NCBI RefSeq assembly: GCF_000244955.1
Contig: NZ_CM001439.1
Location: 3,142,385 to 3,206,384 of the forward strand
Source: Saccharomonospora marina XMU15
GTDB taxonomy: Bacteria; Actinomycetota; Actinomycetes; Mycobacteriales; Pseudonocardiaceae
Reading direction: 5' to 3'
Length of the DNA: 64,000 bases
The notes beneath the pieces are model-generated. The model did no database searches. It was not told the DNA's origin and worked only from the letters and a program-made list of their open reading frames with translations. Within the stretch, counting starts at the first letter, position 1; every line of letters starts with the position of its first letter. A program made the translations under genes and the position numbers. Below, piece after piece: positions 1 to 64,000 of this stretch.

Positions 1-240
1 GTGACCGTGGTGCGGACCCAGCAGCCGGTGCGGCCGACCGCGGAGGTGGACGCGGTGGACTCCCGCGCCGAGATGGTGGAGCGCAGGGCGATGGAGTCAC
101 ACCCGCGGCCGCCGGACTCGCCCGTCATCGCGCCCGCCGTCCAGTCGTCGTTCGACGCGTCGAACGACGATCCGATCGATCTCGGCACGCTCGTTCCGCC
201 CGACGAGCCTGCGTACTCGCCGTCGCAGCAACGCCCCTGA
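1..240 (+). CDS. C-terminal part of an unidentified protein (cut by window edge)
   Basis: An open frame runs from the first base to a TGA at 238-240 and is followed at once by a strong hairpin terminator, which supports it as the 3' end of a rightward gene. The visible 79 residues are rich in Pro, Asp and Ser, look disordered, and show no recognisable domain. The GTG at base 1 may be an internal codon, so the true start probably lies outside the window. No function can be assigned. Confidence 0.4.
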   Translation: MTVVRTQQPVRPTAEVDAVDSRAEMVERRAMESHPRPPDSPVIAPAVQSSFDASNDDPIDLGTLVPPDEPAYSPSQQRP

Positions 241-246
241 AACGCG

Positions 247-285
247 AAAAGGCCGCCCTCCCACGGTGGGGAGGGCGGCCCTTTT
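247..285. terminator. Bidirectional rho-independent terminator
   Basis: A perfect 12-bp stem (GGCCGCCCTCCC at 251-262, complement at 269-280) with a 6-nt loop is flanked by AAAA on the left and CTTTT on the right. It can therefore terminate transcription in both directions, between the rightward partial gene and the leftward betaine transporter operon. Confidence 0.9.
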
Positions 286-296
286 CGTATGCTCGG

Positions 297-1232
297 CTAC
301 AGGTTGCCCGCCTTCAGCGAGTCGATGAAGTCGGGATTGTCCTTGAGCCACTGCTCGACCGACTCGGCGTTCTTCTCGCCCTTGTTCTCGAAGAACATGA
401 TCTTCTCGAGCGAGCTGAGCTGCTCGTCGGTCATCTTGAAGTTGCCGATCCACTCGGCGGCCTGCGGGAAGTCCTCGGAGAACCCGGGGCGTGCGAAGGA
501 GTGGATCTCCTCGGGGTCGCCGAGCGCGTTCTTCGGGTCCTTCAGGTCGCGGATCGGGAATGCGTCGTAGGCCCAGTGCGGCCGCCACAGCGTGACCACC
601 ACGTTCTCGCCCCTGTCGATGGCACCCTGCAACTCGGCCAGCATGGCCGGGGTGGAGGACTCGACCAGTTTCATGTTGTCGAGGCCGTACTGCGGGATCA
701 CCTGCTCCTTGGTGATCTTCGTCAGTCCCGCGCCCGGCTCGATGCCCACGATCTTGCCGCCGAACTGGTCGGCCGCACCGGCCAGTTCGTCCAGCGACTG
801 GATGGGCGCGTCCTCGTTCACCGCGATGGTCAGCGGCGCGTTGTCGTACCAGACCCCGAGGTCCTGCAGGTCCTCGCCGTGCTCCTTCCAGTAGTCCTCG
901 TGGGTGGCGGGCAGCCACGCGTCGAACGACACGTCGAACTGGCCCTGCGCCACGCCCGCGTAGATGGGGCCGGGGTCGGCCTCTTCGTAGCTGACGTTGG
1001 CACCTTCCTGCTCCAGGATGTGGCCCCACAGGTAGGAAGCGGCGATGCCTTCCTCCCACCCGTTGAACACGCCGATGGTGATGTCCTGGCCCTGCAGCGA
1101 ACCTTCGCCGCCCTGGCCCGCCTGCTGGTCTCCGTCGCCGCCGTCACCGCCACCGCAGGCGGCCAGCAGCAGCGCACCGGCGGCGAGCCCGGCGATCAGT
1201 CGCGCGGACCTTCCGAACTTGCTCACTCGCAT
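297..1232 (-). CDS. Glycine betaine/choline ABC transporter substrate-binding lipoprotein
   Basis: This 311-residue OpuAC/ProX-type protein binds a quaternary ammonium osmoprotectant outside the membrane and hands it to the permease. The N-terminus has a basic start, a hydrophobic stretch and a lipobox (LLLAACG), so it should be a lipid-anchored lipoprotein. The mature part has the OpuAC fold, with Trp-rich segments such as VTLWRPHWAYDAF that usually form the aromatic betaine cage. An AGGAGA ribosome site precedes the ATG. It is the last gene of the ATPase-permease-binding protein operon and ends at the bidirectional terminator. The exact substrate (betaine, choline, proline betaine) cannot be read from sequence. 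Confidence 0.92.
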   Translation of the reverse strand: MRVSKFGRSARLIAGLAAGALLLAACGGGDGGDGDQQAGQGGEGSLQGQDITIGVFNGWEEGIAASYLWGHILEQEGANVSYEEADPGPIYAGVAQGQFDVSFDAWLPATHEDYWKEHGEDLQDLGVWYDNAPLTIAVNEDAPIQSLDELAGAADQFGGKIVGIEPGAGLTKITKEQVIPQYGLDNMKLVESSTPAMLAELQGAIDRGENVVVTLWRPHWAYDAFPIRDLKDPKNALGDPEEIHSFARPGFSEDFPQAAEWIGNFKMTDEQLSSLEKIMFFENKGEKNAESVEQWLKDNPDFIDSLKAGNL

Positions 1233-1295
1233 CTCAATCTCTCCTAGGGCATCCGAACCCGGTTACCCGCGTTGTGACTGTTCGCTCGTGACGGC

Positions 1296-2150
1296 TCACG
1301 CGGTCTTCTGCAGACGCGCGACCGCCGACCGCGACCCGAGGGCCGCGGTCACCCTGTCCAGGTAGATCGCGAGGATCACCACGGACAGCCCGGCCTCGAC
1401 ACCGAGACCGACGTCCAATTGGGAAATGGCGGAAAGCACCTGCTGGCCCAGTCCCGGTGCGCCGACGAATCCGGCGAGCACCACCATCGACAGCGACAGC
1501 ATGATGACCTGGTTGATCCCGGCCATGATGGTCGGCATGGCCAGCGGCAGCTGGATGTTGCGCAGGATGGCTCCCGGCGTGCTGCCGAAGGCGTGCCCGG
1601 CCTCGACCACCTCGGAGTCGACCTGCCGGATGCCCAACTCGGTGAGCCGGATACCCGGCGGCATCGCGAATATCACGGTCGCCACCATGCCCGCCTGCGG
1701 CCCTACGCCGATCAGCACCACACCGGGAATGAGGTACACCAGCGGCGGCATGGTCTGCATGAGGTCCAGCACCGGCCGCAAGAGGTTGCTCACGACGCGG
1801 TACCGGGCGGCGAGGATACCGATGGGGATCGCCAGCACCGCCGCCACGACCACCGTGATGATCACCAGTGCCAGCGTCTGCATCGCGTTGTCCCACTGGT
1901 CGATCAACATGATGAACAGCAGCGACAGCGCCCCGCCGATCCCCAACTTCCAGCCACGCGCCAGCCACGCGAGCGCGCCGAGGATGGCGATCATCGCCAA
2001 GGCGGGCGGCAGCGTCAGCAGGCTGGACAACTCCTCGAACGACCACACCAGGAAATCGCGGACTCCGCTGAGCACCGGCCGGAAGTTGTCGAGCAGCCAG
2101 TCGACGAAGTCGTCCACCCACTCGCCGAGCGGGATGCGCCACTCATCCAC
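1296..2150 (-). CDS. Glycine betaine/choline ABC transporter permease
   Basis: A 284-residue ProW/OpuAB-type inner-membrane permease with several hydrophobic segments and the binding-protein-dependent transport signature around residues 170-200 (EAGHAFGSTPGAILRNIQLP, the EAA loop that contacts the ATPase). The GTG start overlaps the 3' end of the ATPase gene by 8 bp (GTGGATGA), so translation is coupled. The binding-protein gene follows 63 bp downstream. Length and topology are normal for the family. Confidence 0.92.
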   Translation of the reverse strand: MDEWRIPLGEWVDDFVDWLLDNFRPVLSGVRDFLVWSFEELSSLLTLPPALAMIAILGALAWLARGWKLGIGGALSLLFIMLIDQWDNAMQTLALVIITVVVAAVLAIPIGILAARYRVVSNLLRPVLDLMQTMPPLVYLIPGVVLIGVGPQAGMVATVIFAMPPGIRLTELGIRQVDSEVVEAGHAFGSTPGAILRNIQLPLAMPTIMAGINQVIMLSLSMVVLAGFVGAPGLGQQVLSAISQLDVGLGVEAGLSVVILAIYLDRVTAALGSRSAVARLQKTA

Positions 2151-3204
2151 GGCTGACCTCCCCCTGCTCGGCGTGGGCGAAGCCGTCCTCGCTCATCGCT
2201 GCGAGCAGCGTCTCCCGCCCGACGAGCCCCACCACGCGCTCGGTGTCGTCCACCACCGCCACCGGAAGGGCACTGCTGGCGGCGGCTGCGAACACCTGCA
2301 CCAACGGTGTGCCCGGCGCGACCGTGGGCTGGCCGGGGTCGGGTGTTCCGCCGTCGGCACGTTCCATGACAGCGCCCGCCGTCAGCACCCGGCTGCGGTC
2401 GACGTCCTGCACGAACTGAGCGACGTAGTCATTGGCAGGCGAACGCAGGATCCCCTCCGCGGTGTCGATCTGCACGATCCGGCCCGCGCGCATCATGGCG
2501 ATCCGGTCGCCCAGCCGCATGGCCTCGTTCAGGTCGTGGGTGATGAACACGATGGTCTTGCCGAGCCGGTGCTGCAGTTCCAGCAACTGATCCTGCATCT
2601 CCCTGCGGATGAGCGGGTCCAGTGCGGAGAACGCCTCGTCCATGAGCATGATCTCGGTCTCGGCGGCGAGCGCGCGGGCGAGGCCGACGCGCTGCCGCAT
2701 GCCACCGGAGAGCTGGTGCGGCAGCCGGTCCTCCCAGCCCTTCAACCCGACCATCTCCAGCGCTTCCCGTGCCTTGTCCGCACGGTCGGGTTTGCTCACC
2801 CCGCGCACCTTCAACGGGTACGCGGCGTTTTCCAGTACCGTCCGGTGCGGAAGCAGCGCGAAGTGCTGGAACACCATGCTCATCCGGTCGCGGCGCAACT
2901 CTCGCAGCGCGGCGTCGTCGAGCGCGGCCACGTCGTCGTCGCCGACGTGGACGTGCCCCGCCGTGGCGGGAAGCAGCCCGTTCAGCATTCGGATCAACGT
3001 GGACTTGCCCGATCCCGACAGTCCCATCACCACGAAGATCTCGCCCGGTTTCACCTCGAACGTCACGTCGATGACGGCAGCGGTGACTCCGAGCGAGGCC
3101 ACCTCCTCGCTCGTGGCCCCGTCCCGCAGCCGGCGCAGCGCCTCGTCGGCGCGCCGACCGAAGATCTTGTAGAGGCCTTCCGTCCGTATCGCGGCCACAA
3201 TCAC
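2143..3204 (-). CDS. Glycine betaine/choline ABC transporter ATP-binding protein
   Basis: A 353-residue ProV/OpuAA-type ATPase that energises osmoprotectant uptake. Visible motifs are Walker A (GLSGSGKST), ABC signature (LSGGMRQR), Walker B (ILMDEAFSALD) and the H-loop (FITHDLNEA). The C-terminal 90 residues form a CBS-like region (VVDDTERVVGLVGRETLLAA) that senses ionic strength in OpuA. The N-terminus carries the family's long lead-in (IFGRRADEALRRL). It is the first gene of the three-gene operon. The start is GTG at 3204; a GTG six bases downstream is an alternative with better ribosome-site spacing. Confidence 0.92.
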   Translation of the reverse strand: MIVAAIRTEGLYKIFGRRADEALRRLRDGATSEEVASLGVTAAVIDVTFEVKPGEIFVVMGLSGSGKSTLIRMLNGLLPATAGHVHVGDDDVAALDDAALRELRRDRMSMVFQHFALLPHRTVLENAAYPLKVRGVSKPDRADKAREALEMVGLKGWEDRLPHQLSGGMRQRVGLARALAAETEIMLMDEAFSALDPLIRREMQDQLLELQHRLGKTIVFITHDLNEAMRLGDRIAMMRAGRIVQIDTAEGILRSPANDYVAQFVQDVDRSRVLTAGAVMERADGGTPDPGQPTVAPGTPLVQVFAAAASSALPVAVVDDTERVVGLVGRETLLAAMSEDGFAHAEQGEVSRG

Positions 3205-3973
3205 CTTTCACTCGGGTGGGACGAGTACTGACCCATCGCGATCACCGCGCGTGCCCGCCATGTCACGTTCAGCACGACGGCCAGGGCCATTCGGGACCCG
3301 TCCTCTCGTCGTTCCTAAGCAACCTACCTGTTTCGGAACGGGCGTTACGACAACGGGCGGACAACGACGACAAACCCACCGGTCAATCGAGACCTGGTCG
3401 TAACACTCCGCACTTCACTTGCCGGTAAATACTACTCCATTCGGATCAAAATAATGTACTCCTTCCGGTCGTGTTGATTCGGTACGTCACATCGTCATCG
3501 CCGTCACACCAGCAACATCGGGCGAGCCGAACCGGTTCGACGTGCGAGCAGGCGTTGGATTCGGACGGTCCGTCGCCTTTCGTGTCCATTGCGGACAAGG
3601 GTTCGAAAGTGGCGGTATCGGCGAGAAAGGCCGCCGCATTCAAGGCGGAAACCAGCCGGAGCACCGAATTTCGAGGACAGTCCACACCGGACTTGGCGGG
3701 AACCGAAGGTGCGACACGCTCCGTGTCCGGCCCGCCACCCTTCGCACGACGGCCGGGCGGAGCGGGCGCACTTGACAGACGAACCAGAGTTCGTCAGTCT
3801 CGACAGGGAGGGGAGTACCTCCACCAGTGGCTTTCGTCGTCAGCACGATCCGGCCGATCCGGGTCTGGCGCAGGCGGCCCGCGGCGGGCGTCCGCGGGCC
3901 GAGGGAGACCTCAGCGCATTCCTCGGCGCGGGCAACCACGTGCGCGCCGACGATCCCGAAGAGGACTCCCAAC
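3205..3973. other. 769-bp region without a convincing gene
   Basis: This gap separates the leftward betaine operon from the rightward carbonic anhydrase and should hold both promoters. Around 3420-3490 the sequence is clearly more A/T-rich than its surroundings, as expected of a promoter zone. Short frames on both strands (for example a 79-codon leftward one at 3446-3685) have no family resemblance, no good ribosome site and no strong codon bias. A GTTCC-N19-GGAAC dyad (3311-3339) lies near the betaine operon but is too short to call. Confidence 0.5.
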
Positions 3974-4675
3974 GTGCGAGCGACCCCACACCAGCCCACC
4001 GCCGCGCCATCGGCCCGGCCCACCACCGCGGCGCAGGCTCTGCGAATCCTGCTCGAGGGCAACCGCCGGTTCGTCACCGGCAGGCCACGGCACCCGAACC
4101 AGGACGCCGCCCGGCGCCGGCACGGCGTGAACGAGCAACGACCGTTCGCGGTCGTGCTCGGCTGTTCCGACTCCCGGCTGGCGGCGGAAATCATCTTCGA
4201 CCGTGGCCTCGGTGACCTGTTCGTCGTGCGAACGGTCGGCCACCTGGTGGGCACCGACGTCCTCGCCAGCGTCGAATTCGGTGTCACGGCGCTGCGCACG
4301 CCACTTGTCGTGGTTCTCGGCCACGACAACTGCCAAGCCATCGGCGCAGCGATCAGGGCCTACGACACCGGGATGATGCCACCGGGTTTTCTGCGGCACA
4401 TCGTCGAGCGACTCAGTCCGGAGATCGTCACCGCGCATACGGCAGGTATCACCGAAAGTGACGCCATCGGCATGCGGCACGTGCGCAACACCACCGAACT
4501 GCTGCTCGACCGTTCGCGTCCGCTCGCCGACGCGGTCGCCGGGCATCGCAGCGCCGTGGTGGGCCTTACCTACCAGCTCGACAACGGGCGCGTACACGTC
4601 GTCGCGCGCCACGGCCTCGACATCGTCTCCGATCAGGAGCGTGGCACGGCGGTCACCACGATGTTGGCCCGGTAG
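3974..4675 (+). CDS. Beta-class carbonic anhydrase
   Basis: This protein should interconvert CO2 and bicarbonate through a zinc ion. The beta-class ligands are visible: C64, D66 and R68 in CSDSR, and H116 plus C119 in GHDNC. The rest matches the prokaryotic beta-CA core (LLEGNRRFV near the N-terminus, VRTVGHLVGTDVLASVEFG in the middle). I chose GTG at 3974 (233 residues). The frame stays open to 3827, but that upstream part is Arg-rich and unlike the family. The gene stands alone on this strand, and its last 43 bp overlap the 3' end of the opposing sortase gene. Confidence 0.85.
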   Translation: MRATPHQPTAAPSARPTTAAQALRILLEGNRRFVTGRPRHPNQDAARRRHGVNEQRPFAVVLGCSDSRLAAEIIFDRGLGDLFVVRTVGHLVGTDVLASVEFGVTALRTPLVVVLGHDNCQAIGAAIRAYDTGMMPPGFLRHIVERLSPEIVTAHTAGITESDAIGMRHVRNTTELLLDRSRPLADAVAGHRSAVVGLTYQLDNGRVHVVARHGLDIVSDQERGTAVTTMLAR

Positions 4676-5301
4676 TCGTGAGTCGTCCGGTCGAGCGGGC
4701 CGCCGCAGGTGATGAGCGTCAGCCGAGGGGCGCCGCCGCGGTCGAACAGGCGCGGCATGGCGGCCACGCCCTTGTCGACGGTCCTGCGCGCTGCCACCCG
4801 GTAGCGCACGGCCGTACCGTCCGCCATGGTGACGACCACCGGCTCGCCCTCGGCGACCTCGGTCAGCACCCCGAACGCACCGCGGCCCTGTTCCCGATCG
4901 TTGATGTGGCCGCTGATCACCGCCGAACCGTGGGGATCACCCGGTTTCGGACCGAAGCGGTACCAGCCCGCGACGCGCACGTCCTCAGGCACCCGCATGG
5001 TGCCGTCCTCGGCCACGCCCACGGCGACCACCGGTATCCGCACGTCGCGCTCCGGTAGCCGGACCTCACGCACGGCTGCTGTGGCCGGGCGGCTGTTGCC
5101 GGGCGGGCCCTGCCGTGGGGCTGTGCCCGCGGCCCCGTGGGCCCGTGGTGAGTTCACCACGGACCCACGGGGCGAGGCGTCGCCGAAAGCCGCCGGTTCG
5201 GTCGGGCCGGAGCCGGTGTTCAACCATCCGGTGCCCGCCGTGACGACCATGGCGAGGCCGAGCCACGTTGCCCCGGCGCGCGCGGTGAATCCTCTTGTCA
5301 C
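4633..5301 (-). CDS. Class F sortase
   Basis: A 222-residue transpeptidase-family protein with one N-terminal membrane segment (about residues 11-28), a Pro/Gly/Ser-rich linker and a C-terminal sortase domain. The catalytic His lies in ISGHIN, the Cys in TLITCGG and the Arg in the final HDYRANIV, matching class F enzymes of actinobacteria. The start is a GTG overlapping the stop of the upstream DUF4397 gene (GTGA, 5298-5301), so the pair is coupled and probably functionally linked. The 3' end overlaps the convergent carbonic anhydrase gene by 43 bp. Its substrate is unknown. Confidence 0.88.
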   Translation of the reverse strand: MTRGFTARAGATWLGLAMVVTAGTGWLNTGSGPTEPAAFGDASPRGSVVNSPRAHGAAGTAPRQGPPGNSRPATAAVREVRLPERDVRIPVVAVGVAEDGTMRVPEDVRVAGWYRFGPKPGDPHGSAVISGHINDREQGRGAFGVLTEVAEGEPVVVTMADGTAVRYRVAARRTVDKGVAAMPRLFDRGGAPRLTLITCGGPLDRTTHDYRANIVVTAVPRS

Positions 5302-6101
5302 CGCGGTGACCGGCGCAACCGCCCTGCCATGGCACCGCCCGCGAGCACGAGCAGCCCGACGGCGCCCAGCGCGGCCCACGGTGCGCCGGAGGCGGGGGTG
5401 CCTGAGCCGGCGGGCACACCGGACGGCGCGCTGTGCAGCCCGCTGATGGTGAACGACACCAGTGAGAGGTTGCCCTCCGACGCCGATCCGATGGCGTGCA
5501 CGAACGTGGCCGTGCCCTCGGACAGGTTCAGGTTCGCGGGTCCGAGCACCACCTGGTCGGTGCCCGCGAGCGTGACATCGGCCGACACGGTGCCCGAAGG
5601 CACCTCCAGCGCGCGCTGGTTGGGGTTGGTCAGGCCGGTGACGACCGGTTGACCGCCCGCGCGCACGTCGACCGCGGGGGCGGCCGCGGTGTGTCGGACC
5701 ACGAGCCGGGCCTCGCCCGCGGGGACCGGCGCGACGTCGTTGGCGAAGGGGGTGATCGTCGGCTCGCCGTCGACGGTCAGGTGTGCCACGAGGCTGAGGT
5801 TGGCGCCCGCCTGCACGTCCGCGTCCGCCCGCAGCAGTGGCGTACCCGAGTTGTCGGGCGTGTTCGCGGCATACAGTGTCACCTCGTGCGGCCCTGGGGG
5901 CAGCTGGACAGGCCCCTGCACGGTGCCCGGCTGGAAGTCGTCGATGGCGCGCTGCCCGTCGACGTAGACGTCGACGGGCGTGTCCGGGATGCCGTGCACG
6001 ACATAAGCTGTGCCTGCGGTCTGCGCGGCGGCCGCGGCGGGCGCCAGTGCGAGCGCGCAACTCGCGCCGCACAACACCGCCGCGATGGTTTTCCACCTCA
6101 T
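5298..6101 (-). CDS. DUF4397 domain surface protein
   Basis: A 267-residue exported protein. Residues 1-27 are a signal peptide ending in a run of alanines. A DUF4397 beta-sandwich region follows (AYVVHGIPDTPVDVYVDGQ, then a second half with AGEARLVVRHTAAAPAVDV). The C-terminus has a Gly/Ser/Pro linker, a hydrophobic segment and a basic tail (AGRLRRSPR), the layout of a wall-sorted protein, yet no clear LPXTG-type pentapeptide is visible. AGAGGAG precedes the ATG. It is first in a two-gene operon with the class F sortase. Confidence 0.85.
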   Translation of the reverse strand: MRWKTIAAVLCGASCALALAPAAAAAQTAGTAYVVHGIPDTPVDVYVDGQRAIDDFQPGTVQGPVQLPPGPHEVTLYAANTPDNSGTPLLRADADVQAGANLSLVAHLTVDGEPTITPFANDVAPVPAGEARLVVRHTAAAPAVDVRAGGQPVVTGLTNPNQRALEVPSGTVSADVTLAGTDQVVLGPANLNLSEGTATFVHAIGSASEGNLSLVSFTISGLHSAPSGVPAGSGTPASGAPWAALGAVGLLVLAGGAMAGRLRRSPR

Positions 6102-6367
6102 GGCCTGGCTCCTCTCTGGATTCGACCGGGTCGGTGCCGCACCGGTCCCGCATCGACGTCACCGGTGGTTCTGCGGCGTGGCCCGTGATCGGGTTCGTGA
6201 TCTCGTCGGAAGGCGTTGTCGCCATCCGCTCTCCACGGGCTGTAGACCGTCCGCGGACGTCTACTGCGCGAACCCACCGACCGTGCGACGCCCGGACGGG
6301 CAATGCGGCGAAGGCGGCCCTGCCTGCGGGGCCGGTGGAATGCGGCCCTGGCCGGCCGTTGCGGCGC

Positions 6368-7198
6368 TCAGTGCCCGGCGAACCGCTCGGCCAGGGCGTG
6401 AAGCGCCTTCGCCGCGCCAGGCCCGGTCATCGGCGTGCCGTGCCCGCAGGCGAGCACGCTCGGCTCCAGGTCGGCCAGCCTGGCGACCGACTCGCGAGCG
6501 AGCCGACCATCCCAGGTGGTGTACCACGGCGGCCCGGAGATCCCCTCCCTGCCCAGTAGCAGCCCGGCAGGCGAGTTGACCCGCAGGGTCACCACCGCGT
6601 CGCCGGTGACGAGCACGCCGTCGCCCGGCCGGAAGTACGACACATGGCCACGCGTGTGCCCTGGCGTCGGCACGCACTCCCAACCCGGCAGGCAGGGCAC
6701 GTCCGCGCCGTGCCGGAAGGCACGCAGCCCGCAGTCCAGCCTCGAGCGGGCGAGCACCGCCTCGCGCCTTCTGCTGCCCAGTGCGCGCAGCATCGGCAGC
6801 ACCACCCAGCGGTCGAGTGGTCCCGCGTCGCAGACCATCGCGGTGAAGTCACCGATGGCGATCGGCACCTCGTCGGCATGCAGGTGGACCGGGCAGTCCC
6901 AGTCGCGGGCGAGCCGCTGCGCCGCGCCCGAGTGATCGGGGTGGCAGTGGGTGAGCAGGATCGCCTCCGGGCGGGTGCCCGCGCCGAGCAACGCGGCCGC
7001 GGCGCGCTCGATCCGGTCGGCGTCGCCCGGCCAGCCGGTGTCGACGAGTGTCCAGGATGTACCCGCGCGCACGAAGAAGACGTTGGTCCCCGTCCTGCCC
7101 GACGGACCGAGGCAGTAGACCTCCGGCGCGATCGGCCACGGCACCTGGGCCGGGCCGCCGCTCGTGCGTCGCAGGCGTCCCACAGTGCAATGCAACAC
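6368..7198 (-). CDS. MBL-fold metallo-hydrolase
   Basis: A metallo-beta-lactamase-fold hydrolase with the binuclear zinc motif THCHPDHSG, a later metal His in PTPGHTRGH, the bridging Asp in VTGDAV and a final His in LACGHGTP. This set is typical of glyoxalase II-like/MBL esterases, so hydrolysis of an ester, thioester or lactone is likely. The substrate is not evident. The frame is open to a GTG at 7315, but that would overlap the divergent monooxygenase. GTG at 7198 or 7183 leaves room for promoters and the dyad at 7231-7267. Start uncertain; identity firm. Confidence 0.82.
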   Translation of the reverse strand: MLHCTVGRLRRTSGGPAQVPWPIAPEVYCLGPSGRTGTNVFFVRAGTSWTLVDTGWPGDADRIERAAAALLGAGTRPEAILLTHCHPDHSGAAQRLARDWDCPVHLHADEVPIAIGDFTAMVCDAGPLDRWVVLPMLRALGSRRREAVLARSRLDCGLRAFRHGADVPCLPGWECVPTPGHTRGHVSYFRPGDGVLVTGDAVVTLRVNSPAGLLLGREGISGPPWYTTWDGRLARESVARLADLEPSVLACGHGTPMTGPGAAKALHALAERFAGH

Positions 7199-7230
7199 CG
7201 AAACGCCCGCCGCGGCAGCGCGAAGCGAGA

Positions 7231-7267
7231 CCCACCTTCTCAACCAAGCACTTGCTTCGTAGGTGGG
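7231..7267. promoter_or_regulatory. Nested inverted repeat between divergent genes
   Basis: An outer perfect 7-bp dyad (CCCACCT at 7231-7237, AGGTGGG at 7261-7267) encloses an inner dyad AAGCA-CT-TGCTT (7246-7257). It lies just upstream of the flavin monooxygenase start and in the presumed divergent promoter region. It could be an operator. No adjacent regulator gene was found to pair with it. Confidence 0.4.
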
Positions 7268-7287
7268 GCGCGCGGCACCATGATCGT

Positions 7288-8646
7288 GTGGCGTTGTCGC
7301 GAGGAGAACTGACACGACGGGAAGCCAGAGCCGGCAATCCGCCGAAGGTGTGCATCATCGGCGCGGGAGTCTCCGGGTTCACCACCGCGAAACGGCTGGC
7401 CGACCACGGGATCGACTACGACTGCTTCGAGATGTCCGACGACATCGGCGGCAACTGGTACTACCGAAACCCCAACGGGCGCTCGGCCTGCTACAGCAGC
7501 CTGCACATCGACACCTCGAAGTGGCGGATGGCGTTCGAGGACTTCCCGGTACCGGCCGACTGGCCGGACTTCCCGCATCACTCGCAGGTGTTGCGGTACT
7601 TCCACGACTACGTCGATCACTTCGGGCTTCGCGACAGCATCACCTTCGACACCGAGGTCGAGCACGCGAGCCGCACCGACGACGGCCGCTGGGCCGTGCG
7701 GATCTCCGGCGGCCCGCAGCGCACCTACGACGCGCTCGTGGTCGCCAACGGGCACCACTGGAAGCCGAGGCTGCCGCACTACCCCGGCACTTTCGACGGC
7801 GAACTCATCCACAGCCACAGCTACCGCCATCCCGGTGAGCCGGTCGACATGTACGGCAGGCGGATCGTCGTGGTGGGGCTGGGCAACTCCGGGCTGGACA
7901 TCGCCTCCGAGTTGTCGCAGCGGTTCATCGCCGAACGGCTGTGGGTCTCGGCCAGGCGCGGGGTCTGGGTGCTGTCGAAGTACCGCAAGGGCGTGCCCGC
8001 CGACAAGATGTCCAGGCCACCCTGGCTGCCGAGGAAGGCAGGCCTCGCGATGGCTCGGCGCATGATCAAGAAGACGCTGGGGCCGATGGAGAACTACGGC
8101 CTGCCCGCGCCCGACCACGAACCCCTGTCGGCGCACCCGTCGGTGAGCGGCGAGTTCCTCACGCGCGTCGGCTCCGGCGATATCGGCGTCAAACCCGCCA
8201 TCTCGGCGCTGGAGGGCAGCCGGGTGCGGTTCGCCGACGGCAGTGTCGAGGACGTCGACGTGATCGTGTGCGCAACCGGGTACGAGATGAGCTTCCCGTT
8301 CTTCGACGACCCGGCGCTGCTGCCCGACGAGCGGCACCGGCTGCGGCTGTTCAAGCGGATGATCAAGCCGGGCATCCCGAATCTGTTCTACATGGGCCTG
8401 GCACAGCCGAATCCGACCCTGGTCAACTTCGCCGAGCAGCAGAGCAAACTGGTCGCGGCGCTGTTGAAAGGCTGGTACGCGCTGCCCTCGGAGGAGGAGA
8501 TGGCGGCCGTCATCGAACGCGACGAACGCGACCACCTCGGGCACTTCTACGACTCCCCCCGCCACACCATCCAGGTGGACTTCAATCGCTACGTCGCCGA
8601 CCTGCGCAGGGAACTGCTGCGCGGGGCCAGGAGGGCGGCGGCATGA
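7288..8646 (+). CDS. Flavin-containing monooxygenase
   Basis: A 452-residue FMO/Baeyer-Villiger-like enzyme that oxygenates a heteroatom or ketone using FAD, NADPH and O2. Visible are the FAD-binding GAGVSG, the GGNWYYR segment, the FMO fingerprint FDGELIHSHSY and the second Rossmann motif GLGNSG for NADPH. The fingerprint ends in Tyr rather than the Trp-Pro/Asp of classical BVMOs. I chose GTG at 7288; the ribosome site is weak. The stop overlaps the next gene's ATG (ATGA), so it is coupled to a serine hydrolase, as in ketone-to-ester-to-acid pathways. That pathway is an inference. Confidence 0.85.
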   Translation: MALSRGELTRREARAGNPPKVCIIGAGVSGFTTAKRLADHGIDYDCFEMSDDIGGNWYYRNPNGRSACYSSLHIDTSKWRMAFEDFPVPADWPDFPHHSQVLRYFHDYVDHFGLRDSITFDTEVEHASRTDDGRWAVRISGGPQRTYDALVVANGHHWKPRLPHYPGTFDGELIHSHSYRHPGEPVDMYGRRIVVVGLGNSGLDIASELSQRFIAERLWVSARRGVWVLSKYRKGVPADKMSRPPWLPRKAGLAMARRMIKKTLGPMENYGLPAPDHEPLSAHPSVSGEFLTRVGSGDIGVKPAISALEGSRVRFADGSVEDVDVIVCATGYEMSFPFFDDPALLPDERHRLRLFKRMIKPGIPNLFYMGLAQPNPTLVNFAEQQSKLVAALLKGWYALPSEEEMAAVIERDERDHLGHFYDSPRHTIQVDFNRYVADLRRELLRGARRAAA

Positions 8647-9809
8647 CCGCTGTCGTGGCAGGGCACTGCGAGGACCGGTTCTCCTCGCTGCGGACGTTGC
8701 TCGAGCGTTCCCTCGACTCGGGGGCCGACGTCGGCGCGTCGGTGTGCGTGTCCGTGGCCGGTGAGGTGGTGGTGGACCTGCACGGCGGGCGGATGGGCGA
8801 GCACGACCACCGGCCGTGGTCAGCCGAGACGATCGTCAACGTGTACTCGGTGACCAAGCCGATGACGGCACTGGCCGTGCTGCTGCTGGTCGACCGTGGC
8901 GAGCTGGAACTCGACGCACCGGTGTCGCGCTACTGGCCGCAGTTCGCCGCGGCGGGCAAGGACGGTGTCGAGGTCGGCCACCTGCTGTCCCACACCTCGG
9001 GTGTGTCCGGTTGGGCCGAACCGATCACCCTTGAACAGCTGTACGACACCGAACAGGCGGCGCAACGGCTGGCGGGCCAGCCACCGTGGTGGCCGCCAGG
9101 CACGCGCTCGGGTTACCACGCGCTGAGCTACGGGCATCTGCTCGCGGAACTGGTCCGGCGCGTGACGGGGACCTCGCTCGGCCGGTTCTTCGCCGCCGAA
9201 CTGGCGGCACCGCTGGGCGCCGACTTCCACATCGGGACACCTGCCGAGCACGCCGACCGCGTCGCCGCACTGGTGCCGCCACCGGCGATGCCGTCGCAGG
9301 GCACGGCGTGGGACCCCGACAGTATCGCGGCAAGGACACTGACCAACCCGGTGGTGCCCGTGTCGGCGACGAGCACGCCCGGCTGGCGGGGTGCGGAGAT
9401 CGGCGCCGCGGGTGGCCACGGCAACGCACGCTCGGTCGCGCGGCTGCATGCGCTGTTCTCCGGCCGTGGCGAGTCGGCGGGCGTGCGCCTGCTGTCCGAG
9501 CCGACGGTGCGGGCGGCACTGCGGCCACGTAGTCGGGGAACCGACCTGGTGCTGGGTGCGTCCCTGCGGTTCGGTGCGGGCCTCGCGGTGGGCCCTGCGG
9601 CCGCCGTACCCGCCGTGCCGGACGGCGAGGTGTGCTGGTGGGCGGGTTTCGGCGGCTCGCTGGTGGTCAGTGATCTCGACCGCGAGCTGACTCTGGCCTA
9701 CGTGCCCAACGCGATGGAGCCGGGTCTGCTCAACCCCTCGCGTGGCAACGCGTTGCTGGCGGCCACCTACACCGCGCTCGGTGAGCCTTCGGGTTCCGCG
9801 ACCGGCTGA
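8643..9809 (+). CDS. Serine hydrolase, beta-lactamase/esterase family
   Basis: A 388-residue class C beta-lactamase-like (EstB/LACTB-type) protein. The nucleophile motif SVTK (SxxK) lies near residue 75 and a YxN-like Tyr in SGYHALSYG. A Gly-rich WWAGFGG near the C-terminus replaces the KTG strand. Such proteins are usually esterases or lipases rather than true beta-lactamases. No signal peptide is seen, so it is probably cytosolic. Its ATG overlaps the stop of the flavin monooxygenase by 4 bp, suggesting it hydrolyses that enzyme's ester or lactone product. Confidence 0.85.
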   Translation: MTAVVAGHCEDRFSSLRTLLERSLDSGADVGASVCVSVAGEVVVDLHGGRMGEHDHRPWSAETIVNVYSVTKPMTALAVLLLVDRGELELDAPVSRYWPQFAAAGKDGVEVGHLLSHTSGVSGWAEPITLEQLYDTEQAAQRLAGQPPWWPPGTRSGYHALSYGHLLAELVRRVTGTSLGRFFAAELAAPLGADFHIGTPAEHADRVAALVPPPAMPSQGTAWDPDSIAARTLTNPVVPVSATSTPGWRGAEIGAAGGHGNARSVARLHALFSGRGESAGVRLLSEPTVRAALRPRSRGTDLVLGASLRFGAGLAVGPAAAVPAVPDGEVCWWAGFGGSLVVSDLDRELTLAYVPNAMEPGLLNPSRGNALLAATYTALGEPSGSATG

Positions 9810-9840
9810 GGCGGCGCCTGCCCTCCCCCGGCGCCTGCCG

Positions 9841-11151
9841 TCAGCGGCCGAGGGCCGTGCGCGCTCGGCGCGCCTGGACGTCGCGGCGCAGCTCGGCGGC
9901 GATGGTTCGTAGCGTGTCCGTGCGGCCACGGACCCGCCGCAACGCGGCCGTGGCGAGCCGGAGGTTGCGGCGCAGCGTGAACACCTCGCCGGGGCGGCGG
10001 GTGCGGGCGAAGACGTCCAGGGCGTGCCGGGCGAACTTCTCGTCGGCCGCGGCCGCGCGGTAGAACTCGACCTCCAGCGGCGACATCACCTCGGCGCGGG
10101 CGAGTCCGTTGGTCCACTGGTAGACCTCGAGGCATTCCCGTTCGCGCCGCCGTTCCCACCGCAGCAGCGACCGGTCCAGCTCTGCCGGGTCGTGCAGCGC
10201 AGCGGCCACGGCTTCGCCGAGCAGCCTGCCGTATCGCAGCGCGTCGCGGATTCCCTGCGCGGTCACGGGGTCCTTGAAGTGCCCGGAATCGCCGGGCAGC
10301 GCCCACCCTGCGCCGCTGGAGCGGCGGAAGTAGGACGTCGTGTCCCGTGTGGACCGCACCTTCGTGGCTTGCGCGCAGTGGCGCAGCCGGTGCCGCAGGC
10401 CGGGCAGCCGGTCGAGGGCCTCGGCGTAGGCGGCGGCCGGTTTGCCGTCGCGTAGCCGCTCGACCGGAGGCATCACCAGCACCATCACCAGGCCGTCGTC
10501 GCAGGGGAACGCCGTCCCCAGGTCCGACCCCGCCCGCCATTGGGCCGCGACCGACCGCTGATCGGAGTCCGGGTCGTGCCAGTACGCGAACAGGCACGCC
10601 CGCTGGTTCGGGTTGCTGCGGTAGGGCCGCTCGGCCCCGACCGCGCGGGCGACCGTGGAGCGCCGACCGTCGGCGCCGACCACCAGTGGCGCGCGCAGTT
10701 CGCGCTCCCTGCCGCCGCGGTCGCGGGTGCGCACCCCCGCGACCCGGCCCCGGTCCCACAGCAGGTCGGTGACCTTCGTGGCCTCCCGTACCTGCGCACC
10801 GGCTTCCCGCGCGGTGTCGGTCAGCGCGGCGTCGAGCCCGGTGCGGCGCACGCACAGCCCGTGGTCGATGCCGTCGACCGGGGTGTAGCGTGCCCGCACC
10901 GTGATCCCCGCCCCGGTCATCTCCGCGACCGTCAGCCGCGGTGGGCCCAGCGCGTGCACCCGCGGCAGCGCACCGATCGCCGCGAGTTCGGCCACGCCGC
11001 CCGCGAACAGCAGGTGCGTGGACAGCGTGTCGGAGGGGAAGGTCGCGCTGTCCACGGCCACCACCCGCCTGCCCGCGCGGGCCAGTGCGACGGCGGCGGC
11101 CGAACCGGCGCACCGCGCGCCGACCACGACCGCGTCGACGTACTCGGTCAC
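9841..11151 (-). CDS. FAD-dependent oxidoreductase, geranylgeranyl reductase-like
   Basis: A 436-residue flavoprotein of the PF01494/geranylgeranyl-reductase group. It has an N-terminal Rossmann motif (VVVGARCAGSAAA), a second FAD motif (LVVGADGRRS) and the conserved GDSGHFKDPVTAQGI segment that binds the FAD pyrophosphate. The GTG start overlaps the stop of the upstream FAD oxidoreductase (GTGA), so the two are co-translated and probably act on one compound, possibly an isoprenoid or polyketide. The substrate is unknown. It converges with the serine hydrolase gene, with only 31 bp between. Confidence 0.82.
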   Translation of the reverse strand: MTEYVDAVVVGARCAGSAAAVALARAGRRVVAVDSATFPSDTLSTHLLFAGGVAELAAIGALPRVHALGPPRLTVAEMTGAGITVRARYTPVDGIDHGLCVRRTGLDAALTDTAREAGAQVREATKVTDLLWDRGRVAGVRTRDRGGRERELRAPLVVGADGRRSTVARAVGAERPYRSNPNQRACLFAYWHDPDSDQRSVAAQWRAGSDLGTAFPCDDGLVMVLVMPPVERLRDGKPAAAYAEALDRLPGLRHRLRHCAQATKVRSTRDTTSYFRRSSGAGWALPGDSGHFKDPVTAQGIRDALRYGRLLGEAVAAALHDPAELDRSLLRWERRRERECLEVYQWTNGLARAEVMSPLEVEFYRAAAADEKFARHALDVFARTRRPGEVFTLRRNLRLATAALRRVRGRTDTLRTIAAELRRDVQARRARTALGR

Positions 11152-12911
11152 GGGCGGTCGAAGGCGTTGGGCAGCCCGGCCGCGAACAGTTGGGCGTCGG
11201 CCTGCTTGAACGGTTCGAACTCCGGCGGCCGGTACAGCTGGTACATCGGTGCCCGTTCGGCGTTGGAACCGGCCGCGTCGAGCAGGCCGTTGACCGCGGC
11301 GCGGGCGGACTCGTTGGCACTCTCCATCGTGGCAAGGTCGACGTTGGTGCGCACGTAGTCACCCGCCAGGAACAGGTTCGGGATCGCGGTGACGGCATTC
11401 GGTCGGCTGCTCCACGAGTCGACCGTGTTGACCAGCAGCGGTGTGTCGTTGGTGTTGCGACCGGCCTCGGGCCGCCAGCGGATGCCCGGGTCGAGGAACC
11501 AGGAGTGCTGCAGCTCGTCGGCAAGCACCGTCTCGCCCTCGTCGTTGAGGTGTTCCTGCAACTGCGCCCACACCTCCCTGGCGATCTGGTCCGGGGTGCA
11601 TTCCTTGGCGGGCTTGCCGAACAGGATGCCGGGCGTGTCCCAGTCCGAGACGTCCACCGAAAGGCAGTCGGCGACGTTGCCGTCGCCGTAGTCGGCCCGG
11701 AAGTCGCGGCCGGCCCAGAACTGGCCCTGGGTCAGCGCGGTCAACGCCCATGGCGAGTCCACGAAAGTGATGTGCCCGTGCGTGATCGACACCGGTTCGC
11801 GCAGGTAGTACTGGATTCCGGTCATCCAGTCGACGAACAGCCGCCGCAGCTGGGCCAGGCTCGGGTCCAGCGCCAGTAGCTGCGGCGTCAACAGCTCGCA
11901 GGCACGCTCTACCGGCATGGCGCACACGAACCAGTCGGCCTGTACCGTCGTGGCGGTTCCGGTCCGGTCCCGTAGCCGGGCCGCGTTGATCAGGCCTCCG
12001 CCCGTCTGCAGCGCCTCCACCCGCTGCCCCAGGTGAAAACGCACGCCGAGGCCACGCAGGTACCGCACCCACGGATCGATCCACGCCTCGTTGGTCGGGG
12101 CGTTCAGCACGCGGTCGGGAGCACCGTCGTTGCCCCTGCCCATGATGTTCATCAGGAACGCCTCGGCCATGTTGCCGATGGTGCGGGTGCTCGCGACCTC
12201 CTCCTTCGCCGCGACCAGCGACCGGGTCAGCCCCCGCGCGACGACCGTGCGGTACTCCTGCGAGTACTGCTCCGCGCGCACGTAGTCCCACCACGCCGTC
12301 TGCTCCCACTGCCCGAACCGGCGCTCGTCGCAGCTGGTCAGGAACACGATGAGGCGGTTGACGAAGAACTCGGCCTCCCACGGCCTGACGCCCTGCTGCT
12401 TGAGGATCTCCTCGACGAGGATGCGCCGCAGCCCGTCCGGGGTCAGCGCCTGCCTGGGATCGGGCAGCATGCCGAACAACGTGGCGTCCGGCCTGCCGCC
12501 GGTGCGCTCGGACTTGGAGTCGGTGGCGTCGACCAGGTTGTCCCATACCCCGTTGGCGTTGCCCGGCACCGGGATGCGCCGCATGCTGTCGGGCACGTGA
12601 TGGTAGAAGCCGGGAAAGAAGCGGAACCCGTGCTCCCCAGGCAGGTCCAGCCTGCCGTCCTCGGCGGTGCCGGGCACTCCCATGCTGCGAGCCTTGCCGC
12701 CCAACGCGGTGGGTTCGTAAACGCTCACCGTGTAGCCGCGCTCCACCAACTCGTGCGCGGCGGCCAGCCCGGCCATTCCGCCACCCAGCACCGCGACCCG
12801 CCTGCCCGGCGGCGACGTCACCGCCCAGCCGGCAGGCGCGAACACGCCGGTCGCCGCGGCGGCGAGGGCCGCACCGTGCACGAAACGCCGTCGAGAGATT
12901 CCGCTGCTCAT
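11148..12911 (-). CDS. Tat-exported FAD oxidoreductase (amine oxidase/phytoene desaturase fold)
   Basis: A 587-residue protein with a twin-arginine signal (SRRRF then a hydrophobic Ala-rich stretch) followed by an FAD motif (VAVLGGGMAGLAAAHEL) and a C-terminal FAD-closing motif (LFLAGDYVRTNVDLATMESA). The family includes phytoene desaturases and hydroxysqualene dehydroxylase (HpnE), so an isoprenoid substrate is plausible but unproven. I chose ATG at 12911 because AAGGAG sits nine bases before it; the frame extends to a TTG at 12932. It is first in a coupled pair with the second FAD enzyme and faces a divergent TetR gene across a clear operator. Confidence 0.82.
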   Translation of the reverse strand: MSSGISRRRFVHGAALAAAATGVFAPAGWAVTSPPGRRVAVLGGGMAGLAAAHELVERGYTVSVYEPTALGGKARSMGVPGTAEDGRLDLPGEHGFRFFPGFYHHVPDSMRRIPVPGNANGVWDNLVDATDSKSERTGGRPDATLFGMLPDPRQALTPDGLRRILVEEILKQQGVRPWEAEFFVNRLIVFLTSCDERRFGQWEQTAWWDYVRAEQYSQEYRTVVARGLTRSLVAAKEEVASTRTIGNMAEAFLMNIMGRGNDGAPDRVLNAPTNEAWIDPWVRYLRGLGVRFHLGQRVEALQTGGGLINAARLRDRTGTATTVQADWFVCAMPVERACELLTPQLLALDPSLAQLRRLFVDWMTGIQYYLREPVSITHGHITFVDSPWALTALTQGQFWAGRDFRADYGDGNVADCLSVDVSDWDTPGILFGKPAKECTPDQIAREVWAQLQEHLNDEGETVLADELQHSWFLDPGIRWRPEAGRNTNDTPLLVNTVDSWSSRPNAVTAIPNLFLAGDYVRTNVDLATMESANESARAAVNGLLDAAGSNAERAPMYQLYRPPEFEPFKQADAQLFAAGLPNAFDRP

Positions 12912-12946
12912 CGAGGCCGACTCCTTTGTCAACCGGACCAGACCAG

Positions 12947-12980
12947 TACCGACATATAGCTACCAACACATGTGTCGGTA
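12947..12980. promoter_or_regulatory. Probable TetR operator
   Basis: TACCAACACATGTGTCGGTA (12961-12980) is a 20-bp palindrome with a single mismatched pair. A further half-site TACCGACA lies at 12947-12954 and also pairs with the TGTCGGTA at 12973-12980. The block sits between the divergent TetR gene and the FAD oxidoreductase operon, where it could repress both. Confidence 0.75.
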
Positions 12981-13048
12981 AGTCAAGAAGAGCCTGAGTC
13001 ACCAGAAGCAAGGCAGTGCAACCGAGGATGCCTTGATAACCTTCACCT

Positions 13049-13705
13049 ATGTCGGTCCAGCCTCGACTCAAGGCACCCGCGCGCAGGGCGAACATCGTCG
13101 CCGCCGCGCTCGACGCGTTCGCCTCGGGCGGGTACGGCGCCACCGGTATGGGCGATATCGCCCGGCTGTCCGGGGTCACTCGCGCGGTGCTCTACGACCA
13201 TTTCGCCTCGAAGAAGGCACTGTTCCTCGCGGTGTTGGAGGAGCAGCGAGCCACGTTCCTCGGCTTCATCGCCGCGCGAATCACGGGTGAGGGCAGCAAG
13301 TCCGAACGCATGCTGGCGACGACCGACGCGGTGTTCCGCTTCGCCGAGCGCTACCCGAACGCCTGGCGCATGCTCTTCGTCAACGCCACGCACGGCGACC
13401 CCGACATCGACGCGGCATGGAACGACGTCGCGGTGTCCCTCAACCACGCCGTGACCCGGCTGCTGGCCGACGACCTGCGCGCCGGCGACATCGATCCGGA
13501 CGGCCGGCGGGCGGCGCTGCTGGTCGAGATGCTGATCGGAGCCCTCACCCGGGCCGTCGAGTGGCGCCGAAAGCACGGCGGGCTGACCCGCGCCGAGGCC
13601 GTCGACACCGCGATGGACCTGTTGTGGAGCGGCCTCGCCGCGACGGCGTCGTACCGAACCGAACCCGAGGCGACGGCAGACCCGCGCCCCGGCAACGGAT
13701 CCTGA
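13049..13705 (+). CDS. TetR family transcriptional regulator
   Basis: A 218-residue repressor. The N-terminal helix-turn-helix is visible (IVAAALDAFASGGYGATGMG, then DIARLSGVTRAVLYDHFASK). The C-terminal ligand domain is variable. It is divergent from the two FAD oxidoreductases and close to the palindrome at 12961-12980, which it very likely binds. The ligand is probably a substrate or product of those enzymes. Confidence 0.88.
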   Translation: MSVQPRLKAPARRANIVAAALDAFASGGYGATGMGDIARLSGVTRAVLYDHFASKKALFLAVLEEQRATFLGFIAARITGEGSKSERMLATTDAVFRFAERYPNAWRMLFVNATHGDPDIDAAWNDVAVSLNHAVTRLLADDLRAGDIDPDGRRAALLVEMLIGALTRAVEWRRKHGGLTRAEAVDTAMDLLWSGLAATASYRTEPEATADPRPGNGS

Positions 13706-13736
13706 AGAGTCGCCGGAAGACCTTCGGCGGCCACCG

Positions 13737-13809
13737 CTACGGGGCTACGGGGCTACGGGTGCTACGGGTGCTACGGGTGCTACGGGTGCTACGGGTGCTA
13801 CGGGAACGG
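13737..13809. repeat. Tandem CTACGGG(G/TG) repeat, eight copies
   Basis: Two 8-bp copies (CTACGGGG) and five 9-bp copies (CTACGGGTG) are followed by a final partial one. The TAG stop codon of the leftward MmcQ/YjbR gene is supplied by the last copy (13798-13800), so the repeat begins exactly at that gene's end, in the gap facing the convergent TetR gene. Slipped-strand expansion is likely. Confidence 0.85.
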
Positions 13810-14148
13810 GTACTGCGCCACCAGCACGCCGGGAGCCGACAGTCGCCATGCCTCGTACACCAGTTCGGTCAGCTCGTCGGACTCGATCCCGTCCAAGTGC
13901 ACCACCACCCAGCCGAACCCGCCCGCCGTGAACTGGGGCTGGAACACCTCCGGCCGTTCGGACACCAGCGCGACCTGCTCCGACAGCGGCTGTTTCAACC
14001 CCACCGTCTCGGTCCTCGGCCAGTGGTAGCCGAACCGTTTGCCACGCACGTCGAACGCCGTGTAGTCGGGCAACTCGGTGCGCTCGACCTCCGCCAGACC
14101 TGCCACGATCCGAAGCCACTGCGTGCTGGACACTCCCATGCCCACCAT
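13798..14148 (-). CDS. MmcQ/YjbR family protein
   Basis: A 116-residue protein of the YjbR (DUF419, CyaY-like fold) family. The core is typical (KRFGYHWPRTETVGLKQPLS, then FTAGGFGWVVVHLDGIESDEL). The molecular role of the family is not settled. The start is ATG at 14148; an ATG nine bases downstream with GGTGGG ahead is equally possible. It lies 31 bp behind the MetE-like gene on the same strand and may be co-transcribed. Its stop codon falls in a tandem repeat. Confidence 0.75.
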   Translation of the reverse strand: MVGMGVSSTQWLRIVAGLAEVERTELPDYTAFDVRGKRFGYHWPRTETVGLKQPLSEQVALVSERPEVFQPQFTAGGFGWVVVHLDGIESDELTELVYEAWRLSAPGVLVAQYPFP

Positions 14149-14179
14149 TGTCCGGCCACCACCGACATCGCGACGCCGG

Positions 14180-15232
14180 TCAGTCGAGCGAGCCCAGTTC
14201 CTCCCGCAACAGCGCCGCGGCGCCCGCCAAGGCACGCAGCTTGCCCTCCGCGGCGGGCCGGGGCAGGTACTTCATGCCGCAGTCCGGGGCGAGCACGAGT
14301 TGCCGCGGCGAATGCCGGTCGAAGGCCCTGCGGGCGCGATCGGCCACCACCTCGACGGTTTCCACCGCGGGGGTGGACAGGTCAAGCACCCCGAGGATGA
14401 CCGTCTTGTCGGAGAGGTCGGCGAGCACGCCGAGGTCCAGGTTGGACTGTGCGGTCTCGATGGAGATCTGATCCACCGGGCAGCCCGCCAGCTCGGGCAG
14501 GAACGAGTAGCCCTCCGGTCGCTCGTGGATGATCGCCGCGTAGCCGAAACACAGGTGCACTGCGGTGGTGCCGGTGATTCCCGCGAGCGCGGCGTCGAGC
14601 GCGGCCAGCCCGTAATCCCGGGCGGCGGCCGGCCGCGCCTGCAGGTACGGCTCGTCGAGTTGCACCACGTCGGCGCCCGCCTCGAACAGATCCGCCACCT
14701 CGGCGTTGACCGCCTCCGCGTAGGCCATCGCGGCCGAGGCGTCGTCGGGGTAGTAGTCGTTTTGCGCCTGCTGCGACATCGTGAACGGGCCGGGAACGGT
14801 CATCTTGATCGACCGGTCGGTGTGCGCACGAAGGAAGCGCAGGTCTGCCACCTGCACCGGGCGCGTGCGGCGGATCGGTCCGACGATGCGCGGAACCGGG
14901 TTCGGATGGCCGCTGCGGTCCAGCGCCGTGCCGGGATTGTCGACGTCGACGCCCTCCAGCGCGGTGGCGAAGTGGTTGGAGTAGCTTTCCCTGCGGATCT
15001 CGCCGTCGGTGACGATGTCGAGCCCGGCCTCCTCCTGCGCCCGCACGGCCACCACCGTGGCGTCGTCCTGGGCCTCGGCGAGGAACTCCGCAGCGACCCG
15101 CCACAGCTCCCTCGCTCGCACTCTCGGCGGGAAGCGGTCCGCGAGCCGGGCCCGGTCGATCAGCCAGTCCGGCTGCGCGTAGCTGCCCACCAGCGAGGTC
15201 GGCAGCAACGGCAACGGTGTCGGCACGGTCAT
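14180..15232 (-). CDS. Cobalamin-independent methionine synthase (MetE C-terminal) family protein
   Basis: A 350-residue single-domain member of the MetE/UROD-like TIM-barrel family, only about half the length of true MetE because the N-terminal folate domain is absent. The zinc ligands of the family seem present: His and Cys in VHLCFGY and a C-terminal Cys in APDCGMKYL. It should transfer an alkyl or methyl group to or from a thiol, but the donor is unknown. GAGGAG precedes the ATG at 15232. The frame stays open upstream without family similarity. Confidence 0.82.
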   Translation of the reverse strand: MTVPTPLPLLPTSLVGSYAQPDWLIDRARLADRFPPRVRARELWRVAAEFLAEAQDDATVVAVRAQEEAGLDIVTDGEIRRESYSNHFATALEGVDVDNPGTALDRSGHPNPVPRIVGPIRRTRPVQVADLRFLRAHTDRSIKMTVPGPFTMSQQAQNDYYPDDASAAMAYAEAVNAEVADLFEAGADVVQLDEPYLQARPAAARDYGLAALDAALAGITGTTAVHLCFGYAAIIHERPEGYSFLPELAGCPVDQISIETAQSNLDLGVLADLSDKTVILGVLDLSTPAVETVEVVADRARRAFDRHSPRQLVLAPDCGMKYLPRPAAEGKLRALAGAAALLREELGSLD

Positions 15233-15410
15233 GAGCACTCCTCGCTGAGGCTTCCCGCCGGACTGCCATTTTTGCGGACACTTGTCCGGCATGCGGTCGC
15301 GCCCAGTCTGGCCGGGCCGTGGCGCACCGTCAAGCACACCGGCACCACCGGAGCGAAGTCCGTCCACAACAGACTCTCGCAGCGGGCGGCGAGCAGCCAG
15401 CTTCGCGGCC

Positions 15411-15845
15411 TCAGTCGAGGCAGAACTCGTTGCCCTCGACGTCCTGCATCACCAGGCACGACTCGTTCTCGCCGTCGGCGAGCAGCAGTCGCACGCGCTT
15501 CGCGCCGAGCGCGACCAGCCGTGAGCACTCGGCCTCGAGAGCGGCCACCCGCTGCTCACCCACCAGCCCGGTGCCGACCCGCACGTCGAGATGCAGCCGG
15601 TTCTTGACCACCTTGCCTTCGGGAACGCGCTGGAAGTACAGCCTCGGGCCGACACCGGAGGGATCGACGCACGCGAACGACGCACCCCGCTGCTCGGCAG
15701 GCAACGTGCGTTCGAAATCGCTCCAGGTAGCGAACCCCTCCGGCGCAGCAGGCACGACGTAGCCCAACACCTCGCACCAGAACCGGGCGACACGCTCGGG
15801 TTCCGCGCAGTCGAAGGTGACCTGGAACTGCTTGATCGACACCAT
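15411..15845 (-). CDS. VOC family (glyoxalase-like) protein
   Basis: A 144-residue protein with two glyoxalase/bleomycin-resistance-like repeats: the first has QVTFDCAEPERVARFWCEVLGY, the second HLDVRVGTGLVGEQRV, ending in the usual QDVEGNEFCLD. The family binds a metal and small ligands. The specific function is unknown. It is divergent from the DinB-like gene 77 bp away. Confidence 0.85.
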   Translation of the reverse strand: MVSIKQFQVTFDCAEPERVARFWCEVLGYVVPAAPEGFATWSDFERTLPAEQRGASFACVDPSGVGPRLYFQRVPEGKVVKNRLHLDVRVGTGLVGEQRVAALEAECSRLVALGAKRVRLLLADGENESCLVMQDVEGNEFCLD

Positions 15846-15922
15846 CGGGACACCCTAACGACGCATGCGCCGTACCGGGACTGCGGCTGCCGCTGTCGGT
15901 TCGGGGTGAGACGATCTCGATC

Positions 15923-16375
15923 GTGATCAGCGATGAGGAGTACCTGTACTTCGCCGACCGTGCACTGGACGGCATGGCCGACATCCTGGCCGCGCTCGGC
16001 GACGATCGCGCCAACCGGCGCCCCGACCTGCCCGGAGCCAACTCCGCCTACGCGATCGTCAACCACTGCCTCGGCGTGCTGGAGTACTGGGCAGGCCACC
16101 TGGTGGCCGGCCGCACCGTGCACCGCGACCGCGAGGCGGAGTTCAAGGCCTCCGGTCCGGTCAACGGCCTGCTGGACCGCATGGCGCGGGCCAAGCGGCA
16201 ACTCCGCGCCGACGTCGCCGCCGCCGACCCCGCCGCGCCGCTGCGGCACGAACCACGGCCCGGCCACTACTTCGCGGGGCAAGGGCTGACCCAGGGCGGC
16301 GCGTTGCTGCACGTCTACGAGGAACTCGCGCAGCACCACGGTCAACTGGAGATCACACGCGATCTGGTGCGCTGA
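15923..16375 (+). CDS. DinB/DUF664 family protein
   Basis: A 150-residue four-helix-bundle protein of the DinB/YfiT group. Likely metal-binding histidines are in NHCLGVLEYWAGH and near the end in ELAQHHGQLEITRD. Some relatives are mycothiol- or bacillithiol-dependent transferases. The start is GTG at 15923, in frame with the conserved ISDEEYLYFADRALDGM opening. It stands alone between a divergent VOC gene and the PCMT-like gene. Confidence 0.78.
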   Translation: MISDEEYLYFADRALDGMADILAALGDDRANRRPDLPGANSAYAIVNHCLGVLEYWAGHLVAGRTVHRDREAEFKASGPVNGLLDRMARAKRQLRADVAAADPAAPLRHEPRPGHYFAGQGLTQGGALLHVYEELAQHHGQLEITRDLVR

Positions 16376-16494
16376 ACGCCCGCCGCGACCACCCGATGGG
16401 GTTACCGGCCGCGCCGCACCCGGTGCTCGAGCAGGGTGCCGCGCACAATTGGGCGCACAGTTGGGGTGGAAAGCAGCGCGAATGGCGAGGTGAG

Positions 16495-17136
16495 ATGGAC
16501 TCCTCCCCGCAAGCTCTGGTGAGCGCCGCGCGCGAGAGCGGGGTCGGCGACGAGCGGGTGCTCGATGCCGTACGTGCGACACCGCGAGCCGCTTTCGTGC
16601 CGCCCGACGCGGTCGACGACGCCTACGCCGACGTTCCCATCCCCATCGCGCACGACCAGGTCACCACGCAGCCATCACTGTCGGCGCGGATGATCGAGGG
16701 GCTAGGGCTCACCGGCGACGAGCACGTCCTGGAGATCGGCACCGGGCTCGGCTTCCAAACGGCGCTGCTGGCTCGCCTCGCGGCGGACGTCGTCACCGTC
16801 GAATGGTGGCCCGACCTCACCGAGCAGGCGCGGCGGAACCTGCGGGCGCGGGGCATCGGGCGGGTCACCCTGCTCACCGGGGACGGCAGCGGCGGAGTAC
16901 CCGAACACGCGCCCTACGACGCGATCCTCGTCTCGGCGGCGTTCCCGGAGGTGCCGCGGCCGCTGATCGAGCAACTGCGGGTGGGGGGCCGACTCGTGCA
17001 GCCCATCGGAAGTGGTGGCCAGGAGGACGTGGTCGCCTTCGAGCGAACCGAATCCGGACTGGTCCGGCAGCGGGTACTGGTGCCTGCCCGGTTCGTCCGG
17101 CTGCACGGCAAGTACGGCTTCCCCGGTCCGCGGTGA
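16495..17136 (+). CDS. Protein-L-isoaspartate methyltransferase-like SAM enzyme
   Basis: A 213-residue class I methyltransferase. The SAM motif I is HVLEIGTGLGFQTALLARL, preceded by the PCMT-type segment TTQPSLSARMIEGL and followed by VSAAFPEVPRPL. It would methylate isoaspartyl residues in damaged proteins. I chose ATG at 16495 with GAGGTGAG ahead; the frame is open back to 16396 but that part is unlike the family. It lies upstream of the small helical protein, archease and RtcB on the same strand. Confidence 0.82.
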   Translation: MDSSPQALVSAARESGVGDERVLDAVRATPRAAFVPPDAVDDAYADVPIPIAHDQVTTQPSLSARMIEGLGLTGDEHVLEIGTGLGFQTALLARLAADVVTVEWWPDLTEQARRNLRARGIGRVTLLTGDGSGGVPEHAPYDAILVSAAFPEVPRPLIEQLRVGGRLVQPIGSGGQEDVVAFERTESGLVRQRVLVPARFVRLHGKYGFPGPR

Positions 17137-17215
17137 CTTTCGCCCCTGCCAGACACCCGTCGCCGCGCGCGAGTGTGCGAGGCGGCCCCGGCTCACGACG
17201 CGGGAGGAGACCCAC

Positions 17216-17479
17216 ATGACCCAGGAAGTGCACCACGGTCGGAGCACGCAGGAACTGCGCATGCAGCGCGCCCAGAAGCTGCACGACGCCGATGCCGTGT
17301 GCGCGGCCGCGGCCCGCACCGTCGCAGCACTGGACGACACGCTGGGCGCCGAGTACCGCACCCGGGTGCAGGCCGCCATGCGCGAGGTCCGCACAGCCGT
17401 GAAGTGCGAGGACGCCGAGCGTGCCCGCCAGCGCGCCGAGGTGCTGCTGACCGTGCTGCGGGAGGCGGGCGGGTCGTGA
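17216..17479 (+). CDS. Small helical protein preceding archease
   Basis: An 87-residue, strongly charged, probably all-helical protein with no membrane segment and no family I recognise. A GGGAGGAG ribosome site precedes the ATG. Its TGA overlaps the GTG of the archease gene (GTGA, 17476-17479), so it is translationally coupled to the RNA-ligase module and may be a partner of archease or RtcB. That role is an inference from position only. Confidence 0.7.
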   Translation: MTQEVHHGRSTQELRMQRAQKLHDADAVCAAAARTVAALDDTLGAEYRTRVQAAMREVRTAVKCEDAERARQRAEVLLTVLREAGGS

Positions 17480-17901
17480 CCGCCCGCCCGGGCGCGGGCC
17501 ACCGGTCCGTGGCGCACACCGCGGACCTGCGTATCGAGGCGTGGGCACCGACCAGGCAACGCTGCATCGCCGAGGCGGTGCACGGCATGGTGGACAGCTT
17601 CGCCGACGCGCAGCTGCCGTCACCGGACACCACCGTGGAGTGCGCGGTGGCGGGTGAGCGGGACGAAGACCTGCTCGTCGGCGTGCTGGACGAGGTGATC
17701 TACCGGATGGAGACCCGCGGCGAACTGCCCGTCGCCACCGAGGTATCGCCCACGGCGAAGGGGGTTCGGGTGCGGTTTCGCATGGTCGACTCCGCCGCCG
17801 TGGTCTCGACAGGCTCGGTGCCCAAGGCCGTATCACTGCACGAGTTGCGGATCGCACCGCACGCCGACGGCTGGTCGTGTTCGGTGACCATCGACGTGTG
17901 A
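17476..17901 (+). CDS. Archease, RtcB RNA-ligase activator
   Basis: A 141-residue archease-family protein. It has the N-terminal metal-site motif [13 protein letters not shown], the central [20 protein letters not shown] and the C-terminal strand ending in SVTIDV. Archease speeds RtcB guanylylation and turnover. The GTG start overlaps the previous stop, and rtcB begins only 7 bp after its stop, so the genes form one operon. Confidence 0.85.
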
Positions 17902-17908
17902 GGACACC

Positions 17909-19327
17909 GTGGAGATCGTCGAAGAGACCCCTTACCGCTTCCGGATGCCCGTACACGGCGCGATGCGGGTCCCCGGCATCGTGTTCGCCTCCAGGGAGTT
18001 GCTACCCAGCGCCCAGGAGGACCGGTCGCTGGAACAGGTGGCCAACGTCGCGACACTGCCGGGCATCGTGGCCGCCTCCTACGCGATGCCGGACGTGCAC
18101 TGGGGATACGGCTTCCCGATCGGCGGGGTGGCCGCCACCGACATCGAGGCAGGCGGGGTCGTCTCACCCGGCGGGGTTGGCTTCGACATCTCCTGCGGGG
18201 TGCGGCTGCTGGCCTCGGCTGTCCACCGGGCCGAGCTGGGCTCGCGGCTGGCCGCGCTGATGGACACGCTCGGCCGCACCGTGCCACGTGGCATGTATCG
18301 GGGCAGCGTGTGGCGGCTGACCGGGCCGGGACAGCTGGAGCGGGTGCTGACCGGCGGCGCCGGATACGCGGTGGACTCCGGCCACGGCGTCGCCCGCGAC
18401 CTGGACCGCTGCGAGGACGGCGGCCGCGTCGAGGACGCCGACCCGTCACTCGTCAGCAGGCGGGCCTTCGAGCGGGGCCTCGGCCAGGTGGGCAGTCTCG
18501 GCTCCGGCAACCACTTCCTCGAGGTCCAGGCGGTCGAGGAGATCTACGACGACACCGCCGCGGCGGCCTTCGGGCTGCGCCGCGACCAGGTGTGCGTGAT
18601 GATCCACTGTGGTTCCCGCGGCCTCGGCCACCAGGTGTGCACCGACTACGTGCGCGCGATGGAACGGGTGATGTCGCGATACGACATCCAGGTGCCTGAC
18701 CGGCAACTGGCGTGCGCGCCGGTCGTGTCACGCGAGGGTGGTGACTACCTGCGCGCGCTCGCCGCAGCCACGAACTACGCCAGGGCCAACCGGCAACTGC
18801 TCACCGAGACCGCGCGCCGCGCGTTCGAGTCCCACCTCGGCGGCGGGCTGGACCTGGTCTACGACGTTTCCCACAACCTCGCCACCATCGAGACGCACGA
18901 GGTGAACGGCCGGGCCCGCAGGTTGTGCGTGCACCGCAAGGGCGCCACCAGAGCACTGCCACCGCGGCATCCGCGGCTACCCGCCGACCTGGCGAACACA
19001 GGCCAGCCGACCCTGATCCCCGGCACGATGGGCACGGCGTCCTACGTGCTCGCGGGCGTGGCTGGCTCACCGGCGTTCCACTCGACCTGCCACGGCGCGG
19101 GCCGCACCAGGGGCAGGCATGCGGCGGCCCGCGGAGTCGACGGGCGGGCGCTTCGACAGGAGTTGGAGTCGCGCGGCATCGCGGTGCGCGGCACGTCGTG
19201 GAAGGGGCTGGCCGAGGAGGCGCCCGGTGCCTACAAGGACATCACCGCGGTCGTCGAGGCCAGCGAGGGTGCCGGACTGGGCCGCAAGGTGGCCAGGCTG
19301 GCCCCGCTGGGCGTGGTGAAGGGCTAG
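17909..19327 (+). CDS. rtcB: RNA-splicing ligase RtcB
   Basis: A 472-residue GTP- and Mn-dependent ligase joining 2',3'-cyclic phosphate RNA ends to 5'-OH ends. Conserved parts are [33 protein letters not shown] (metal-binding Cys), [24 protein letters not shown] and [12 protein letters not shown], which holds the guanylylated His. It should repair stress-cleaved RNA or tRNA. The GTG start follows archease by 7 bp. Its stop TAG shares the CTAG at 19324-19327 with the convergent nicotinate phosphoribosyltransferase gene. Confidence 0.93.
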
Positions 19328-20658
19328 CGCGGCGGTCGTGCCGCGACGTGGTCGGCCGTCAGCCGATCGGTCAACTCCCGCAGCGCGGCCGACCGGGTGA
19401 CGGTGACGGGTTCGGGGGCCCGCAGTCGTCGCGCGGCCTCCGGCAACCACGCCAGGTCGCGCTCGAACCGCCGCCGGGCCGCGTCCAGCGAATCCACACC
19501 CGGCCGCGGCGTCCCGGCGCGCTGCGCGGGCACCAGCAGCGGCTCCGCGCCTCGCCGCGGCTCCTCCTCGCGCAGCGCCAGCACGTCCGGCTCGCCAGGC
19601 CCGCCCCGAAAGACCTGTTTCGCGGCGGGGGCCGTGGCCTTGCCCGGCGACAGCTTGAGCACCGGCCGCCCCGCGTACTCCACCAGCTTGTAGGCGCTGT
19701 CCAGCGAAGGAGCGTCGGCCGACACGCCGATCTTCGTGCCGACCCCGTACGCGTCTATCGGGGCGCCCGCGGCGGTCAGCGCCTCCAGCGCGTACTCGTC
19801 GAGGCCACCGCTTCCGACGATGCGTGCGTCGGGCATCCCCGCCTCGTCCAGCAGGCGCCTGGCGAGCACGGCCAGTTCGGCGAGATCACCGGAGTCCAGC
19901 CGCACCCCCACCCGCTCCTGCGCCAGCCCGAGTTCGGCGGTGGCCTCGATCGCGGTTCGCACTCCGCGCTGCGTGTCGTAGGTGTCCACAAGGAACACCG
20001 CCGCGTCGGGAAAGTCGGTGCCGAAGGCAAGGAAGGACTCGTGCTCGGTGGGAAAGGCCTGCACGTAGGAGTGCGCCATGGTGCCGAGCGGCCGCAGGCC
20101 GAACTCCTCGGCCGCGGCCACGTTGCTCGTGCCCGCGAACCCCACCATGGCCGACACCCTCGCCATCGCCCTCGCCGATTCCAGGCCGTGCGTGCGGCGT
20201 GCCGCGAAGTCGACCAGGTCGGCATCCGGCGCCGCGATCCGGCAGCGTGCGGCCTTGGTCGCCACCGCCGACTGGAAGGTGACGTAGTTCAGCAACGCGG
20301 TCTCCACCAGTTGCGCCTGCGGCAGCGGTGCGGTCACCTCCAGCAGCGGCTCCCCCGCGAACACCACCCGCCCCTCCGGCACCGCCCACACCTCACCGTC
20401 GAACCGCAATCCCGCCAGCGCGGCCAGGTCCGAGTCCGGCAGTCCCACCTCTTGCCCGAGGTAGGCCAGCTCGGCGGCGTCGAACCGGAAGGTCCGCAGG
20501 AAGTCGAGGCAGTCGGCGAGCCCCGCGGCGACGAGGAAGCCTCGATCGCGGGGAAGTTTGCGGGCGAACAGGCTGAACGTGGCGGGCTCGGTCATCCCGC
20601 GCCGCAGGTAACTCGCCGCCATCCGGACCTCGTAGAGGTCGGTGTGCAGAGCCGTCAT
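19324..20658 (-). CDS. pncB: Nicotinate phosphoribosyltransferase
   Basis: A 444-residue enzyme of NAD salvage that makes nicotinate mononucleotide from nicotinate and PRPP. Typical features are [20 protein letters not shown] at the start, the catalytic-His region [30 protein letters not shown] and the phosphate-binding [20 protein letters not shown]. The length is normal. The ATG at 20658 is the family start; the open frame upstream is unrelated. It converges with rtcB, sharing a CTAG that serves as stop codon on both strands. Confidence 0.93.
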
Positions 20659-20809
20659 GCCGTGACCGTAGGAACTCCCCCGCATCGCCGGTGGAGCTGA
20701 CCGGACGGTCTCGCGGGGGTCTTTCGGCCCTGCCGCAGGTCCGGGACCGGCAGGGCGCAGTGCTCGTCGAGCCGCGCTGCCACGTGACCCTGCCCCCGCG
20801 CCCGGCGGT

Positions 20810-22027
20810 TCAGCTGTCCTCGACGGTGTCGACGGCGACCTGGGAGCGCAACGTGCGGTGTACCGGGCATTTGTCGGCGATCTCCAGCAGCCGCTGCCGC
20901 TGCGCGGCATCGAGCTCGCCCTCTATCCGGATCACCCGTTCGATGTGCTCGACCATGCCGGTGCGGGTCTCGCAGTGCACGCAGTCCTTGGCATGGCTGC
21001 GCCAGTGCCGCAGCGCCACGCTCACCCGTTCCAGCGGCCACCGCTTGCGGGTGGCGTACATCCGCAGGGTCATGGACGTGCACGAGCCCAGCGCGGCCAG
21101 CAGCAGATCGTACGGCGACGGCCCGGTGTCGGCACCGATCGGCCTCGGCTCGTCGGCTGCCAGCACGTGCCTGCCCGCCACTATCCGCTGGGCGAACGGG
21201 CCGTCGCCGGTCTCGGCGACCGTCACCAGACCCTCCGCGGGCGGTTGCCCGGTCGCGGTGCCGCGTTCGAACACGTAGCGGCTCGCCCACGCGGCCAGCA
21301 GCGAGGCGACGTAGTCGGCGTCGTCGGAGCGGGTGAGCAGGTGGTCGGCCCCGTCGACGGCGACGAACGACTTCGGGTGCCTCGCCGCCTCGAAGATGCG
21401 CCGCGCGTTGTCGACCCCCACGATGTCGTCGGCGGGCGAGTGCAGTACCAGCAGCGCCGCCCCGAGCCCGGCGATGCGCTCGGCCTGCGGCTGGCAGGCG
21501 ATGTCGTCGAGGAAGCCGCGCCGGATGCGAAACGAACGCCCCGCCAGCGACACCTCGGCCTCGCCGCGCCGCTGGATCTCCTCGCTGACCGGCCCCAGCA
21601 GTTCGACGACATGCGCCGGGTCGGCCGGGGCCGCGATGGTGGCGACCGCCTTGACCTCCGGCACCTGCCCGGCGGCCGCCAGCACGGCAGCACCACCGAG
21701 CGAATGTCCGATCAGGAGAGTCGGCGCCGCGCGGGTGGCCCGCAGGTGGTCGGCCGCGCGCACCACGTCCTCGATGTTGGAGCTGAAGTCGGTGTTGGCG
21801 AAGTCGCCACCGGAACCGCCGAGGCCGGTGAAGTCGAAGCGCAGCACGGCGATCCCGAACTCGGTGAGCGACCTGGAGATCCGGGTGGCGGCCACCGCGT
21901 CCTTGCCGCAGGTGAAGCAGTGCGCGAACAGCGCGTAGGCCCTCGGCCGCGAACCGGGCAGTTCGAGCCGGGCCGCCAGCGGGGCGCCGGTCGCACCGGT
22001 GAACTCGAGGCGTTCGCTGCCCGTCAT
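20810..22027 (-). CDS. Alpha/beta hydrolase fused to OsmC-like peroxidase domain
   Basis: A 405-residue two-domain protein. Residues 1-250 are an alpha/beta hydrolase (FAHCFTCGKDAVAA, nucleophile in GHSLGGAA). Residues 270-405 are an OsmC/YhfA-like domain with redox cysteines in GSCTSMTLRMYA and KCPVHRTLRS. OsmC domains reduce organic hydroperoxides, so the fusion may hydrolyse and detoxify lipid-derived peroxides. The ATG overlaps the stop of the upstream disulfide oxidoreductase by 4 bp (ATGA), which could supply electrons. Confidence 0.87.
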   Translation of the reverse strand: MTGSERLEFTGATGAPLAARLELPGSRPRAYALFAHCFTCGKDAVAATRISRSLTEFGIAVLRFDFTGLGGSGGDFANTDFSSNIEDVVRAADHLRATRAAPTLLIGHSLGGAAVLAAAGQVPEVKAVATIAAPADPAHVVELLGPVSEEIQRRGEAEVSLAGRSFRIRRGFLDDIACQPQAERIAGLGAALLVLHSPADDIVGVDNARRIFEAARHPKSFVAVDGADHLLTRSDDADYVASLLAAWASRYVFERGTATGQPPAEGLVTVAETGDGPFAQRIVAGRHVLAADEPRPIGADTGPSPYDLLLAALGSCTSMTLRMYATRKRWPLERVSVALRHWRSHAKDCVHCETRTGMVEHIERVIRIEGELDAAQRQRLLEIADKCPVHRTLRSQVAVDTVEDS

Positions 22028-23394
22028 GGTCGCGGCTCCCGGTCGAGTTCGGCGAGCGCGTGTTCGGTCGCCCGGTGAAACGTCGGGTAGGCGTAGATCA
22101 TCCGGCGAAGCGTTTCCACCGGGACCTCGGCGTGCACGGCCAGCGCGAGACCGGACAGCACCTCGCCGCCGCACGGACCGACCGAGGTGGCGCCGACCAG
22201 CACACCACGCCGCGCGTCCTCGACCAGCTTCACCAGACCTTCGTTGCCCGCCTTGTGAATCCAGCCGCGGGAGGACTCCGGCAACCGCGCCACCGCGGTG
22301 CGCACCAAAAGCCCCTGTTGCCTGGCCTGCCGCTCGGTGAGCCCGACAGCGCCGACCTCGGGATCGGTGAACGTCACCCGGGGAACGGCGTGGTAGCGCG
22401 CGGGCGGGCCCGGCTCACCGAGGATGTCGCGGGCGGCGATGTCGGCCTGGTACATCGACACGTGCGTGAACGCACCCTTGCCGGTCATGTCGCCGATGGC
22501 GTAGACGCCGTCGGCGATCCGCATCCGCTCGTCGGGCTCGACGAATCCGCGCGTGGTGTCGAGCCCGAGCTCCGCGAGCCCGACCGCTTCCAGGTCGGCA
22601 CGCCTGCCGGTGGCGACGAGCAGCCGCCGCGCTCGCAGCCGGGTGTCGGGAAGCCGGACGGTGAAGTCCGTGCCGTCGTGGCCGACGTGCTCCGCGGCGG
22701 CCGAGGTGTGCAGCGAGAGTCCCTCCGAGCTCAACACGTCGGCGAGCACCTCGGCGGCCTGCGGTTCCTCCTGCGGCAGGATCCGATCGGCGACCTCCAC
22801 CACGCTCACCATCGCGCCGAACCGGGCGAACGTCTGTGCCAGTTCCAGGCCGACCGCGCCGGAGCCCAGCACGACGAGCGACTCCGGCACGGTGTACACG
22901 GTCACGGCGTCCCGGTTGGTCCAGTACGGAGTGTCGGATAGTCCGGGCACCGGCGGAGCCGACGGCGCGGTGCCGGTGTTGAGCACCACCGCCTTCGATG
23001 CCCTGAACTCGCGTCCGCCTACCCGCACCGTGCGGGGGCCGGTGAGCCTGCCGGTGCCACGCACGAACCGGCCGCCTGCACGCGTGAACCGGTCGACTGC
23101 CACCTGGTCGTCCCAGTCGTCGGTGGCCTCTTCCCGGATACGGCGGGCCACCGGCGTGTAGTCGGCGACCACCCGGCTGTCTCCGGCGAGCACCGGGACG
23201 CGGCGGGCCTCCGCGAGGCTGCCCGCCGCGCGGATCATCATCTTGGTCGGGACACACCCGTAGTAGGGGCATTCGCCGCCCAGCAGCCGCTCGTCGATAC
23301 CGACGACGGTGAGCCCCGCCGTGGCCAGCCTGCTCGCGAGCGCCTCCCCGCCAGGGCCCATTCCGAGTACGACGACGTCGGCATCCTCGGCCAT
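22024..23394 (-). CDS. Pyridine nucleotide-disulfide oxidoreductase (mercuric reductase/LPD-like)
   Basis: A 456-residue flavoprotein. It has an FAD motif (VVVLGMGPGGEALASRL), the active disulfide GGECPYYGCVPTK, an NAD(P) motif (VVLGSGAVGLELAQTF), VYAIGDMTGKG and the C-terminal catalytic pair YAYPTFHRATEHAL. No N-terminal heavy-metal domain or C-terminal Cys pair is present, so mercury reduction is unlikely. It probably reduces a thiol or the OsmC-hydrolase partner encoded by the overlapping downstream gene. Confidence 0.87.
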   Translation of the reverse strand: MAEDADVVVLGMGPGGEALASRLATAGLTVVGIDERLLGGECPYYGCVPTKMMIRAAGSLAEARRVPVLAGDSRVVADYTPVARRIREEATDDWDDQVAVDRFTRAGGRFVRGTGRLTGPRTVRVGGREFRASKAVVLNTGTAPSAPPVPGLSDTPYWTNRDAVTVYTVPESLVVLGSGAVGLELAQTFARFGAMVSVVEVADRILPQEEPQAAEVLADVLSSEGLSLHTSAAAEHVGHDGTDFTVRLPDTRLRARRLLVATGRRADLEAVGLAELGLDTTRGFVEPDERMRIADGVYAIGDMTGKGAFTHVSMYQADIAARDILGEPGPPARYHAVPRVTFTDPEVGAVGLTERQARQQGLLVRTAVARLPESSRGWIHKAGNEGLVKLVEDARRGVLVGATSVGPCGGEVLSGLALAVHAEVPVETLRRMIYAYPTFHRATEHALAELDREPRP

Positions 23395-23530
23395 GTCACC
23401 TCGCTCCTCGTGTCGCCACCCGACCCTACCGACGATCGCGGGCCTGGGCCGTGCGGCTACGCGGGTCCGGCGAACGTGTGCACCCCGACGAAGTCGCCAC
23501 CGTGGCGGGACGTGCGGCTACGCCTCCGGC

Positions 23531-23610
23531 CCACCGGCTCCCACCGGCTCCCACCGGCTCCCGACGGCTCCCGACGGCTCCCGGCGACGGACGGCGACGG
23601 ACGGCGACGG
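23531..23610. repeat. Run of eight related 10-bp units
   Basis: Three CCACCGGCTC, two CCGACGGCTC, one CCGGCGACGG and two ACGGCGACGG units follow each other without gaps, in the region between the P450 3' end and the oxidoreductase 5' end (both leftward). The sequence drifts stepwise from unit to unit, as expected from slippage with mutation. A GTGCGGCTACGC direct repeat lies just before it (about 23450 and 23510). Confidence 0.8.
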
Positions 23611-23634
23611 ACACAGCCGCGTGCCCGGGCTCGG

Positions 23635-24975
23635 TCATGCCCGCGCACCCGGCGCCGTGGCACGGTGAGGTGCGCCGGCGGGCGTCCTGCGGTGAACGAT
23701 CGCCCGCCCGCCGTCACCTGGCGCGCCCGCGACACCGCGGGAGCGCCACCGCTCACCCCGCTCACCGGTGGGCGCGAGTGTGAACTGCCGCAGCATGGTG
23801 CGCAGCACCACGTGCATCTCCAGGTTGGCGAAGGCGGCGCCGAGGCAGCGGCGGGTGCCGCCGCCGAACGGGATCCACTGGTACAGGTCGGGTTTGGTGT
23901 CCAGGAACCGGTCGGGGTGGAAGGCGCGCGCGTTGCGAAACAGTGACTCGTCCTCGTGGATGAGCGAGATGCTGACCAGCACCGAGCATCCTTTCGGCAG
24001 CTGCCAGCGGCCGAGCTGGTAACCGTCGGTCAGGATCTGCCTGCCCACGAGATCGATCACCGGACGCGTGCGCTGCACCTCGGTGATGGTCGCCTGCCTG
24101 AACTCGCTGCCGCCCGCGTCGACCTCGTCGATCAGCCGGTCGAGGACGGCCGGGTGGCGGCGAAGCCGCTCGACCGCCCAGGCGAGCGTGGTGGCCGTGG
24201 TCTCGTGCCCGGCGGTGAGCAGCGTCAGCAGGTGGTCGGCGATGTCGGCGCGGCTCAGCGGCGTGCCGTCGTCGTGGCGGGCCTGCAGCAGCAGCGCGAG
24301 GATGTCGTCGCGCGCGTCCAGGTTCGCGCGCTCGGCCCTGTCGACGAGCCGGTCGACGATCGTGTCGTAGTCACGGCGCAGTCGCCGAAACCTCCCCCAC
24401 GGGGTCCAGCGACCGGCACCGAGAACCGGCACCGGCGCCACGGCCAGCCAGGACCCGAGCCGGACGAACGGTGGCAGCAGCGCGCGAAGCCGGTGCAGCT
24501 CGGCACCCTCGGCTCCGAACACCGCTCGGAGGATGACGTTGAGCGTGATGCGCATCATCGACGGCAGCGTGGGAAACGCCCGGCCCTGCGGCCAGTCCGC
24601 CAGCTCGCGCACCGTCTCGTCCTCGACGATGCGTTCGTAGGCGACGAGCCTGCGGCCGTGGAAGGGCGGCACCAGCAGCCTGCGTTGCCTGCGGTGTTCC
24701 TCACCGGACAGTGCGAACAGCGAACCCGGGCCGAGTACCCGTCCCAGGTTGCGTTCCAGGTTGCCCACGTCTTGCGCGCCCGCGGTGAACAGCTGCTTGA
24801 TCTCGGCGGGGCTGCTGATGACGACGGCCCTGCCGAAGATCGGCACGTTGACGGTGAAGGCGTCACCGTGGCGGTGCCGCAGCACGCGAACCCCGCGCAG
24901 CGGTGCGGCGACCGCGAAGGCCCCTTGCAGGACGCGAGGCAACGCGGGCCCCGGTGGCAGTCGCACGGTCGGCAT
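23635..24975 (-). CDS. Cytochrome P450
   Basis: A 446-residue P450. The I-helix oxygen motif is AGHETTATTLAW and the ExxR motif is EVQR. The meander/PERF-like region is FHPDRFLDTKPDLYQWIPFG and the heme Cys is in FGGGTRRCLGAAFANLEMH. It would hydroxylate a hydrophobic substrate using external redox partners, none of which is adjacent. The ATG at 24975 gives the normal N-terminus (LPPGPALPRVLQG); the open frame continues upstream but overlaps the operators and the TetR gene. Confidence 0.9.
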   Translation of the reverse strand: MPTVRLPPGPALPRVLQGAFAVAAPLRGVRVLRHRHGDAFTVNVPIFGRAVVISSPAEIKQLFTAGAQDVGNLERNLGRVLGPGSLFALSGEEHRRQRRLLVPPFHGRRLVAYERIVEDETVRELADWPQGRAFPTLPSMMRITLNVILRAVFGAEGAELHRLRALLPPFVRLGSWLAVAPVPVLGAGRWTPWGRFRRLRRDYDTIVDRLVDRAERANLDARDDILALLLQARHDDGTPLSRADIADHLLTLLTAGHETTATTLAWAVERLRRHPAVLDRLIDEVDAGGSEFRQATITEVQRTRPVIDLVGRQILTDGYQLGRWQLPKGCSVLVSISLIHEDESLFRNARAFHPDRFLDTKPDLYQWIPFGGGTRRCLGAAFANLEMHVVLRTMLRQFTLAPTGERGERWRSRGVAGAPGDGGRAIVHRRTPAGAPHRATAPGARA

Positions 24976-24996
24976 CGAGGTGGCCCCCTTCTGGCC

Positions 24997-25038
24997 TGGT
25001 ACGCGAACGTACCAGCCGTACGGTACGCCGATGTACCA
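24997..25038. promoter_or_regulatory. Twin TetR-type operators GGTAC-N6-GTACC
   Basis: Site 1 (24997-25014) is TGGTACG-CGAA-CGTACCA, a perfect dyad. Site 2 (25022-25037) is GGTAC-N6-GTACC. Their centres are 24 bp apart and both have identical half-sites and spacing. They lie between the divergent P450 and TetR genes, so binding would control both promoters. Confidence 0.85.
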
Positions 25039-25074
25039 TGACCGGCAAGGGCCTTCAGGCAACGAGGTGCGGGG

Positions 25075-25698
25075 ATGACCACGGTGACCACCACGAGCAC
25101 GGTGCCGGACGATGCGGGTAGCGGATTCCGCCGCCGCCTGCTCGACGCGCTCGCGACCTGCATCGCGCGAGACGGTTACCGAGCGACCACGGTCGCCGAC
25201 ATCGTCCGCGGCGCACGCACGTCGCGGCGGACCTTCTACGAGCACTTCTCGGACAAGGAGGCCTGCTACGTCGCACTGCTCAGCGACGCCAACTCCGAGA
25301 TGATCCGGCAGATTTCCTCCGCGGTGAACCCGGACGCGGGCTGGCAGACCCAGATCAGGCAGGCTGTCAGCGCCTGGATCGCGGCCGCGGAGTCCGCCCC
25401 GGCGCTCACGGTGAGCTGGATCAGGGACCTGCCATCGCTGGGCTCCGCGGCACGTGAGTTGCAGCGGGAGATGACGGACGCGTTCGTGACCATGATCCAG
25501 CGGCTGTGCGACACCGAGGAACTGCGCGCGGCCGGTGTCGGGCCGCTGCCCCGGCCGCTGGCGATCCTGTTGATCGGTGGCCTGCGTGAGTTGCTGGCGA
25601 GCACCGTCGAGGACGGTGGAGACATCGGCGAGGTGCACGACCTCGCCGTGCAGGCCTCGATCGCGCTGCTCGAACCCCGATCGACCGCCGCCCGGTAG
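25075..25698 (+). CDS. TetR family transcriptional regulator of the P450
   Basis: A 207-residue TetR protein with HTH RDGYRATTVADIVRGARTSR followed by RTFYEHFSDKEACYVALL. The C-terminal domain is of the common TetR_C type. It is divergent from the P450 gene with two GGTAC-N6-GTACC operators between them, so it probably represses the P450 and itself until a ligand binds. Confidence 0.88.
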   Translation: MTTVTTTSTVPDDAGSGFRRRLLDALATCIARDGYRATTVADIVRGARTSRRTFYEHFSDKEACYVALLSDANSEMIRQISSAVNPDAGWQTQIRQAVSAWIAAAESAPALTVSWIRDLPSLGSAARELQREMTDAFVTMIQRLCDTEELRAAGVGPLPRPLAILLIGGLRELLASTVEDGGDIGEVHDLAVQASIALLEPRSTAAR

Positions 25699-25747
25699 CG
25701 GCGCACCGTCGGCCCGTGAGCCGTTGCGCCCCAGCACGCCGAAGGGC

Positions 25748-25830
25748 GAACTCGCAGGCAGCAGCGCAGAACTCGCGGACGGGAGCGGGGGACTCGCGGA
25801 CGGGAGCGGGGGACTCGCGGACGGGAGGGG
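25748..25830 (-). repeat. 21-bp repeat array A (four units)
   Basis: Read leftward, units start CGCGAGT (last one TGCGAGT) at an exact 21-bp period (ACTCGC on the plus strand at 25750, 25771, 25792 and 25813). The first two units are of the CGCGAGTCCCCCGCTCC type, the third is CGCGAGTTCTGC-type and the fourth is degenerate. The array begins immediately after the PaaX stop codon, in the gap to the convergent TetR gene. Same family as arrays at 34563 and 36785. Confidence 0.85.
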
Positions 25831-26838
25831 TCAGCCTCGGCTTCGGGTCTGCCGGGCCACCTCCTCCAGCCTTCTGGCCTCGGCGGCCTGTTCGAACGGG
25901 GTGTCACCGTGCGCGCGGCGATCACCGAGCCCGGCGTAGAGCTTGGCGACCGTGGCGGAGTCGTGATGGCAGGCCAGTTCGGCCAGTTCGGGTGCAACCG
26001 TGGCGAGGATCTGGCGGAACCGGATCTCCGCGAGTGGGCCCAGCCGGTCGTAGATGCGCACGAACACCCGCTGCGCGCGCGGGCGGGCCCACTCCTTCGG
26101 CAGCAACTCGGCGGGCAGGTCCGGGTCGGTCTCGGGAAACCGCCGCCAGTCCACCCGCAACTCGGTGCGCGTCCGCAGCGCCTGCGCCGGACCGATCAGC
26201 CCTGCCTCCAGCCGCTGCAACAGCGGTTCGTACCGGTCGGCGAAGGCACGGTACTCCGCCGCGAGCGCGGTGAGGTCGAAGACTTCGCGCGGACTCCCCC
26301 TTCGCGGGCAGCCGGGCACCTCGGTGGAGCGCAGCACCGTCGCGGTGTCCACCCCCAGCTCGCTCAGCAGGTCGAGCGCCTGCTGAGCGGTGTCGTGCGG
26401 CGACACCCAGACGCCGTCGTAGAGCGCGGCGAAGCGCAGTGCCCGCAACCGGGAGCGCAGCGCGGTCCGCACACTGCGTTCCTGCTCGGGTACCGAGAAG
26501 GCCACCACCGTCCAACGGCCGTCCCATTCCGGGGCCGACGAGCCGAACGTCAGCATGCGGTGGGTTCGTTCGATGATGACCTCGGCGGTGCGCGGCGGGA
26601 TTCCGTAGGCCGTGGTGCGCCCGCTGCGAGAAGTGCTCAGCAACCCGCGTGCCGCCAGCCTGCGCATGGCGGCACGCGCACCGTCCGGGGTGACGTCGAA
26701 GTCGGCGAGCAACCGGACCAGCGCCGTGGCCGGGATGTGCTCGTCGCGCCAGTACCAGAAGTCGCCGAGCAGCGAGGTCAGCAGTAGCTGCGGCTCCGCC
26801 CCGTTCTGCCCGCGCGGGAGCTCACCGTCGGTTGTCAT
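25831..26838 (-). CDS. PaaX family transcriptional regulator
   Basis: A 335-residue PaaX-like regulator. The N-terminal winged helix is LLTSLLGDFWYWRDEHIPAT through ARAAMRRLAARGLLSTSR, the central part has GRWTVVAFSVPEQERSVRTALRSRL and the C-terminal domain has LDLLSELGV and a long helical tail. PaaX represses phenylacetate catabolism by sensing phenylacetyl-CoA; relatives sense other acyl-CoAs. GAAGGTG precedes the ATG at 26838. It is divergent from the transporter/CoA-transferase operon at 27-34.5 kb, which it presumably controls. Confidence 0.85.
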   Translation of the reverse strand: MTTDGELPRGQNGAEPQLLLTSLLGDFWYWRDEHIPATALVRLLADFDVTPDGARAAMRRLAARGLLSTSRSGRTTAYGIPPRTAEVIIERTHRMLTFGSSAPEWDGRWTVVAFSVPEQERSVRTALRSRLRALRFAALYDGVWVSPHDTAQQALDLLSELGVDTATVLRSTEVPGCPRRGSPREVFDLTALAAEYRAFADRYEPLLQRLEAGLIGPAQALRTRTELRVDWRRFPETDPDLPAELLPKEWARPRAQRVFVRIYDRLGPLAEIRFRQILATVAPELAELACHHDSATVAKLYAGLGDRRAHGDTPFEQAAEARRLEEVARQTRSRG

Positions 26839-26961
26839 CGCACCTTCGCCTCCGTTCGGCTCCCAGCAGGCAACAGCATACGGACACGACCGGACACCGA
26901 CCTGTCGCACTCAACACAACCCGACCCCCGGACCCGGCTCTTGAAAAAGACGACAGTTCGT

Positions 26962-26975
26962 GCGACGCTCGTCGC
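26962..26975. promoter_or_regulatory. Candidate PaaX operator
   Basis: A perfect dyad GCGACG-CT-CGTCGC lies 92 bp before the binding-protein start in the divergent PaaX/transporter gap. It is the clearest symmetry there. A TTGAAA hexamer (26941-26946) lies just upstream and could be a -35 element, although no good -10 follows. Confidence 0.45.
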
Positions 26976-27066
26976 CATCTTCGACAACCGGACGCCGAGC
27001 ACCATGGCGACCCGGGCCACCGACACTCACGCCTGGCACAGGCCCAACGCAGGGAGAAGCATCGCC

Positions 27067-27990
27067 ATGCGTCACCCGTCCCCACGTCATCGCATCCTCG
27101 CGATCGTCGCCTCGGCCGCACTGCTCGCCACCGCCTGCGGCGCCTCGTCCGACCCAGCGGATTCACCGGACGGCCCTGCCGCGGGACCCGGCAGCTCCGC
27201 GCTGCACGACGAACTGCCCCAGTCCGTCAAGGACGCCGGGGTGCTGCGGTTCGCGGGTGACTCCCACCCGCCTTACCGCACGGTCGGGCCGGACGGCAAG
27301 ACCGTGACCGGCATCGACAAGGACTTCCAGGACGCGCTCGGTGAGGTGCTCGGCGTGCGCACCGAGACCGTGATCGTCAGCGGCCTGCCCGCGGCACTGC
27401 AGGGCATGCTCAGCGGCCGCTACGACGCCTTCAACGGCCCCGTCAAGGCCACCGAGGAGCGCGAGCAGCAGTTCGACACGATCACCTGGATGACGACCCG
27501 GACGTCCTACGTCGTCCCCACGGGCCCCTCCTCGGGCATCGAGTCAGCAGGCGACCTGTGTGGCAAGCGGGTGGCCGTGGTCAAGGCCAGCATCGTCGAG
27601 GAGCAGCTGACCAAGTTGTCCCGGTACTGCCAGGACAACGGGAAGCAACCCGCCGAGACCATCGGGCTCGACGACACCAACGCCACCATCCTCGCGACCC
27701 GGTCCGGCCGCGCGGACGCCGCGGGCATGACGCAGGCTGCCGCCATCGACGTCACCAAGGAACAGCAGGACGCCTTCACCTACGTCACCCAGACCGACGA
27801 GCAGGGAGCCACCAGCGACCACCTCGCGCTGTTCGTGCCCAAGGACAGTGAACTGGGCCCGGTGCTGCACAAGGCTTTCCAGGAACTGTTCGCCAACGGG
27901 CGGTACCGCGAGATCATGCGGCACTGGGGACTCACCGACGTAATGGTGGAGCAGCCGCTGCTCAACGTCGCCACCACCCAGGGCCGCTGA
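27067..27990 (+). CDS. Amino-acid-type ABC transporter substrate-binding lipoprotein
   Basis: A 307-residue SBP_bac_3 family protein. The N-terminus has a signal ending in a lipobox (LLATACG). The mature domain begins ELPQSVKDAGVLRFAGDSHPPY, the usual opening of polar amino acid-binding proteins. AGGGAG lies ahead of the ATG at 27067. It is the first gene of the PaaX-adjacent operon. Because a CoA-transferase and dehydratase-family genes follow, the imported compound may be a carboxylic or amino acid that becomes a CoA thioester. Confidence 0.88.
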   Translation: MRHPSPRHRILAIVASAALLATACGASSDPADSPDGPAAGPGSSALHDELPQSVKDAGVLRFAGDSHPPYRTVGPDGKTVTGIDKDFQDALGEVLGVRTETVIVSGLPAALQGMLSGRYDAFNGPVKATEEREQQFDTITWMTTRTSYVVPTGPSSGIESAGDLCGKRVAVVKASIVEEQLTKLSRYCQDNGKQPAETIGLDDTNATILATRSGRADAAGMTQAAAIDVTKEQQDAFTYVTQTDEQGATSDHLALFVPKDSELGPVLHKAFQELFANGRYREIMRHWGLTDVMVEQPLLNVATTQGR

Positions 27991-28012
27991 GGGGCCGGAG
28001 TTGAGCAGGCTC

Positions 28013-28918
28013 ATGACGACGGTCACCCCGTCCGAGGGGATCGACGACGTCGCAACCGCCCGGCGCCGCGTACGTCCGTGGCGCTGGGTGGCTGGTGTCA
28101 CGCTGGCGGTCCTCACCGCACAGTTGCTGTGGTTCCTCGTCGGCAACCCGCGCTTCGAGTGGGACGTCGTGGCGCGGTACCTGTTCGATCCCGCGGTCCT
28201 TTCCGGACTGGCCACCACCGTGCTGCTCGCCGTGGCGGCCATGGCGATCGGCTCGCTGGTCGGCGCCCTGCTGGCACTGGCCCAGCTCAGCGACTTCGCA
28301 CCGCTTCGCTGGGCCGCCACCGCCTACGTCGGGGTCTTTCGCGGCATCCCGCCGCTGGTACAGCTCATCTTCTGGTTCAACCTCGCCTACCTGCTGCCCA
28401 GGCTGTCCATCGGCATCCCGTTCGGACCGCAGTTCGCCTCCTGGGACGCCAACCAGGTCATCACGCCGCTCACCACGGCCGTCATCGGGCTGTCACTGGT
28501 GGAGTCGGCGTATCTCGCCGAGATCATCAGGGGCGGCCTGCTCGGCGTCGACCCCGGCCAGCGGGACGCCGCGCGGGCGATGGGTTTCACACCGGCCCAG
28601 ACGTTCCTGCGGGTGGTGCTGCCGCAGGCGATGCGCGTCATCATCCCGCCGAGCGGCAGCCAGTTCATCAGCGTGTTGAAGGGGACCGCACTGGTGTCGG
28701 TGATCGCGATGGAGGATCTGCTGCACTCGGTGCAGGTGATCTACAACCGCACCTACCAGATCGTCCCGCTGCTGATCGTCGCGTGCCTGTGGTACCTGAC
28801 CGTGGTAACCCTGCTGACCATCGGCCAGCGTCGGCTCGAACGGCACTTCTCCCGAGGCCACACCAGCGGCGCCGTCACACGTCGCCGCCCGACCACATCG
28901 GACGGAGTTTCCGGATGA
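28013..28918 (+). CDS. Amino-acid-type ABC transporter permease
   Basis: A 301-residue HisM/GlnP-type permease with about six membrane segments. The N-terminal permease-family motif is LSGLATTVLLAVAAMAIGSL and the EAA loop is DAARAMGFTPAQTFLRVVLP. Only one permease is encoded, so it should form a homodimer. ATG at 28013 is chosen with GAGCAGG ahead; a TTG at 28001 is an alternative. The stop overlaps the ATPase start (ATGA). Confidence 0.88.
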   Translation: MTTVTPSEGIDDVATARRRVRPWRWVAGVTLAVLTAQLLWFLVGNPRFEWDVVARYLFDPAVLSGLATTVLLAVAAMAIGSLVGALLALAQLSDFAPLRWAATAYVGVFRGIPPLVQLIFWFNLAYLLPRLSIGIPFGPQFASWDANQVITPLTTAVIGLSLVESAYLAEIIRGGLLGVDPGQRDAARAMGFTPAQTFLRVVLPQAMRVIIPPSGSQFISVLKGTALVSVIAMEDLLHSVQVIYNRTYQIVPLLIVACLWYLTVVTLLTIGQRRLERHFSRGHTSGAVTRRRPTTSDGVSG

Positions 28919-29739
28919 GCGGAGTAAGCGCTTCGCCCGCCTGCGAACCCACGCTGCGAGTGCGGGGTGTTCACAAGACCTTCGGCGACCTGCGCGCGCT
29001 CGACGACGTCGATCTCGAGGTACGCGAAGGCGAGGTCGTCGTCGTCATCGGCCCGTCCGGGTCCGGCAAATCCACCCTGATCCGCTGCGTGCACCAACTC
29101 GAGACGATCGACGCCGGCGCCATCTACCTGGACGGCGAACTACTCGGCCACGAACGGCACGGCGCAACGCTGCGACCGCTGCCGCAACGTCGGGTAGCGG
29201 CACAGCGCCGCCGGATGAGCATGGTGTTCCAGCAGTTCAATCTGTTTCCGCATTTCACCGTGCTGCGCAACATCACGGAGGCACCGGTTCGGGTTCACGG
29301 CCGCTCCGTCGCCGAGGCCGAACGCGACGCCCGCGCGTTGCTCGAACGCGTCGGACTCGGCGACCGCGCCGACAACTACCCCCGGCAGCTGTCCGGCGGC
29401 CAGCAGCAGCGGGTCGCGATCTGCCGTGCCGTCGCCACCAGGCCGAGGATCGTGCTGTTCGACGAACCCACCAGTGCCCTCGATCCGGAACTGGTGGAGG
29501 AAGTGCTCGGCGTGATGCGCGGGCTGGCGGCAGACGGCATGACGATGATCGTGGTGACCCACGAGATGGCTTTCGCCCGCGAGGTGGCCGACCGCTGCGT
29601 GTTCATGGAGTCGGGGCGGGTCGTGGAATCCGGACCACCGCGAGAGCTGTTCGCCAATCCGGGTACCGCGAGGCTGCGCTCGTTCCTCGCCAGGCACAAC
29701 GCCGGCGCCAAGGTGTCCGATGTGGAGAGTATTTCATGA
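28915..29739 (+). CDS. Amino-acid-type ABC transporter ATP-binding protein
   Basis: A 274-residue GlnQ-type ATPase. Motifs are Walker A GPSGSGKST, Q-loop MVFQQFNLFPHFTVL, signature LSGGQQQRVAI, Walker B IVLFDEPTSALDPEL and H-loop VVTHEMAFAREV. An insertion of about ten residues between strands (GHERHGATLRPLPQRR) is slightly longer than usual. Its ATG overlaps the permease stop and its own stop overlaps the CapA-like gene start, both by 4 bp. Confidence 0.9.
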   Translation: MSGVSASPACEPTLRVRGVHKTFGDLRALDDVDLEVREGEVVVVIGPSGSGKSTLIRCVHQLETIDAGAIYLDGELLGHERHGATLRPLPQRRVAAQRRRMSMVFQQFNLFPHFTVLRNITEAPVRVHGRSVAEAERDARALLERVGLGDRADNYPRQLSGGQQQRVAICRAVATRPRIVLFDEPTSALDPELVEEVLGVMRGLAADGMTMIVVTHEMAFAREVADRCVFMESGRVVESGPPRELFANPGTARLRSFLARHNAGAKVSDVESIS

Positions 29740-30878
29740 TCACTGTCGCTTCGGTGGGCGATCTCATCCTCGACGAGCCCGATCCCTACTCGTTCCTCGC
29801 ACCTGCCGCCGAACTGCTGCGCGCTGCCGACGTGACGGTCGGCCACGTCGAGGTGCCGCACTCCACCACGACCGCACAGCACAGCACCGACGTCCCGGCA
29901 CCGCCCGCGGACCCCGCGGCACTGTCCGCCCTCGCGGAAGCCGGTTTCGACGTCGTCACCCTCGCGGGCAACCACAGCTACGACGCGGGCGAGCCGGGCA
30001 TCATCGACACCGTCGCGCACGCCCGTGCCGCCGGGCTGGCCACCACGGGAACCGGCGGCGACCTCGCACAGGCACGCACCCCCGCACTCGTCGAACGCGG
30101 TGGGCTGCGGGTGGGGGTGCTTTCCTACAACTGTGTCGGCCCGAGGGAGTCGTGGGCGACCAGCCGCAAGGCGGGCTGCGCCTACGTTCACGTGCTGACC
30201 CACTACGAGCTGGACCACGCCAGCCCGGGAGGGCCGCCGAAGGTCTACACCTTCGCCGATCCCGACAGCCTCGCCGCGATGGCCGAGGACGTGCGCAGGC
30301 TTCGTCGAAAGGCCGACGTCGTGCTCGTGTCGCTGCACAAGGGTGTCGGGCACACCCCGGCGACGCTCGCGATGTACGAGAGCCCGGTGGCCCGCGCCGC
30401 GGTCGACGCCGGGGCCGACGCGGTGTTCGGTCACCACGCACACATCATGCGCGGCGTCGAGACCTATCGCGGTAGGCCGATCTTCCACGGACTCGGCAAC
30501 TTCGTCACCGTCACCCGTGCCCTCACCCCCGGCAACGGCGAGTCCTCGGCGGAACTGCGGGACTGGGCCAAGCGGCGCAAGGAGCTGTACGGCTTCGCGC
30601 CGGACCCGGACATGCCCTGGTACCCGTTCCACCCGCAAAGCCGCAACACCGCGATCGCATGGTGCCGCTTCGACGCATCCGGTCTCGTCGAGGCGGGGTT
30701 CACGCCGTGCTGGATCGACGAGTCGGGACGGCCCGTGCCGTGCGGTGACGGCGTCACCGGCGAACGCGTCGCGGGTTACGTGGAGCGGATCACCCGCGCG
30801 GCGGGGCTGAACGGACGGTTCGTGCTCCGAGGCGCCGACGCGGTGATCGACCTGCACAGCGAAGAAAGGACAGCATGA
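29736..30878 (+). CDS. CapA family (PGA_cap) metallophosphoesterase-like protein
   Basis: A 380-residue protein of the CapA family, a calcineurin-like phosphoesterase fold. It has SVGDLIL at the start (metal Asp), LAGNHSYDAGEPG, VSLHKGVGHTP and the metal His pair in VFGHHAHIMRG. CapA proteins are known from poly-gamma-glutamate synthesis, but there is no capBC here and no signal peptide or membrane anchor, so a cytosolic hydrolase role in this catabolic operon seems more likely. It is coupled by ATGA overlaps to both neighbours. The substrate is unknown. Confidence 0.82.
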   Translation: MITVASVGDLILDEPDPYSFLAPAAELLRAADVTVGHVEVPHSTTTAQHSTDVPAPPADPAALSALAEAGFDVVTLAGNHSYDAGEPGIIDTVAHARAAGLATTGTGGDLAQARTPALVERGGLRVGVLSYNCVGPRESWATSRKAGCAYVHVLTHYELDHASPGGPPKVYTFADPDSLAAMAEDVRRLRRKADVVLVSLHKGVGHTPATLAMYESPVARAAVDAGADAVFGHHAHIMRGVETYRGRPIFHGLGNFVTVTRALTPGNGESSAELRDWAKRRKELYGFAPDPDMPWYPFHPQSRNTAIAWCRFDASGLVEAGFTPCWIDESGRPVPCGDGVTGERVAGYVERITRAAGLNGRFVLRGADAVIDLHSEERTA

Positions 30879-32113
30879 CCGACCAGCCCCTCGCGGGCCG
30901 TACCGTCATCGACCTCACCACCGCACTCGCGGGGCCGTACGCGACCCTGCTGCTCGCCGGGCTCGGCGCGACGGTGATCAAGGTCGAGAACCCGGCCACC
31001 GGCGGAGATTCCTCCCGCGACAACGCACCCTACGTCGGCCGGTCCGGACTCTCGCTGACCAGGCAGGCGGACGACGACATGTCGGTGTCCATGCTGGTGC
31101 GCGGTCGCAACAAGCTCAGCGTCACGCTCGATCTGAAGAACCCCCGCGCGCAGGCGGTGTTCGCGGACCTGGTGCGCGACGCCGACGTCGTCGTGGAGAA
31201 CTACAGCCCCGGGGTCACCCGGCGGCTCGGCATCGACTACGAAACCGTCCGCCGCATCAACCCCGGGATCGTCTACACCTCGATCAGTGGCTTCGGCGCG
31301 CAGGGTGGCCCCGGGTCGGGCAAGGCCATGGACTCGATCATCCAGGCGCTGTCCGGGGTGATGCTGACCGCGGGCGAGCCGGACGAGGGGCCGGTGCGGT
31401 TCGGGCTGCCCGTCGCCGACATGCTCGCGCCGCTGTTCGCCGTCATCGGCACGGTGTCGGCGTTGCTGCAGGCCGAGCACACCGGCGAGGGCCAGCACGT
31501 GGACGTCTCGATGTTGGGTGCGCTGACCTCACTGGTGGCGTGCGAGCCGTTCGACGCCTTCGAGGCTGTGGGCCTGCCGCTGCGGACCGGCTCGACGGTG
31601 CCGAGGCTGGCGCCGTTCGGCATCCTGCCCGCCGCGGACGGCCACCTCGCGTTGTGCGCGCCCACCGACGCCTTCGCGCACGGCGTGCTGCGCGCGATGG
31701 GCCGCGCGGAGTTGATCGACGACGATCGCTTCCGCAGCAGGGACCAGCGCGTCGCGCACGCCGACGAGCTACACGAGCTGATCCGGCTGTGGTGCCGGGA
31801 CCGACCGGTCGCCGAGGTGCTGCACGCGTTGACGGAGCAGGGGGTCCCCGCCGCGCGGGTGCGTGAACCTCGCGACGCCGTGCGCGATCCGCTCGTCCGT
31901 GAGCGGGAGGAGGTCGTGCCGGTGACGCATCCGCGCTACGGCCAGGTCGGCGACCTGGCGGCGACCGGAGTCCCCATCCGGTTCTCCTCCGCGCGAGCGG
32001 GATTCGACCGGCCCGCACCGGCACTCGGCGAGCACAACGACGCGGTGTACCGGGGGCGGCTGGGCTACAGCGAGGAACAGCTGTGCGAGCTCGCCGCCGA
32101 AGCGGTGATCTGA
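30875..32113 (+). CDS. CaiB/BaiF (class III) CoA-transferase
   Basis: A 412-residue class III CoA-transferase. Family features are LAGPYATLLLAGLGATVIKVE, the RGRNKLSVTLDLKN block, VVENYSPGV and SGFGAQGGPGSGKAMDSIIQ, whose Asp is the expected catalytic nucleophile. It would move CoA from an acyl-CoA donor to a carboxylic acid. It is coupled to the CapA-like gene (ATGA) and followed after 31 bp by the dehydratase-family pair. The order CoA-transferase plus two PF06050 subunits is that of FldABC of aromatic 2-hydroxyacid dehydration. Confidence 0.88.
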   Translation: MTDQPLAGRTVIDLTTALAGPYATLLLAGLGATVIKVENPATGGDSSRDNAPYVGRSGLSLTRQADDDMSVSMLVRGRNKLSVTLDLKNPRAQAVFADLVRDADVVVENYSPGVTRRLGIDYETVRRINPGIVYTSISGFGAQGGPGSGKAMDSIIQALSGVMLTAGEPDEGPVRFGLPVADMLAPLFAVIGTVSALLQAEHTGEGQHVDVSMLGALTSLVACEPFDAFEAVGLPLRTGSTVPRLAPFGILPAADGHLALCAPTDAFAHGVLRAMGRAELIDDDRFRSRDQRVAHADELHELIRLWCRDRPVAEVLHALTEQGVPAARVREPRDAVRDPLVREREEVVPVTHPRYGQVGDLAATGVPIRFSSARAGFDRPAPALGEHNDAVYRGRLGYSEEQLCELAAEAVI

Positions 32114-32144
32114 GGCGTTGCCGGCCGCTACGGAGAGGAGCACG

Positions 32145-33266
32145 ATGTCCGCTGCGCTGATGGCGCTGACAGGCCATGCCGAAGACCGCACGGCCGCCGC
32201 CCGCGAGTGGCGCGCGGCGGCGAAACCGGTGGTGGGCTACGTCGGTGCCGACGTGCCGGTGGAGCTGCTGACGGCCGCTGGGGTGCTGCCGCTGCGGCTG
32301 GCGGGGTCGCCGCGTGCCGACGACGGCGCGGGCGAGCGGTACCTGGGTCGCGGGCTCGACCCGGCCGTCAGGTCGATCCTGTCGCGGCTGCTGGCGGGCG
32401 ACTACGGGCAGCTCGACGGGCTGGTCGTCTCCCGCGACTGCGAGGCGTCGCTGCGACTGTTCTACGCGGTCCGGGAGTTGCGCCGGATCGAGCCTGCCAC
32501 GGCCCTGCCACCGGTGCAGCTGGTCGACGTGCTGCACCTGCCGCACCACACCACCACGCGGTACGTGCTGGCGAAGGTGCGGCAGCTGCGGGCGACCCTG
32601 GAAGGCTGGGTCGGGCATGCCATCGCCGATGCCGATCTCACGCGGGCCGTCGTCGCCCACGACCGGCTGCGCGACCTGCTCACCGAGGTGGCGCGGCTGC
32701 GAAGGCGGCAGCCAGCACGGCTGACGGGGACCCAGGCGCTGTCGGTGGTTGCCGCCACCACCGCGCTGCCCGTCGAACGCGCCACAGAACTGCTGCAACG
32801 CCTGCTGGCCGAGGCGGGGTCGCTGCCCGAGGCCGAGGGTCACCGCGTGTTCCTGACCGGAAGCTCCCACGACTCCCCCGACGTCTACGCGGCACTGGAA
32901 GCGGCCGGACTGCTGATCGTCGGAGAGGACCACGACTGGGGCGATCTGCTCTTCCACCGCCGGGTGGGCGGCAGCACCGAGTTGGCGCTCGCGGAGCGAT
33001 ACCAGCACAACGGGCCGTCGGCGGCGCGGGCGTCCATCCGGCGGCGTGCCGCGCACACGGCCGAGGCCGCCTCGGCCTGCGGTGCCCGCGCGCTGCTGTG
33101 CTACGCCCGCCGCCACGACGACGGCCCGCCGTGGGACTTTCCCGCACAGCGGGCGGCCACCGGACTGCCCGCCGTGTCGCTGGAGCGCCAGCCCTACGGC
33201 GCACTCGACATCGACGCGAGAGCGGTCGCGGCGCGGCTGCGCGTGACCGAGGAGGTGGCTCGGTGA
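32145..33266 (+). CDS. 2-hydroxyacyl-CoA dehydratase family subunit 1 (atypical)
   Basis: A 373-residue PF06050 (HgdB/FldB/BcrB) family protein. It keeps VGYVGADVPVELLTAAGVLPLRL, LDGLVVSRDCEASLRLFYAV and the C-terminal ALLCYARRHDDGPPWDFPA. These two blocks retain cysteines (C99 and C319; C312 is extra), but the first usual Cys position, normally a Cys-x-x-x-Arg, reads LDPAVRS here. GGAGAGGAG precedes the ATG at 32145. It is coupled to subunit 2 (GTGA). Normal relatives bind a [4Fe-4S] cluster and need an ATP-driven activator, not seen here. Confidence 0.8.
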   Translation: MSAALMALTGHAEDRTAAAREWRAAAKPVVGYVGADVPVELLTAAGVLPLRLAGSPRADDGAGERYLGRGLDPAVRSILSRLLAGDYGQLDGLVVSRDCEASLRLFYAVRELRRIEPATALPPVQLVDVLHLPHHTTTRYVLAKVRQLRATLEGWVGHAIADADLTRAVVAHDRLRDLLTEVARLRRRQPARLTGTQALSVVAATTALPVERATELLQRLLAEAGSLPEAEGHRVFLTGSSHDSPDVYAALEAAGLLIVGEDHDWGDLLFHRRVGGSTELALAERYQHNGPSAARASIRRRAAHTAEAASACGARALLCYARRHDDGPPWDFPAQRAATGLPAVSLERQPYGALDIDARAVAARLRVTEEVAR

Positions 33267-34513
33267 GCGCACGACTGGACACCGCACGCGCGGCGACGAC
33301 CTACCAGCGGCAGTGGTTCGCCGAGCTGCGACGGCGGGTCGAGGCCGGCGAGCGTTTCGCGCTCGTCAACGCCGACGCGCCGCAGGAGATCCTTCGTGCG
33401 ATGGGCATCCCCTACGTCGTCAACCAGTGGTGGGCCTCGATCGTCGCCGCGAAGGGCCGCACCCAGGACTACCTCGCGCTGCTGCGGCAACGGGGTTACC
33501 CCGACTACGTCGAGCAGTACAGCTCGACCTCGCTGGCCTCGGTGTTCGATCCGGCCCCGGATTCCGCACCGTGGGGTGGGCTGCCGCAACCGTCGATCGT
33601 GCTCGCCGAGACGACGGGTGACGCCTCCCGCAAGATCTTCGACATCTGGGACGAGCAACCGGGGACGACCTTCTTCGCGCTGGAGAGCGCCGCGGAGAAC
33701 GACGTGCCGGTGCACTGGTGGGAGCTGATGCCGCGGCGGTGGGAGGAGGCCATCGGCAGCGACCGGCTCGACCTGCTCGTCGGCGAGTTGGAAGGGCTGA
33801 TCCGGTTCCTGGAACAGACCACCGGCCTGGTGTTCTCCGCCACCAGGTTCGCCCAGGTCATGGACCTTGTGAACGAGCAGCAGGAGTGGAACCGGCGAAC
33901 CCGCGACCTGATCGCCAGGGCCCGCCCGTGCCCGCTCACCGTGACCGACAGCATCCCCAGCGTGATGGTTCCGCAGTGGCACCGGGGCACCACCTGGGCA
34001 CGGGACGCGGCACGCGCGTTGCACGACGAGGTGACGCGGCGGGTGGCCGACGGGACCGCCGTGTGCCGGGACGAGCGGGCGCGGCTGATGTGGATCGGCC
34101 GTGGCCTGTGGTTCGACCTGGACTTCTACCGGCGGTTCCAGGAAAGCCACGGTGCGGTGTTCGTGTGGTCGATGTACCTGGCGATCGCCGCCGACGGCTA
34201 CCTGCGATACGGCGACGACCCGCTGCGGGCGCTGGCGGCCCGCTTCGCCGCGTTCTCCGACCAGTTGTACACGCCGCCGTGGTCGGCGCAGTGGTACGTG
34301 AAGGAGGCAAGGCTGCACGGTGTGGACGGCGTCGTGCACCTGGTTTCCGACGACGCGAGGGGCAGCTACTTCACCACCGGCGCGCTGGAGGCGGCGGGCA
34401 TTCCGGTGTTGGAGGTACATGCCGACAACGTCGACGCCCGCGGCACCGATCCCGCCGCCCTCACCGACGCGGTGGCCGACTGGCTGGAGCACCGGATACT
34501 GCCGCGCGGCTGA
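33263..34513 (+). CDS. 2-hydroxyacyl-CoA dehydratase family subunit 2 (atypical, cluster cysteines missing)
   Basis: A 416-residue PF06050 protein of the HgdA/FldC/BcrC type. The fold is recognisable: ILRAMGIPYVVNQWWASIVA, LPQPSIVLAETTGDASRKIF, VFSATRFAQVMDLVNEQQEWN and GVDGVVHLVSDDARGSY. At the three places where the family normally has cluster-binding Cys, this protein has Tyr/Ser (VEQYSS), TTGDAS and DDARGS. Only C223 and C268 remain, in other positions. It starts at a GTG overlapping the stop of subunit 1 and ends the operon, followed by repeat array B. It may be cluster-free or repurposed. Confidence 0.78.
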   Translation: MSARLDTARAATTYQRQWFAELRRRVEAGERFALVNADAPQEILRAMGIPYVVNQWWASIVAAKGRTQDYLALLRQRGYPDYVEQYSSTSLASVFDPAPDSAPWGGLPQPSIVLAETTGDASRKIFDIWDEQPGTTFFALESAAENDVPVHWWELMPRRWEEAIGSDRLDLLVGELEGLIRFLEQTTGLVFSATRFAQVMDLVNEQQEWNRRTRDLIARARPCPLTVTDSIPSVMVPQWHRGTTWARDAARALHDEVTRRVADGTAVCRDERARLMWIGRGLWFDLDFYRRFQESHGAVFVWSMYLAIAADGYLRYGDDPLRALAARFAAFSDQLYTPPWSAQWYVKEARLHGVDGVVHLVSDDARGSYFTTGALEAAGIPVLEVHADNVDARGTDPAALTDAVADWLEHRILPRG

Positions 34514-34562
34514 CCGGTGCACACAGTCCACACCGGACACTCAGCCCGCCGCCAGCAACGCA

Positions 34563-34684
34563 CCGCGAGTCCCCCGCTCCCGCCCGCGAGTCCCCCACTC
34601 CGGACCGCGAGTTCTGCACTGCCGACTCCGAGTTTCGCACTGCCGACCGCGAGTTCCGCACTGCCCACCGGGAATCGCGACGCT
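34563..34684 (+). repeat. 21-bp repeat array B (six units)
   Basis: GAGT cores at 34567, 34588, 34609, 34630 and 34651, and a degenerate one at 34672, give an exact 21-bp period. Two CGCGAGTCCCCC-type units come first, then CGCGAGTTCTGCACTGCC and its variants. The array lies 49 bp behind the dehydratase subunit gene. Behind it, two copies of AGCGACAATT (34701 and 34722) are again 21 bp apart in an unusually A/T-rich stretch that probably holds the promoter of the next gene. The rest of the 370-bp gap (34514-34883) shows nothing else. Confidence 0.88.
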
Positions 34685-34883
34685 GAAGAACAATTCAGCC
34701 AGCGACAATTTCGGTACACTCAGCGACAATTCTTCGAAAAAGATCTAGTGACTTTTGTGACCGTGGTCATTGCACCAAGGCCGGGCCGCTGAGCAGGATG
34801 TTCGGCAATCCCCTCAGCCGCGTGGCCCCGAAGGAGAAGTTGCCCGTGCCCGATCTCTTCGCACCATTCACGGGCGGTCGGCC

Positions 34884-35213
34884 GTGCCGCTGAACGAACA
34901 GGAACGGCATGCGCTGTTCGAACTCGAACGGAACCTGCGAACCGAAGACCCGCGACTGGCTCACGTACTCGCGAACGTCGACCGCACCGAGCACACCACG
35001 TCGATCTGGCTCACGTTGTTGATCCTGGCCGCGGTCGGAGCCGGGCTGGCGCTGCTGGTTTTCGGCTGGGTGCTTCCCGGCCTGCTCGTCATCGGTGCGG
35101 GCACCGCTGGACCCGTCCTGTGGGCTTCCAGACGCTACTACCACCCCGATTGCCACCACGTCGTGTCCGCGGCGCAGAACCACTGCCCGCGTTGCACGCC
35201 CTCCCCCGCCTGA
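34884..35213 (+). CDS. DUF3040 family small membrane protein
   Basis: A 109-residue actinobacterial protein with the DUF3040 opening PLNEQERHALFELERNLRTED, followed by two membrane segments (about residues 42-80). The tail HPDCHHVV-x-NHCPRC could bind a metal as a short zinc-ribbon-like Cys/His set, which is not usual for the family. The start is GTG at 34884, with a weak ribosome site. Function unknown. Confidence 0.75.
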   Translation: MPLNEQERHALFELERNLRTEDPRLAHVLANVDRTEHTTSIWLTLLILAAVGAGLALLVFGWVLPGLLVIGAGTAGPVLWASRRYYHPDCHHVVSAAQNHCPRCTPSPA

Positions 35214-35226
35214 CTCGCCGACCACC

Positions 35227-35859
35227 TCACGCCCGCAGGCCGAGCAGCAGCGGCACCGTGGCGGCGAGCAGCGCCGCGGCCAGCACCAGGTTGACCGCGC
35301 GCGCCACCCGAGGGCGCGCAGAAACCCTGGCCAACCAGCCGCCCGCTGCCGCCCAGCCAAGGTGGACGACCACGATCAGCACAGCCAGCACCGTCGTCTC
35401 GGCCACCGCCTCGGCGCCGACGGGCAGGCCGAGCCGGTGCGAAGCCAACAGCGCACCGAGTGCGGCGTAGGCCTTGGGGTTGGCCACACCGACCACGACA
35501 CCCTGCACCGCGGTGGGCCTGGCACGCGTCTCGTGCTCGCCTGCGGCGAGTGGTGGCGCGGTCGCGATCTTCCATGCCAGCCACACCAGGTAGGCGACAG
35601 CGGCGGCCGTCAGCACCGTCCCCAGTTCCGGCTGGGTGAGCACCACCGAAGCCAGCCCTGCCGCGACGGCGAGGAGCGCCAGCGTGGTTCCCGCCATGCT
35701 GCCGAGCAGATAGGGCACCGAGCGCCGAAGCCCGAACGCGGCGGCCGTCGCCGCCGCACCGACCGTCGCGGGCCCGGGGCTACCCGTCACGGCAAGACCG
35801 CTCGCCACGAGAGACACATACGGTCCCAACGTCGCGGAAACGTCCGAAACCACCCGCAT
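35227..35859 (-). CDS. LysE family amino-acid exporter
   Basis: A 210-residue LysE/RhtB-type translocator with about six membrane segments. The N-terminal SPGPATVGAAATAAAFG is the family's hallmark region and VVVGVANPKAYAALGAL the second half's. It should export an amino acid or related metabolite. ATG at 35859 is chosen; a GTG one codon upstream is possible. It is divergent from an AraC-type gene 38 bp away, a common exporter-regulator pair. Confidence 0.87.
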   Translation of the reverse strand: MRVVSDVSATLGPYVSLVASGLAVTGSPGPATVGAAATAAAFGLRRSVPYLLGSMAGTTLALLAVAAGLASVVLTQPELGTVLTAAAVAYLVWLAWKIATAPPLAAGEHETRARPTAVQGVVVGVANPKAYAALGALLASHRLGLPVGAEAVAETTVLAVLIVVVHLGWAAAGGWLARVSARPRVARAVNLVLAAALLAATVPLLLGLRA

Positions 35860-35897
35860 CACCCACCTCGCTGTCCCCGGGCCGATAGGCTCGGCCG

Positions 35898-36776
35898 ATG
35901 CGGGTGAACGTAGGGCGGTGCGACACCGGTGGTCTTGAATCGTTGTGTCACCACCTGCCGTCCGCGCCGAAGCAGGGCCGCAGGCTGCGGTTCGGAGGTG
36001 GGGCCGCCGGGATCGAGCGGCTCGAGGCCATGTTGCTGGGCGAGGCGTTCGCCCCGCATCGCCACGACACCTATGCCATCGGGGTGACGGTCAGCGGTGT
36101 GCAGACGTTTCGCTATCGCGGCGAGCAACAGTACTGCCTGCCCGGGGAATGGCACGTACTGCATCCCGATGAACCGCACGACGGCGCACCCGGGACGCAG
36201 CAGGGGTTCGGCTATCGAATCGTCTATCTCGACCCTGCGCTGATCCAGGACGCCCTCGGGGGCCGCCCGCTGCCGTTCGTGGCCGAACCCGTGCTCCGCG
36301 ACGCGGGCACCGGCTCCCGGCTCGGGGCCTACCTGGCCGACATCGACGACTCACTCGACGAACTACAGGCCGCGGAGATCACCTCCGCCGTCGCCGACGT
36401 ACTCGCCCGCCACGCGAAACCCGCCCGACCCCGGCGCACCTCGCTCGACCTGCCCGCGATGCGGCGGGTCCGCTCGGTGCTGCTCGACGACCCGACGACC
36501 CAGCATCCCGTCGGCGAGTTGGAGCGCGTCGCCGGGCTGGACCGCTGGACCATCGCCAGGCAGTTCCGTGCGGCGTTCGGCACCAGCCCCACCCGGTTCC
36601 GCACGATGCGCAGGCTCGACAGGGCACGGGCGCTGATGCTCGCCGGGCACGGGTTGAGCGAGGTGGCGGTGTTGGCGGGGTTCGCCGACCAGAGCCACCT
36701 CACGCGGATGTTCAAGCGCACCTACGGGCTCACGCCCTCGGCGTGGGTAGCGGCAACCCGAAGCAATCCGGACTGA
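35898..36776 (+). CDS. AraC family transcriptional regulator
   Basis: A 292-residue AraC protein with an N-terminal cupin ligand domain (EAFAPHRHDTYAIGVTVSGVQ, GEWHVLHPDEPHDG) and a C-terminal double HTH (LERVAGLDRWTIARQFRAAF and LSEVAVLAGFADQSHLTRMF). It lies divergently next to the LysE exporter and very probably activates it in response to the exported compound. Confidence 0.9.
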   Translation: MRVNVGRCDTGGLESLCHHLPSAPKQGRRLRFGGGAAGIERLEAMLLGEAFAPHRHDTYAIGVTVSGVQTFRYRGEQQYCLPGEWHVLHPDEPHDGAPGTQQGFGYRIVYLDPALIQDALGGRPLPFVAEPVLRDAGTGSRLGAYLADIDDSLDELQAAEITSAVADVLARHAKPARPRRTSLDLPAMRRVRSVLLDDPTTQHPVGELERVAGLDRWTIARQFRAAFGTSPTRFRTMRRLDRARALMLAGHGLSEVAVLAGFADQSHLTRMFKRTYGLTPSAWVAATRSNPD

Positions 36777-36784
36777 TCGACGAC

Positions 36785-36845
36785 CCGCGAGTCCCCCGCT
36801 CCTGCCCGCGAGTCCCCCGCCCTGGACCGCGAGTTCTGCACCCCC
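36785..36845 (+). repeat. 21-bp repeat array C (three units)
   Basis: GAGT cores at 36789, 36810 and 36831 have an exact 21-bp period. Order: two CGCGAGTCCCCCG-type units and then a CGCGAGTTCTGCAC unit, the same as in arrays A and B. It starts 8 bp after the AraC stop, in the convergent gap before the dehydrogenase gene. Confidence 0.85.
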
Positions 36846-36872
36846 TGCCCGGGAAGGCAGCTCGGGAACGGA

Positions 36873-37775
36873 TCACGCCCCGGTGTCGCCACGCCTGGTG
36901 CGGTCCTGGACGGCCCTGAGCACGGCCGCCATGTCCAACTCGCCGTGGCCGAGGTCCGCCGTCTCGCCGTAAAGAGCGTGGCAGACCTCAAGCAGTGGCG
37001 CCGCCAAGCCCGCCGCGCGCGCCGACTCCGCGATCAGTCGGGCGTTCTTCAGCACGTCACTGATCGAGGCCTGCACCGAGAAGTCACCGGCCACGAGCTT
37101 GCCCGCCTTGGTCCGCGACACCGTCGACGCCATCGGACCCGCATCGAGGATGCGCTCCAGCGCCGACAGGTCGAGCCGATGTCCCTGGGCGAAGTGGAAC
37201 GCCTCGGTGAGCCCGGTGACCATGGTGATCAGGAACAGGTTCACCGCGAACTTCATCAACAGCGCGCCGGGTACCGCGCCGCAGTCGAACGTCGCCGAGC
37301 ACAGCGGTGCCAGCAGCGGACGGACCCTGGCCACATCGGCGTCGTGGCCCGCGAGCATCGCCACCAGTTGCCCCGCCCGAGCCGGACCGCGCGAACCGGA
37401 GACCGGAGCCTCGACGTAGGCGCCGCCCGCCTCCGTGATGTCGGCGGCGAGTTCGCTGGAGTAGCCGGAGGACACCGTGCCCATGTGCACCACCGTGCGC
37501 CCGCGCACCCGCGGGCCGAATCCGGCCGTACCGCGCGCCAGCACCGCGTCGACCGCGGCCTCGTCGGCGAGCATCAGCAGGACCACGTCGGCCAGCTCGA
37601 AGAGTTCGCGGGCATCCGCGGCGCGGCAGGCGCCCTCGGCGACCACCGGGTCACAACGGGCGGCGGTGCGGTTCCACACCACCAGTGGTAACCCCGCACG
37701 GGCCAGGTTGAGCGCCATCGGCTGCCCCATCACACCCAACCCCGCGAAACCCAGCCGTACCGCATCCGTGACCAT
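36873..37775 (-). CDS. NAD(P)-dependent beta-hydroxyacid dehydrogenase (3-hydroxyisobutyrate dehydrogenase-like)
   Basis: A 300-residue member of the 6-phosphogluconate/3-hydroxyisobutyrate dehydrogenase family. The Rossmann motif is [21 protein letters not shown], the substrate-binding motif [16 protein letters not shown] and the catalytic Lys is in [12 protein letters not shown]. It oxidises a beta-hydroxyacid or reduces a semialdehyde. GAAGGAG precedes the ATG at 37775. It stands alone. The substrate is not evident. Confidence 0.87.
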
Positions 37776-37878
37776 CGCACTCCTTCGCCGAGCGGGCGGT
37801 GTCCGTTGTAGCGGCGAGGAGCGCGGGAGGTCTTGAACGGTTGTGCGGCGATGCTGACCGAACCGGGCAGCGATGCCG

Positions 37879-38127
37879 CTACCGTCGACCGCCCCATGGA
37901 GGCCGGTGCCGGCATGGCACCGACGGGGCTCGGCTGCGGGCACCGTGGTCGGCAGGCACGTCGATTCCGTGCCACACGCTGGAGAACGCGTCGATGCCCC
38001 AGGCCATCCCTCGGGCGCCGCTCCACAGGGTGCGCAGCAGGCGCCGGATCGGAAGCCGGGCGCCGTATCGCGAAACCGGGTCGTCGGTCTTGAGGATCTG
38101 TCGTGCGATGAAGTCGTCGAAGTACAT
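37879..38127 (-). CDS. Possible small hypothetical protein
   Basis: An 82-codon frame in the 425-bp gap between the dehydrogenase and the GlxA-like gene. The first 58 residues ([20 protein letters not shown] onward) have a protein-like composition; the tail is Arg/Pro-rich and may be noise. No ribosome site and no recognisable family. It could equally be a degraded fragment. The rest of the gap shows a TAGGAT hexamer (38186-38191) that may be the -10 of the GlxA-like gene. Confidence 0.3.
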
Positions 38128-38200
38128 GGCTCAAGAGTCGCAACCGACGCGCTTCCGCGGGAGCGGCAAGATTGACGCAAACTGATAGGATTTTGCCATC

Positions 38201-39175
38201 ATGGCTGCACGGCGCCCGACGATCACGATCCCGCTCATCGACGGCATGACCCTGTTCGAGATCGGCATGCCGCTGGAGGCGCTGGGCTACGTCTGGGACC
38301 CCGATCACGGCCCGCTGTACGACGTGACGTTGTGCGGCGACATGCGCGGCGTTCGCACCTACACCGGCGCGCGGCTGGCACCGCAGTCGCCGCTGAGCGC
38401 CCTGGCCGAGGGCGACACGGTGCTCGTGCCCGCGGTGCCGCCGGAGCGGCCGGTCGGCTCCCGGCTGGTCCGCGAGTTGCGGCGCGCCGCCGACCGGGGT
38501 GCCCGCATGGTGGCGCTGTGCACCGGCACGTTCGCGCTCGCCGAGGCCGGCCTGCTCGACGGCCGTCGGGCCACCACCCACTGGCGGCATGCCGCGCTGC
38601 TGCAGCGGATGTACCCCGAGGTCGAGGTCGACGCACGTGCCATCTATGTGGAGGACAACGGCATCTTCACCAGTGCGGGCTCGGCAGCGGGCCTCGACCT
38701 GTGCCTGCACCTGATCCGGCGCGACCACGGGGAGCGCGCCGCGAACAACACGGCCCGCTACCTCGTGGTCGCCGCCCACCGTGACGGTGACCAGGCACAG
38801 TACGTGCGAGCGGAGCCGCTCGAGGATCGCGCCGCCTGGTTGGACAACCTCCGCGCCTGGCTGCGCGAGAACCTTCGCAGGCCGCTGACGCTGACCGAAC
38901 TGGGACGAGCGGCGAACCTCTCGCCCCGCACCCTCGCCCGGCGGTTCGAGCAGGACGTCGGCACCACGCCGATGCGCTGGGTCGCCGCGGAACGGATCGC
39001 TGCGGCCAAGAAACTGCTCGAGGCCACGGACCTGACGGTGGACCGCATCTCCTCCGAGGTGGGCTTCGGGTCGCCGGTGACGTTTCGAACCGCCTTCACC
39101 CAGGAGGTCGGCATTTCACCGAAGCGCTACCGCTCGCGGTTCGCGGCATGGCACGGCACCGCCGCTTCGGCATGA
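38201..39175 (+). CDS. GlxA-like transcriptional regulator (DJ-1/PfpI plus AraC HTH)
   Basis: A 324-residue regulator with an N-terminal DJ-1/PfpI-like sensing domain (TITIPLIDGMTLFEIGMPLEA, ALCTGTFALAEAGLLDGRRA with the nucleophile-elbow Cys) and a C-terminal AraC HTH (LTELGRAANLSPRTLARRFE and ISSEVGFGSPVTFRTAF). The family often governs betaine, carnitine or arginine use. Its target is not clear, since no obvious operon is adjacent. The stop codon lies inside a terminator hairpin. Confidence 0.88.
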   Translation: MAARRPTITIPLIDGMTLFEIGMPLEALGYVWDPDHGPLYDVTLCGDMRGVRTYTGARLAPQSPLSALAEGDTVLVPAVPPERPVGSRLVRELRRAADRGARMVALCTGTFALAEAGLLDGRRATTHWRHAALLQRMYPEVEVDARAIYVEDNGIFTSAGSAAGLDLCLHLIRRDHGERAANNTARYLVVAAHRDGDQAQYVRAEPLEDRAAWLDNLRAWLRENLRRPLTLTELGRAANLSPRTLARRFEQDVGTTPMRWVAAERIAAAKKLLEATDLTVDRISSEVGFGSPVTFRTAFTQEVGISPKRYRSRFAAWHGTAASA

Positions 39176-39198
39176 CCCGGCAGCGGCCGGGTCATGCC
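39169..39198. terminator. Hairpin terminator between convergent genes
   Basis: A perfect 12-bp stem (GGCATGACCCGG at 39169-39180, complement at 39187-39198) with loop CAGCGG. The stem includes the stop codon of the GlxA-like gene and has no T-run, as is common in actinobacteria. It can serve both the rightward regulator and the leftward membrane enzyme. Confidence 0.75.
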
Positions 39199-39219
39199 GG
39201 CCGATCGCGGCAGCGATCG

Positions 39220-40395
39220 TCAGATCGAATGAGGTTGCGCGGTCAGCGCCCAGGCGCTGAACCACAGCCCGAATCCCGCGGCGGAGACGGTCGCCGCCAC
39301 CGCGGTCGCCGTCCTGAGCCGACCGAGCCCCACCGCGACCCAGACCAGCAGCGGGAACGCCGACAGCAGCAACCGCACCCGGTCGGTGACGACACCTCCG
39401 TGACCGAACACGAGCGCGAGCGTGATCGCGGTGTAGGCCCACAGCGGCCACGGCATCCGGCGGAACGTCACGACCAGCGCGACCGACGCGGCCAGGCACA
39501 GCAATGCCGTCAGGACGGGAAACGCCTCCCGCCCCGACGACAACTGGTCCGCGGCCCAGGCGAACGTCCGGGCGCCGAAGTCGAACTCGTTGCCCCAGCC
39601 CTGGCTGGTGATCGTGAAGTACCCGCCGGGCAGCCCGCTGCGCTCACCGACCCACAGCAGGTAGCCGAGCATGCCCGCCGGGGCGAGCACCGCGGCCACC
39701 GCGGCGTCCCAGGAGGCCCGCTCGCGGAAGGCGTCCAGCAGCGCCGCCACGACCACCACCACGATCACCGGTCCACCCATCGGATCGACCAGCCCGGCCA
39801 GCAGCGCACCCACACCGGCCAGCAGCCATCGCCGCCGCAGCGCGGCCACCAGGGTCCACGCCACACAGCTGACCAGCAACGACTCCGGGTACGGCATGGA
39901 GTAGGCCACCGAAAGCGGGGCCCCGGCCACGAGCGCGACAGCCAGTAGGCCGGCGCGCCGGTTCCCGCCGCACAGTGAGGCCAGCCGCGCAACGCCGTAA
40001 GCGCCCACCACTCCCACCACTGTGGACAGTGCGACCGCTGCGGCGAGGTAGATCTGCGGGATCTCCGGTGCCACCAGCCGCAGCAGCAGCGGGTACCCGG
40101 GAAAGAACGCCATGGCGGTGTAGTCGTGGTGCATCCCGAAGGCATCGGTCATGCCCGTGTCCACCCCGGAATAGCCGGCGGCGGCGATCTGCAGGTACCA
40201 GCCGGCATCCCACCGCTGCAGCGTGAACGGGACGTCGTTGGCCAGGCTCAGTACCCACAGCAGGCCCACACCGGCACCGCGCACTCCGACATACAGCAGC
40301 CCCGGTGCCAGCAACCACATGGTGCGCGCGGCACGGTCACCGGCGTGCCGCTCGTCCGGGGTCCGGACGCGAACCCGCTCACCCGCCCACGTCAC
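39220..40395 (-). CDS. PIG-V-like GT-C family integral membrane glycosyltransferase
   Basis: A 391-residue polytopic protein with about nine or ten membrane segments. The first extracytoplasmic loop has LQRWDAGWYLQIAAAGY, the WD-x-x-x-Y signature of PIG-V/GT-C mannosyltransferases that use lipid-linked sugars. Its target may be a cell-envelope glycolipid or glycan. The start is GTG at 40395 with GGGGAGG nine bases ahead; a TTG two codons upstream is too close to that site. Confidence 0.75.
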   Translation of the reverse strand: MTWAGERVRVRTPDERHAGDRAARTMWLLAPGLLYVGVRGAGVGLLWVLSLANDVPFTLQRWDAGWYLQIAAAGYSGVDTGMTDAFGMHHDYTAMAFFPGYPLLLRLVAPEIPQIYLAAAVALSTVVGVVGAYGVARLASLCGGNRRAGLLAVALVAGAPLSVAYSMPYPESLLVSCVAWTLVAALRRRWLLAGVGALLAGLVDPMGGPVIVVVVVAALLDAFRERASWDAAVAAVLAPAGMLGYLLWVGERSGLPGGYFTITSQGWGNEFDFGARTFAWAADQLSSGREAFPVLTALLCLAASVALVVTFRRMPWPLWAYTAITLALVFGHGGVVTDRVRLLLSAFPLLVWVAVGLGRLRTATAVAATVSAAGFGLWFSAWALTAQPHSI

Positions 40396-40496
40396 AGCCA
40401 ACGTCCTCCCCCAGCGGTTTCGCGCCCGTGTCGGGCCCAGTGACTATGACACCTCGCGACGAGGGACGGAAGCGACCGCGGTCGCGAGTCACGAAT

Positions 40497-40514
40497 TGAC
40501 TGATCGATCAGTCA
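40497..40514. promoter_or_regulatory. 18-bp perfect palindrome, probable TetR operator
   Basis: TGACTGATCGATCAGTCA is fully self-complementary and ends 35 bp before the SDR start. It overlaps a TTGACT hexamer (40496-40501) that could be a -35 element, so binding would block transcription. The TetR gene just downstream of the SDR is the obvious candidate. Confidence 0.85.
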
Positions 40515-40549
40515 GCGGCAGGCTGGAACCCGACAACAGGGAGGTACCC

Positions 40550-41365
40550 ATGACGGGACGCGTTCAAGACAAGGTCGCCTTGATCACCGGGGCGGCGCGC
40601 GGGCAGGGCAGGGCGGATGCCGTCCGGCTGGCACAGGAGGGCGCCGACGTCATCGTCGTCGACATCGCCGACACGCTGCCGAGCGTCTCCTACCCCTCGG
40701 CCACGCAGGCCGACCTGGACGAAACCGTGCGGCTGGTGGAGAAGGCCGGCCGACGTGCCTTGCCCGCCCGGGTCGACGTGCGAGACCTGGCGGCGCTGCG
40801 GAAAGCGGTGGACCCGGCCGTGTCCGAACTGGGCAGGCTGGACGTCGTCGTGGCCAACGCGGGCATCTGCGTGCCCCGCGCCTGGGACGAGGTCGATGAG
40901 CGCATCTTCGACGACACCATGAGCACCAATGTGCGCGGCGTGTGGAACACGGTCATGGTCGGCGCCCCGTATTTGATCCGGCAGGGTGGCGGATCGGTCA
41001 TCCTCATCAGCTCGGCCGCGGGCATCAAGGTGCAGCCGTTCCTGCTGCCCTACACCACCAGCAAGTGGGCCGTGCGTGGCATGGCCAAGGCCTTCGCCAC
41101 CGAACTCGCGCAGCACAACATCCGCGTCAACAGCGTGCATCCCACGGGCGTGAACACGCCGATGGCCGACGAGACCATGCAGGCAGAGTTCGGCAAGGGA
41201 TTCGCGAGAGACCCTCGGCTGGCGGGGATGCTCACCAACCTGCTACCCGTGCAGATCACCGAGCCCGAGGACGTCGCCGACACGGTACTGTTCCTCGCCT
41301 CGGAGGAGTCGAAGTACCTCACCGCACACGAGCTGGCCCCCGACGCGGGTGTCACGGAGTTCTGA
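40550..41365 (+). CDS. Mycofactocin-type SDR family oxidoreductase
   Basis: A 271-residue short-chain dehydrogenase. The cofactor motif is TGAARGQG, the active-site Ser is in SVILISSAAG and the Tyr-Lys in YTTSKWAV. It has the insertion YPSATQADLDETVRLVE and the VNSVHPTGVNTPM segment typical of mycofactocin-coupled SDRs, which hold NAD tightly and pass electrons to mycofactocin. No mycofactocin synthesis genes lie in the window. AGGGAGG precedes the ATG. It is followed after 15 bp by a TetR gene and preceded by a palindromic operator. Confidence 0.85.
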   Translation: MTGRVQDKVALITGAARGQGRADAVRLAQEGADVIVVDIADTLPSVSYPSATQADLDETVRLVEKAGRRALPARVDVRDLAALRKAVDPAVSELGRLDVVVANAGICVPRAWDEVDERIFDDTMSTNVRGVWNTVMVGAPYLIRQGGGSVILISSAAGIKVQPFLLPYTTSKWAVRGMAKAFATELAQHNIRVNSVHPTGVNTPMADETMQAEFGKGFARDPRLAGMLTNLLPVQITEPEDVADTVLFLASEESKYLTAHELAPDAGVTEF

Positions 41366-41380
41366 GCCGACACTTTCCAC

Positions 41381-41974
41381 ATGCCGCGACCAGACCAGGC
41401 CGAGCCCGCCCGTTCCGCTCCGGGGAGGGAACGGATACTGGCCGCCGCCGAAACGCTTTTCGCCGAGCACGGTTTCGACCGCACCTCCACCGCGCGGTTG
41501 GCCGAGGCGGCCGGTGTGCCGCAGAGCCTGATCTTCTACCACTTCGGCACGAAGTGGAACTTGCTGCTGTCGCTCATCAGCGAACGTTCCACGCAGACCA
41601 TGGCCGACCTGGTCGCCCCGGAACCTCCCGGCGAGGCGAGGGCCGCGATCGCGGGGCTGTGGTCCAGCCTGTGCCGTCACCTCGGCCGTCGTACTCCGCT
41701 GCACCGCATCGTTCAGCGGGAGTCGGACACCCATCCGCAGCTGCGGCAGCATGCGCTGCGAAGCTACGACGACCTCACAGCGACCGTGGCCGGCTTCCTG
41801 GCGAGGGTGACCGGTCACGACGGCGACCCGTCACAGGAGTTGTGGGCCGCGGCGCGGATGCTCGTGGCGACCTCGGCCGCCGCGGCCACCACCCACGGCG
41901 ACGACGGCAGCGCGCTCGCCCCGGACACGGTCGCGAACCTGCTCGCCGACGGCCTGCTCGGCCCGCCGCGGTGA
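41381..41974 (+). CDS. TetR family transcriptional regulator
   Basis: A 197-residue TetR protein with HTH ERILAAAETLFAEHGFDRTS followed by ARLAEAAGVPQSLIFYHFGTK. It lies 15 bp behind the SDR and is probably co-transcribed, giving autoregulation through the palindrome at 40497-40514. No ribosome site is obvious ahead of the ATG, so expression may depend on coupling with the SDR. Confidence 0.85.
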   Translation: MPRPDQAEPARSAPGRERILAAAETLFAEHGFDRTSTARLAEAAGVPQSLIFYHFGTKWNLLLSLISERSTQTMADLVAPEPPGEARAAIAGLWSSLCRHLGRRTPLHRIVQRESDTHPQLRQHALRSYDDLTATVAGFLARVTGHDGDPSQELWAAARMLVATSAAAATTHGDDGSALAPDTVANLLADGLLGPPR

Positions 41975-42058
41975 TCGAACCGTCCCGACGCTCGCGAGCT
42001 TCCCGCCGTAGTCGCAGTCACCGCGGCACCGCCGTGCGTGCCACCGGCTCGCCGCCGG

Positions 42059-44113
42059 TCAGCGACTCGCCGCCGGAAGCGGGTCGTTCTCCCAGCCGAG
42101 TGCGGCCACCATGCGCTCCTCCACGATCGGCGACATGGTCTCCAGGTAGGCGGCGGTGACGTGGTTGTCGTCGAGATACACCAGCATGTTGCCGATCACC
42201 GGCGGGCAGTGCCGGTCGGTGCAGAAGTAGTCACTGAAGTCCAGGAACGACACGGTGGCAGGGATGCCCGACATTCGCTCGTAGGGTGGCTGCTCCGCCA
42301 GCATGTCCGCCCTCGGTTTGCGGCACTGCCACGCGTCGATGCCGTGCTTTTGCACGCATTCGGAGGGCTCGTAGTCGAATCGCGGGTTGTCGCGGATGGC
42401 CACCACCGGGATGCCCGCCTCGGCGAGCACCCGCCACTGCGCGACGTAACCCCGCGGTGTCCGCTCGCGCAGCCCCACCCGCACGTCCCTGGTGCCCATC
42501 GTGATCACGGCCTCGGGCCGCCGCTGGAGTATCTCCGCCAGCACGGCATCGTTCCAGCTCGCGCACTCCGGCCACTTCGACCCCTCGATCAGCGCACACC
42601 CGCCCTTGAGCATCGTGGTTACCTGCCAGCCCCGGTTGCGCACGATCGGCCGCAGCGCGGCGATGTACTGGTGGGCGTGCGAATCGCCGGTGAGCACCAC
42701 ACGCCGGGTCGGCGGGCCCTCCGGCTCGATGGTGCACACCCGCAGGTCCTCGTGTCGCGGCGAGTCGACGCATTCCTCGTCGGGTAGCGGCGCGTACTGG
42801 TGCGGCAGCGCCGCGAACGGTGGCACCACCGACGCCCGCACGTCCAGGATCGGGCCACCGGCCTCCATCGCCATCGCCCCGGGGTGGTCAGGGTCGTCCA
42901 CGTCGAGCGCGAACGACGCCCGCTGCGTGCTCACCAGCTGCCACGCCCCTGCCACGAGCAACACCGGCACGAGTGCTGCCACGCCGAACCGGTAAGCGCC
43001 CCAGTTGGTGCTCACCCCGATCCTGGAATCGCGCACCGGCTGTTCCACCAGGTGATACGTCAACGCGGCGAGCACCATCGAGACAGCGATCACCACGGCG
43101 CCGCCGCGCCAGCCGACGGCAGGCTGGTCGCGCCAGATCAGGTAGAACAGCAACACCGGCCAGTGCCACAGGTACAGCGAGTAGCTGAGGTTGCCCAGGT
43201 AGATCAACGGACGCGAGGACAGGAACCGGTCGGCGCCCACCCGGTATCCGGTGACGCCCGCCACAAGTACCAGCGCGGCCGACACGGTCGGCCACAGCGC
43301 CGCGTAACCCGGGAACACCGTGCCGACCTGAAGCAGCATCCCGCACGAGACGAGACCGAACACACCCAGCCAGCCGAGCAGAACTCGCAGCATCCCCGGC
43401 ACCGTGATCGCCTCGATCACCAGAGCGAGCAGCCCACCGAGCGCGAACTCCCAGATCCTTGTCAGCGACGTGAAGTACGCCAGCGGCTGGTCGACCGCGG
43501 TCAGCCACACCGAGTAGGCCAGCGACACCGCGAGCAGGACGCCGAGCACGGTGAACAGCGACCGTCGCAGGCTCCAGCCCGCCCTTCGCGCGAAGAACGC
43601 GACGCCGGCGACCAGCAGCGGCCACACCAGGTAGAACTGGCCCTGGATCGACAAGGACCAGAAGTGCTGCACCACACTGGCGCTGCTGTGCTGGGCAAAG
43701 TAGTTCACCGAGTCCGCGGCGAGCACCCAGTTCTCCGCGTACAGCGCCGAGGCGACCACTTCGCGGATGGTCTGGAACCAGCGATGCTCCGGCAGCAGCC
43801 ACACCGACAGCGCGATGGTGGCCAGCAACACGGTCAGCGCCGCGGGAAAGAGCCGCTTGATCATGCGACCCCACATCGGCCGGAACTCGATGCGGCCGCG
43901 CAGGCCTGCGCGGAACAGTTGCCCCGTGATCAGGAAGCCGGAGATGAGGAAGAACACGTCCACACCACCGGAAATGCGGCCCAGCCACACGTGATAGACG
44001 ACCACGAGCACGGCCGCGAGCGCGCGCAGACCCTGCAACTCCGGCCGGTACCGCCGCTGCGGCCGCGAGGACGTGGCAAGCCCTTCGGGCACCGAGGCTC
44101 GAAGCACGGACAT
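42059..44113 (-). CDS. OafA-type acyltransferase (acyltransferase 3 plus SGNH domain)
   Basis: A 684-residue membrane enzyme that O-acetylates or acylates envelope sugars. Residues 20-370 are the acyltransferase-3 domain (PELQGLRALAAVLVVVYHVW with the key His, FFLISGFLITGQLF, FWSLSIQGQFYLVWPL) with about ten membrane segments. Residues 420-684 are an extracytoplasmic SGNH domain with the nucleophile in VVLTGDSHAHQY and a final DDNHVTAAY. GGAGGAAACC precedes the ATG at 44113. A LexA-box-like site lies 104 bp upstream. Confidence 0.9.
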   Translation of the reverse strand: MSVLRASVPEGLATSSRPQRRYRPELQGLRALAAVLVVVYHVWLGRISGGVDVFFLISGFLITGQLFRAGLRGRIEFRPMWGRMIKRLFPAALTVLLATIALSVWLLPEHRWFQTIREVVASALYAENWVLAADSVNYFAQHSSASVVQHFWSLSIQGQFYLVWPLLVAGVAFFARRAGWSLRRSLFTVLGVLLAVSLAYSVWLTAVDQPLAYFTSLTRIWEFALGGLLALVIEAITVPGMLRVLLGWLGVFGLVSCGMLLQVGTVFPGYAALWPTVSAALVLVAGVTGYRVGADRFLSSRPLIYLGNLSYSLYLWHWPVLLFYLIWRDQPAVGWRGGAVVIAVSMVLAALTYHLVEQPVRDSRIGVSTNWGAYRFGVAALVPVLLVAGAWQLVSTQRASFALDVDDPDHPGAMAMEAGGPILDVRASVVPPFAALPHQYAPLPDEECVDSPRHEDLRVCTIEPEGPPTRRVVLTGDSHAHQYIAALRPIVRNRGWQVTTMLKGGCALIEGSKWPECASWNDAVLAEILQRRPEAVITMGTRDVRVGLRERTPRGYVAQWRVLAEAGIPVVAIRDNPRFDYEPSECVQKHGIDAWQCRKPRADMLAEQPPYERMSGIPATVSFLDFSDYFCTDRHCPPVIGNMLVYLDDNHVTAAYLETMSPIVEERMVAALGWENDPLPAASR

Positions 44114-44216
44114 CCGGTGGTTTCCTCCAGTGTTCGGACAACAACTCATCGCGGCGCCGATGAGGTATCGTCCAGCCCTCGCCGGCCGATGCCCTCGCTG
44201 GCCGCGCGGGTGTCCG

Positions 44217-44228
44217 GAACCGACGTTC
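44217..44228. promoter_or_regulatory. LexA (SOS) box-like site
   Basis: GAAC-CGAC-GTTC matches the actinobacterial LexA core GAAC-N4-GTTC and is extended by one further pair (GGAAC..GTTCC). It lies between the leftward acyltransferase and the rightward LexA-like gene, 165 bp before the latter. Autoregulation by LexA is the simplest reading. The outer TC/GA of the full consensus is absent. Confidence 0.55.
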
Positions 44229-44392
44229 CCAGCGGTCCGGACAGCACGCGTACCTGTGACAATGGGTTAACCAGCGTCACGCGGCTGCTGAGGATAGCGT
44301 GGCGCTCCGCCCGGTTCGGCACCGCATGCCCGTTCGGGGACCGCGCCGACCGGGCCACACCACCTTCGGTGCCGGTCCCTATCATCTGGCCG

Positions 44393-45046
44393 GTGACGGC
44401 ACACGACGATCTCGCCCACCTCGACACGTCGATCTTGCCGCCACGGCAGCGACAGCTACTGGCGGTAATCCGGGACTGGGTGATCAGGCACGGCTACTCG
44501 CCGACGACGCGGCAACTCGCCGACGCCGTCGGCCTGCGGTCGACGTCCTCGGTGTCGAAACACCTGGCGAGCCTGGAGGAAACCGGGTTCCTGCGGCGTG
44601 GCGGCGCATTGTCCAGACCTATCGACGTTCGGATGTTCCTGCCGCGGCAGGCCGCCGACGAGCCCGAGGACGGCTCGGTGACCGTTCCCGTGGTCGGCGA
44701 GATCGCCGCGGGCGTCCCGATCGCCGCGGAGCAGCACGTCGACGACATGCTGCGGCTGCCGCGTGAACTGGCGGGCCGGGGCAACGTCTTCGGATTGCGG
44801 GTGCGCGGTGACTCGATGGTCGACGCGGCGATCTGTGACGGCGATCTCGTGGTGGTGCGGCAACAGCCGGAGGCCCACTCCGGCCAGATCGTCGCCGCGA
44901 TGATCGACGACGAGGCCACGGTGAAGGTGTATCGCCGCAGGGGTGGCCACGTGTACCTGGAGCCGCGCAACCCCGACTACGAGGTGATCGACGGCGACGA
45001 CGCCGTCGTACTGGGCATCGTCGTGTCCGTACTGCGCAGCCTCTGA
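44393..45046 (+). CDS. LexA-family repressor
   Basis: A 217-residue S24/LexA protein. The N-terminal winged HTH is PPRQRQLLAVIRDWVIRHGY through STSSVSKHLASLEETGFLRR. The self-cleavage site Ala106-Gly107 is in GEIAAGVPI, the catalytic Ser141 in RGDSMVDAAI and Lys178 in ATVKVY, so RecA-triggered autoproteolysis should be possible. The start is GTG at 44393; GTG at 44369 is possible. The usual neighbours of the main actinobacterial lexA (nrdR, LysM gene) are absent, so it may be a paralogue. Confidence 0.82.
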   Translation: MTAHDDLAHLDTSILPPRQRQLLAVIRDWVIRHGYSPTTRQLADAVGLRSTSSVSKHLASLEETGFLRRGGALSRPIDVRMFLPRQAADEPEDGSVTVPVVGEIAAGVPIAAEQHVDDMLRLPRELAGRGNVFGLRVRGDSMVDAAICDGDLVVVRQQPEAHSGQIVAAMIDDEATVKVYRRRGGHVYLEPRNPDYEVIDGDDAVVLGIVVSVLRSL

Positions 45047-45078
45047 GCGCAGCCTGGCGAGCGGCGCCGCGGCGGACC

Positions 45079-47640
45079 TCAGGCCGTCGACCGGTGGCCC
45101 AGCAGGCTGCGCAACCGCTCGAGCAGGTCGCTTCGGGACGTGCAGCCGAACCGCTGCCGCATCCTGGCGACGTGATACTCCACGGTCTTCGCCGAGATGA
45201 ACAGCCGCTGCCCGATCTCCTTGTAGGTGAAGCCGTCCACCACCAGCTCGGCGACCTCGCGTTCCCGCTCGCTGAGCGCTGCCGCCGCGCGCCGGGTGGG
45301 TTCGTCGGTCCCGTCCTGGCCGCCATGCCGATCGGTGCCCTGCCGCGACGTCGACGGCTGCAGTGCACGGGCACAGCCCAGCAGCCGCAGCATCGCCTTG
45401 CGGTCCGTGGTGCGGATCGCGGCCTGACCGGCGAGCCGGGCCCCGTCCCACCGCAGGCCCGCGGCGTGCAACCCACGCGCTGCCGACTCCACGGAGGCGG
45501 GGTCGATGTTCCCGGCAAGCACGTCGAGCCAACCGTGCGCGGCCGTGGCCAGCACCTTGAGATACGGGTGGTCGTCGGCCAGCGCGGCGAGTGCGGTGAC
45601 GTGAGGTTCGGCGGCGTCCAGTCGCTCGCTGACGATCGCGGCGTGCATCCGGTTCCACCGCAGCGGGGCCTCCCACAGTGGCGGGTTGCCGAGCTGGTCG
45701 AGCAGCGTCTCGGCCTCGGCCAGGTGCGGGGCCAACCGGTCCTGCTCGCCCAGCCTCGCCGCCACCACCGCCAGCTCACCGAGCGGCAGCAGGCAGAACA
45801 GATCCGTGGGGTGGCGCACGGCGACTTCCCTGGCCTGTTCCCAGGCGTCGCGTAGCGCAGCGAGGTCGCTCTCCCTGCGGGCGATCCCCGCCCGCAGCGC
45901 CGAGGCCACCAGTGCGTCGCGAGGCTCCAGCTTGTCCGGCGAACCGCCCACGTCGGACAGTAGCCGCCCGGCGATCTCGGTGTCGCCGCGCAGCATCGCT
46001 GCCCAGGCCCGCAACAGCCGGTGCCTGCGGACGGCGAGCGCGCCTCCCATCCGCGCTGCCTCCGCGCGCCGCAGCACCGAGTCGGCGACCGTGAACTCGC
46101 CACAGTGCAGGGCCACGAGCGCGGCCAGAGCGGCGGGCGTGTCGGGCAGCAGTTCCGCGCGGCCCACCGGTTCCAGCATCGACGATGCGCGGGTGAGCGT
46201 GGCCAGCGCGGTGGCGGCGGCTTCGGTCACCGACTGCCGGACGCCTTGCGCCAGTTGGGTGAGGACGCTGTTGACCAACACGGGTGGGCCGCCGCCTTCG
46301 CGCTCGGCCAGCAGTTGTTGCGCCGGTGCCAGTTGCCCGGTGCCGATGAGGGCGAGCACGGCGAACGCCGTGCCGGAGACCGAACCCGCCCAGCGGTGCA
46401 ATTCGGCGCTGGACCCGAGCAGGCCACGATGCGCCAGCACCGTGCCCGCGACGTGGGCGGCTGCCGCCCTGTCGGCGTCCTCCGCGCCGGAAAGCACACC
46501 GTCGGCCAGCCGAAGTGCGGTGTCGAGGTCACCGCACAGTGCCGCGGCCCGTGCCCGGCGTCCCGCCAGCGCGGCGGCGGGCGAGCCCGCCGCAGTGGCC
46601 GCGGCGTACAGTTCGGCGGCCAGTTCCGGCGAGTCCGCGAAGGCCTCGTCGGCTGCCTCCTCGAACGCGGCCGCGATACCGCTGCCGCCCACTCCCGTGC
46701 CGAGCAACGGGCGCACCAGCGCCAGCAACGGACCACCCCGCTCACGCTGCGCCTCGACGAGTCCGCGGTGCACGGCCAGTCTGCGTTCCGCCGGGGTGAG
46801 CGCGGTGATCGCGCGCCTGGCGATCGGCAGCAACGCACCGCCGCGGTCGAGCATCCCGGTGGCGCGGGCGGCGTCGAGCAGTTCCCACGCGGCGTCGGCG
46901 TCGAGTCCCAGCAGGGCGGTGAGCAGTTCGGCCTGCAACTCCGGAGCCACCGCCTTGGCGAGCAGCAACTGGTGCAGTCGCGGGTCGAGGCGGTCCAGCT
47001 CGGACTGGAAACGGGTGAGTGCCGCGTGCGGCACGCGGAAGGGAGCGGCAGGCGGCGACTGCTCGGCCTGCACGGGGCGCAATGCGTGCAGCACCCGGTC
47101 GACGTACCGCGGAACACCGCCGGTGTGGGCCTCCAGCGTTTCGGCCAGTTCGGCAGCCGCGCCGTCGCCGTCGAGCGCGTCGCCGAGCAGGGCGCGGACC
47201 CGCTCGGCGACGGCCGCGCGATCCAGTGGCCGCAGCAGCACCGCCTGACGCGCGCGTTCGAGCACGCCGGTCAGTTAGGTGAGCGCGCGGCGCCGCGACC
47301 AGGGCCTGCGCGCGACGACGAGCGATCCGTTCTGCCGCGCGGCCAGTTCCGCCAGCCGCTCCAGGTGGCCCGACGGCAGCCGGTGCGCGTCGTCCACCAG
47401 GATGGCGGCCCGCGCGCAGCGCGCCGGGTCGGTCAGCGCCTCCTGTGTGTCGAGCACGGGCACGTCGGCGCGCCGGTAGCCGCGACCCAACTCGGCGAGC
47501 AGTGTGGTCTTCCCATATCCGCCAGGAGCGACGATCATTGCGCGTAGCGGCGCGAGCGGGTTGTCGGCGACGGCGGTGAGCAGTTCACCAGCTTCGTCAC
47601 CGATGACGAGCTGACCCGCCCGCTCGGACTCGTACCGCAC
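45079..47640 (-). pseudogene. iniR: IniR-like LuxR/AAA regulator interrupted by an in-frame stop
   Basis: Two leftward frames in the same phase form one protein of about 852 codons. The first (47275-47640, 121 residues) has the P-loop GGYGKTT and Walker B-like AAILVDDAHRLP. The second (45079-47265, 728 residues) starts at the next GTG and ends in a LuxR HTH (LSEREREVAELVVDGFTYKE through ISAKTVEYHVARMRQRFG). A TAA at 47275-47277 separates them; removing it reads RRALT-x-LTGVLERAR continuously. The total length and the position divergent from iniB match mycobacterial IniR (about 830 residues). Reinitiation at the GTG nine bases further on could still make two pieces. Confidence 0.75.
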
Positions 47641-47778
47641 GCTCGTGCTCCACCCCCATCACCGGACCGGCATCCCTAGTACCCCTAGCCGGGTAACGCC
47701 GGCATCCCTAGTGCGATCGCTCGGAGACTCGGAGTGATCTCCGATGCCGGGGCAGACGCTACCGGCTTACCGTCGCTT

Positions 47779-47793
47779 GGAACCAAAGGTTCC
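47779..47793. promoter_or_regulatory. Dyad in the iniR-iniB promoter gap
   Basis: GGAACC-AAA-GGTTCC is a perfect 15-bp dyad ending 53 bp before the chosen iniB start. It could be the IniR operator. The GGAACC half also resembles the -35 element of ECF sigma promoters, with TTGTCC about 16 bp further on. Confidence 0.55.
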
Positions 47794-47846
47794 TGATCTT
47801 GTCCGATATGTCCTTTTTGAGTAGCAATCCGATGGAGATAACCAAT

Positions 47847-48995
47847 ATGGGTCCGGTGCAGACGCTGCACGAATTCGCAACGAACCTCCTGAGCGACCCA
47901 CAGGCGCTGGCGGACTTCGACGCCGATCCGCAGGGGGTGTTGAATGCCGCCGGACTCGGGGACGTCACCGCCGCCGACGTGCGGGAGATCCTTCCGCTGG
48001 TGATGGACACCGCACCCGCCGCCGCCGGCGAGCCGCTCGGCTCGCTGGCGGCCACCGCCGATGTCACCGGCACTCTCGACAACGCCGTTACCCACCTCAG
48101 CGAGGCGGGTTCCACGCTGGTCGGTGGCGTGGCCGACGTCGCTTCCGGACCGCTGGGCGCGCTGCCCGACCTGAGCGGTGTGTTCGGCGGCGTCAGTGAC
48201 GTGGCAAGCGCGACCGGTCTGAACACCGTCACCGACGGCGTGCTCAACACCGTGTCCGATGTCGTGGACGGCGTGGCCGACACCGTCGACGAGGTGCCGG
48301 TGGCGGGCCCGCTGGTGGACGCCGCCGCAACCGACCTGCAGCACACCGTGGCCGGTGTGGGCGAACACCTCTACGACGGCAAGCTCGTCGGCGCGGTGGC
48401 CGACGGCGTCACCAACCACCTCGGCGACGCCGCGCTGGCAGGTGCCCTCGTCGACACCGTCAGCGGGCTGCCCGCCGTCGGCGAGCCGCTGGGCGGACTT
48501 GTCGAGACCGTGCGGTACGAGGGTGGCGCCATGCTCGGTGCCGCCAACGGTGCGCTCGGCTCCACCCCGATCGGTGAGCCGAGCGGCCAGGCGCTGGCCG
48601 CCGCGAACAACGACGGCGACTTCGACGCCACGGGTGACGTGGCCGACACACTGGACCACGTCGCGGCCGCCGCTCCGGCGCTGCCCGCCACGCCGTCCGT
48701 CGAGGACGCGGTCGGCACGGTCGAGGGCACCGTGGGCATGGTGCAGCACACCGTCAGCGACGTCACCGAGGACGTGCCCGTCGCGGGCACCGTTGTCGAC
48801 GACGTCAACGACGCGGTCGGCGACCTGGCAGGTTCCGACCTCGCCCAGGGCGTGGCCGTCATGGACCCGGTCGACACCGTGGTGGACACCGTCGACAGCG
48901 TCGGCGTCAGCGACCTCGGCAACCTCGCCGGTGGTCTGGACGTGCCCGGCACCGACAACCTGCCGAGCACCCAGGACCTCGACCTCGGCATGTGA
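47847..48995 (+). CDS. iniB: IniB N-terminal domain protein
   Basis: A 382-residue protein opening with the IniB N-terminal domain (TLHEFATNLLSDPQALADFD, then VLNAAGLGDVTAADVREILPL). The rest is a low-complexity Gly/Ala/Val/Asp-rich repeat of the form VxDTVxxVPVAGxxVD, probably an elongated surface or cell-wall structure. In mycobacteria iniBAC responds to cell-wall damage, but no iniA/iniC dynamin-like genes follow here. ATG at 47847 is chosen because GGAG lies nine bases before it; the frame is open to 47799. A strong terminator follows. Confidence 0.85.
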   Translation: MGPVQTLHEFATNLLSDPQALADFDADPQGVLNAAGLGDVTAADVREILPLVMDTAPAAAGEPLGSLAATADVTGTLDNAVTHLSEAGSTLVGGVADVASGPLGALPDLSGVFGGVSDVASATGLNTVTDGVLNTVSDVVDGVADTVDEVPVAGPLVDAAATDLQHTVAGVGEHLYDGKLVGAVADGVTNHLGDAALAGALVDTVSGLPAVGEPLGGLVETVRYEGGAMLGAANGALGSTPIGEPSGQALAAANNDGDFDATGDVADTLDHVAAAAPALPATPSVEDAVGTVEGTVGMVQHTVSDVTEDVPVAGTVVDDVNDAVGDLAGSDLAQGVAVMDPVDTVVDTVDSVGVSDLGNLAGGLDVPGTDNLPSTQDLDLGM

Positions 48996-49018
48996 GCCCG
49001 CACAGCGGCTGAAACCGT

Positions 49019-49064
49019 GGGCCTTGGGCCCGCTCTCCTCACAGAGCGGGCCCAAGGCCCTTTT
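49019..49064 (+). terminator. Strong rho-independent terminator after iniB
   Basis: A perfect 18-bp stem (49019-49036 pairing with 49043-49060), loop CCTCAC, followed by TTTT at 49061-49064. One of the strongest hairpins in the window. Confidence 0.92.
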
Positions 49065-49197
49065 CCGTGGTGCGGGCCGTGCGCTTCGTGACGGCAGCGA
49101 CACTCCTCATTCACCGCGCGCTGGGGCCCCATTTATGCCCGGGGGTTTGACTCCTCCCCGACGTCCGTTCCACCACGACGACGGGAGCGTAATCACG

Positions 49198-50547
49198 GTG
49201 ACGACAGCAGCATCGAACAGCAGCGACGGGCTCGGACGGCGAACCTTCCTGCGCGGCGGTGCCGCCGCGGGCGCGGCTTCGGCGTTCCTGGGCCTGATGG
49301 GGTCCGGCGCCAGGGCCGAGCAGGGCAGCCGCGGGCCGGTGCGTTACCAGCAGGCCGAGGACAACGGCGGCTACGGGCCGCTTCAGCCAGCACCCGGTGG
49401 TGAGCTGCTGCTGCCCGCGGGGTTCTCCTATGTCGCGTTCGGACACACGGCAACCCCGATGAGCGACGGCACGCCCACGCCGGGACGGCACGACGGCATG
49501 GCTGCCTTCGACGGTGAGAACGGCATGATCCGGCTCGTCCGCAACCACGAGCAGGGGTCCGGGCTCGCGTATGCCAACCCCAACTACGACCCGCTGGCCG
49601 CCGGTGGAACCACCACGATGGTGTTCGATCCGGAGTCCATGGCGCTGGTCAGCACCCACCCGACTCTCGCCGGAACGGTGCGCAACTGCGCGGGCGGGCC
49701 CACGCCGTCGGGAAGCTGGCTGTCCTGCGAGGAGACCTTCACCGGCCTCGACAGGCCCAAGCCGCACGGGTACGTGTTCGAGGTGCCCGCCGACGCCGAC
49801 GGCCCCGTCGACCCGGTGCCGTACAAGCAGATGGGACGGTTCGTCCACGAGGCCGTGGCGGTCGATCCGCGAACCGGGATCGTCTACGAGACCGAGGACC
49901 GGGGCAGCGCGGGCTTCTACCGGTTCCTTCCCGACGACAGGGACAACCTCGGTGCCGGTGGCAGGCTGCAGATGCTGGCGATCAAGGACCGGCCCGGCTA
50001 CGACACGCGGATCGGGCAGCGGGTCGGCAAACCGCTGCCCGTCGAGTGGGTCGACATCGCCGACCCCGACCCCGACAGCGACGACTCGCTGGCCGTCTTC
50101 TACCAGGGCCGCGACGGTGGTGGAGCGACGTTCGCACGGCTGGAGGGCGCCTGGTACGCAGGCGGTTCGGTCTTCATCAACTCGACCAGTGGCGGCGACG
50201 CCGGTCTCGGCCAGGTGTGGGAGTACCGGCCGCGCGGCGACTCCGGCGGCCAGCTCGTGCTCGTGTACGAGTCGACCGACCCGGAGCTGCTGCAAAGCCC
50301 CGACAACATCTGCGTCTCCCCCAACACCGGCGGACTGGTGCTGTGTGAGGACGGCGACGGCCGCGACTTCCTGCGCGGCGTCACCAACCGTGGCCAGATC
50401 TTCGACCTCGCGGCGTTGAACAGTTCCAGCACCAGCGAGCTGGCGGGTGCCACGTTCAGCCCCGACGGCCGGATTCTGTTCTTCAACGTGCAAAGCCCCG
50501 GCATCACCTACGCGGTGACCGGCCCCTGGGACAGGGGCGCCCTGTAG
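49198..50547 (+). CDS. PhoX-like (DUF839) Tat-exported protein
   Basis: A 449-residue DUF839/PhoX family protein. The N-terminus has a Tat signal (LGRRTFLRGGAAAGAASAFL). The mature part has the family's blocks: RNHEQGSG, NCAGGPTPSGSWLSCEETF, YVFEVPADADG, AVDPRTGIVYETEDRGSAGFYRFLP and SPDNICVSPNTGGLVLCEDG. PhoX is a calcium/iron alkaline phosphatase, but many DUF839 proteins are untested. The start is GTG at 49198 with GGGAG ahead; an ATG at 49135 is an alternative. Beta-propeller fold expected. Confidence 0.85.
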   Translation: MTTAASNSSDGLGRRTFLRGGAAAGAASAFLGLMGSGARAEQGSRGPVRYQQAEDNGGYGPLQPAPGGELLLPAGFSYVAFGHTATPMSDGTPTPGRHDGMAAFDGENGMIRLVRNHEQGSGLAYANPNYDPLAAGGTTTMVFDPESMALVSTHPTLAGTVRNCAGGPTPSGSWLSCEETFTGLDRPKPHGYVFEVPADADGPVDPVPYKQMGRFVHEAVAVDPRTGIVYETEDRGSAGFYRFLPDDRDNLGAGGRLQMLAIKDRPGYDTRIGQRVGKPLPVEWVDIADPDPDSDDSLAVFYQGRDGGGATFARLEGAWYAGGSVFINSTSGGDAGLGQVWEYRPRGDSGGQLVLVYESTDPELLQSPDNICVSPNTGGLVLCEDGDGRDFLRGVTNRGQIFDLAALNSSSTSELAGATFSPDGRILFFNVQSPGITYAVTGPWDRGAL

Positions 50548-50759
50548 GGCGGCCGCGGGCGTCCGGGTCGGCAAGTGAGCCCGCCGACCTGGACGCCCAG
50601 CGCCGCGGCGAGCAGGGCGACCGTCGCGCCGCACCGGACCCACGGCGGTCCGCGGACCACCTGGCTGGAACACCACGGCGGACGTCAGACACGTCACACG
50701 GAATGCGCCCCTGCAGGCAGGTGCTGGGGTCCGCACGACCGTCTGCTACGCTTCGCTCC

Positions 50760-50813
50760 ATGCGCCCGCTCATGACATCGTCACTGAACGTAGTAGTGAG
50801 GCGCGTCGGCTGA
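50760..50813 (+). CDS. Branched-chain amino acid leader peptide (attenuator)
   Basis: A 17-residue reading frame, MRPLMTSSLNVVVRRVG, rich in Val and Leu (six of 17, with a Val triplet). Its stop codon lies at 50811-50813, immediately after the 5' arm of a strong hairpin (50801-50832). That is the classical layout of ribosome-dependent attenuation of branched-chain amino acid genes. No ribosome site precedes the ATG. A TACGCT hexamer at 50747-50752 could be a -10 that makes the transcript start at or near the ATG (leaderless). The remaining bases of the 364-bp gap 50548-50911 show nothing else. Confidence 0.6.
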   Translation: MRPLMTSSLNVVVRRVG

Positions 50814-50832
50814 ACCCAGGTCGCCGACGCGC
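50801..50832 (+). promoter_or_regulatory. Attenuator hairpin
   Basis: A perfect 10-bp stem (GCGCGTCGGC at 50801-50810, complement at 50823-50832) with a 12-nt loop that contains the leader-peptide stop codon. Seven bases in the loop (CCAGGTC, 50816-50822) can pair with GACCTGG at 50868-50874, offering an alternative or pseudoknotted structure. No T-run follows. Confidence 0.6.
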
Positions 50833-50911
50833 AGCGTTGTCGACCACGGTTGTCGAATCCTTCTCGGGACCTGGCCCGGATCTCTTCGGTTCCTCGAGTT
50901 GGAGTCCCATG

Positions 50912-51202
50912 ATGTCTCTCGATGTCGGTTCTGCTTCGTATCACATCCGCTCCGCCCGGCCGTCGTTCCCGGCACGACGCCGGATCGCCACGTATTTCAC
51001 CGGCGGCGTCGACGGCCTGCTGGCGCTCTCGGCAGCCCTGCGGCAAGGTGGCTACCGGGTGCAGGACCTGTCCGTGGACGTCCGCGACGGCGTTACCGAA
51101 GGCAGCATGGTGTGCACCGTCCTGATCAGCGACGGCGGTGTGGAGCCGCTGCTGGACCACCTTCGAGCACTACCCCCGGTCGTCTCCTCCGAACTGCTGT
51201 GA
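50912..51202 (+). CDS. Small ACT-like domain protein
   Basis: A 96-residue protein whose core (RIATYFTGGVDGLLALSAAL, GGYRVQDLSVDVRDG, SMVCTVLISDG, LLDHLRALPPVVSSELL) follows the beta-alpha-beta-beta-alpha-beta pattern of ACT domains, as in IlvN/IlvM small subunits of acetolactate synthase. It lacks the rest of IlvN and no ilvB is adjacent. ATG at 50912 (or 50909) is chosen with GGAG just upstream. The branched-chain leader peptide and hairpin ahead support a role in branched-chain amino acid regulation. Confidence 0.65.
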   Translation: MSLDVGSASYHIRSARPSFPARRRIATYFTGGVDGLLALSAALRQGGYRVQDLSVDVRDGVTEGSMVCTVLISDGGVEPLLDHLRALPPVVSSELL

Positions 51203-51256
51203 AGCCGGCGTCAGCTCCGGGCTGCCACGCCGTTCCGGCAGGACCGGCGCTGGTGA

Positions 51257-52417
51257 TCAGCCGGCGGTGACGGCGCGATAGATCTCCTCGAACCGAGCCA
51301 GCGTCCGTTCGTGGCCGTGCGACACGGCGATGGAGCGACTCACCGTGCCCATGCCGCGTCGTAGCTCCTCATAGGACAGTATCCGGTCCAGTGTCGCGGC
51401 GAGCCCCGCGACATCGCCTGGCTCGACGAGAAAGCCGTTCTCTCCCGGTGAGACCAGGTGTGGCAGCGCGACCGCGTTCGCCGCGACAACCGGCAGGCCA
51501 CTGGCCAGCGCCTCGAGGGTCGCGATGCTCTGCAGTTCGGCGATGCCGGGGATCGCGAAGACATCCGCGGCCTGGTACACCGACGGCAACTGCTCGTCGG
51601 GCACGAACCCGAGGAAGTGCACGTGTGGGCCCACCCCGACCTGCTCGGCGAGCCGTTGCAACTCCGGGCGGCGGGTGCCCTCCCCCGCGAGCACCAGTTG
51701 GGCGTCGAGGTGGCGCAGCCGCGCGAAGGCACGGATGAGTTCGTCGATCCGCTTCTCGGCATCGAGCCTTCCCACGAACGCGATCGTGGGAAGGTCGGGC
51801 AGCCCCAGTTCCTTACGGATCGCGGCGGCGGAGTCCGCCGGTGGGTGGAACCGCACGGTGTCGACTCCGCACGAGACCGGTTCGACGTGCCGGGCGAAGC
51901 CGTGCTCGGCCAGCAGCGCCGCGGCGGTGGGAGTGGGTGCGGTGACGTAGTCCGTACGGCGGTAGATGCGGCGGAAGTCGCGCCAGGCGAGGTCGGCGAC
52001 GGGCGCGTGCAGCCGCCGGGGCAGGTACGGAAGCAGGTTGTCGGGCATGAAGTGGTTGGTCGCGACGACGGGAATGTCGTATCGTTGCGCGGCCCTGATA
52101 GCGGCGCGACCGATGGTGAAGTGGTCCTGCGTGTGGACCACCTCCGGCCGCACGGCGGCGACGATGCGCCGAACGATGAGCGGCACCCCTGGCGGAGGGA
52201 CGAAGCGCACCCTGGGGTGGATCAGCAGTGGGAGCGAGCGCAGCCGGTGCAGCCGCACGCCACCGTCGCGGACGTCCTGCCGTGGACCGGTCTCGGAGGC
52301 GCACACCACATGCACGTCGTGGCCACGCTCGGCCAGGCCCTTCGCGAGCCGGTCGGCGAAGAAGGAGCTCCCGCTGAGGTCGGGCGGATAGGTGTCGGTC
52401 GCAATCAGCACTCGCAT
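51257..52417 (-). CDS. GT4 family glycosyltransferase
   Basis: A 386-residue GT-B glycosyltransferase. The N-terminal domain starts MRVLIATDTYPPDLSGSSFF; the C-terminal domain has IAFVGRLDAEKRIDELIRAF and the sugar-nucleotide EX7E region (GIAELQSIATLEALASGLP). The fold matches PimB-like and diacylglycerol glucosyl/mannosyltransferases, so an envelope glycolipid is a likely acceptor. It begins 2 bp after the stop of the DMT-family gene and is co-transcribed with it. Confidence 0.87.
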   Translation of the reverse strand: MRVLIATDTYPPDLSGSSFFADRLAKGLAERGHDVHVVCASETGPRQDVRDGGVRLHRLRSLPLLIHPRVRFVPPPGVPLIVRRIVAAVRPEVVHTQDHFTIGRAAIRAAQRYDIPVVATNHFMPDNLLPYLPRRLHAPVADLAWRDFRRIYRRTDYVTAPTPTAAALLAEHGFARHVEPVSCGVDTVRFHPPADSAAAIRKELGLPDLPTIAFVGRLDAEKRIDELIRAFARLRHLDAQLVLAGEGTRRPELQRLAEQVGVGPHVHFLGFVPDEQLPSVYQAADVFAIPGIAELQSIATLEALASGLPVVAANAVALPHLVSPGENGFLVEPGDVAGLAATLDRILSYEELRRGMGTVSRSIAVSHGHERTLARFEEIYRAVTAG

Positions 52418-52419
52418 GT

Positions 52420-53292
52420 TCAGCTCTTCTCGGCGACGTTCACAGCGGCGTACGAGCGGACGAGTACCACCACACCGACGACTATGACCGCGGCCGACAG
52501 GCCCATCGACGCGGTCCTGAGGGCCGTCTCCGGCATTGGCTCGCCGAGAACCAGCACACCGACGGAGGACGCGGCGACAGGATCGCTGATCTCCAGCATG
52601 GCGAACGCCAGTGCGAAGCGTCGCATTCTGTACGCGTGTTGCTGGGCGATTCCCCCGATGGAGAGCAGCACCACGATCGCCAGGGTCAGCCAGTCGAGCA
52701 CGGCCGCCGGGTCGGCCAGTGCCCGGTGCCCGACGACTCCGACCAGTGCTGAGCCCACCCCGAAGGTGACTCCGGCGGCGAAGCCGAGCGCGATCGCCTT
52801 GGCGCTGCCGGTGAAGACGAGCCAGGACACAGCCATCGCCGCGGCGTTCAGGCCCAGCGTCACGACGGTGAGCAGCAGCGCCGGTGGCAGGCTCAACATC
52901 GGGTCCTTCGGGGTGTGCGGCAAAGCCAGCACCAGCCCGATCAGCCCCACCACGATGGCCACCGAGCCCGCCAGTTCGGGCAGCCGGATGCGGCGACGAT
53001 CGAGCACGGCCTTGGTGATCACGGCGAACAGCAGGCCTGTGGTGCCCGACGGTTGGATGATGCTGACCGGCCCCAAGCTGAGCGCCACGACGTGCAGTGC
53101 CACCCCCGCCGCGGCGAAGGCCGCCCCGAGCAGCCATCGAGGCTGCTTGACCAGCCGCCCGAAGAACCGCAGCTGCCCACCACCCAGTGCCCAGCTTCGT
53201 ACCGCCACTCGCTCCTGCAACGCCGATCCCACGGCGATGAACATGGCCCCGGTGACCGCCATGGCGACGGCGAAGGCGAGCACGGTACTCAA
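52420..53292 (-). CDS. DMT/EamA-like membrane transporter
   Basis: A 290-residue protein with about nine or ten membrane segments in two homologous halves, resembling DMT-type and NIPA-like proteins common in actinobacteria (LQERVAVRSWALGGGQ, LSLGPVSIIQPSGTTGLLFA). The start is TTG at 53292, selected by AGGAGG nine bases upstream. It is coupled to the GT4 gene with 2 bp between, so it may move the glycosyltransferase's substrate or product. That link is inferred. Confidence 0.78.
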   Translation of the reverse strand: MSTVLAFAVAMAVTGAMFIAVGSALQERVAVRSWALGGGQLRFFGRLVKQPRWLLGAAFAAAGVALHVVALSLGPVSIIQPSGTTGLLFAVITKAVLDRRRIRLPELAGSVAIVVGLIGLVLALPHTPKDPMLSLPPALLLTVVTLGLNAAAMAVSWLVFTGSAKAIALGFAAGVTFGVGSALVGVVGHRALADPAAVLDWLTLAIVVLLSIGGIAQQHAYRMRRFALAFAMLEISDPVAASSVGVLVLGEPMPETALRTASMGLSAAVIVVGVVVLVRSYAAVNVAEKS

Positions 53293-53519
53293 GCCTTCGC
53301 GCCTCCTGTCGTCGCAAAGCTGGCGATCCACCCCGCGCCCGGCCGCGGTCGCGCCTGCGAGCGCTTCGGCGGCGACACGTTCGGCATGGTGGGCGAGCCC
53401 TCCGATCGACGGTAGACCGAGCGGGCAGGTCGGCGGGTGACCCACTCGGGCTGCCCATTCTTCCGGGTCCTCACTCAACGCCACCGGGTGATTCGGTACA
53501 GCGCGTTCCCGCCACCGAA

Positions 53520-53533
53520 CCCCCGTACGGGGG
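53520..53533. other. 14-bp perfect palindrome
   Basis: CCCCCGTACGGGGG lies in the 362-bp gap (53293-53654) between the divergent DMT gene and the alpha/beta hydrolase. G-tract/C-tract dyads of this form resemble sites of CsoR/RcnR-type regulators, but no such gene is near. Nothing else was recognised in this gap. Confidence 0.4.
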
Positions 53534-53654
53534 ATAGCGGCAGTCAGCACCTCGACCGGCGCGGCACAAGAGGTACCGGGGCACCTCGTCACCGCCTTCA
53601 GCACGCTACAAGTAGGGTTGCCAGGCACACCGGCGGAGGTCGACGATCACACCC

Positions 53655-54557
53655 GTGCCCGCCGACGACTACGCCCGCTTCCTGCCCGCCCATCACCGCG
53701 CTCGGGCGGCGGCGAGTACCCCCAACTCGACGTGGTGGGAGTGGCGTGGCCGCCGGGTCCACATCCTCCGCGCTACCAATCCCGACGCGCCGGTACGGCT
53801 GCTGGTCATCCACGGCGCCGGTGGGCATGCGGCTGCTCTCTGGCCCTTCATCGGGCTTGTGGACGACATGGCCGACGCCTTGCTTCCGGACCTGCCGCTG
53901 TACGGCGACACGATCGATCCCGACCCGGCGGGGGTGCGCTACGACGCTTGGGTTGAACTGCTGTGCGACCTTGTCTCGGTCGAACGGGCGGCCGATGCCC
54001 GTCCATTGGTGCTGTTCGGTGCGAGCATGGGCGGCATGCTGGCGTACGAGGTCGCTGCCCGCACCCGCGAGGTCGCTGCCGTGGCCGCCACCTGCTTGCT
54101 TGACCCTCGCGACCCCGACGCACTTCGCGCGGCCGCCCGGTTCAGCATCGCCGGAGGCGTCGCACCGGCGGTATTGGGTTCGATCGCACGGTTGGCGGGC
54201 AGGGTTCGACTACCGATTCGCCGGCTCGTCGACATGCGAAAGATGAGCAACCAGCCCGCACTGTCCGCATTGTGCTCGGCTGATCCGCGCGGCGGCGTGC
54301 GAGTGCCCATCGGCTTCCTGTCCAGCTTCCTGCGCTTCGCACACACACCGCCGGAGGATTTCGACGCGGCGCCGGTTCTCCTGGTTCACCCAGCCGAGGA
54401 CCGCTGGATACCGCCGGAGGTCAGCGCGCGCTTCCTCGCCCGTATCAACGGTGACACCTCGCTGGTCTTGCTGGACAACTGTGGTCACTTCCCGGCGGAG
54501 GAACCCGGGCTGACCCTGCTGATCGATGCACTGCGCTCGTTGCAGGGAGCGGCGTAG
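53655..54557 (+). CDS. Alpha/beta hydrolase
   Basis: A 300-residue alpha/beta-hydrolase-fold protein. The oxyanion region is LLVIHGAGGHAAALW, the nucleophile elbow LFGASMGGMLAYEVA, the acid HPAEDRWIPP and the catalytic His DNCGHFPAEEPG. No signal peptide. The start is GTG at 53655; GGAGGT lies 15 bases ahead, rather far, so the start is uncertain. Substrate unknown. Confidence 0.85.
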   Translation: MPADDYARFLPAHHRARAAASTPNSTWWEWRGRRVHILRATNPDAPVRLLVIHGAGGHAAALWPFIGLVDDMADALLPDLPLYGDTIDPDPAGVRYDAWVELLCDLVSVERAADARPLVLFGASMGGMLAYEVAARTREVAAVAATCLLDPRDPDALRAAARFSIAGGVAPAVLGSIARLAGRVRLPIRRLVDMRKMSNQPALSALCSADPRGGVRVPIGFLSSFLRFAHTPPEDFDAAPVLLVHPAEDRWIPPEVSARFLARINGDTSLVLLDNCGHFPAEEPGLTLLIDALRSLQGAA

Positions 54558-54586
54558 AGCCGAGGCGGGGCCCAACCGACGTTGCG

Positions 54587-54991
54587 CTACTGACCATAGA
54601 CGGCCATCAGCAACTCCGCCGGAGGTGCCACGGTAAGGCAGAACGGGTGTCCTGCCGGATCAAGCAACACGCGCCGACGCGCATCGGCTCGGTAGTCCGC
54701 CCGGGCGGCTCCCAAGGCGAGTGCAAGTTGTCCTGCCTTGTTAAGCCGCTCTGCGGCAGTCAGATCCAGCTGCACGATCGACGTTGCGAGGCCAGGTCGG
54801 ACTCTCGCAGTCCACGACTCGCTGCATGACTGAGAGGAGCCCAGGAGCCTGGACCGCTGCGCTGCTTTCGTGACTCCACGGAACTCGCCCGCCGAGCAAC
54901 TCGGAATCGAAGTTGGCCAGCTCGTCCAGTCAGCACAGTCAACCGAGAGGCCGACGAAGCGCAGTTGCCTCGAACCTGACGGACTCGACAC
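54587..54991 (-). pseudogene. VOC family gene with a frame-shifted middle
   Basis: The 134-codon frame is VOC-like only at its ends: LRFVGLSVDCADW (residues 10-22) and TSIVQLDLTAAERL to VLLDPAGHPFCLTV (residues 70-120). Between 54926 and 54785 the VOC sequence continues in another frame, reading DELANFDSELLGGRV then SAAVQAPGLLSVMQRVVDC and PTWP. One missing base near 54926 and one extra base near 54785 explain this. The frame is still open, so a protein with a scrambled centre could be made, but the original function is probably lost. Confidence 0.7.
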
Positions 54992-55055
54992 GAGGTGATC
55001 GTAGACCGCGGCCCGACCGGTGATGCCTCACCTTCGGTGACGAAGGAACAGGCCG

Positions 55056-57958
<2,903 letters not shown>

Positions 57959-57959
<1 letters not shown>

Positions 57960-59230
57960 CACACCGTTTCCTTTCGCTCCGGTTTGCCGCCGTGGCATCG
58001 CCGCCAGGTGTTGGCGCTGCCGCAGGTGCAGGGGTCGTTCCACGAGCGAGCGGCATCCGCCGCCGCGTAGCGGTCGCGCACGGCGCTCGGTTCCTCACCT
58101 CGTCGCAGTAGGTCGGCCATCACCCGCATCGGCTCGTCGATGTGCCGGAAGAACCGCTGGTAGCCGGCGCAGAGGTAGTGCAGTCCCGGCTCGCCGTCGG
58201 GTGTGGTGAGGAACCGGTCCTTGGGGCAGCCGCCGTTGCACGCGAAGCGGACATCACACCGGCGGCAGTAGTCGGGAAGCGAGTCCGCCTTGGCCTGGCC
58301 GAAGGCACGCTGCCGCGGTGAGGTGACCAGTTCCAGCAGCGTGCGGCCCTGCGCGATGTTGCCGAGCAGGTGTTGCCGCTCGACGTAGTGGTCGCAGGAG
58401 TAGACGTCGCCGTTGTGTTCCAGCGCCAGCGCCGTGCCGCAGGTGCGGGCGTGCACGCACATGCCGACCTGGTCCATGCCCAGCCAGTGCGCCAGTGCGG
58501 TGTCGAAAACCTGGACGAACACGTTGCCGACGTCGTGGCGCACCCACTCCTCGAACGCCTCCACGAGGAACTGGCCGTACTGCCGCGCGCCCACCGAGCG
58601 GGGGCCGGCCACGTCGGGCGCGGCCTCGCGTTCCACCACGGGAATGAACTGGACGAAGCGCGCGCCGAGTTGGTCACGCAGGAAGGTGTAGACCTCGCGG
58701 CCGTGGTCACCGTTGGCGGCGTTGACCGTGGTCAACGCGTTCCAGTCGACGTGGTGCTCACGCAGCACGTCGAGACCGCGCATCACCCGGTCGAAGGTTG
58801 GTCTGCCGCCCTTGTCGACCCGGTAGTAGTCGTGCATCGCCCGGGGCCCGTCGACCGAAAGGCCCACCAGGAAGCCGTGCTCGCGCAGGAACTCACCCCA
58901 CTCGCCGTCCAGCAGGGTTCCGTTCGTCTGCAGCGTGTTGAGCACCCGTTGCCCGGGGCGGCGCAGCTTCTCCTCGAGTTCGATCGTGCGACGGAAGAAC
59001 TCCAGACCCATCATGGTCGGCTCGCCACCCTGGAACGCGACCACCACCTCGTCGGCGTCGGCGTGGGCGGCGAGCAACTGGTCGAGGTAGGCCTCGTGCA
59101 CGTGCGGTTCCATCCGGAAGCCGCTGCCGGGGTAGAGCTGCTCCTTGGACAGGAAGAAGCAGTAATCGCAGTCCAGGTTGCAGATCGCCCCGGTGGGCTT
59201 GGCCATGATGTGGAACGCGGTGGCAGCCAT
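57959..59230 (-). CDS. Radical SAM sulfatase maturase (anSME-like)
   Basis: A 423-residue radical SAM/SPASM enzyme that should oxidise the active-site Cys of the adjacent sulfatase to formylglycine. The SAM cluster is CNLDCDYC (C17, C21, C24), GGEPTMMG follows, and SPASM cysteines occur in TCGTAL, YSCDHY, YCRRCDVRFACNGGC. The C-terminus adds a SEC-C-like zinc motif (DPCTCGSANTWRRCHGG), not part of the usual maturase. It is first in the operon and coupled to the sulfatase (TGATG). Confidence 0.9.
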
Positions 59231-59420
59231 AGACTCCCCATCGTTTCGCCGGCTGCCCGCCTGTGCCTTCCCCCGCGGAGGGCGAAGCCACAGCAGTCAC
59301 CTGATCGGCACCGACCCGAACGTGCGAAACCGTTGCCGTGGGAACCGCGAGGCGAGGTCCACGGCAAGACATCACTTCGAACCGGCAGGCGAGGTGTTCG
59401 CCTCCCGCTACGATCCACTC

Positions 59421-59987
59421 GTGGACCTGTTCAGCGTGGACATCCTGCACATCGAACATCCGGGTGGGTTCCGCAACGCGCTGTGGCGCACGACCTACCG
59501 GGTTGACGTGTACGACGACCACGGCGAAGCGCTGGCCACCGTGCGCGAGCGGCAGCAACCGGGAGCGCTGAAGCTCGGCCGCGCCACCGGGTTCTCCGGG
59601 CACCTGCCGTTCGACCTGCGAGTGACCGGACCCGACGGCCGCGACCTGCTCGGCATTCGCAAGGGTTTCTCAGGACGCCGCGCCAGGGTCGACGTCACCG
59701 ATCCGGCCGGGCCGCTCGTCGGCTCGTTGGTCCGGCAAGGCCTCCGCGACATCGCCGTCAACGATCAGCAGGGGCGATCACACGGCAACCTCAGCGACAT
59801 CGCGGCGTTCCAGTTCGGTGCGCTCGCCAGGCGGGACGGCCGCAAAGTGCGCAGAGACCTCCTGCGGATGCCTCCCGAACTCGGCTCGCCCGTACGGGAG
59901 CTGGTGATCGGCGCGGCCTTGGCGTTCGACATCGTGCACGGCAAAGGCACCACCAAGCCCTCCGGTTGGTCGTGGCCCGCGGGCTGA
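59421..59987 (+). CDS. LURP-one/tubby-like (scramblase-fold) protein
   Basis: A 188-residue protein resembling the LURP-one-related/scramblase-like beta-barrel family (LWRTTYRVDVYDDHGEALAT, FDLRVTGPDGRDLLGIRKGF, a pattern of short beta strands and a final hydrophobic helix LVIGAALAFDIV). The role is unknown in bacteria. The start is uncertain: GTG at 59421 is chosen, with GTG at 59394 as an alternative. It converges with the EspC/WXG operon, 11 bp between. Confidence 0.65.
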   Translation: MDLFSVDILHIEHPGGFRNALWRTTYRVDVYDDHGEALATVRERQQPGALKLGRATGFSGHLPFDLRVTGPDGRDLLGIRKGFSGRRARVDVTDPAGPLVGSLVRQGLRDIAVNDQQGRSHGNLSDIAAFQFGALARRDGRKVRRDLLRMPPELGSPVRELVIGAALAFDIVHGKGTTKPSGWSWPAG

Positions 59988-59998
59988 CAGGACGGACC

Positions 59999-60412
59999 TC
60001 ACCAGCCACTGCGCATGACGGAACCCCCACCCTCCTCCTCGTCACCGGTGTCAGCACCGATGATCTCGTCCGGGTCGTGGCCCTCGCGGATCTCCTGGTG
60101 CGCACGCGCCAGGTCGGGCAGCGAGGCCGCCATGGCGGCCTTGACCCCCTCGTCGTCGAGCGCGCGCCCCGAGGCGACGTCGTCCCAGGAAAGCTCGCCC
60201 TCCTTGATCCGGGCCACCAGTTCCTTCAGCTCGCGCGGGGCGCGGGGGCTCTCCGCGTGCCGCTCGATGGCGGCCAGGTCCTGCTCGGACAGACCGGAGG
60301 AACGGGTCTGCAACTGGTTCGCCTGGGAAACTGCCTGGTCCACACCTGTCAGCCGGGCGTCCACCTCGGCGACCAGCTCGGCCAGCCTGGCCTGATCGTA
60401 GGGAAAGGTCAC
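59999..60412 (-). CDS. Hypothetical protein, third gene of the EspC/WXG operon
   Basis: A 137-residue, mostly helical and acidic protein, starting with a predicted coiled-coil (ARLAELVAEVDARLTGVDQA) and ending in an acidic, Gly-rich tail. No family recognised. Its GTG overlaps the stop of the WXG-like gene (GTGA), so it is co-translated with it and may be a chaperone or partner of the putative secreted proteins. Confidence 0.72.
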   Translation of the reverse strand: MTFPYDQARLAELVAEVDARLTGVDQAVSQANQLQTRSSGLSEQDLAAIERHAESPRAPRELKELVARIKEGELSWDDVASGRALDDEGVKAAMAASLPDLARAHQEIREGHDPDEIIGADTGDEEEGGGSVMRSGW

Positions 60413-61287
60413 TGTGCACCTCCGGTTTCGCCGGGCGGCGGCGTGCTCGGTGTCGTGGAATAGCGGCCACCAGCGGCGTTGGCGCTCTTGTTCAGACCAT
60501 ATCCGCCGAACGCCGCGCCGATGGCGCCCGACTTGGCCGCCTTGGCGCCGTCGGCGTACTTCTCCTGGCCTTCCTGGTAGGAGTCGAGTACGTCCAGCGC
60601 GTCGTTGACGTCGCGGATGTCCTTGATCTTCATCAGCGCGGTGCCCATTGCCACGATGCCGTCCACCATGCCCTGCACGCCCTCGATGAGGGTCTGGATG
60701 GAAATGATGATCTTGCGGATGGCGTCGACGATCTGGACGGCGTCGTAGACCATCCACACCGCCCTGCCCCAACCGACGACGGGTATCCACGCCGTCATCG
60801 CCGCTTCCATGAGCTTGGTGACCAGCTTGTCGAGCAGCATGAGCGCCACGCTGGTCGCGGTGCGGCAGGTGTTGGCCATGCTCTTGAACTTGTCGCCGAT
60901 GATGCGGGCGACCTGCGAGTCGGCTTCCACGGCAACGGCCCACATGGTGTCCATCCGGCGCGCGAAGCTGTCCGCGGCATCGCCCTGCCAGTAGTCGCCG
61001 AGTTGGTCGACACCGGCGTCGAGGTTGCGCCGCACCGAGTCCAGCGCCTTGGACACCTGATTCCACGCGTGCGCGTTGCCGTCGATCTTTTCGAAGTCGC
61101 CGAGCAGCGGGTTGATCAGCGACTCGACCAGGTTCTCGCCGGTGACCTTCTCGTAGATCCAGTTGACTCCCTGGATCTTCCAGCCTGCCTTTTCGATGAG
61201 TTCCTTGGTGCTCTGCCTGCCCGGGCGGTCCTCCGCTTCCGCGGCGAGCGCGGCGGCCGGGTCCTCGACGTCGGCGTAGGTGGTCAC
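60409..61287 (-). CDS. WXG100-like type VII secretion-associated protein
   Basis: A 292-residue protein. The central helical hairpin carries a W-x-G turn (LGDYWQGDAADSFARRMD), typical of WXG100/LXG-like proteins. A hydrophobic helical region follows (residues 170-240) and a Gly/Pro/Ser-rich tail. It is probably a substrate or structural partner of a type VII secretion system encoded elsewhere; no EccC or EccD gene lies in the window. It overlaps both operon neighbours by 4 bp. Confidence 0.78.
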   Translation of the reverse strand: MTTYADVEDPAAALAAEAEDRPGRQSTKELIEKAGWKIQGVNWIYEKVTGENLVESLINPLLGDFEKIDGNAHAWNQVSKALDSVRRNLDAGVDQLGDYWQGDAADSFARRMDTMWAVAVEADSQVARIIGDKFKSMANTCRTATSVALMLLDKLVTKLMEAAMTAWIPVVGWGRAVWMVYDAVQIVDAIRKIIISIQTLIEGVQGMVDGIVAMGTALMKIKDIRDVNDALDVLDSYQEGQEKYADGAKAAKSGAIGAAFGGYGLNKSANAAGGRYSTTPSTPPPGETGGAQ

Positions 61288-61637
61288 CGGCCACCTCCCG
61301 ACACCGGGGCACCGGGCACCGTGTTGATCCCCTGCTCGAGCAGGTCGAGTGTCTCGACGACGCCCTTGTCCCGTTTGACGTAGGCGTCCGCGGCCTTCGC
61401 CAGGCCCGCCGCATCCTTCAACATCATCTGGTTCGCGAAGTCGAGAGTGCGGCCGTACAGGTCCGCGACACCGTCCACCACAGGTACGAGCAGCGACAGC
61501 AGGCCGGTGAACCCGGACGTGTCGCCCCCCTTGGAGATCGCGTGGTCCTTGATGGTCAGGAAATGGCCCGCGTTGCGCTTCATCAGCTCGCCGTACCCGT
61601 CGAGCTCCGCGGGCTCGACCTTGAAGCCCCCAGCCAC
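61284..61637 (-). CDS. EspC-like (DUF2580) type VII secretion protein
   Basis: A 117-residue helical protein matching the ESX-1-type EspC/DUF2580 pattern (FKVEPAELDGYGELMKRNAG and AADAYVKRDKGVVETLDLL). First gene of a three-gene, fully overlapping operon with the WXG-like protein. The two probably form a heterodimeric secreted pair. Confidence 0.78.
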   Translation of the reverse strand: MAGGFKVEPAELDGYGELMKRNAGHFLTIKDHAISKGGDTSGFTGLLSLLVPVVDGVADLYGRTLDFANQMMLKDAAGLAKAADAYVKRDKGVVETLDLLEQGINTVPGAPVSGGGR

Positions 61638-61782
61638 GTGTCCACCTTTCGTCCGTTCCGGAAATGGTGGTGTGACGTTACCCGCGAGCCACGAGTTCCA
61701 GGTGACTTCTCAACACCTGCGAGCCGCCTGCCGGTTCGCTCGGCGGGTAGCGAGCACCGAGTGCGACGTTAGGGTCTTCGGT

Positions 61783-62511
61783 GTGGGACTGTTCGCGGTA
61801 CAGCGGGAGTTCAGCGCCTACGGCCCCTCACACTGGCTGGCACTGCTGGTGTTCGGCGTGGGAGCGGCACTGGTGGTCCGGGTTGGTCGTGGGCATCGCA
61901 GCCAGGCGCGGGCTGCGCTGCGCTTCAGTCGTGCTTTCGCGGTGACGATCCTTGCCCTCAGTCTTGCGAGACTGATCCACTCGCTGCTCCCGCCGAGCCT
62001 CCAGAACTCCGTTCCGCTGCACATTTCCGACCTCGTGCCCCTGGCCACCGCCTACGCTCTGTACTCGCGCAGCCGGTGGGCCTACGCGCTGACCTACTAC
62101 TGGGGACTCGTGCTCAGCACCCAGGCACTGGCCACACCGGCTTTGACCGGTCCGGACTTCCCCCACTTCAATTTCCTGTTCTTCTGGGGAAGCCACCTAC
62201 TGGTCGTCTGGGCCGCCGTCTACCTCACCTGGGGTCTCGGTATGCGCGTCGGATGGCGTAGCTACCGCATCACGGTCGCGATTACGGCGGGCTGGGCGGC
62301 GGCGACCATGAGCTTCAACGCCGTGGCGGGCACCAACTACGGCTTTCTCAATCGCAAACCCGAGACGGTCTCGGTGCTAGATCTGCTCGGCCCGTGGCCG
62401 TGGTACCTGCTGGCGCTCGCCGCCGTGCTGCTGGTGGTGTGGGCTTTGCTGACCTGGCCCTGGGTCCGGCACCGCAGGGGTGTCGGTGACTCGGGACGCC
62501 GGACTAACTGA
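61783..62511 (+). CDS. TIGR02206/YwaF family membrane protein
   Basis: A 242-residue polytopic membrane protein with about seven helices, of the YwaF type (FSAYGPSHWLALLVFGVG, LPLHISDLVPLATAYALYSR-like central region, TNYGFLNRKPETVSVLDLLG, GPWPWYLLALAAVLLV). The function is unknown. GTG at 61783 is chosen; the frame is open further upstream without family-like sequence. Confidence 0.8.
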   Translation: MGLFAVQREFSAYGPSHWLALLVFGVGAALVVRVGRGHRSQARAALRFSRAFAVTILALSLARLIHSLLPPSLQNSVPLHISDLVPLATAYALYSRSRWAYALTYYWGLVLSTQALATPALTGPDFPHFNFLFFWGSHLLVVWAAVYLTWGLGMRVGWRSYRITVAITAGWAAATMSFNAVAGTNYGFLNRKPETVSVLDLLGPWPWYLLALAAVLLVVWALLTWPWVRHRRGVGDSGRRTN

Positions 62512-62644
62512 CGCCGTGGTCGGCTGAGGGAATCGACGAATCCGGGCCCGAATTCACCCATACAGGGAGTATCTCGCAGGAGGACAGCGCTTCTCGGCTT
62601 CGGCTGCGACTATCGATGGCCGAACTGGGGAGGACGAACAAGTC

Positions 62645-63301
62645 ATGGCCTCGAAATACCAGCCGCGCGACCGCAACGGCCGATTCGCCTCGAAAACGGG
62701 GGTGGCCGCGGTCGCCACGGCCGGCCTCGTCGCCTTCGGCGCGACCACGGGTGGCACCGGTGGGCCCGCCGGTTCGCTGGGCAGCGGCACGAGCTCGAGC
62801 GTGGGCAAGAATCTCTCGGCGCGCAAGGCCGACAGCCAGAAATCAGCGCGCGCCGGGCGAGCTGACGAGGCATGGAACCGGCTGGGCATGCGCACGCTGA
62901 GGAAAGCGGCCCGGCACCACACCGAATGCGTCAGCCGGTCGTTCGGCGAGGTGCGGCAGTACCTCGCCCGCACCCGCTGCACGTCCTTGCGTCGCGCGCT
63001 GTTCACCATCGGCGACGGCGAGGATTCGGTGGTGGTATCGGTGGCGTGGGTGAGCTTTCGCACTCGGGGGCAGGCCGCCCGACTCCGGGACCTCATCGAC
63101 GTGCACGGCACCGGCGACATCGAGCCACTGGGTGGCGAGTTCGTCGGCGCGGCAGGTATCCGGTTCAGCGGACACAACTACGACTCCAGACTGAACCGGA
63201 CGGTACTCACCGTCGCCGAAACCGAGACACTGTCCGGAGAGTTCAGCGCGGAAGACCTCGACACGGTGGCCGAGGTAGCCGCGCTGTTGCCACGACCGTG
63301 A
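62645..63301 (+). CDS. Hypothetical protein
   Basis: A 218-residue protein I do not recognise. It opens with a basic segment (YQPRDRNGRFASKTG) and a short Ala/Gly/Thr-rich hydrophobic stretch, continues with a charged region and ends in an alternating beta/alpha domain (residues 90-218) with two Cys (TECVSR, RTRCTS). There is no strong ribosome site before the ATG. It stands alone. Confidence 0.6.
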   Translation: MASKYQPRDRNGRFASKTGVAAVATAGLVAFGATTGGTGGPAGSLGSGTSSSVGKNLSARKADSQKSARAGRADEAWNRLGMRTLRKAARHHTECVSRSFGEVRQYLARTRCTSLRRALFTIGDGEDSVVVSVAWVSFRTRGQAARLRDLIDVHGTGDIEPLGGEFVGAAGIRFSGHNYDSRLNRTVLTVAETETLSGEFSAEDLDTVAEVAALLPRP

Positions 63302-63407
63302 GCCGCGTGCCGCCGGTGGACCACGACGACCGTCGGCGGCGCCACCACTCGCCCATGTCGCGAAATGTTTCCCCTCGCAGGCCACCAGTTGAGCTGCTCG
63401 CGGATTG

Positions 63408-63818
63408 TCAAACGCCGATGACGGTGACCAGTTTCTCCAGCCCCGCGAAATCGGAGGGGTTACGGGTGAGAAGAGGCCAGCCGTGAGCACCTGCGATCGC
63501 GGCGATTTGCAGGTCGGCGAGGCGACGGCGTGGTTGGCGGCCTGCAGCACGAATGCGTCCATAGAGCTGCCCGTAGAACCGAGCGGCCTCGGCGTCGAAC
63601 GGCAGCGGAACGAAGCTGCTTTCGACCCACTGCAGTCGACGCAGTCGGACCCCTTGTTCGTCCGCGGTCTTGGCCGCGACCACCCCGGCAGAGAGTTCGG
63701 CCAGGGTGATCGCACTCAGGTACAAGGCACCGTCCGGCAAAGAATTCGGATCGAGTCCGTCACCGAGGTCGATGACGACATTGGTGTCCAACAGGGCCGG
63801 CGAGAGCGGCTCATTCAT
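63408..63818 (-). CDS. PIN-domain ribonuclease toxin (VapC family)
   Basis: A 136-residue PIN-domain protein. The acidic catalytic residues are in LLDTNVVID, LAELSAGV and RLADLQIAAIA, with the closing LLTRNPSDFAGL. VapC toxins cleave RNA, often tRNA, when the antitoxin is degraded. ATG at 63818 is chosen; it overlaps the antitoxin's 3' end by 8 bp. The frame has a TTG one codon upstream. Confidence 0.88.
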   Translation of the reverse strand: MNEPLSPALLDTNVVIDLGDGLDPNSLPDGALYLSAITLAELSAGVVAAKTADEQGVRLRRLQWVESSFVPLPFDAEAARFYGQLYGRIRAAGRQPRRRLADLQIAAIAGAHGWPLLTRNPSDFAGLEKLVTVIGV

Positions 63819-64000
63819 CAAAGGTCACGTCGCTGTCGACCAAGGCATCGATGTCAGCCCGCAGCCGTGCCGCATCCACCACGGGCAGATTGGCTACGGC
63901 TTCCGCGATCTCGGCTCGTGTCTGGTACTGGCGCCGCTGGACGGGGATCACCTCAGCGGTGGGTGTGTTGCCCCTGACGACCGTGAAGCGTTCTCCACGC
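63811..64000 (-). CDS. Antitoxin (Phd/VapB type), C-terminal part
   Basis: The leftward frame entering from the window edge reads RFTVVRGNTPTAEVIPV then RAEIAEAVANLPVVDAARL and ends VDSDVTFDE with TGA at 63811-63813. This matches the DNA-binding tail and toxin-binding region of Phd/YefM-like antitoxins. It overlaps the VapC gene by 8 bp, the usual coupling of these pairs. The N-terminus lies outside the window. Confidence 0.8.
   Translation of the reverse strand, partial: RGERFTVVRGNTPTAEVIPVQRRQYQTRAEIAEAVANLPVVDAARLRADIDALVDSDVTFDE

Follow-up and report, generated by a model that had tools for sequence, protein, structure and literature searches.

The benzoyl-CoA reductase/2-hydroxyacyl-CoA dehydratase (BCR/HAD) family stands for extreme radical chemistry, with oxygen-sensitive Fe-S clusters and an ATP-driven activator. 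In the (R)-phenyllactate dehydratase complex, FldABC, a class III CoA-transferase is followed by two PF06050 subunits. The (R)-2-hydroxyisocaproyl-CoA dehydratase, HadBC (3o3m), has two Fe-S clusters and an ATP-driven activator (in part from the accessible text of PMC11971306). For the class I benzoyl-CoA reductase BzdNO (8s02), the accessible text of the same source lists Cys73, Cys263 and Cys327 among the double-cubane ligands of BzdN, and describes Tyr97 and Tyr298 of BzdO as the residues that, in the crystal structure, grip the oxygen of the thioester (PMC11971306). It also arranges the family in a series along which the loss of sub-clusters gave rise to new functions, and the one-domain desulfidase TudS, a relative that keeps a [4Fe-5S] cluster, offers a precedent for a non-radical reaction (PMC11971306). 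This overview concerns a branch that appears to be new within the family. No account of its gene cassette was found in the literature searched, largely by titles and abstract openings, and no biochemistry of any branch member was found there either.

The window, that is, the whole 64,000-nucleotide stretch of Saccharomonospora marina XMU15 DNA analysed, contains an operon of seven plus-strand genes (27067-34513), with a divergently oriented PaaX-like gene next to it (Table 1). The rightward gene set proposed by an earlier, sequence-only reading was confirmed gene by gene with Pfam matches, and so was its FldABC-like order of CoA-transferase, PF06050, PF06050. The locus differs from FldABC in that it has no FldI-type activator, a second subunit (S2) without cluster cysteines and a first subunit (S1) with a single core cysteine, and in that an ABC importer and a CapA-like gene belong to the operon. 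Exact 4-bp overlaps occur at four junctions (28915/28918, 29736/29739, 30875/30878 and 33263/33266). The gap between the binding-protein and permease genes is 10 bp, assuming a TTG start at 28001. Between the CoA-transferase and S1 genes lie 31 bp if S1 begins with the ATG at 32145, which is preceded by GGAGAGGAG; an alternative TTG start of S1 at 32118 would leave 4 bp. A profile search of the host genome found these two PF06050 genes only. A cytochrome P450 gene of the window (23638-24951, minus strand) was considered as a cassette member and rejected, having no match at the other loci searched; the P450 type that does recur among the loci is that of locus L111, unlike the one in the window.

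Table 1. Features of the operon, its regulator and the subunit sites discussed in the text
Feature	Coordinates	Strand	Evidence or conservation
PaaX-family regulator, divergent	25831..26910	-	TIGR02277 E 2e-36, 126 bits
Divergent promoter region	26911..27066	.	CGTGCGACGCTCG at 26959; inverted arms GTCGCCAT/ATGGCGAC at 26971-26978 and 27004-27011
SBP_bac_3 solute-binding lipoprotein, polar-amino-acid type	27067..27990	+	PF00497 E 5e-16; lipobox-like LATAC, signal read in sequence
ABC permease, His/Gln/ectoine type	28001..28918	+	BPD_transp_1 PF00528 E 3e-21; HEQRo_perm_3TM over cut-off
ABC ATPase, EhuA/GlnQ-like	28915..29739	+	ABC_tran PF00005; ehuA 311.5 bits vs cut-off 345.4
CapA-like (PGA_cap) metallo-enzyme	29736..30878	+	PF09587 E 2e-56
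Class III CoA-transferase	30875..32113	+	CoA_transf_3 PF02515 E 8e-110, 367.8 bits
S1, HadC/BzdN-type HGD-D subunit	32145..33266	+	PF06050 128.2 bits vs cut-off 28.4
S1 Asp72 (BzdN Cys73 position)	32358..32360	+	73/74 Asp, 1 Asn
S1 Cys99 (BzdN Cys100 position)	32439..32441	+	59 Cys, 13 Ser, 1 Thr, 1 Asn (n=74)
S1 Asp262-His263-Asp264 (Asp264 at BzdN Cys263 position)	32928..32936	+	D262 73/74, H263 73/74, D264 66/74
S1 Asp325 (BzdN Cys327 position)	33117..33119	+	74/74 Asp
S2, HadB/BzdO-type HGD-D subunit	33263..34513	+	PF06050 151.4 bits vs cut-off 28.4
S2 Glu84 (canonical Cys1) and Tyr86 (BzdO Tyr97 position)	33512..33520	+	Site 84: 59 E, 8 R, 6 L, 4 C, 2 D, 1 Y (n=80); Y86 80/80
S2 Gly119 (canonical Cys2)	33617..33619	+	75 G, 4 C, 1 A (n=80)

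Both subunits, folded singly with AF2, gave high-confidence models (pLDDT 95.9 for S1 and 91.1 for S2) that share the fold of the HadBC subunits. S2 superimposes on HadB (3o3m_A) with a VIA-align Z of 41.5 and an rmsd of 2.2 over 387 residues, rows outside the BCR/HAD family reaching a Z of 7.7 at most, and S1 matches BzdN with a Foldseek TM of 0.89. Ligand columns were defined by MAFFT with six canonical S1-type and four canonical S2-type proteins and cross-checked by phmmer (S1 to BzdN; the first two S2 sites to MbdO) and hhalign (S1 and the first S2 site). The S1 counts cover the window and 73 loci, with L066, L067, L070, L106 and L107 left out for wrong length and L077 and L104 for want of an S1 match, and the S2 counts cover the window and 79 of 80 loci, L097 being left out for length. 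The sphingomonad and Rhizobium proteins discussed below stand outside these sets of 74 and 80.

In S2, the claimed absence of all three cluster cysteines held in MAFFT and hhalign: their places are taken by E84, G119 and a gap beside D364/A365. Next to Gly119 hhalign sets a gap, and Cys is absent by either alignment. C223 and C268, which the sequence-only reading had named as the possible ligands that would overturn it, were rejected as such, since both fall outside the canonical columns; Cys is found there in 50 and 58 of 80 proteins. By hand mapping on the alignments, the thioester tyrosines of BzdO (Tyr97 and Tyr298) correspond to S2 Tyr86 and Tyr305, BzdO Glu65 to Gln55 and, with less certainty, Trp46 to Asp38, each of the four S2 residues being kept in 80/80 proteins. 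The same tyrosines are replaced by Phe or Leu in two of the four canonical members. At least 95% of the 80 proteins share the residue at 124 positions of S2, several of them corresponding to the substrate pocket. S2 is under strong purifying selection, with dN/dS values of 0.06-0.19 against 0.04-0.28 for the CoA-transferase (13 usable pairs) and 0.16-0.40 for the looser S1. These values, which are rough in GC-rich DNA, come from the Nei-Gojobori method on 14 hand-picked close pairs, of which L105/L110 was saturated for S1 and S2.

The loss of cluster ligands turned out to be larger than first thought, and simple decay does not describe it. S1 had been credited with two of three cysteines and keeps only one, C99; C312 has no counterpart among the canonical cysteines, of which the first and third are replaced by Asp72 and Asp325 in MAFFT and hhalign, so that D72, C99 and D325 do not provide the Cys ligand set of the electron-relay cluster. 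The positions of the double-cubane Cys73, Cys263 and Cys327 of BzdN have turned into Asp in 66-74 of 74 S1 proteins, Cys36 is a Gly, and BzdN Cys293 falls within a stretch judged unconserved in S1. In 15/74 proteins all three core columns lack Cys. Residues D36, D72, D98, D128, H131, D262, H263 and D325 are Asp/His in 71-74 of 74; the set may lie close enough to form one site. Asp is also present at the Asp325 site of four further proteins (L106, L111, L112 and L114), and this is the only one of the three core sites that is Asp in every S1 protein examined.

The ASKHA-type activator was indeed missing, and from more than the locus: TIGR00241 gave no match in the complete 5.97 Mb host genome. 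PF01869 gave two matches above the cut-off and one below; the PF01869 proteins were rejected as activators, the two above the cut-off reading by eye as sugar kinases that have SIS and GH4-like genes for neighbours. Across 38 of the genomes that carry the 80 loci (each genus represented by one locus or a few; completeness established for the host only), TIGR00241 exceeded its cut-off in four and in none of the other 34. No match to it was found in the Litchfieldia and Evansella genomes, whose S2 has all three Cys. In Rhodococcus jostii, two activators adjoin separate PF06050 pairs on contig C3, whose S1-type members have the cysteines, and the cysteine-poor pair lies on C23.

A search for co-occurrence of the genes found the block in 80 loci of three phyla, a recurrence that argues against chance. 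CapA-like, CoA-transferase and S1 genes are present in 68, 77 and 77 of them, and the CoA-transferase is within 3 kb of the subunit genes on the same strand in 77. The cassette is patchy across several phyla. Within that of the host, S2 was found at E <= 1e-60 in 3/396 genomes, host included, and one genome of the same genus (G044) has none. All three S2 cysteines are kept in four Chloroflexota/Bacillota proteins and two of them in sphingomonads. A Rhizobium S2 (L114) has Pro, Gly and a third site with no Cys, in contrast to its sister rows, which retain two cysteines; S2 has therefore probably lost its cysteines on more than one occasion. At the first S1 site two sphingomonads have Pro and one Rhizobium has Glu, and sphingomonad S1 proteins lack the DHD motif and most of the Asp/His set. 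The full Asp set is thus not universal and, judging from the mixed cysteines of the clade, some members may retain one. At two Bacillota loci, genes for a 3-hydroxyacyl-CoA dehydrogenase and an acyl-CoA ligase are also present, and one of these loci has an enoyl-CoA hydratase as well. In the sphingomonad locus L111, the S1, CoA-transferase and S2 genes overlap in that order, the CoA-transferase being 694 aa long with an N-terminal extension, and L106 is a natural S1-S2 fusion. S1 is a C-terminal piece only in L104 and matches partially in L066 and L067, which may point to broken or misassembled copies.

Around this constant core the transporter is exchanged: it is of the His type in 49/80 loci, at least two Dpp-type ATPases occur in 18/80, and two sphingomonad plasmids carry a TRAP transporter instead. 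The nearest solved relatives of the binding protein are general amino-acid types only. A PaaX-like match spanning more than half of the query was found in 57/80 loci, with at least 40% identity in 51; the window protein scores below the equivalog cut-off of TIGR02277 (264.55) and is therefore PaaX-like only. The inverted arms of the promoter region are a putative operator, as are the 8-mers GCGTCGCA and CGAGCGTC, which (or their complements) occur in 22/34 upstream regions, a count made without a background model. The CoA-transferase keeps Asp182 of its PVAD motif, presumably the catalytic Asp by comparison with formyl-CoA transferase, in at least 97% of 78 proteins.

The CapA-like gene, first regarded as an oddity in such an operon, is a regular part of the cassette. 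Its residues D9, E39, N79, H80, D83, H201, H234 and H236 are kept in at least 97% of 65 proteins, and its nearest solved structure by sequence is the lasso-peptide epimerase MslH (8gq9, E 3.4e-25). The accessible text on MslH describes a Ca site of Glu44, Asn87, His259 and His261 and the dyads His88/Asp91 and His295/Asp11 (PMC10406935). Glu44, Asn87, His88, Asp91, His259 and His295 correspond to E39, N79, H80, D83, H201 and H236, residues that also mark metallophosphoesterases, and Asp11 to D9 by motif only, beyond the aligned stretch. The Ca ligand His261 is Gly203 here, however, and the extra conserved His234 makes an HxH pair of the kind known from classical two-metal phosphoesterases, which leaves epimerase activity no more than a possibility; the MslH profile NF038314 gave 115 bits against 700.

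With most cluster cysteines gone and three positions now Asp, the chemistry is probably different and oxygen-tolerant. We lean, cautiously, towards S1-S2 as a cluster-free, non-radical acyl-CoA enzyme of the lyase or isomerase type in a catabolic operon. Under PaaX-like control, the operon would import an organic acid (or its ester or amide) for CoA-thioester catabolism. The CoA-transferase would put the acid onto CoA; the CapA-like enzyme would act at an earlier step or jointly with it, and MslH offers a precedent for a possible role as C-alpha epimerase. S1-S2 would be a BCR/HAD-fold heterodimer that has dispensed with its two Fe-S clusters and with the ATP-driven activator, its S2 still binding acyl-CoA. 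A polar, non-radical step (elimination/hydration or isomerisation) would then use the new invariant acid/base residues of S2 and perhaps a carboxylate/histidine site in S1 that replaces the former electron-relay cluster; the looser constraint on S1 agrees with an auxiliary function. If the substrate is a plain 2-hydroxyacyl-CoA, the non-radical reading fails, because direct elimination from such a compound is chemically difficult in the absence of a radical. A more specific version, tentative at best, is that the electron-relay cluster of S1 was rebuilt as an Asp-rich divalent-metal site (D72, D264 and D325 with D98, D128, H131, D262 and H263) and that the catalytic S2 cluster was lost later, giving an aerobic non-radical acyl-CoA lyase or isomerase. 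The lineages would then show the steps, from all Cys, through Asp in S1 while S2 retains three Cys (Bacillota/Chloroflexota), to an S2 with none (Actinomycetota).

Of the two roles offered by the sequence-only reading, the cluster-free or oxygen-tolerant one thus leads. The non-catalytic one, in which S1-S2 is an acyl-CoA-binding scaffold or chaperone for the CoA-transferase and the thioester, and leaves the chemistry to the CoA-transferase and CapA, seems unlikely. FldBC does associate with FldA, and the lost ligands, the tight coupling to the CoA-transferase gene and the overlapping genes of L111 would all suit a scaffold; the number of constrained S2 positions, the CoA-transferase-like dN/dS of S2 and its kept thioester-Tyr positions would not, and neither would Asp replacements in S1 too specific for free drift. 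It is also rather improbable that a mono- or dinuclear divalent metal on Asp/His in the ex-cluster cavity of S1 is the catalytic site, S2 only presenting acyl-CoA. The conservation of the Asp/His set, with D264 in 66, and the position of D72, C99, D264 and D325 at BzdN ligand sites speak for it. Yet S1 is the less constrained subunit, buried salt bridges with R51, R110 and R322 are equally possible, most of the set is absent from sphingomonad S1, and substrate and catalytic cluster are in the S2-type subunit of BzdO, as is likewise described for HadB in the accessible text of PMC11971306.

Readings that retain iron fare poorly. Asp can stand in for one Cys at an Fe-S cluster, as in the NB cluster of protochlorophyllide reductase, and with Cys99 in 59/74 proteins S1 might bind an unusual cluster by Asp, Cys and Asp, the pair remaining redox-active with another electron donor; we regard this as quite improbable, given the 15 S1 proteins without a core Cys, the one with Asn at the Asp72 column and the rarity of the activator. 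An ordinary radical 2-hydroxyacyl-CoA dehydratase served by a distant activator is close to refuted. PF06050 membership and the FldABC-like gene order agree with it, but the host and 34/38 genomes have no activator above the cut-off, the active site of S2 has no cysteines, and the R. jostii activators adjoin other, cysteine-bearing pairs.

If the favoured cluster-free reading is true, the branch takes the sub-cluster-loss series to zero clusters, with intermediates still living, and it makes iron-free acyl-CoA catalysis by this fold testable. It also marks a conserved catabolic cassette. Annotation pipelines likely label its members 2-hydroxyacyl-CoA dehydratases; the plasmid records of both sphingomonad S2 proteins viewed give them that name.

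The S1-S2 pair, formed by the HadC/BzdN-type (S1) and HadB/BzdO-type (S2) PF06050 subunits of the operon, is most likely a cluster-free acyl-CoA enzyme, its reaction being one that we infer. It should not be classed as a radical dehydratase, since three defining features of these enzymes were tested (S2-type cysteine ligands, S1-type cysteine ligands and an ASKHA-type activator in the genome) and none was found in full. The host genome, a single contig of 5.97 Mb, contains exactly two PF06050 matches and no match to the activator profile TIGR00241. The seven operon genes lie where the sequence-only reading had placed them, and Pfam agrees with its family names. No published description of the cassette was recognised in a search covering mainly open-access journal papers.

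Coordinates of the operon, its flanking features and features of related loci
Feature	Sequence	Position	Strand
Operon, seven genes	window	27067-34513	+
PaaX-like gene	window	25831-26910	divergent to operon
Candidate regulator site	window	26959-26971	
CapA (PGA_cap-type enzyme)	window	29736-30878	+
Class III CoA-transferase	window	30875-32113	+
S1	window	32145-33266	+
S2	window	33263-34513	+
S1 and S2 in one frame	L106, Bacillota MAG	8774-11254	
P450	L111, sphingomonad plasmid	1574-2785	
CoA-transferase, 694 aa	L111, sphingomonad plasmid	12884-14965	
Cysteine-bearing PF06050 pair, then two annotated activases	L113, Rhizobium leguminosarum plasmid	9848-15276	
Mandelate-racemase-like and MmgE/PrpD genes	L114, Rhizobium plasmid	5945-8517	

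The core ligand positions of the Fe-S cluster (Cys1 to Cys3) were located in S1 by alignment with six cysteine-bearing PF06050 proteins from activator-containing genomes, and cross-checked by hhalign and by phmmer to BzdN. Cys1 corresponds to Asp72 (73/74 proteins), Cys2 to Cys99 (59 Cys, 13 Ser, 1 Thr and 1 Asn; n=74) and Cys3 to Asp325 (74/74). The double-cubane ligands of BzdN are Cys36, 73, 100, 263, 293 and 327, according to PMC11971306. In the phmmer alignment Cys36 falls on Gly34 (74/74), Cys73 on Asp72, Cys100 on Cys99, Cys263 on Asp264 (66/74) and Cys327 on Asp325, while the counterpart of Cys293 is judged from the alignment to be an unconserved stretch. Residues D36, D98, D128, H131, D262, H263, R51, R110 and R322 are kept in 71 to 74 of the 74 proteins. 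For S2, four cysteine-bearing proteins from activator-containing genomes were used, with cross-checks by hhalign for the first site and by phmmer to MbdO for the first two. Here the Cys1 position is Glu84 in 59/80, the Cys2 position Gly119 in 75/80 and the Cys3 position a gap in 76/80; the other four S2 proteins (L104, L105, L106 and L110) have Cys at all three sites.

Relatives outside this set differ at the three sites. S1 reads Pro/Asp/Asp and S2 Cys/Cys/Asn on the two sphingomonad plasmids (L111, L112), while in the Rhizobium plasmid L114 they read Glu/Ser/Asp and Pro/Gly/Asp. In the Bacillota locus L106 the S1 part is Asp/Ser/Asp and the S2 part Cys/Cys/Cys. The single frame of L106 (827 aa) could be a natural fusion or reflect a lost stop codon. 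Among the three core sites, Asp325 alone is Asp in every S1 protein examined. The DHD motif is absent from sphingomonad S1, which confines the full Asp/His set to the branch of Actinomycetota, Chloroflexota and Bacillota and, in part, Rhizobium. Comparison of the sphingomonad, Rhizobium and L106 proteins at the key columns limits the claim of a complete Asp set to the main branch; the results for the window and its relatives are unaffected by it.

The predicted folds remain those of the family: the S1 model (pLDDT 95.9) best matches BzdN (TM 0.89) and HadC, and the S2 model (pLDDT 91.1) MbdO and HadB (Z 41.5, rmsd 2.2, 387 residues). PMC11971306 assigns binding of the thioester oxygen in BzdO to Tyr97 and Tyr298, with Glu65 and His131 on either side of the cluster water. 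By hand mapping, the tyrosine places are Tyr86 and Tyr305 in S2, whereas Glu65 becomes Gln55 and Trp46, less surely, Asp38, all in 80/80. Since the tyrosines are kept and the Glu65 and Trp46 places altered, the predicted acyl-CoA binding of S2 looks retained and its catalytic groups changed. Tyrosine at these places is no family rule, because two of four canonical (cysteine-bearing) S2-type proteins have Phe or Leu there.

Concerning the other enzymes, the CoA-transferase keeps Asp182, and CapA keeps D9, E39, N79, H80, D83, H201, H234 and H236. The solved protein nearest to CapA is MslH, which PMC10406935 describes as a Ca-dependent C-alpha epimerase. Seven of the eight MslH key residues have a counterpart in CapA (Asp11 by motif only), but MslH His261 is Gly203 in CapA, whose HxH pair resembles classical phosphoesterases. 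Given this mixed picture, epimerase, phosphoesterase and amidase roles are all possible.

An S2 search of genome contigs gave loci in Actinomycetota, Chloroflexota and Bacillota. In the stretches fetched for the best 80 of 112 loci, S1 and the CoA-transferase each occur in 77/80, CapA in 68/80, a His-type importer in 49/80 and at least two Dpp-type ATPases in 18/80, some missing genes being explained by short contigs. The transporter varies and the enzymes are constant; therefore, the enzymes form the cassette core. On the sphingomonad plasmids, CapA, a short S1, a ~700-aa CoA-transferase and S2 are accompanied by a transporter of the TRAP type. The L111 CoA-transferase has two PF02515 stretches and adjoins the shortened S1 (295 aa), with a second CoA-transferase gene downstream; the L112 layout is similar by annotation. 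L114 has S1, S2, two CoA-transferases, and MmgE/PrpD and mandelate-racemase-like genes, and the stretch retrieved around them gave no match to CapA. These last two genes lie beside the CoA-transferases and might include an epimerase substituting for CapA. S1 is split or present only as a C-terminal piece in L066, L067 and L104 (broken copies or misassembly). Strong S2 matches (E below 1e-200) occur in 19/200 genomes of the host family (23 at E <= 0.001), and matches at E <= 1e-60 in 3/396 genomes of the phylum, the host counted in both; with so few, the cassette is patchy and accessory.

Linked genes may point to hydrolysis of esters and to steps resembling beta-oxidation that surround the core. 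The P450 type of L111 is found close to the cassette in both sphingomonads and actinomycetes, with relatives of 48-53% identity in 16/80 genome loci and both sphingomonad plasmids (plus a weak match, 26%, in L074). A CocE/NonD esterase is found in 17/80 loci and the same plasmids, and an enol-lactonase-like hydrolase in 16/80. None of the three was matched in the window in this search, and its own P450 is of a different type. In two Bacillota loci there are additional genes for a 3-hydroxyacyl-CoA dehydrogenase and an acyl-CoA ligase, and one of these loci also has an enoyl-CoA hydratase.

The sequence-only reading had named a linked activator in relatives as grounds against its proposal, and none was found beside the cassette in the genomes searched. 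TIGR00241 gave any match in 5/38 and a match above cut-off in 4/38. The two R. jostii activators are encoded next to PF06050 pairs of contig C3, in which the S1-type members bear the cysteines; the cysteine-poor pair lies on another contig, C23. In A. acididurans the activator adjoins a PF06050 protein grouping with these C3 subunits. Litchfieldia and Evansella gave no activator match despite a cysteine-bearing S2, and only two PF06050 matches each, which makes the usual activator an unlikely means of charging any cluster they may have. The activases of L113 follow a cysteine-bearing pair. Rhizobium leguminosarum is usually grown in air.

In a tree of 42 S2-type rows, the S2 family is one clade apart from canonical proteins (100/99). 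Within it, the sphingomonad and Rhizobium rows are outermost (93/59), followed by the three-Cys Bacillota/Chloroflexota rows, after which the rows without Cys branch (100/97); the outer placements are tentative because the branches to canonical rows are very long, as the tree program warned. With Asp325 in every lineage seen, S1 would have changed first, with loss of the S2 cluster coming afterwards; L114 makes repeated loss probable. Among 14 close pairs, dN/dS, where computable, was 0.06-0.19 for S2 (13 pairs), 0.16-0.40 for S1 (13), 0.03-0.28 for the CoA-transferase (14) and 0.10-0.27 for CapA (12); these genes are maintained by selection.

Exact 4-bp overlaps occur at four operon junctions, and the permease start at 28001 leaves a 10-bp gap upstream. 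S1 most likely starts at ATG 32145, behind GGAGAGGAG and 31 bp past the CoA-transferase stop. The candidate regulator site in the PaaX/importer intergenic region reads CGTGCGACGCTCG, and related 8-mers are present in 22/34 upstream regions.
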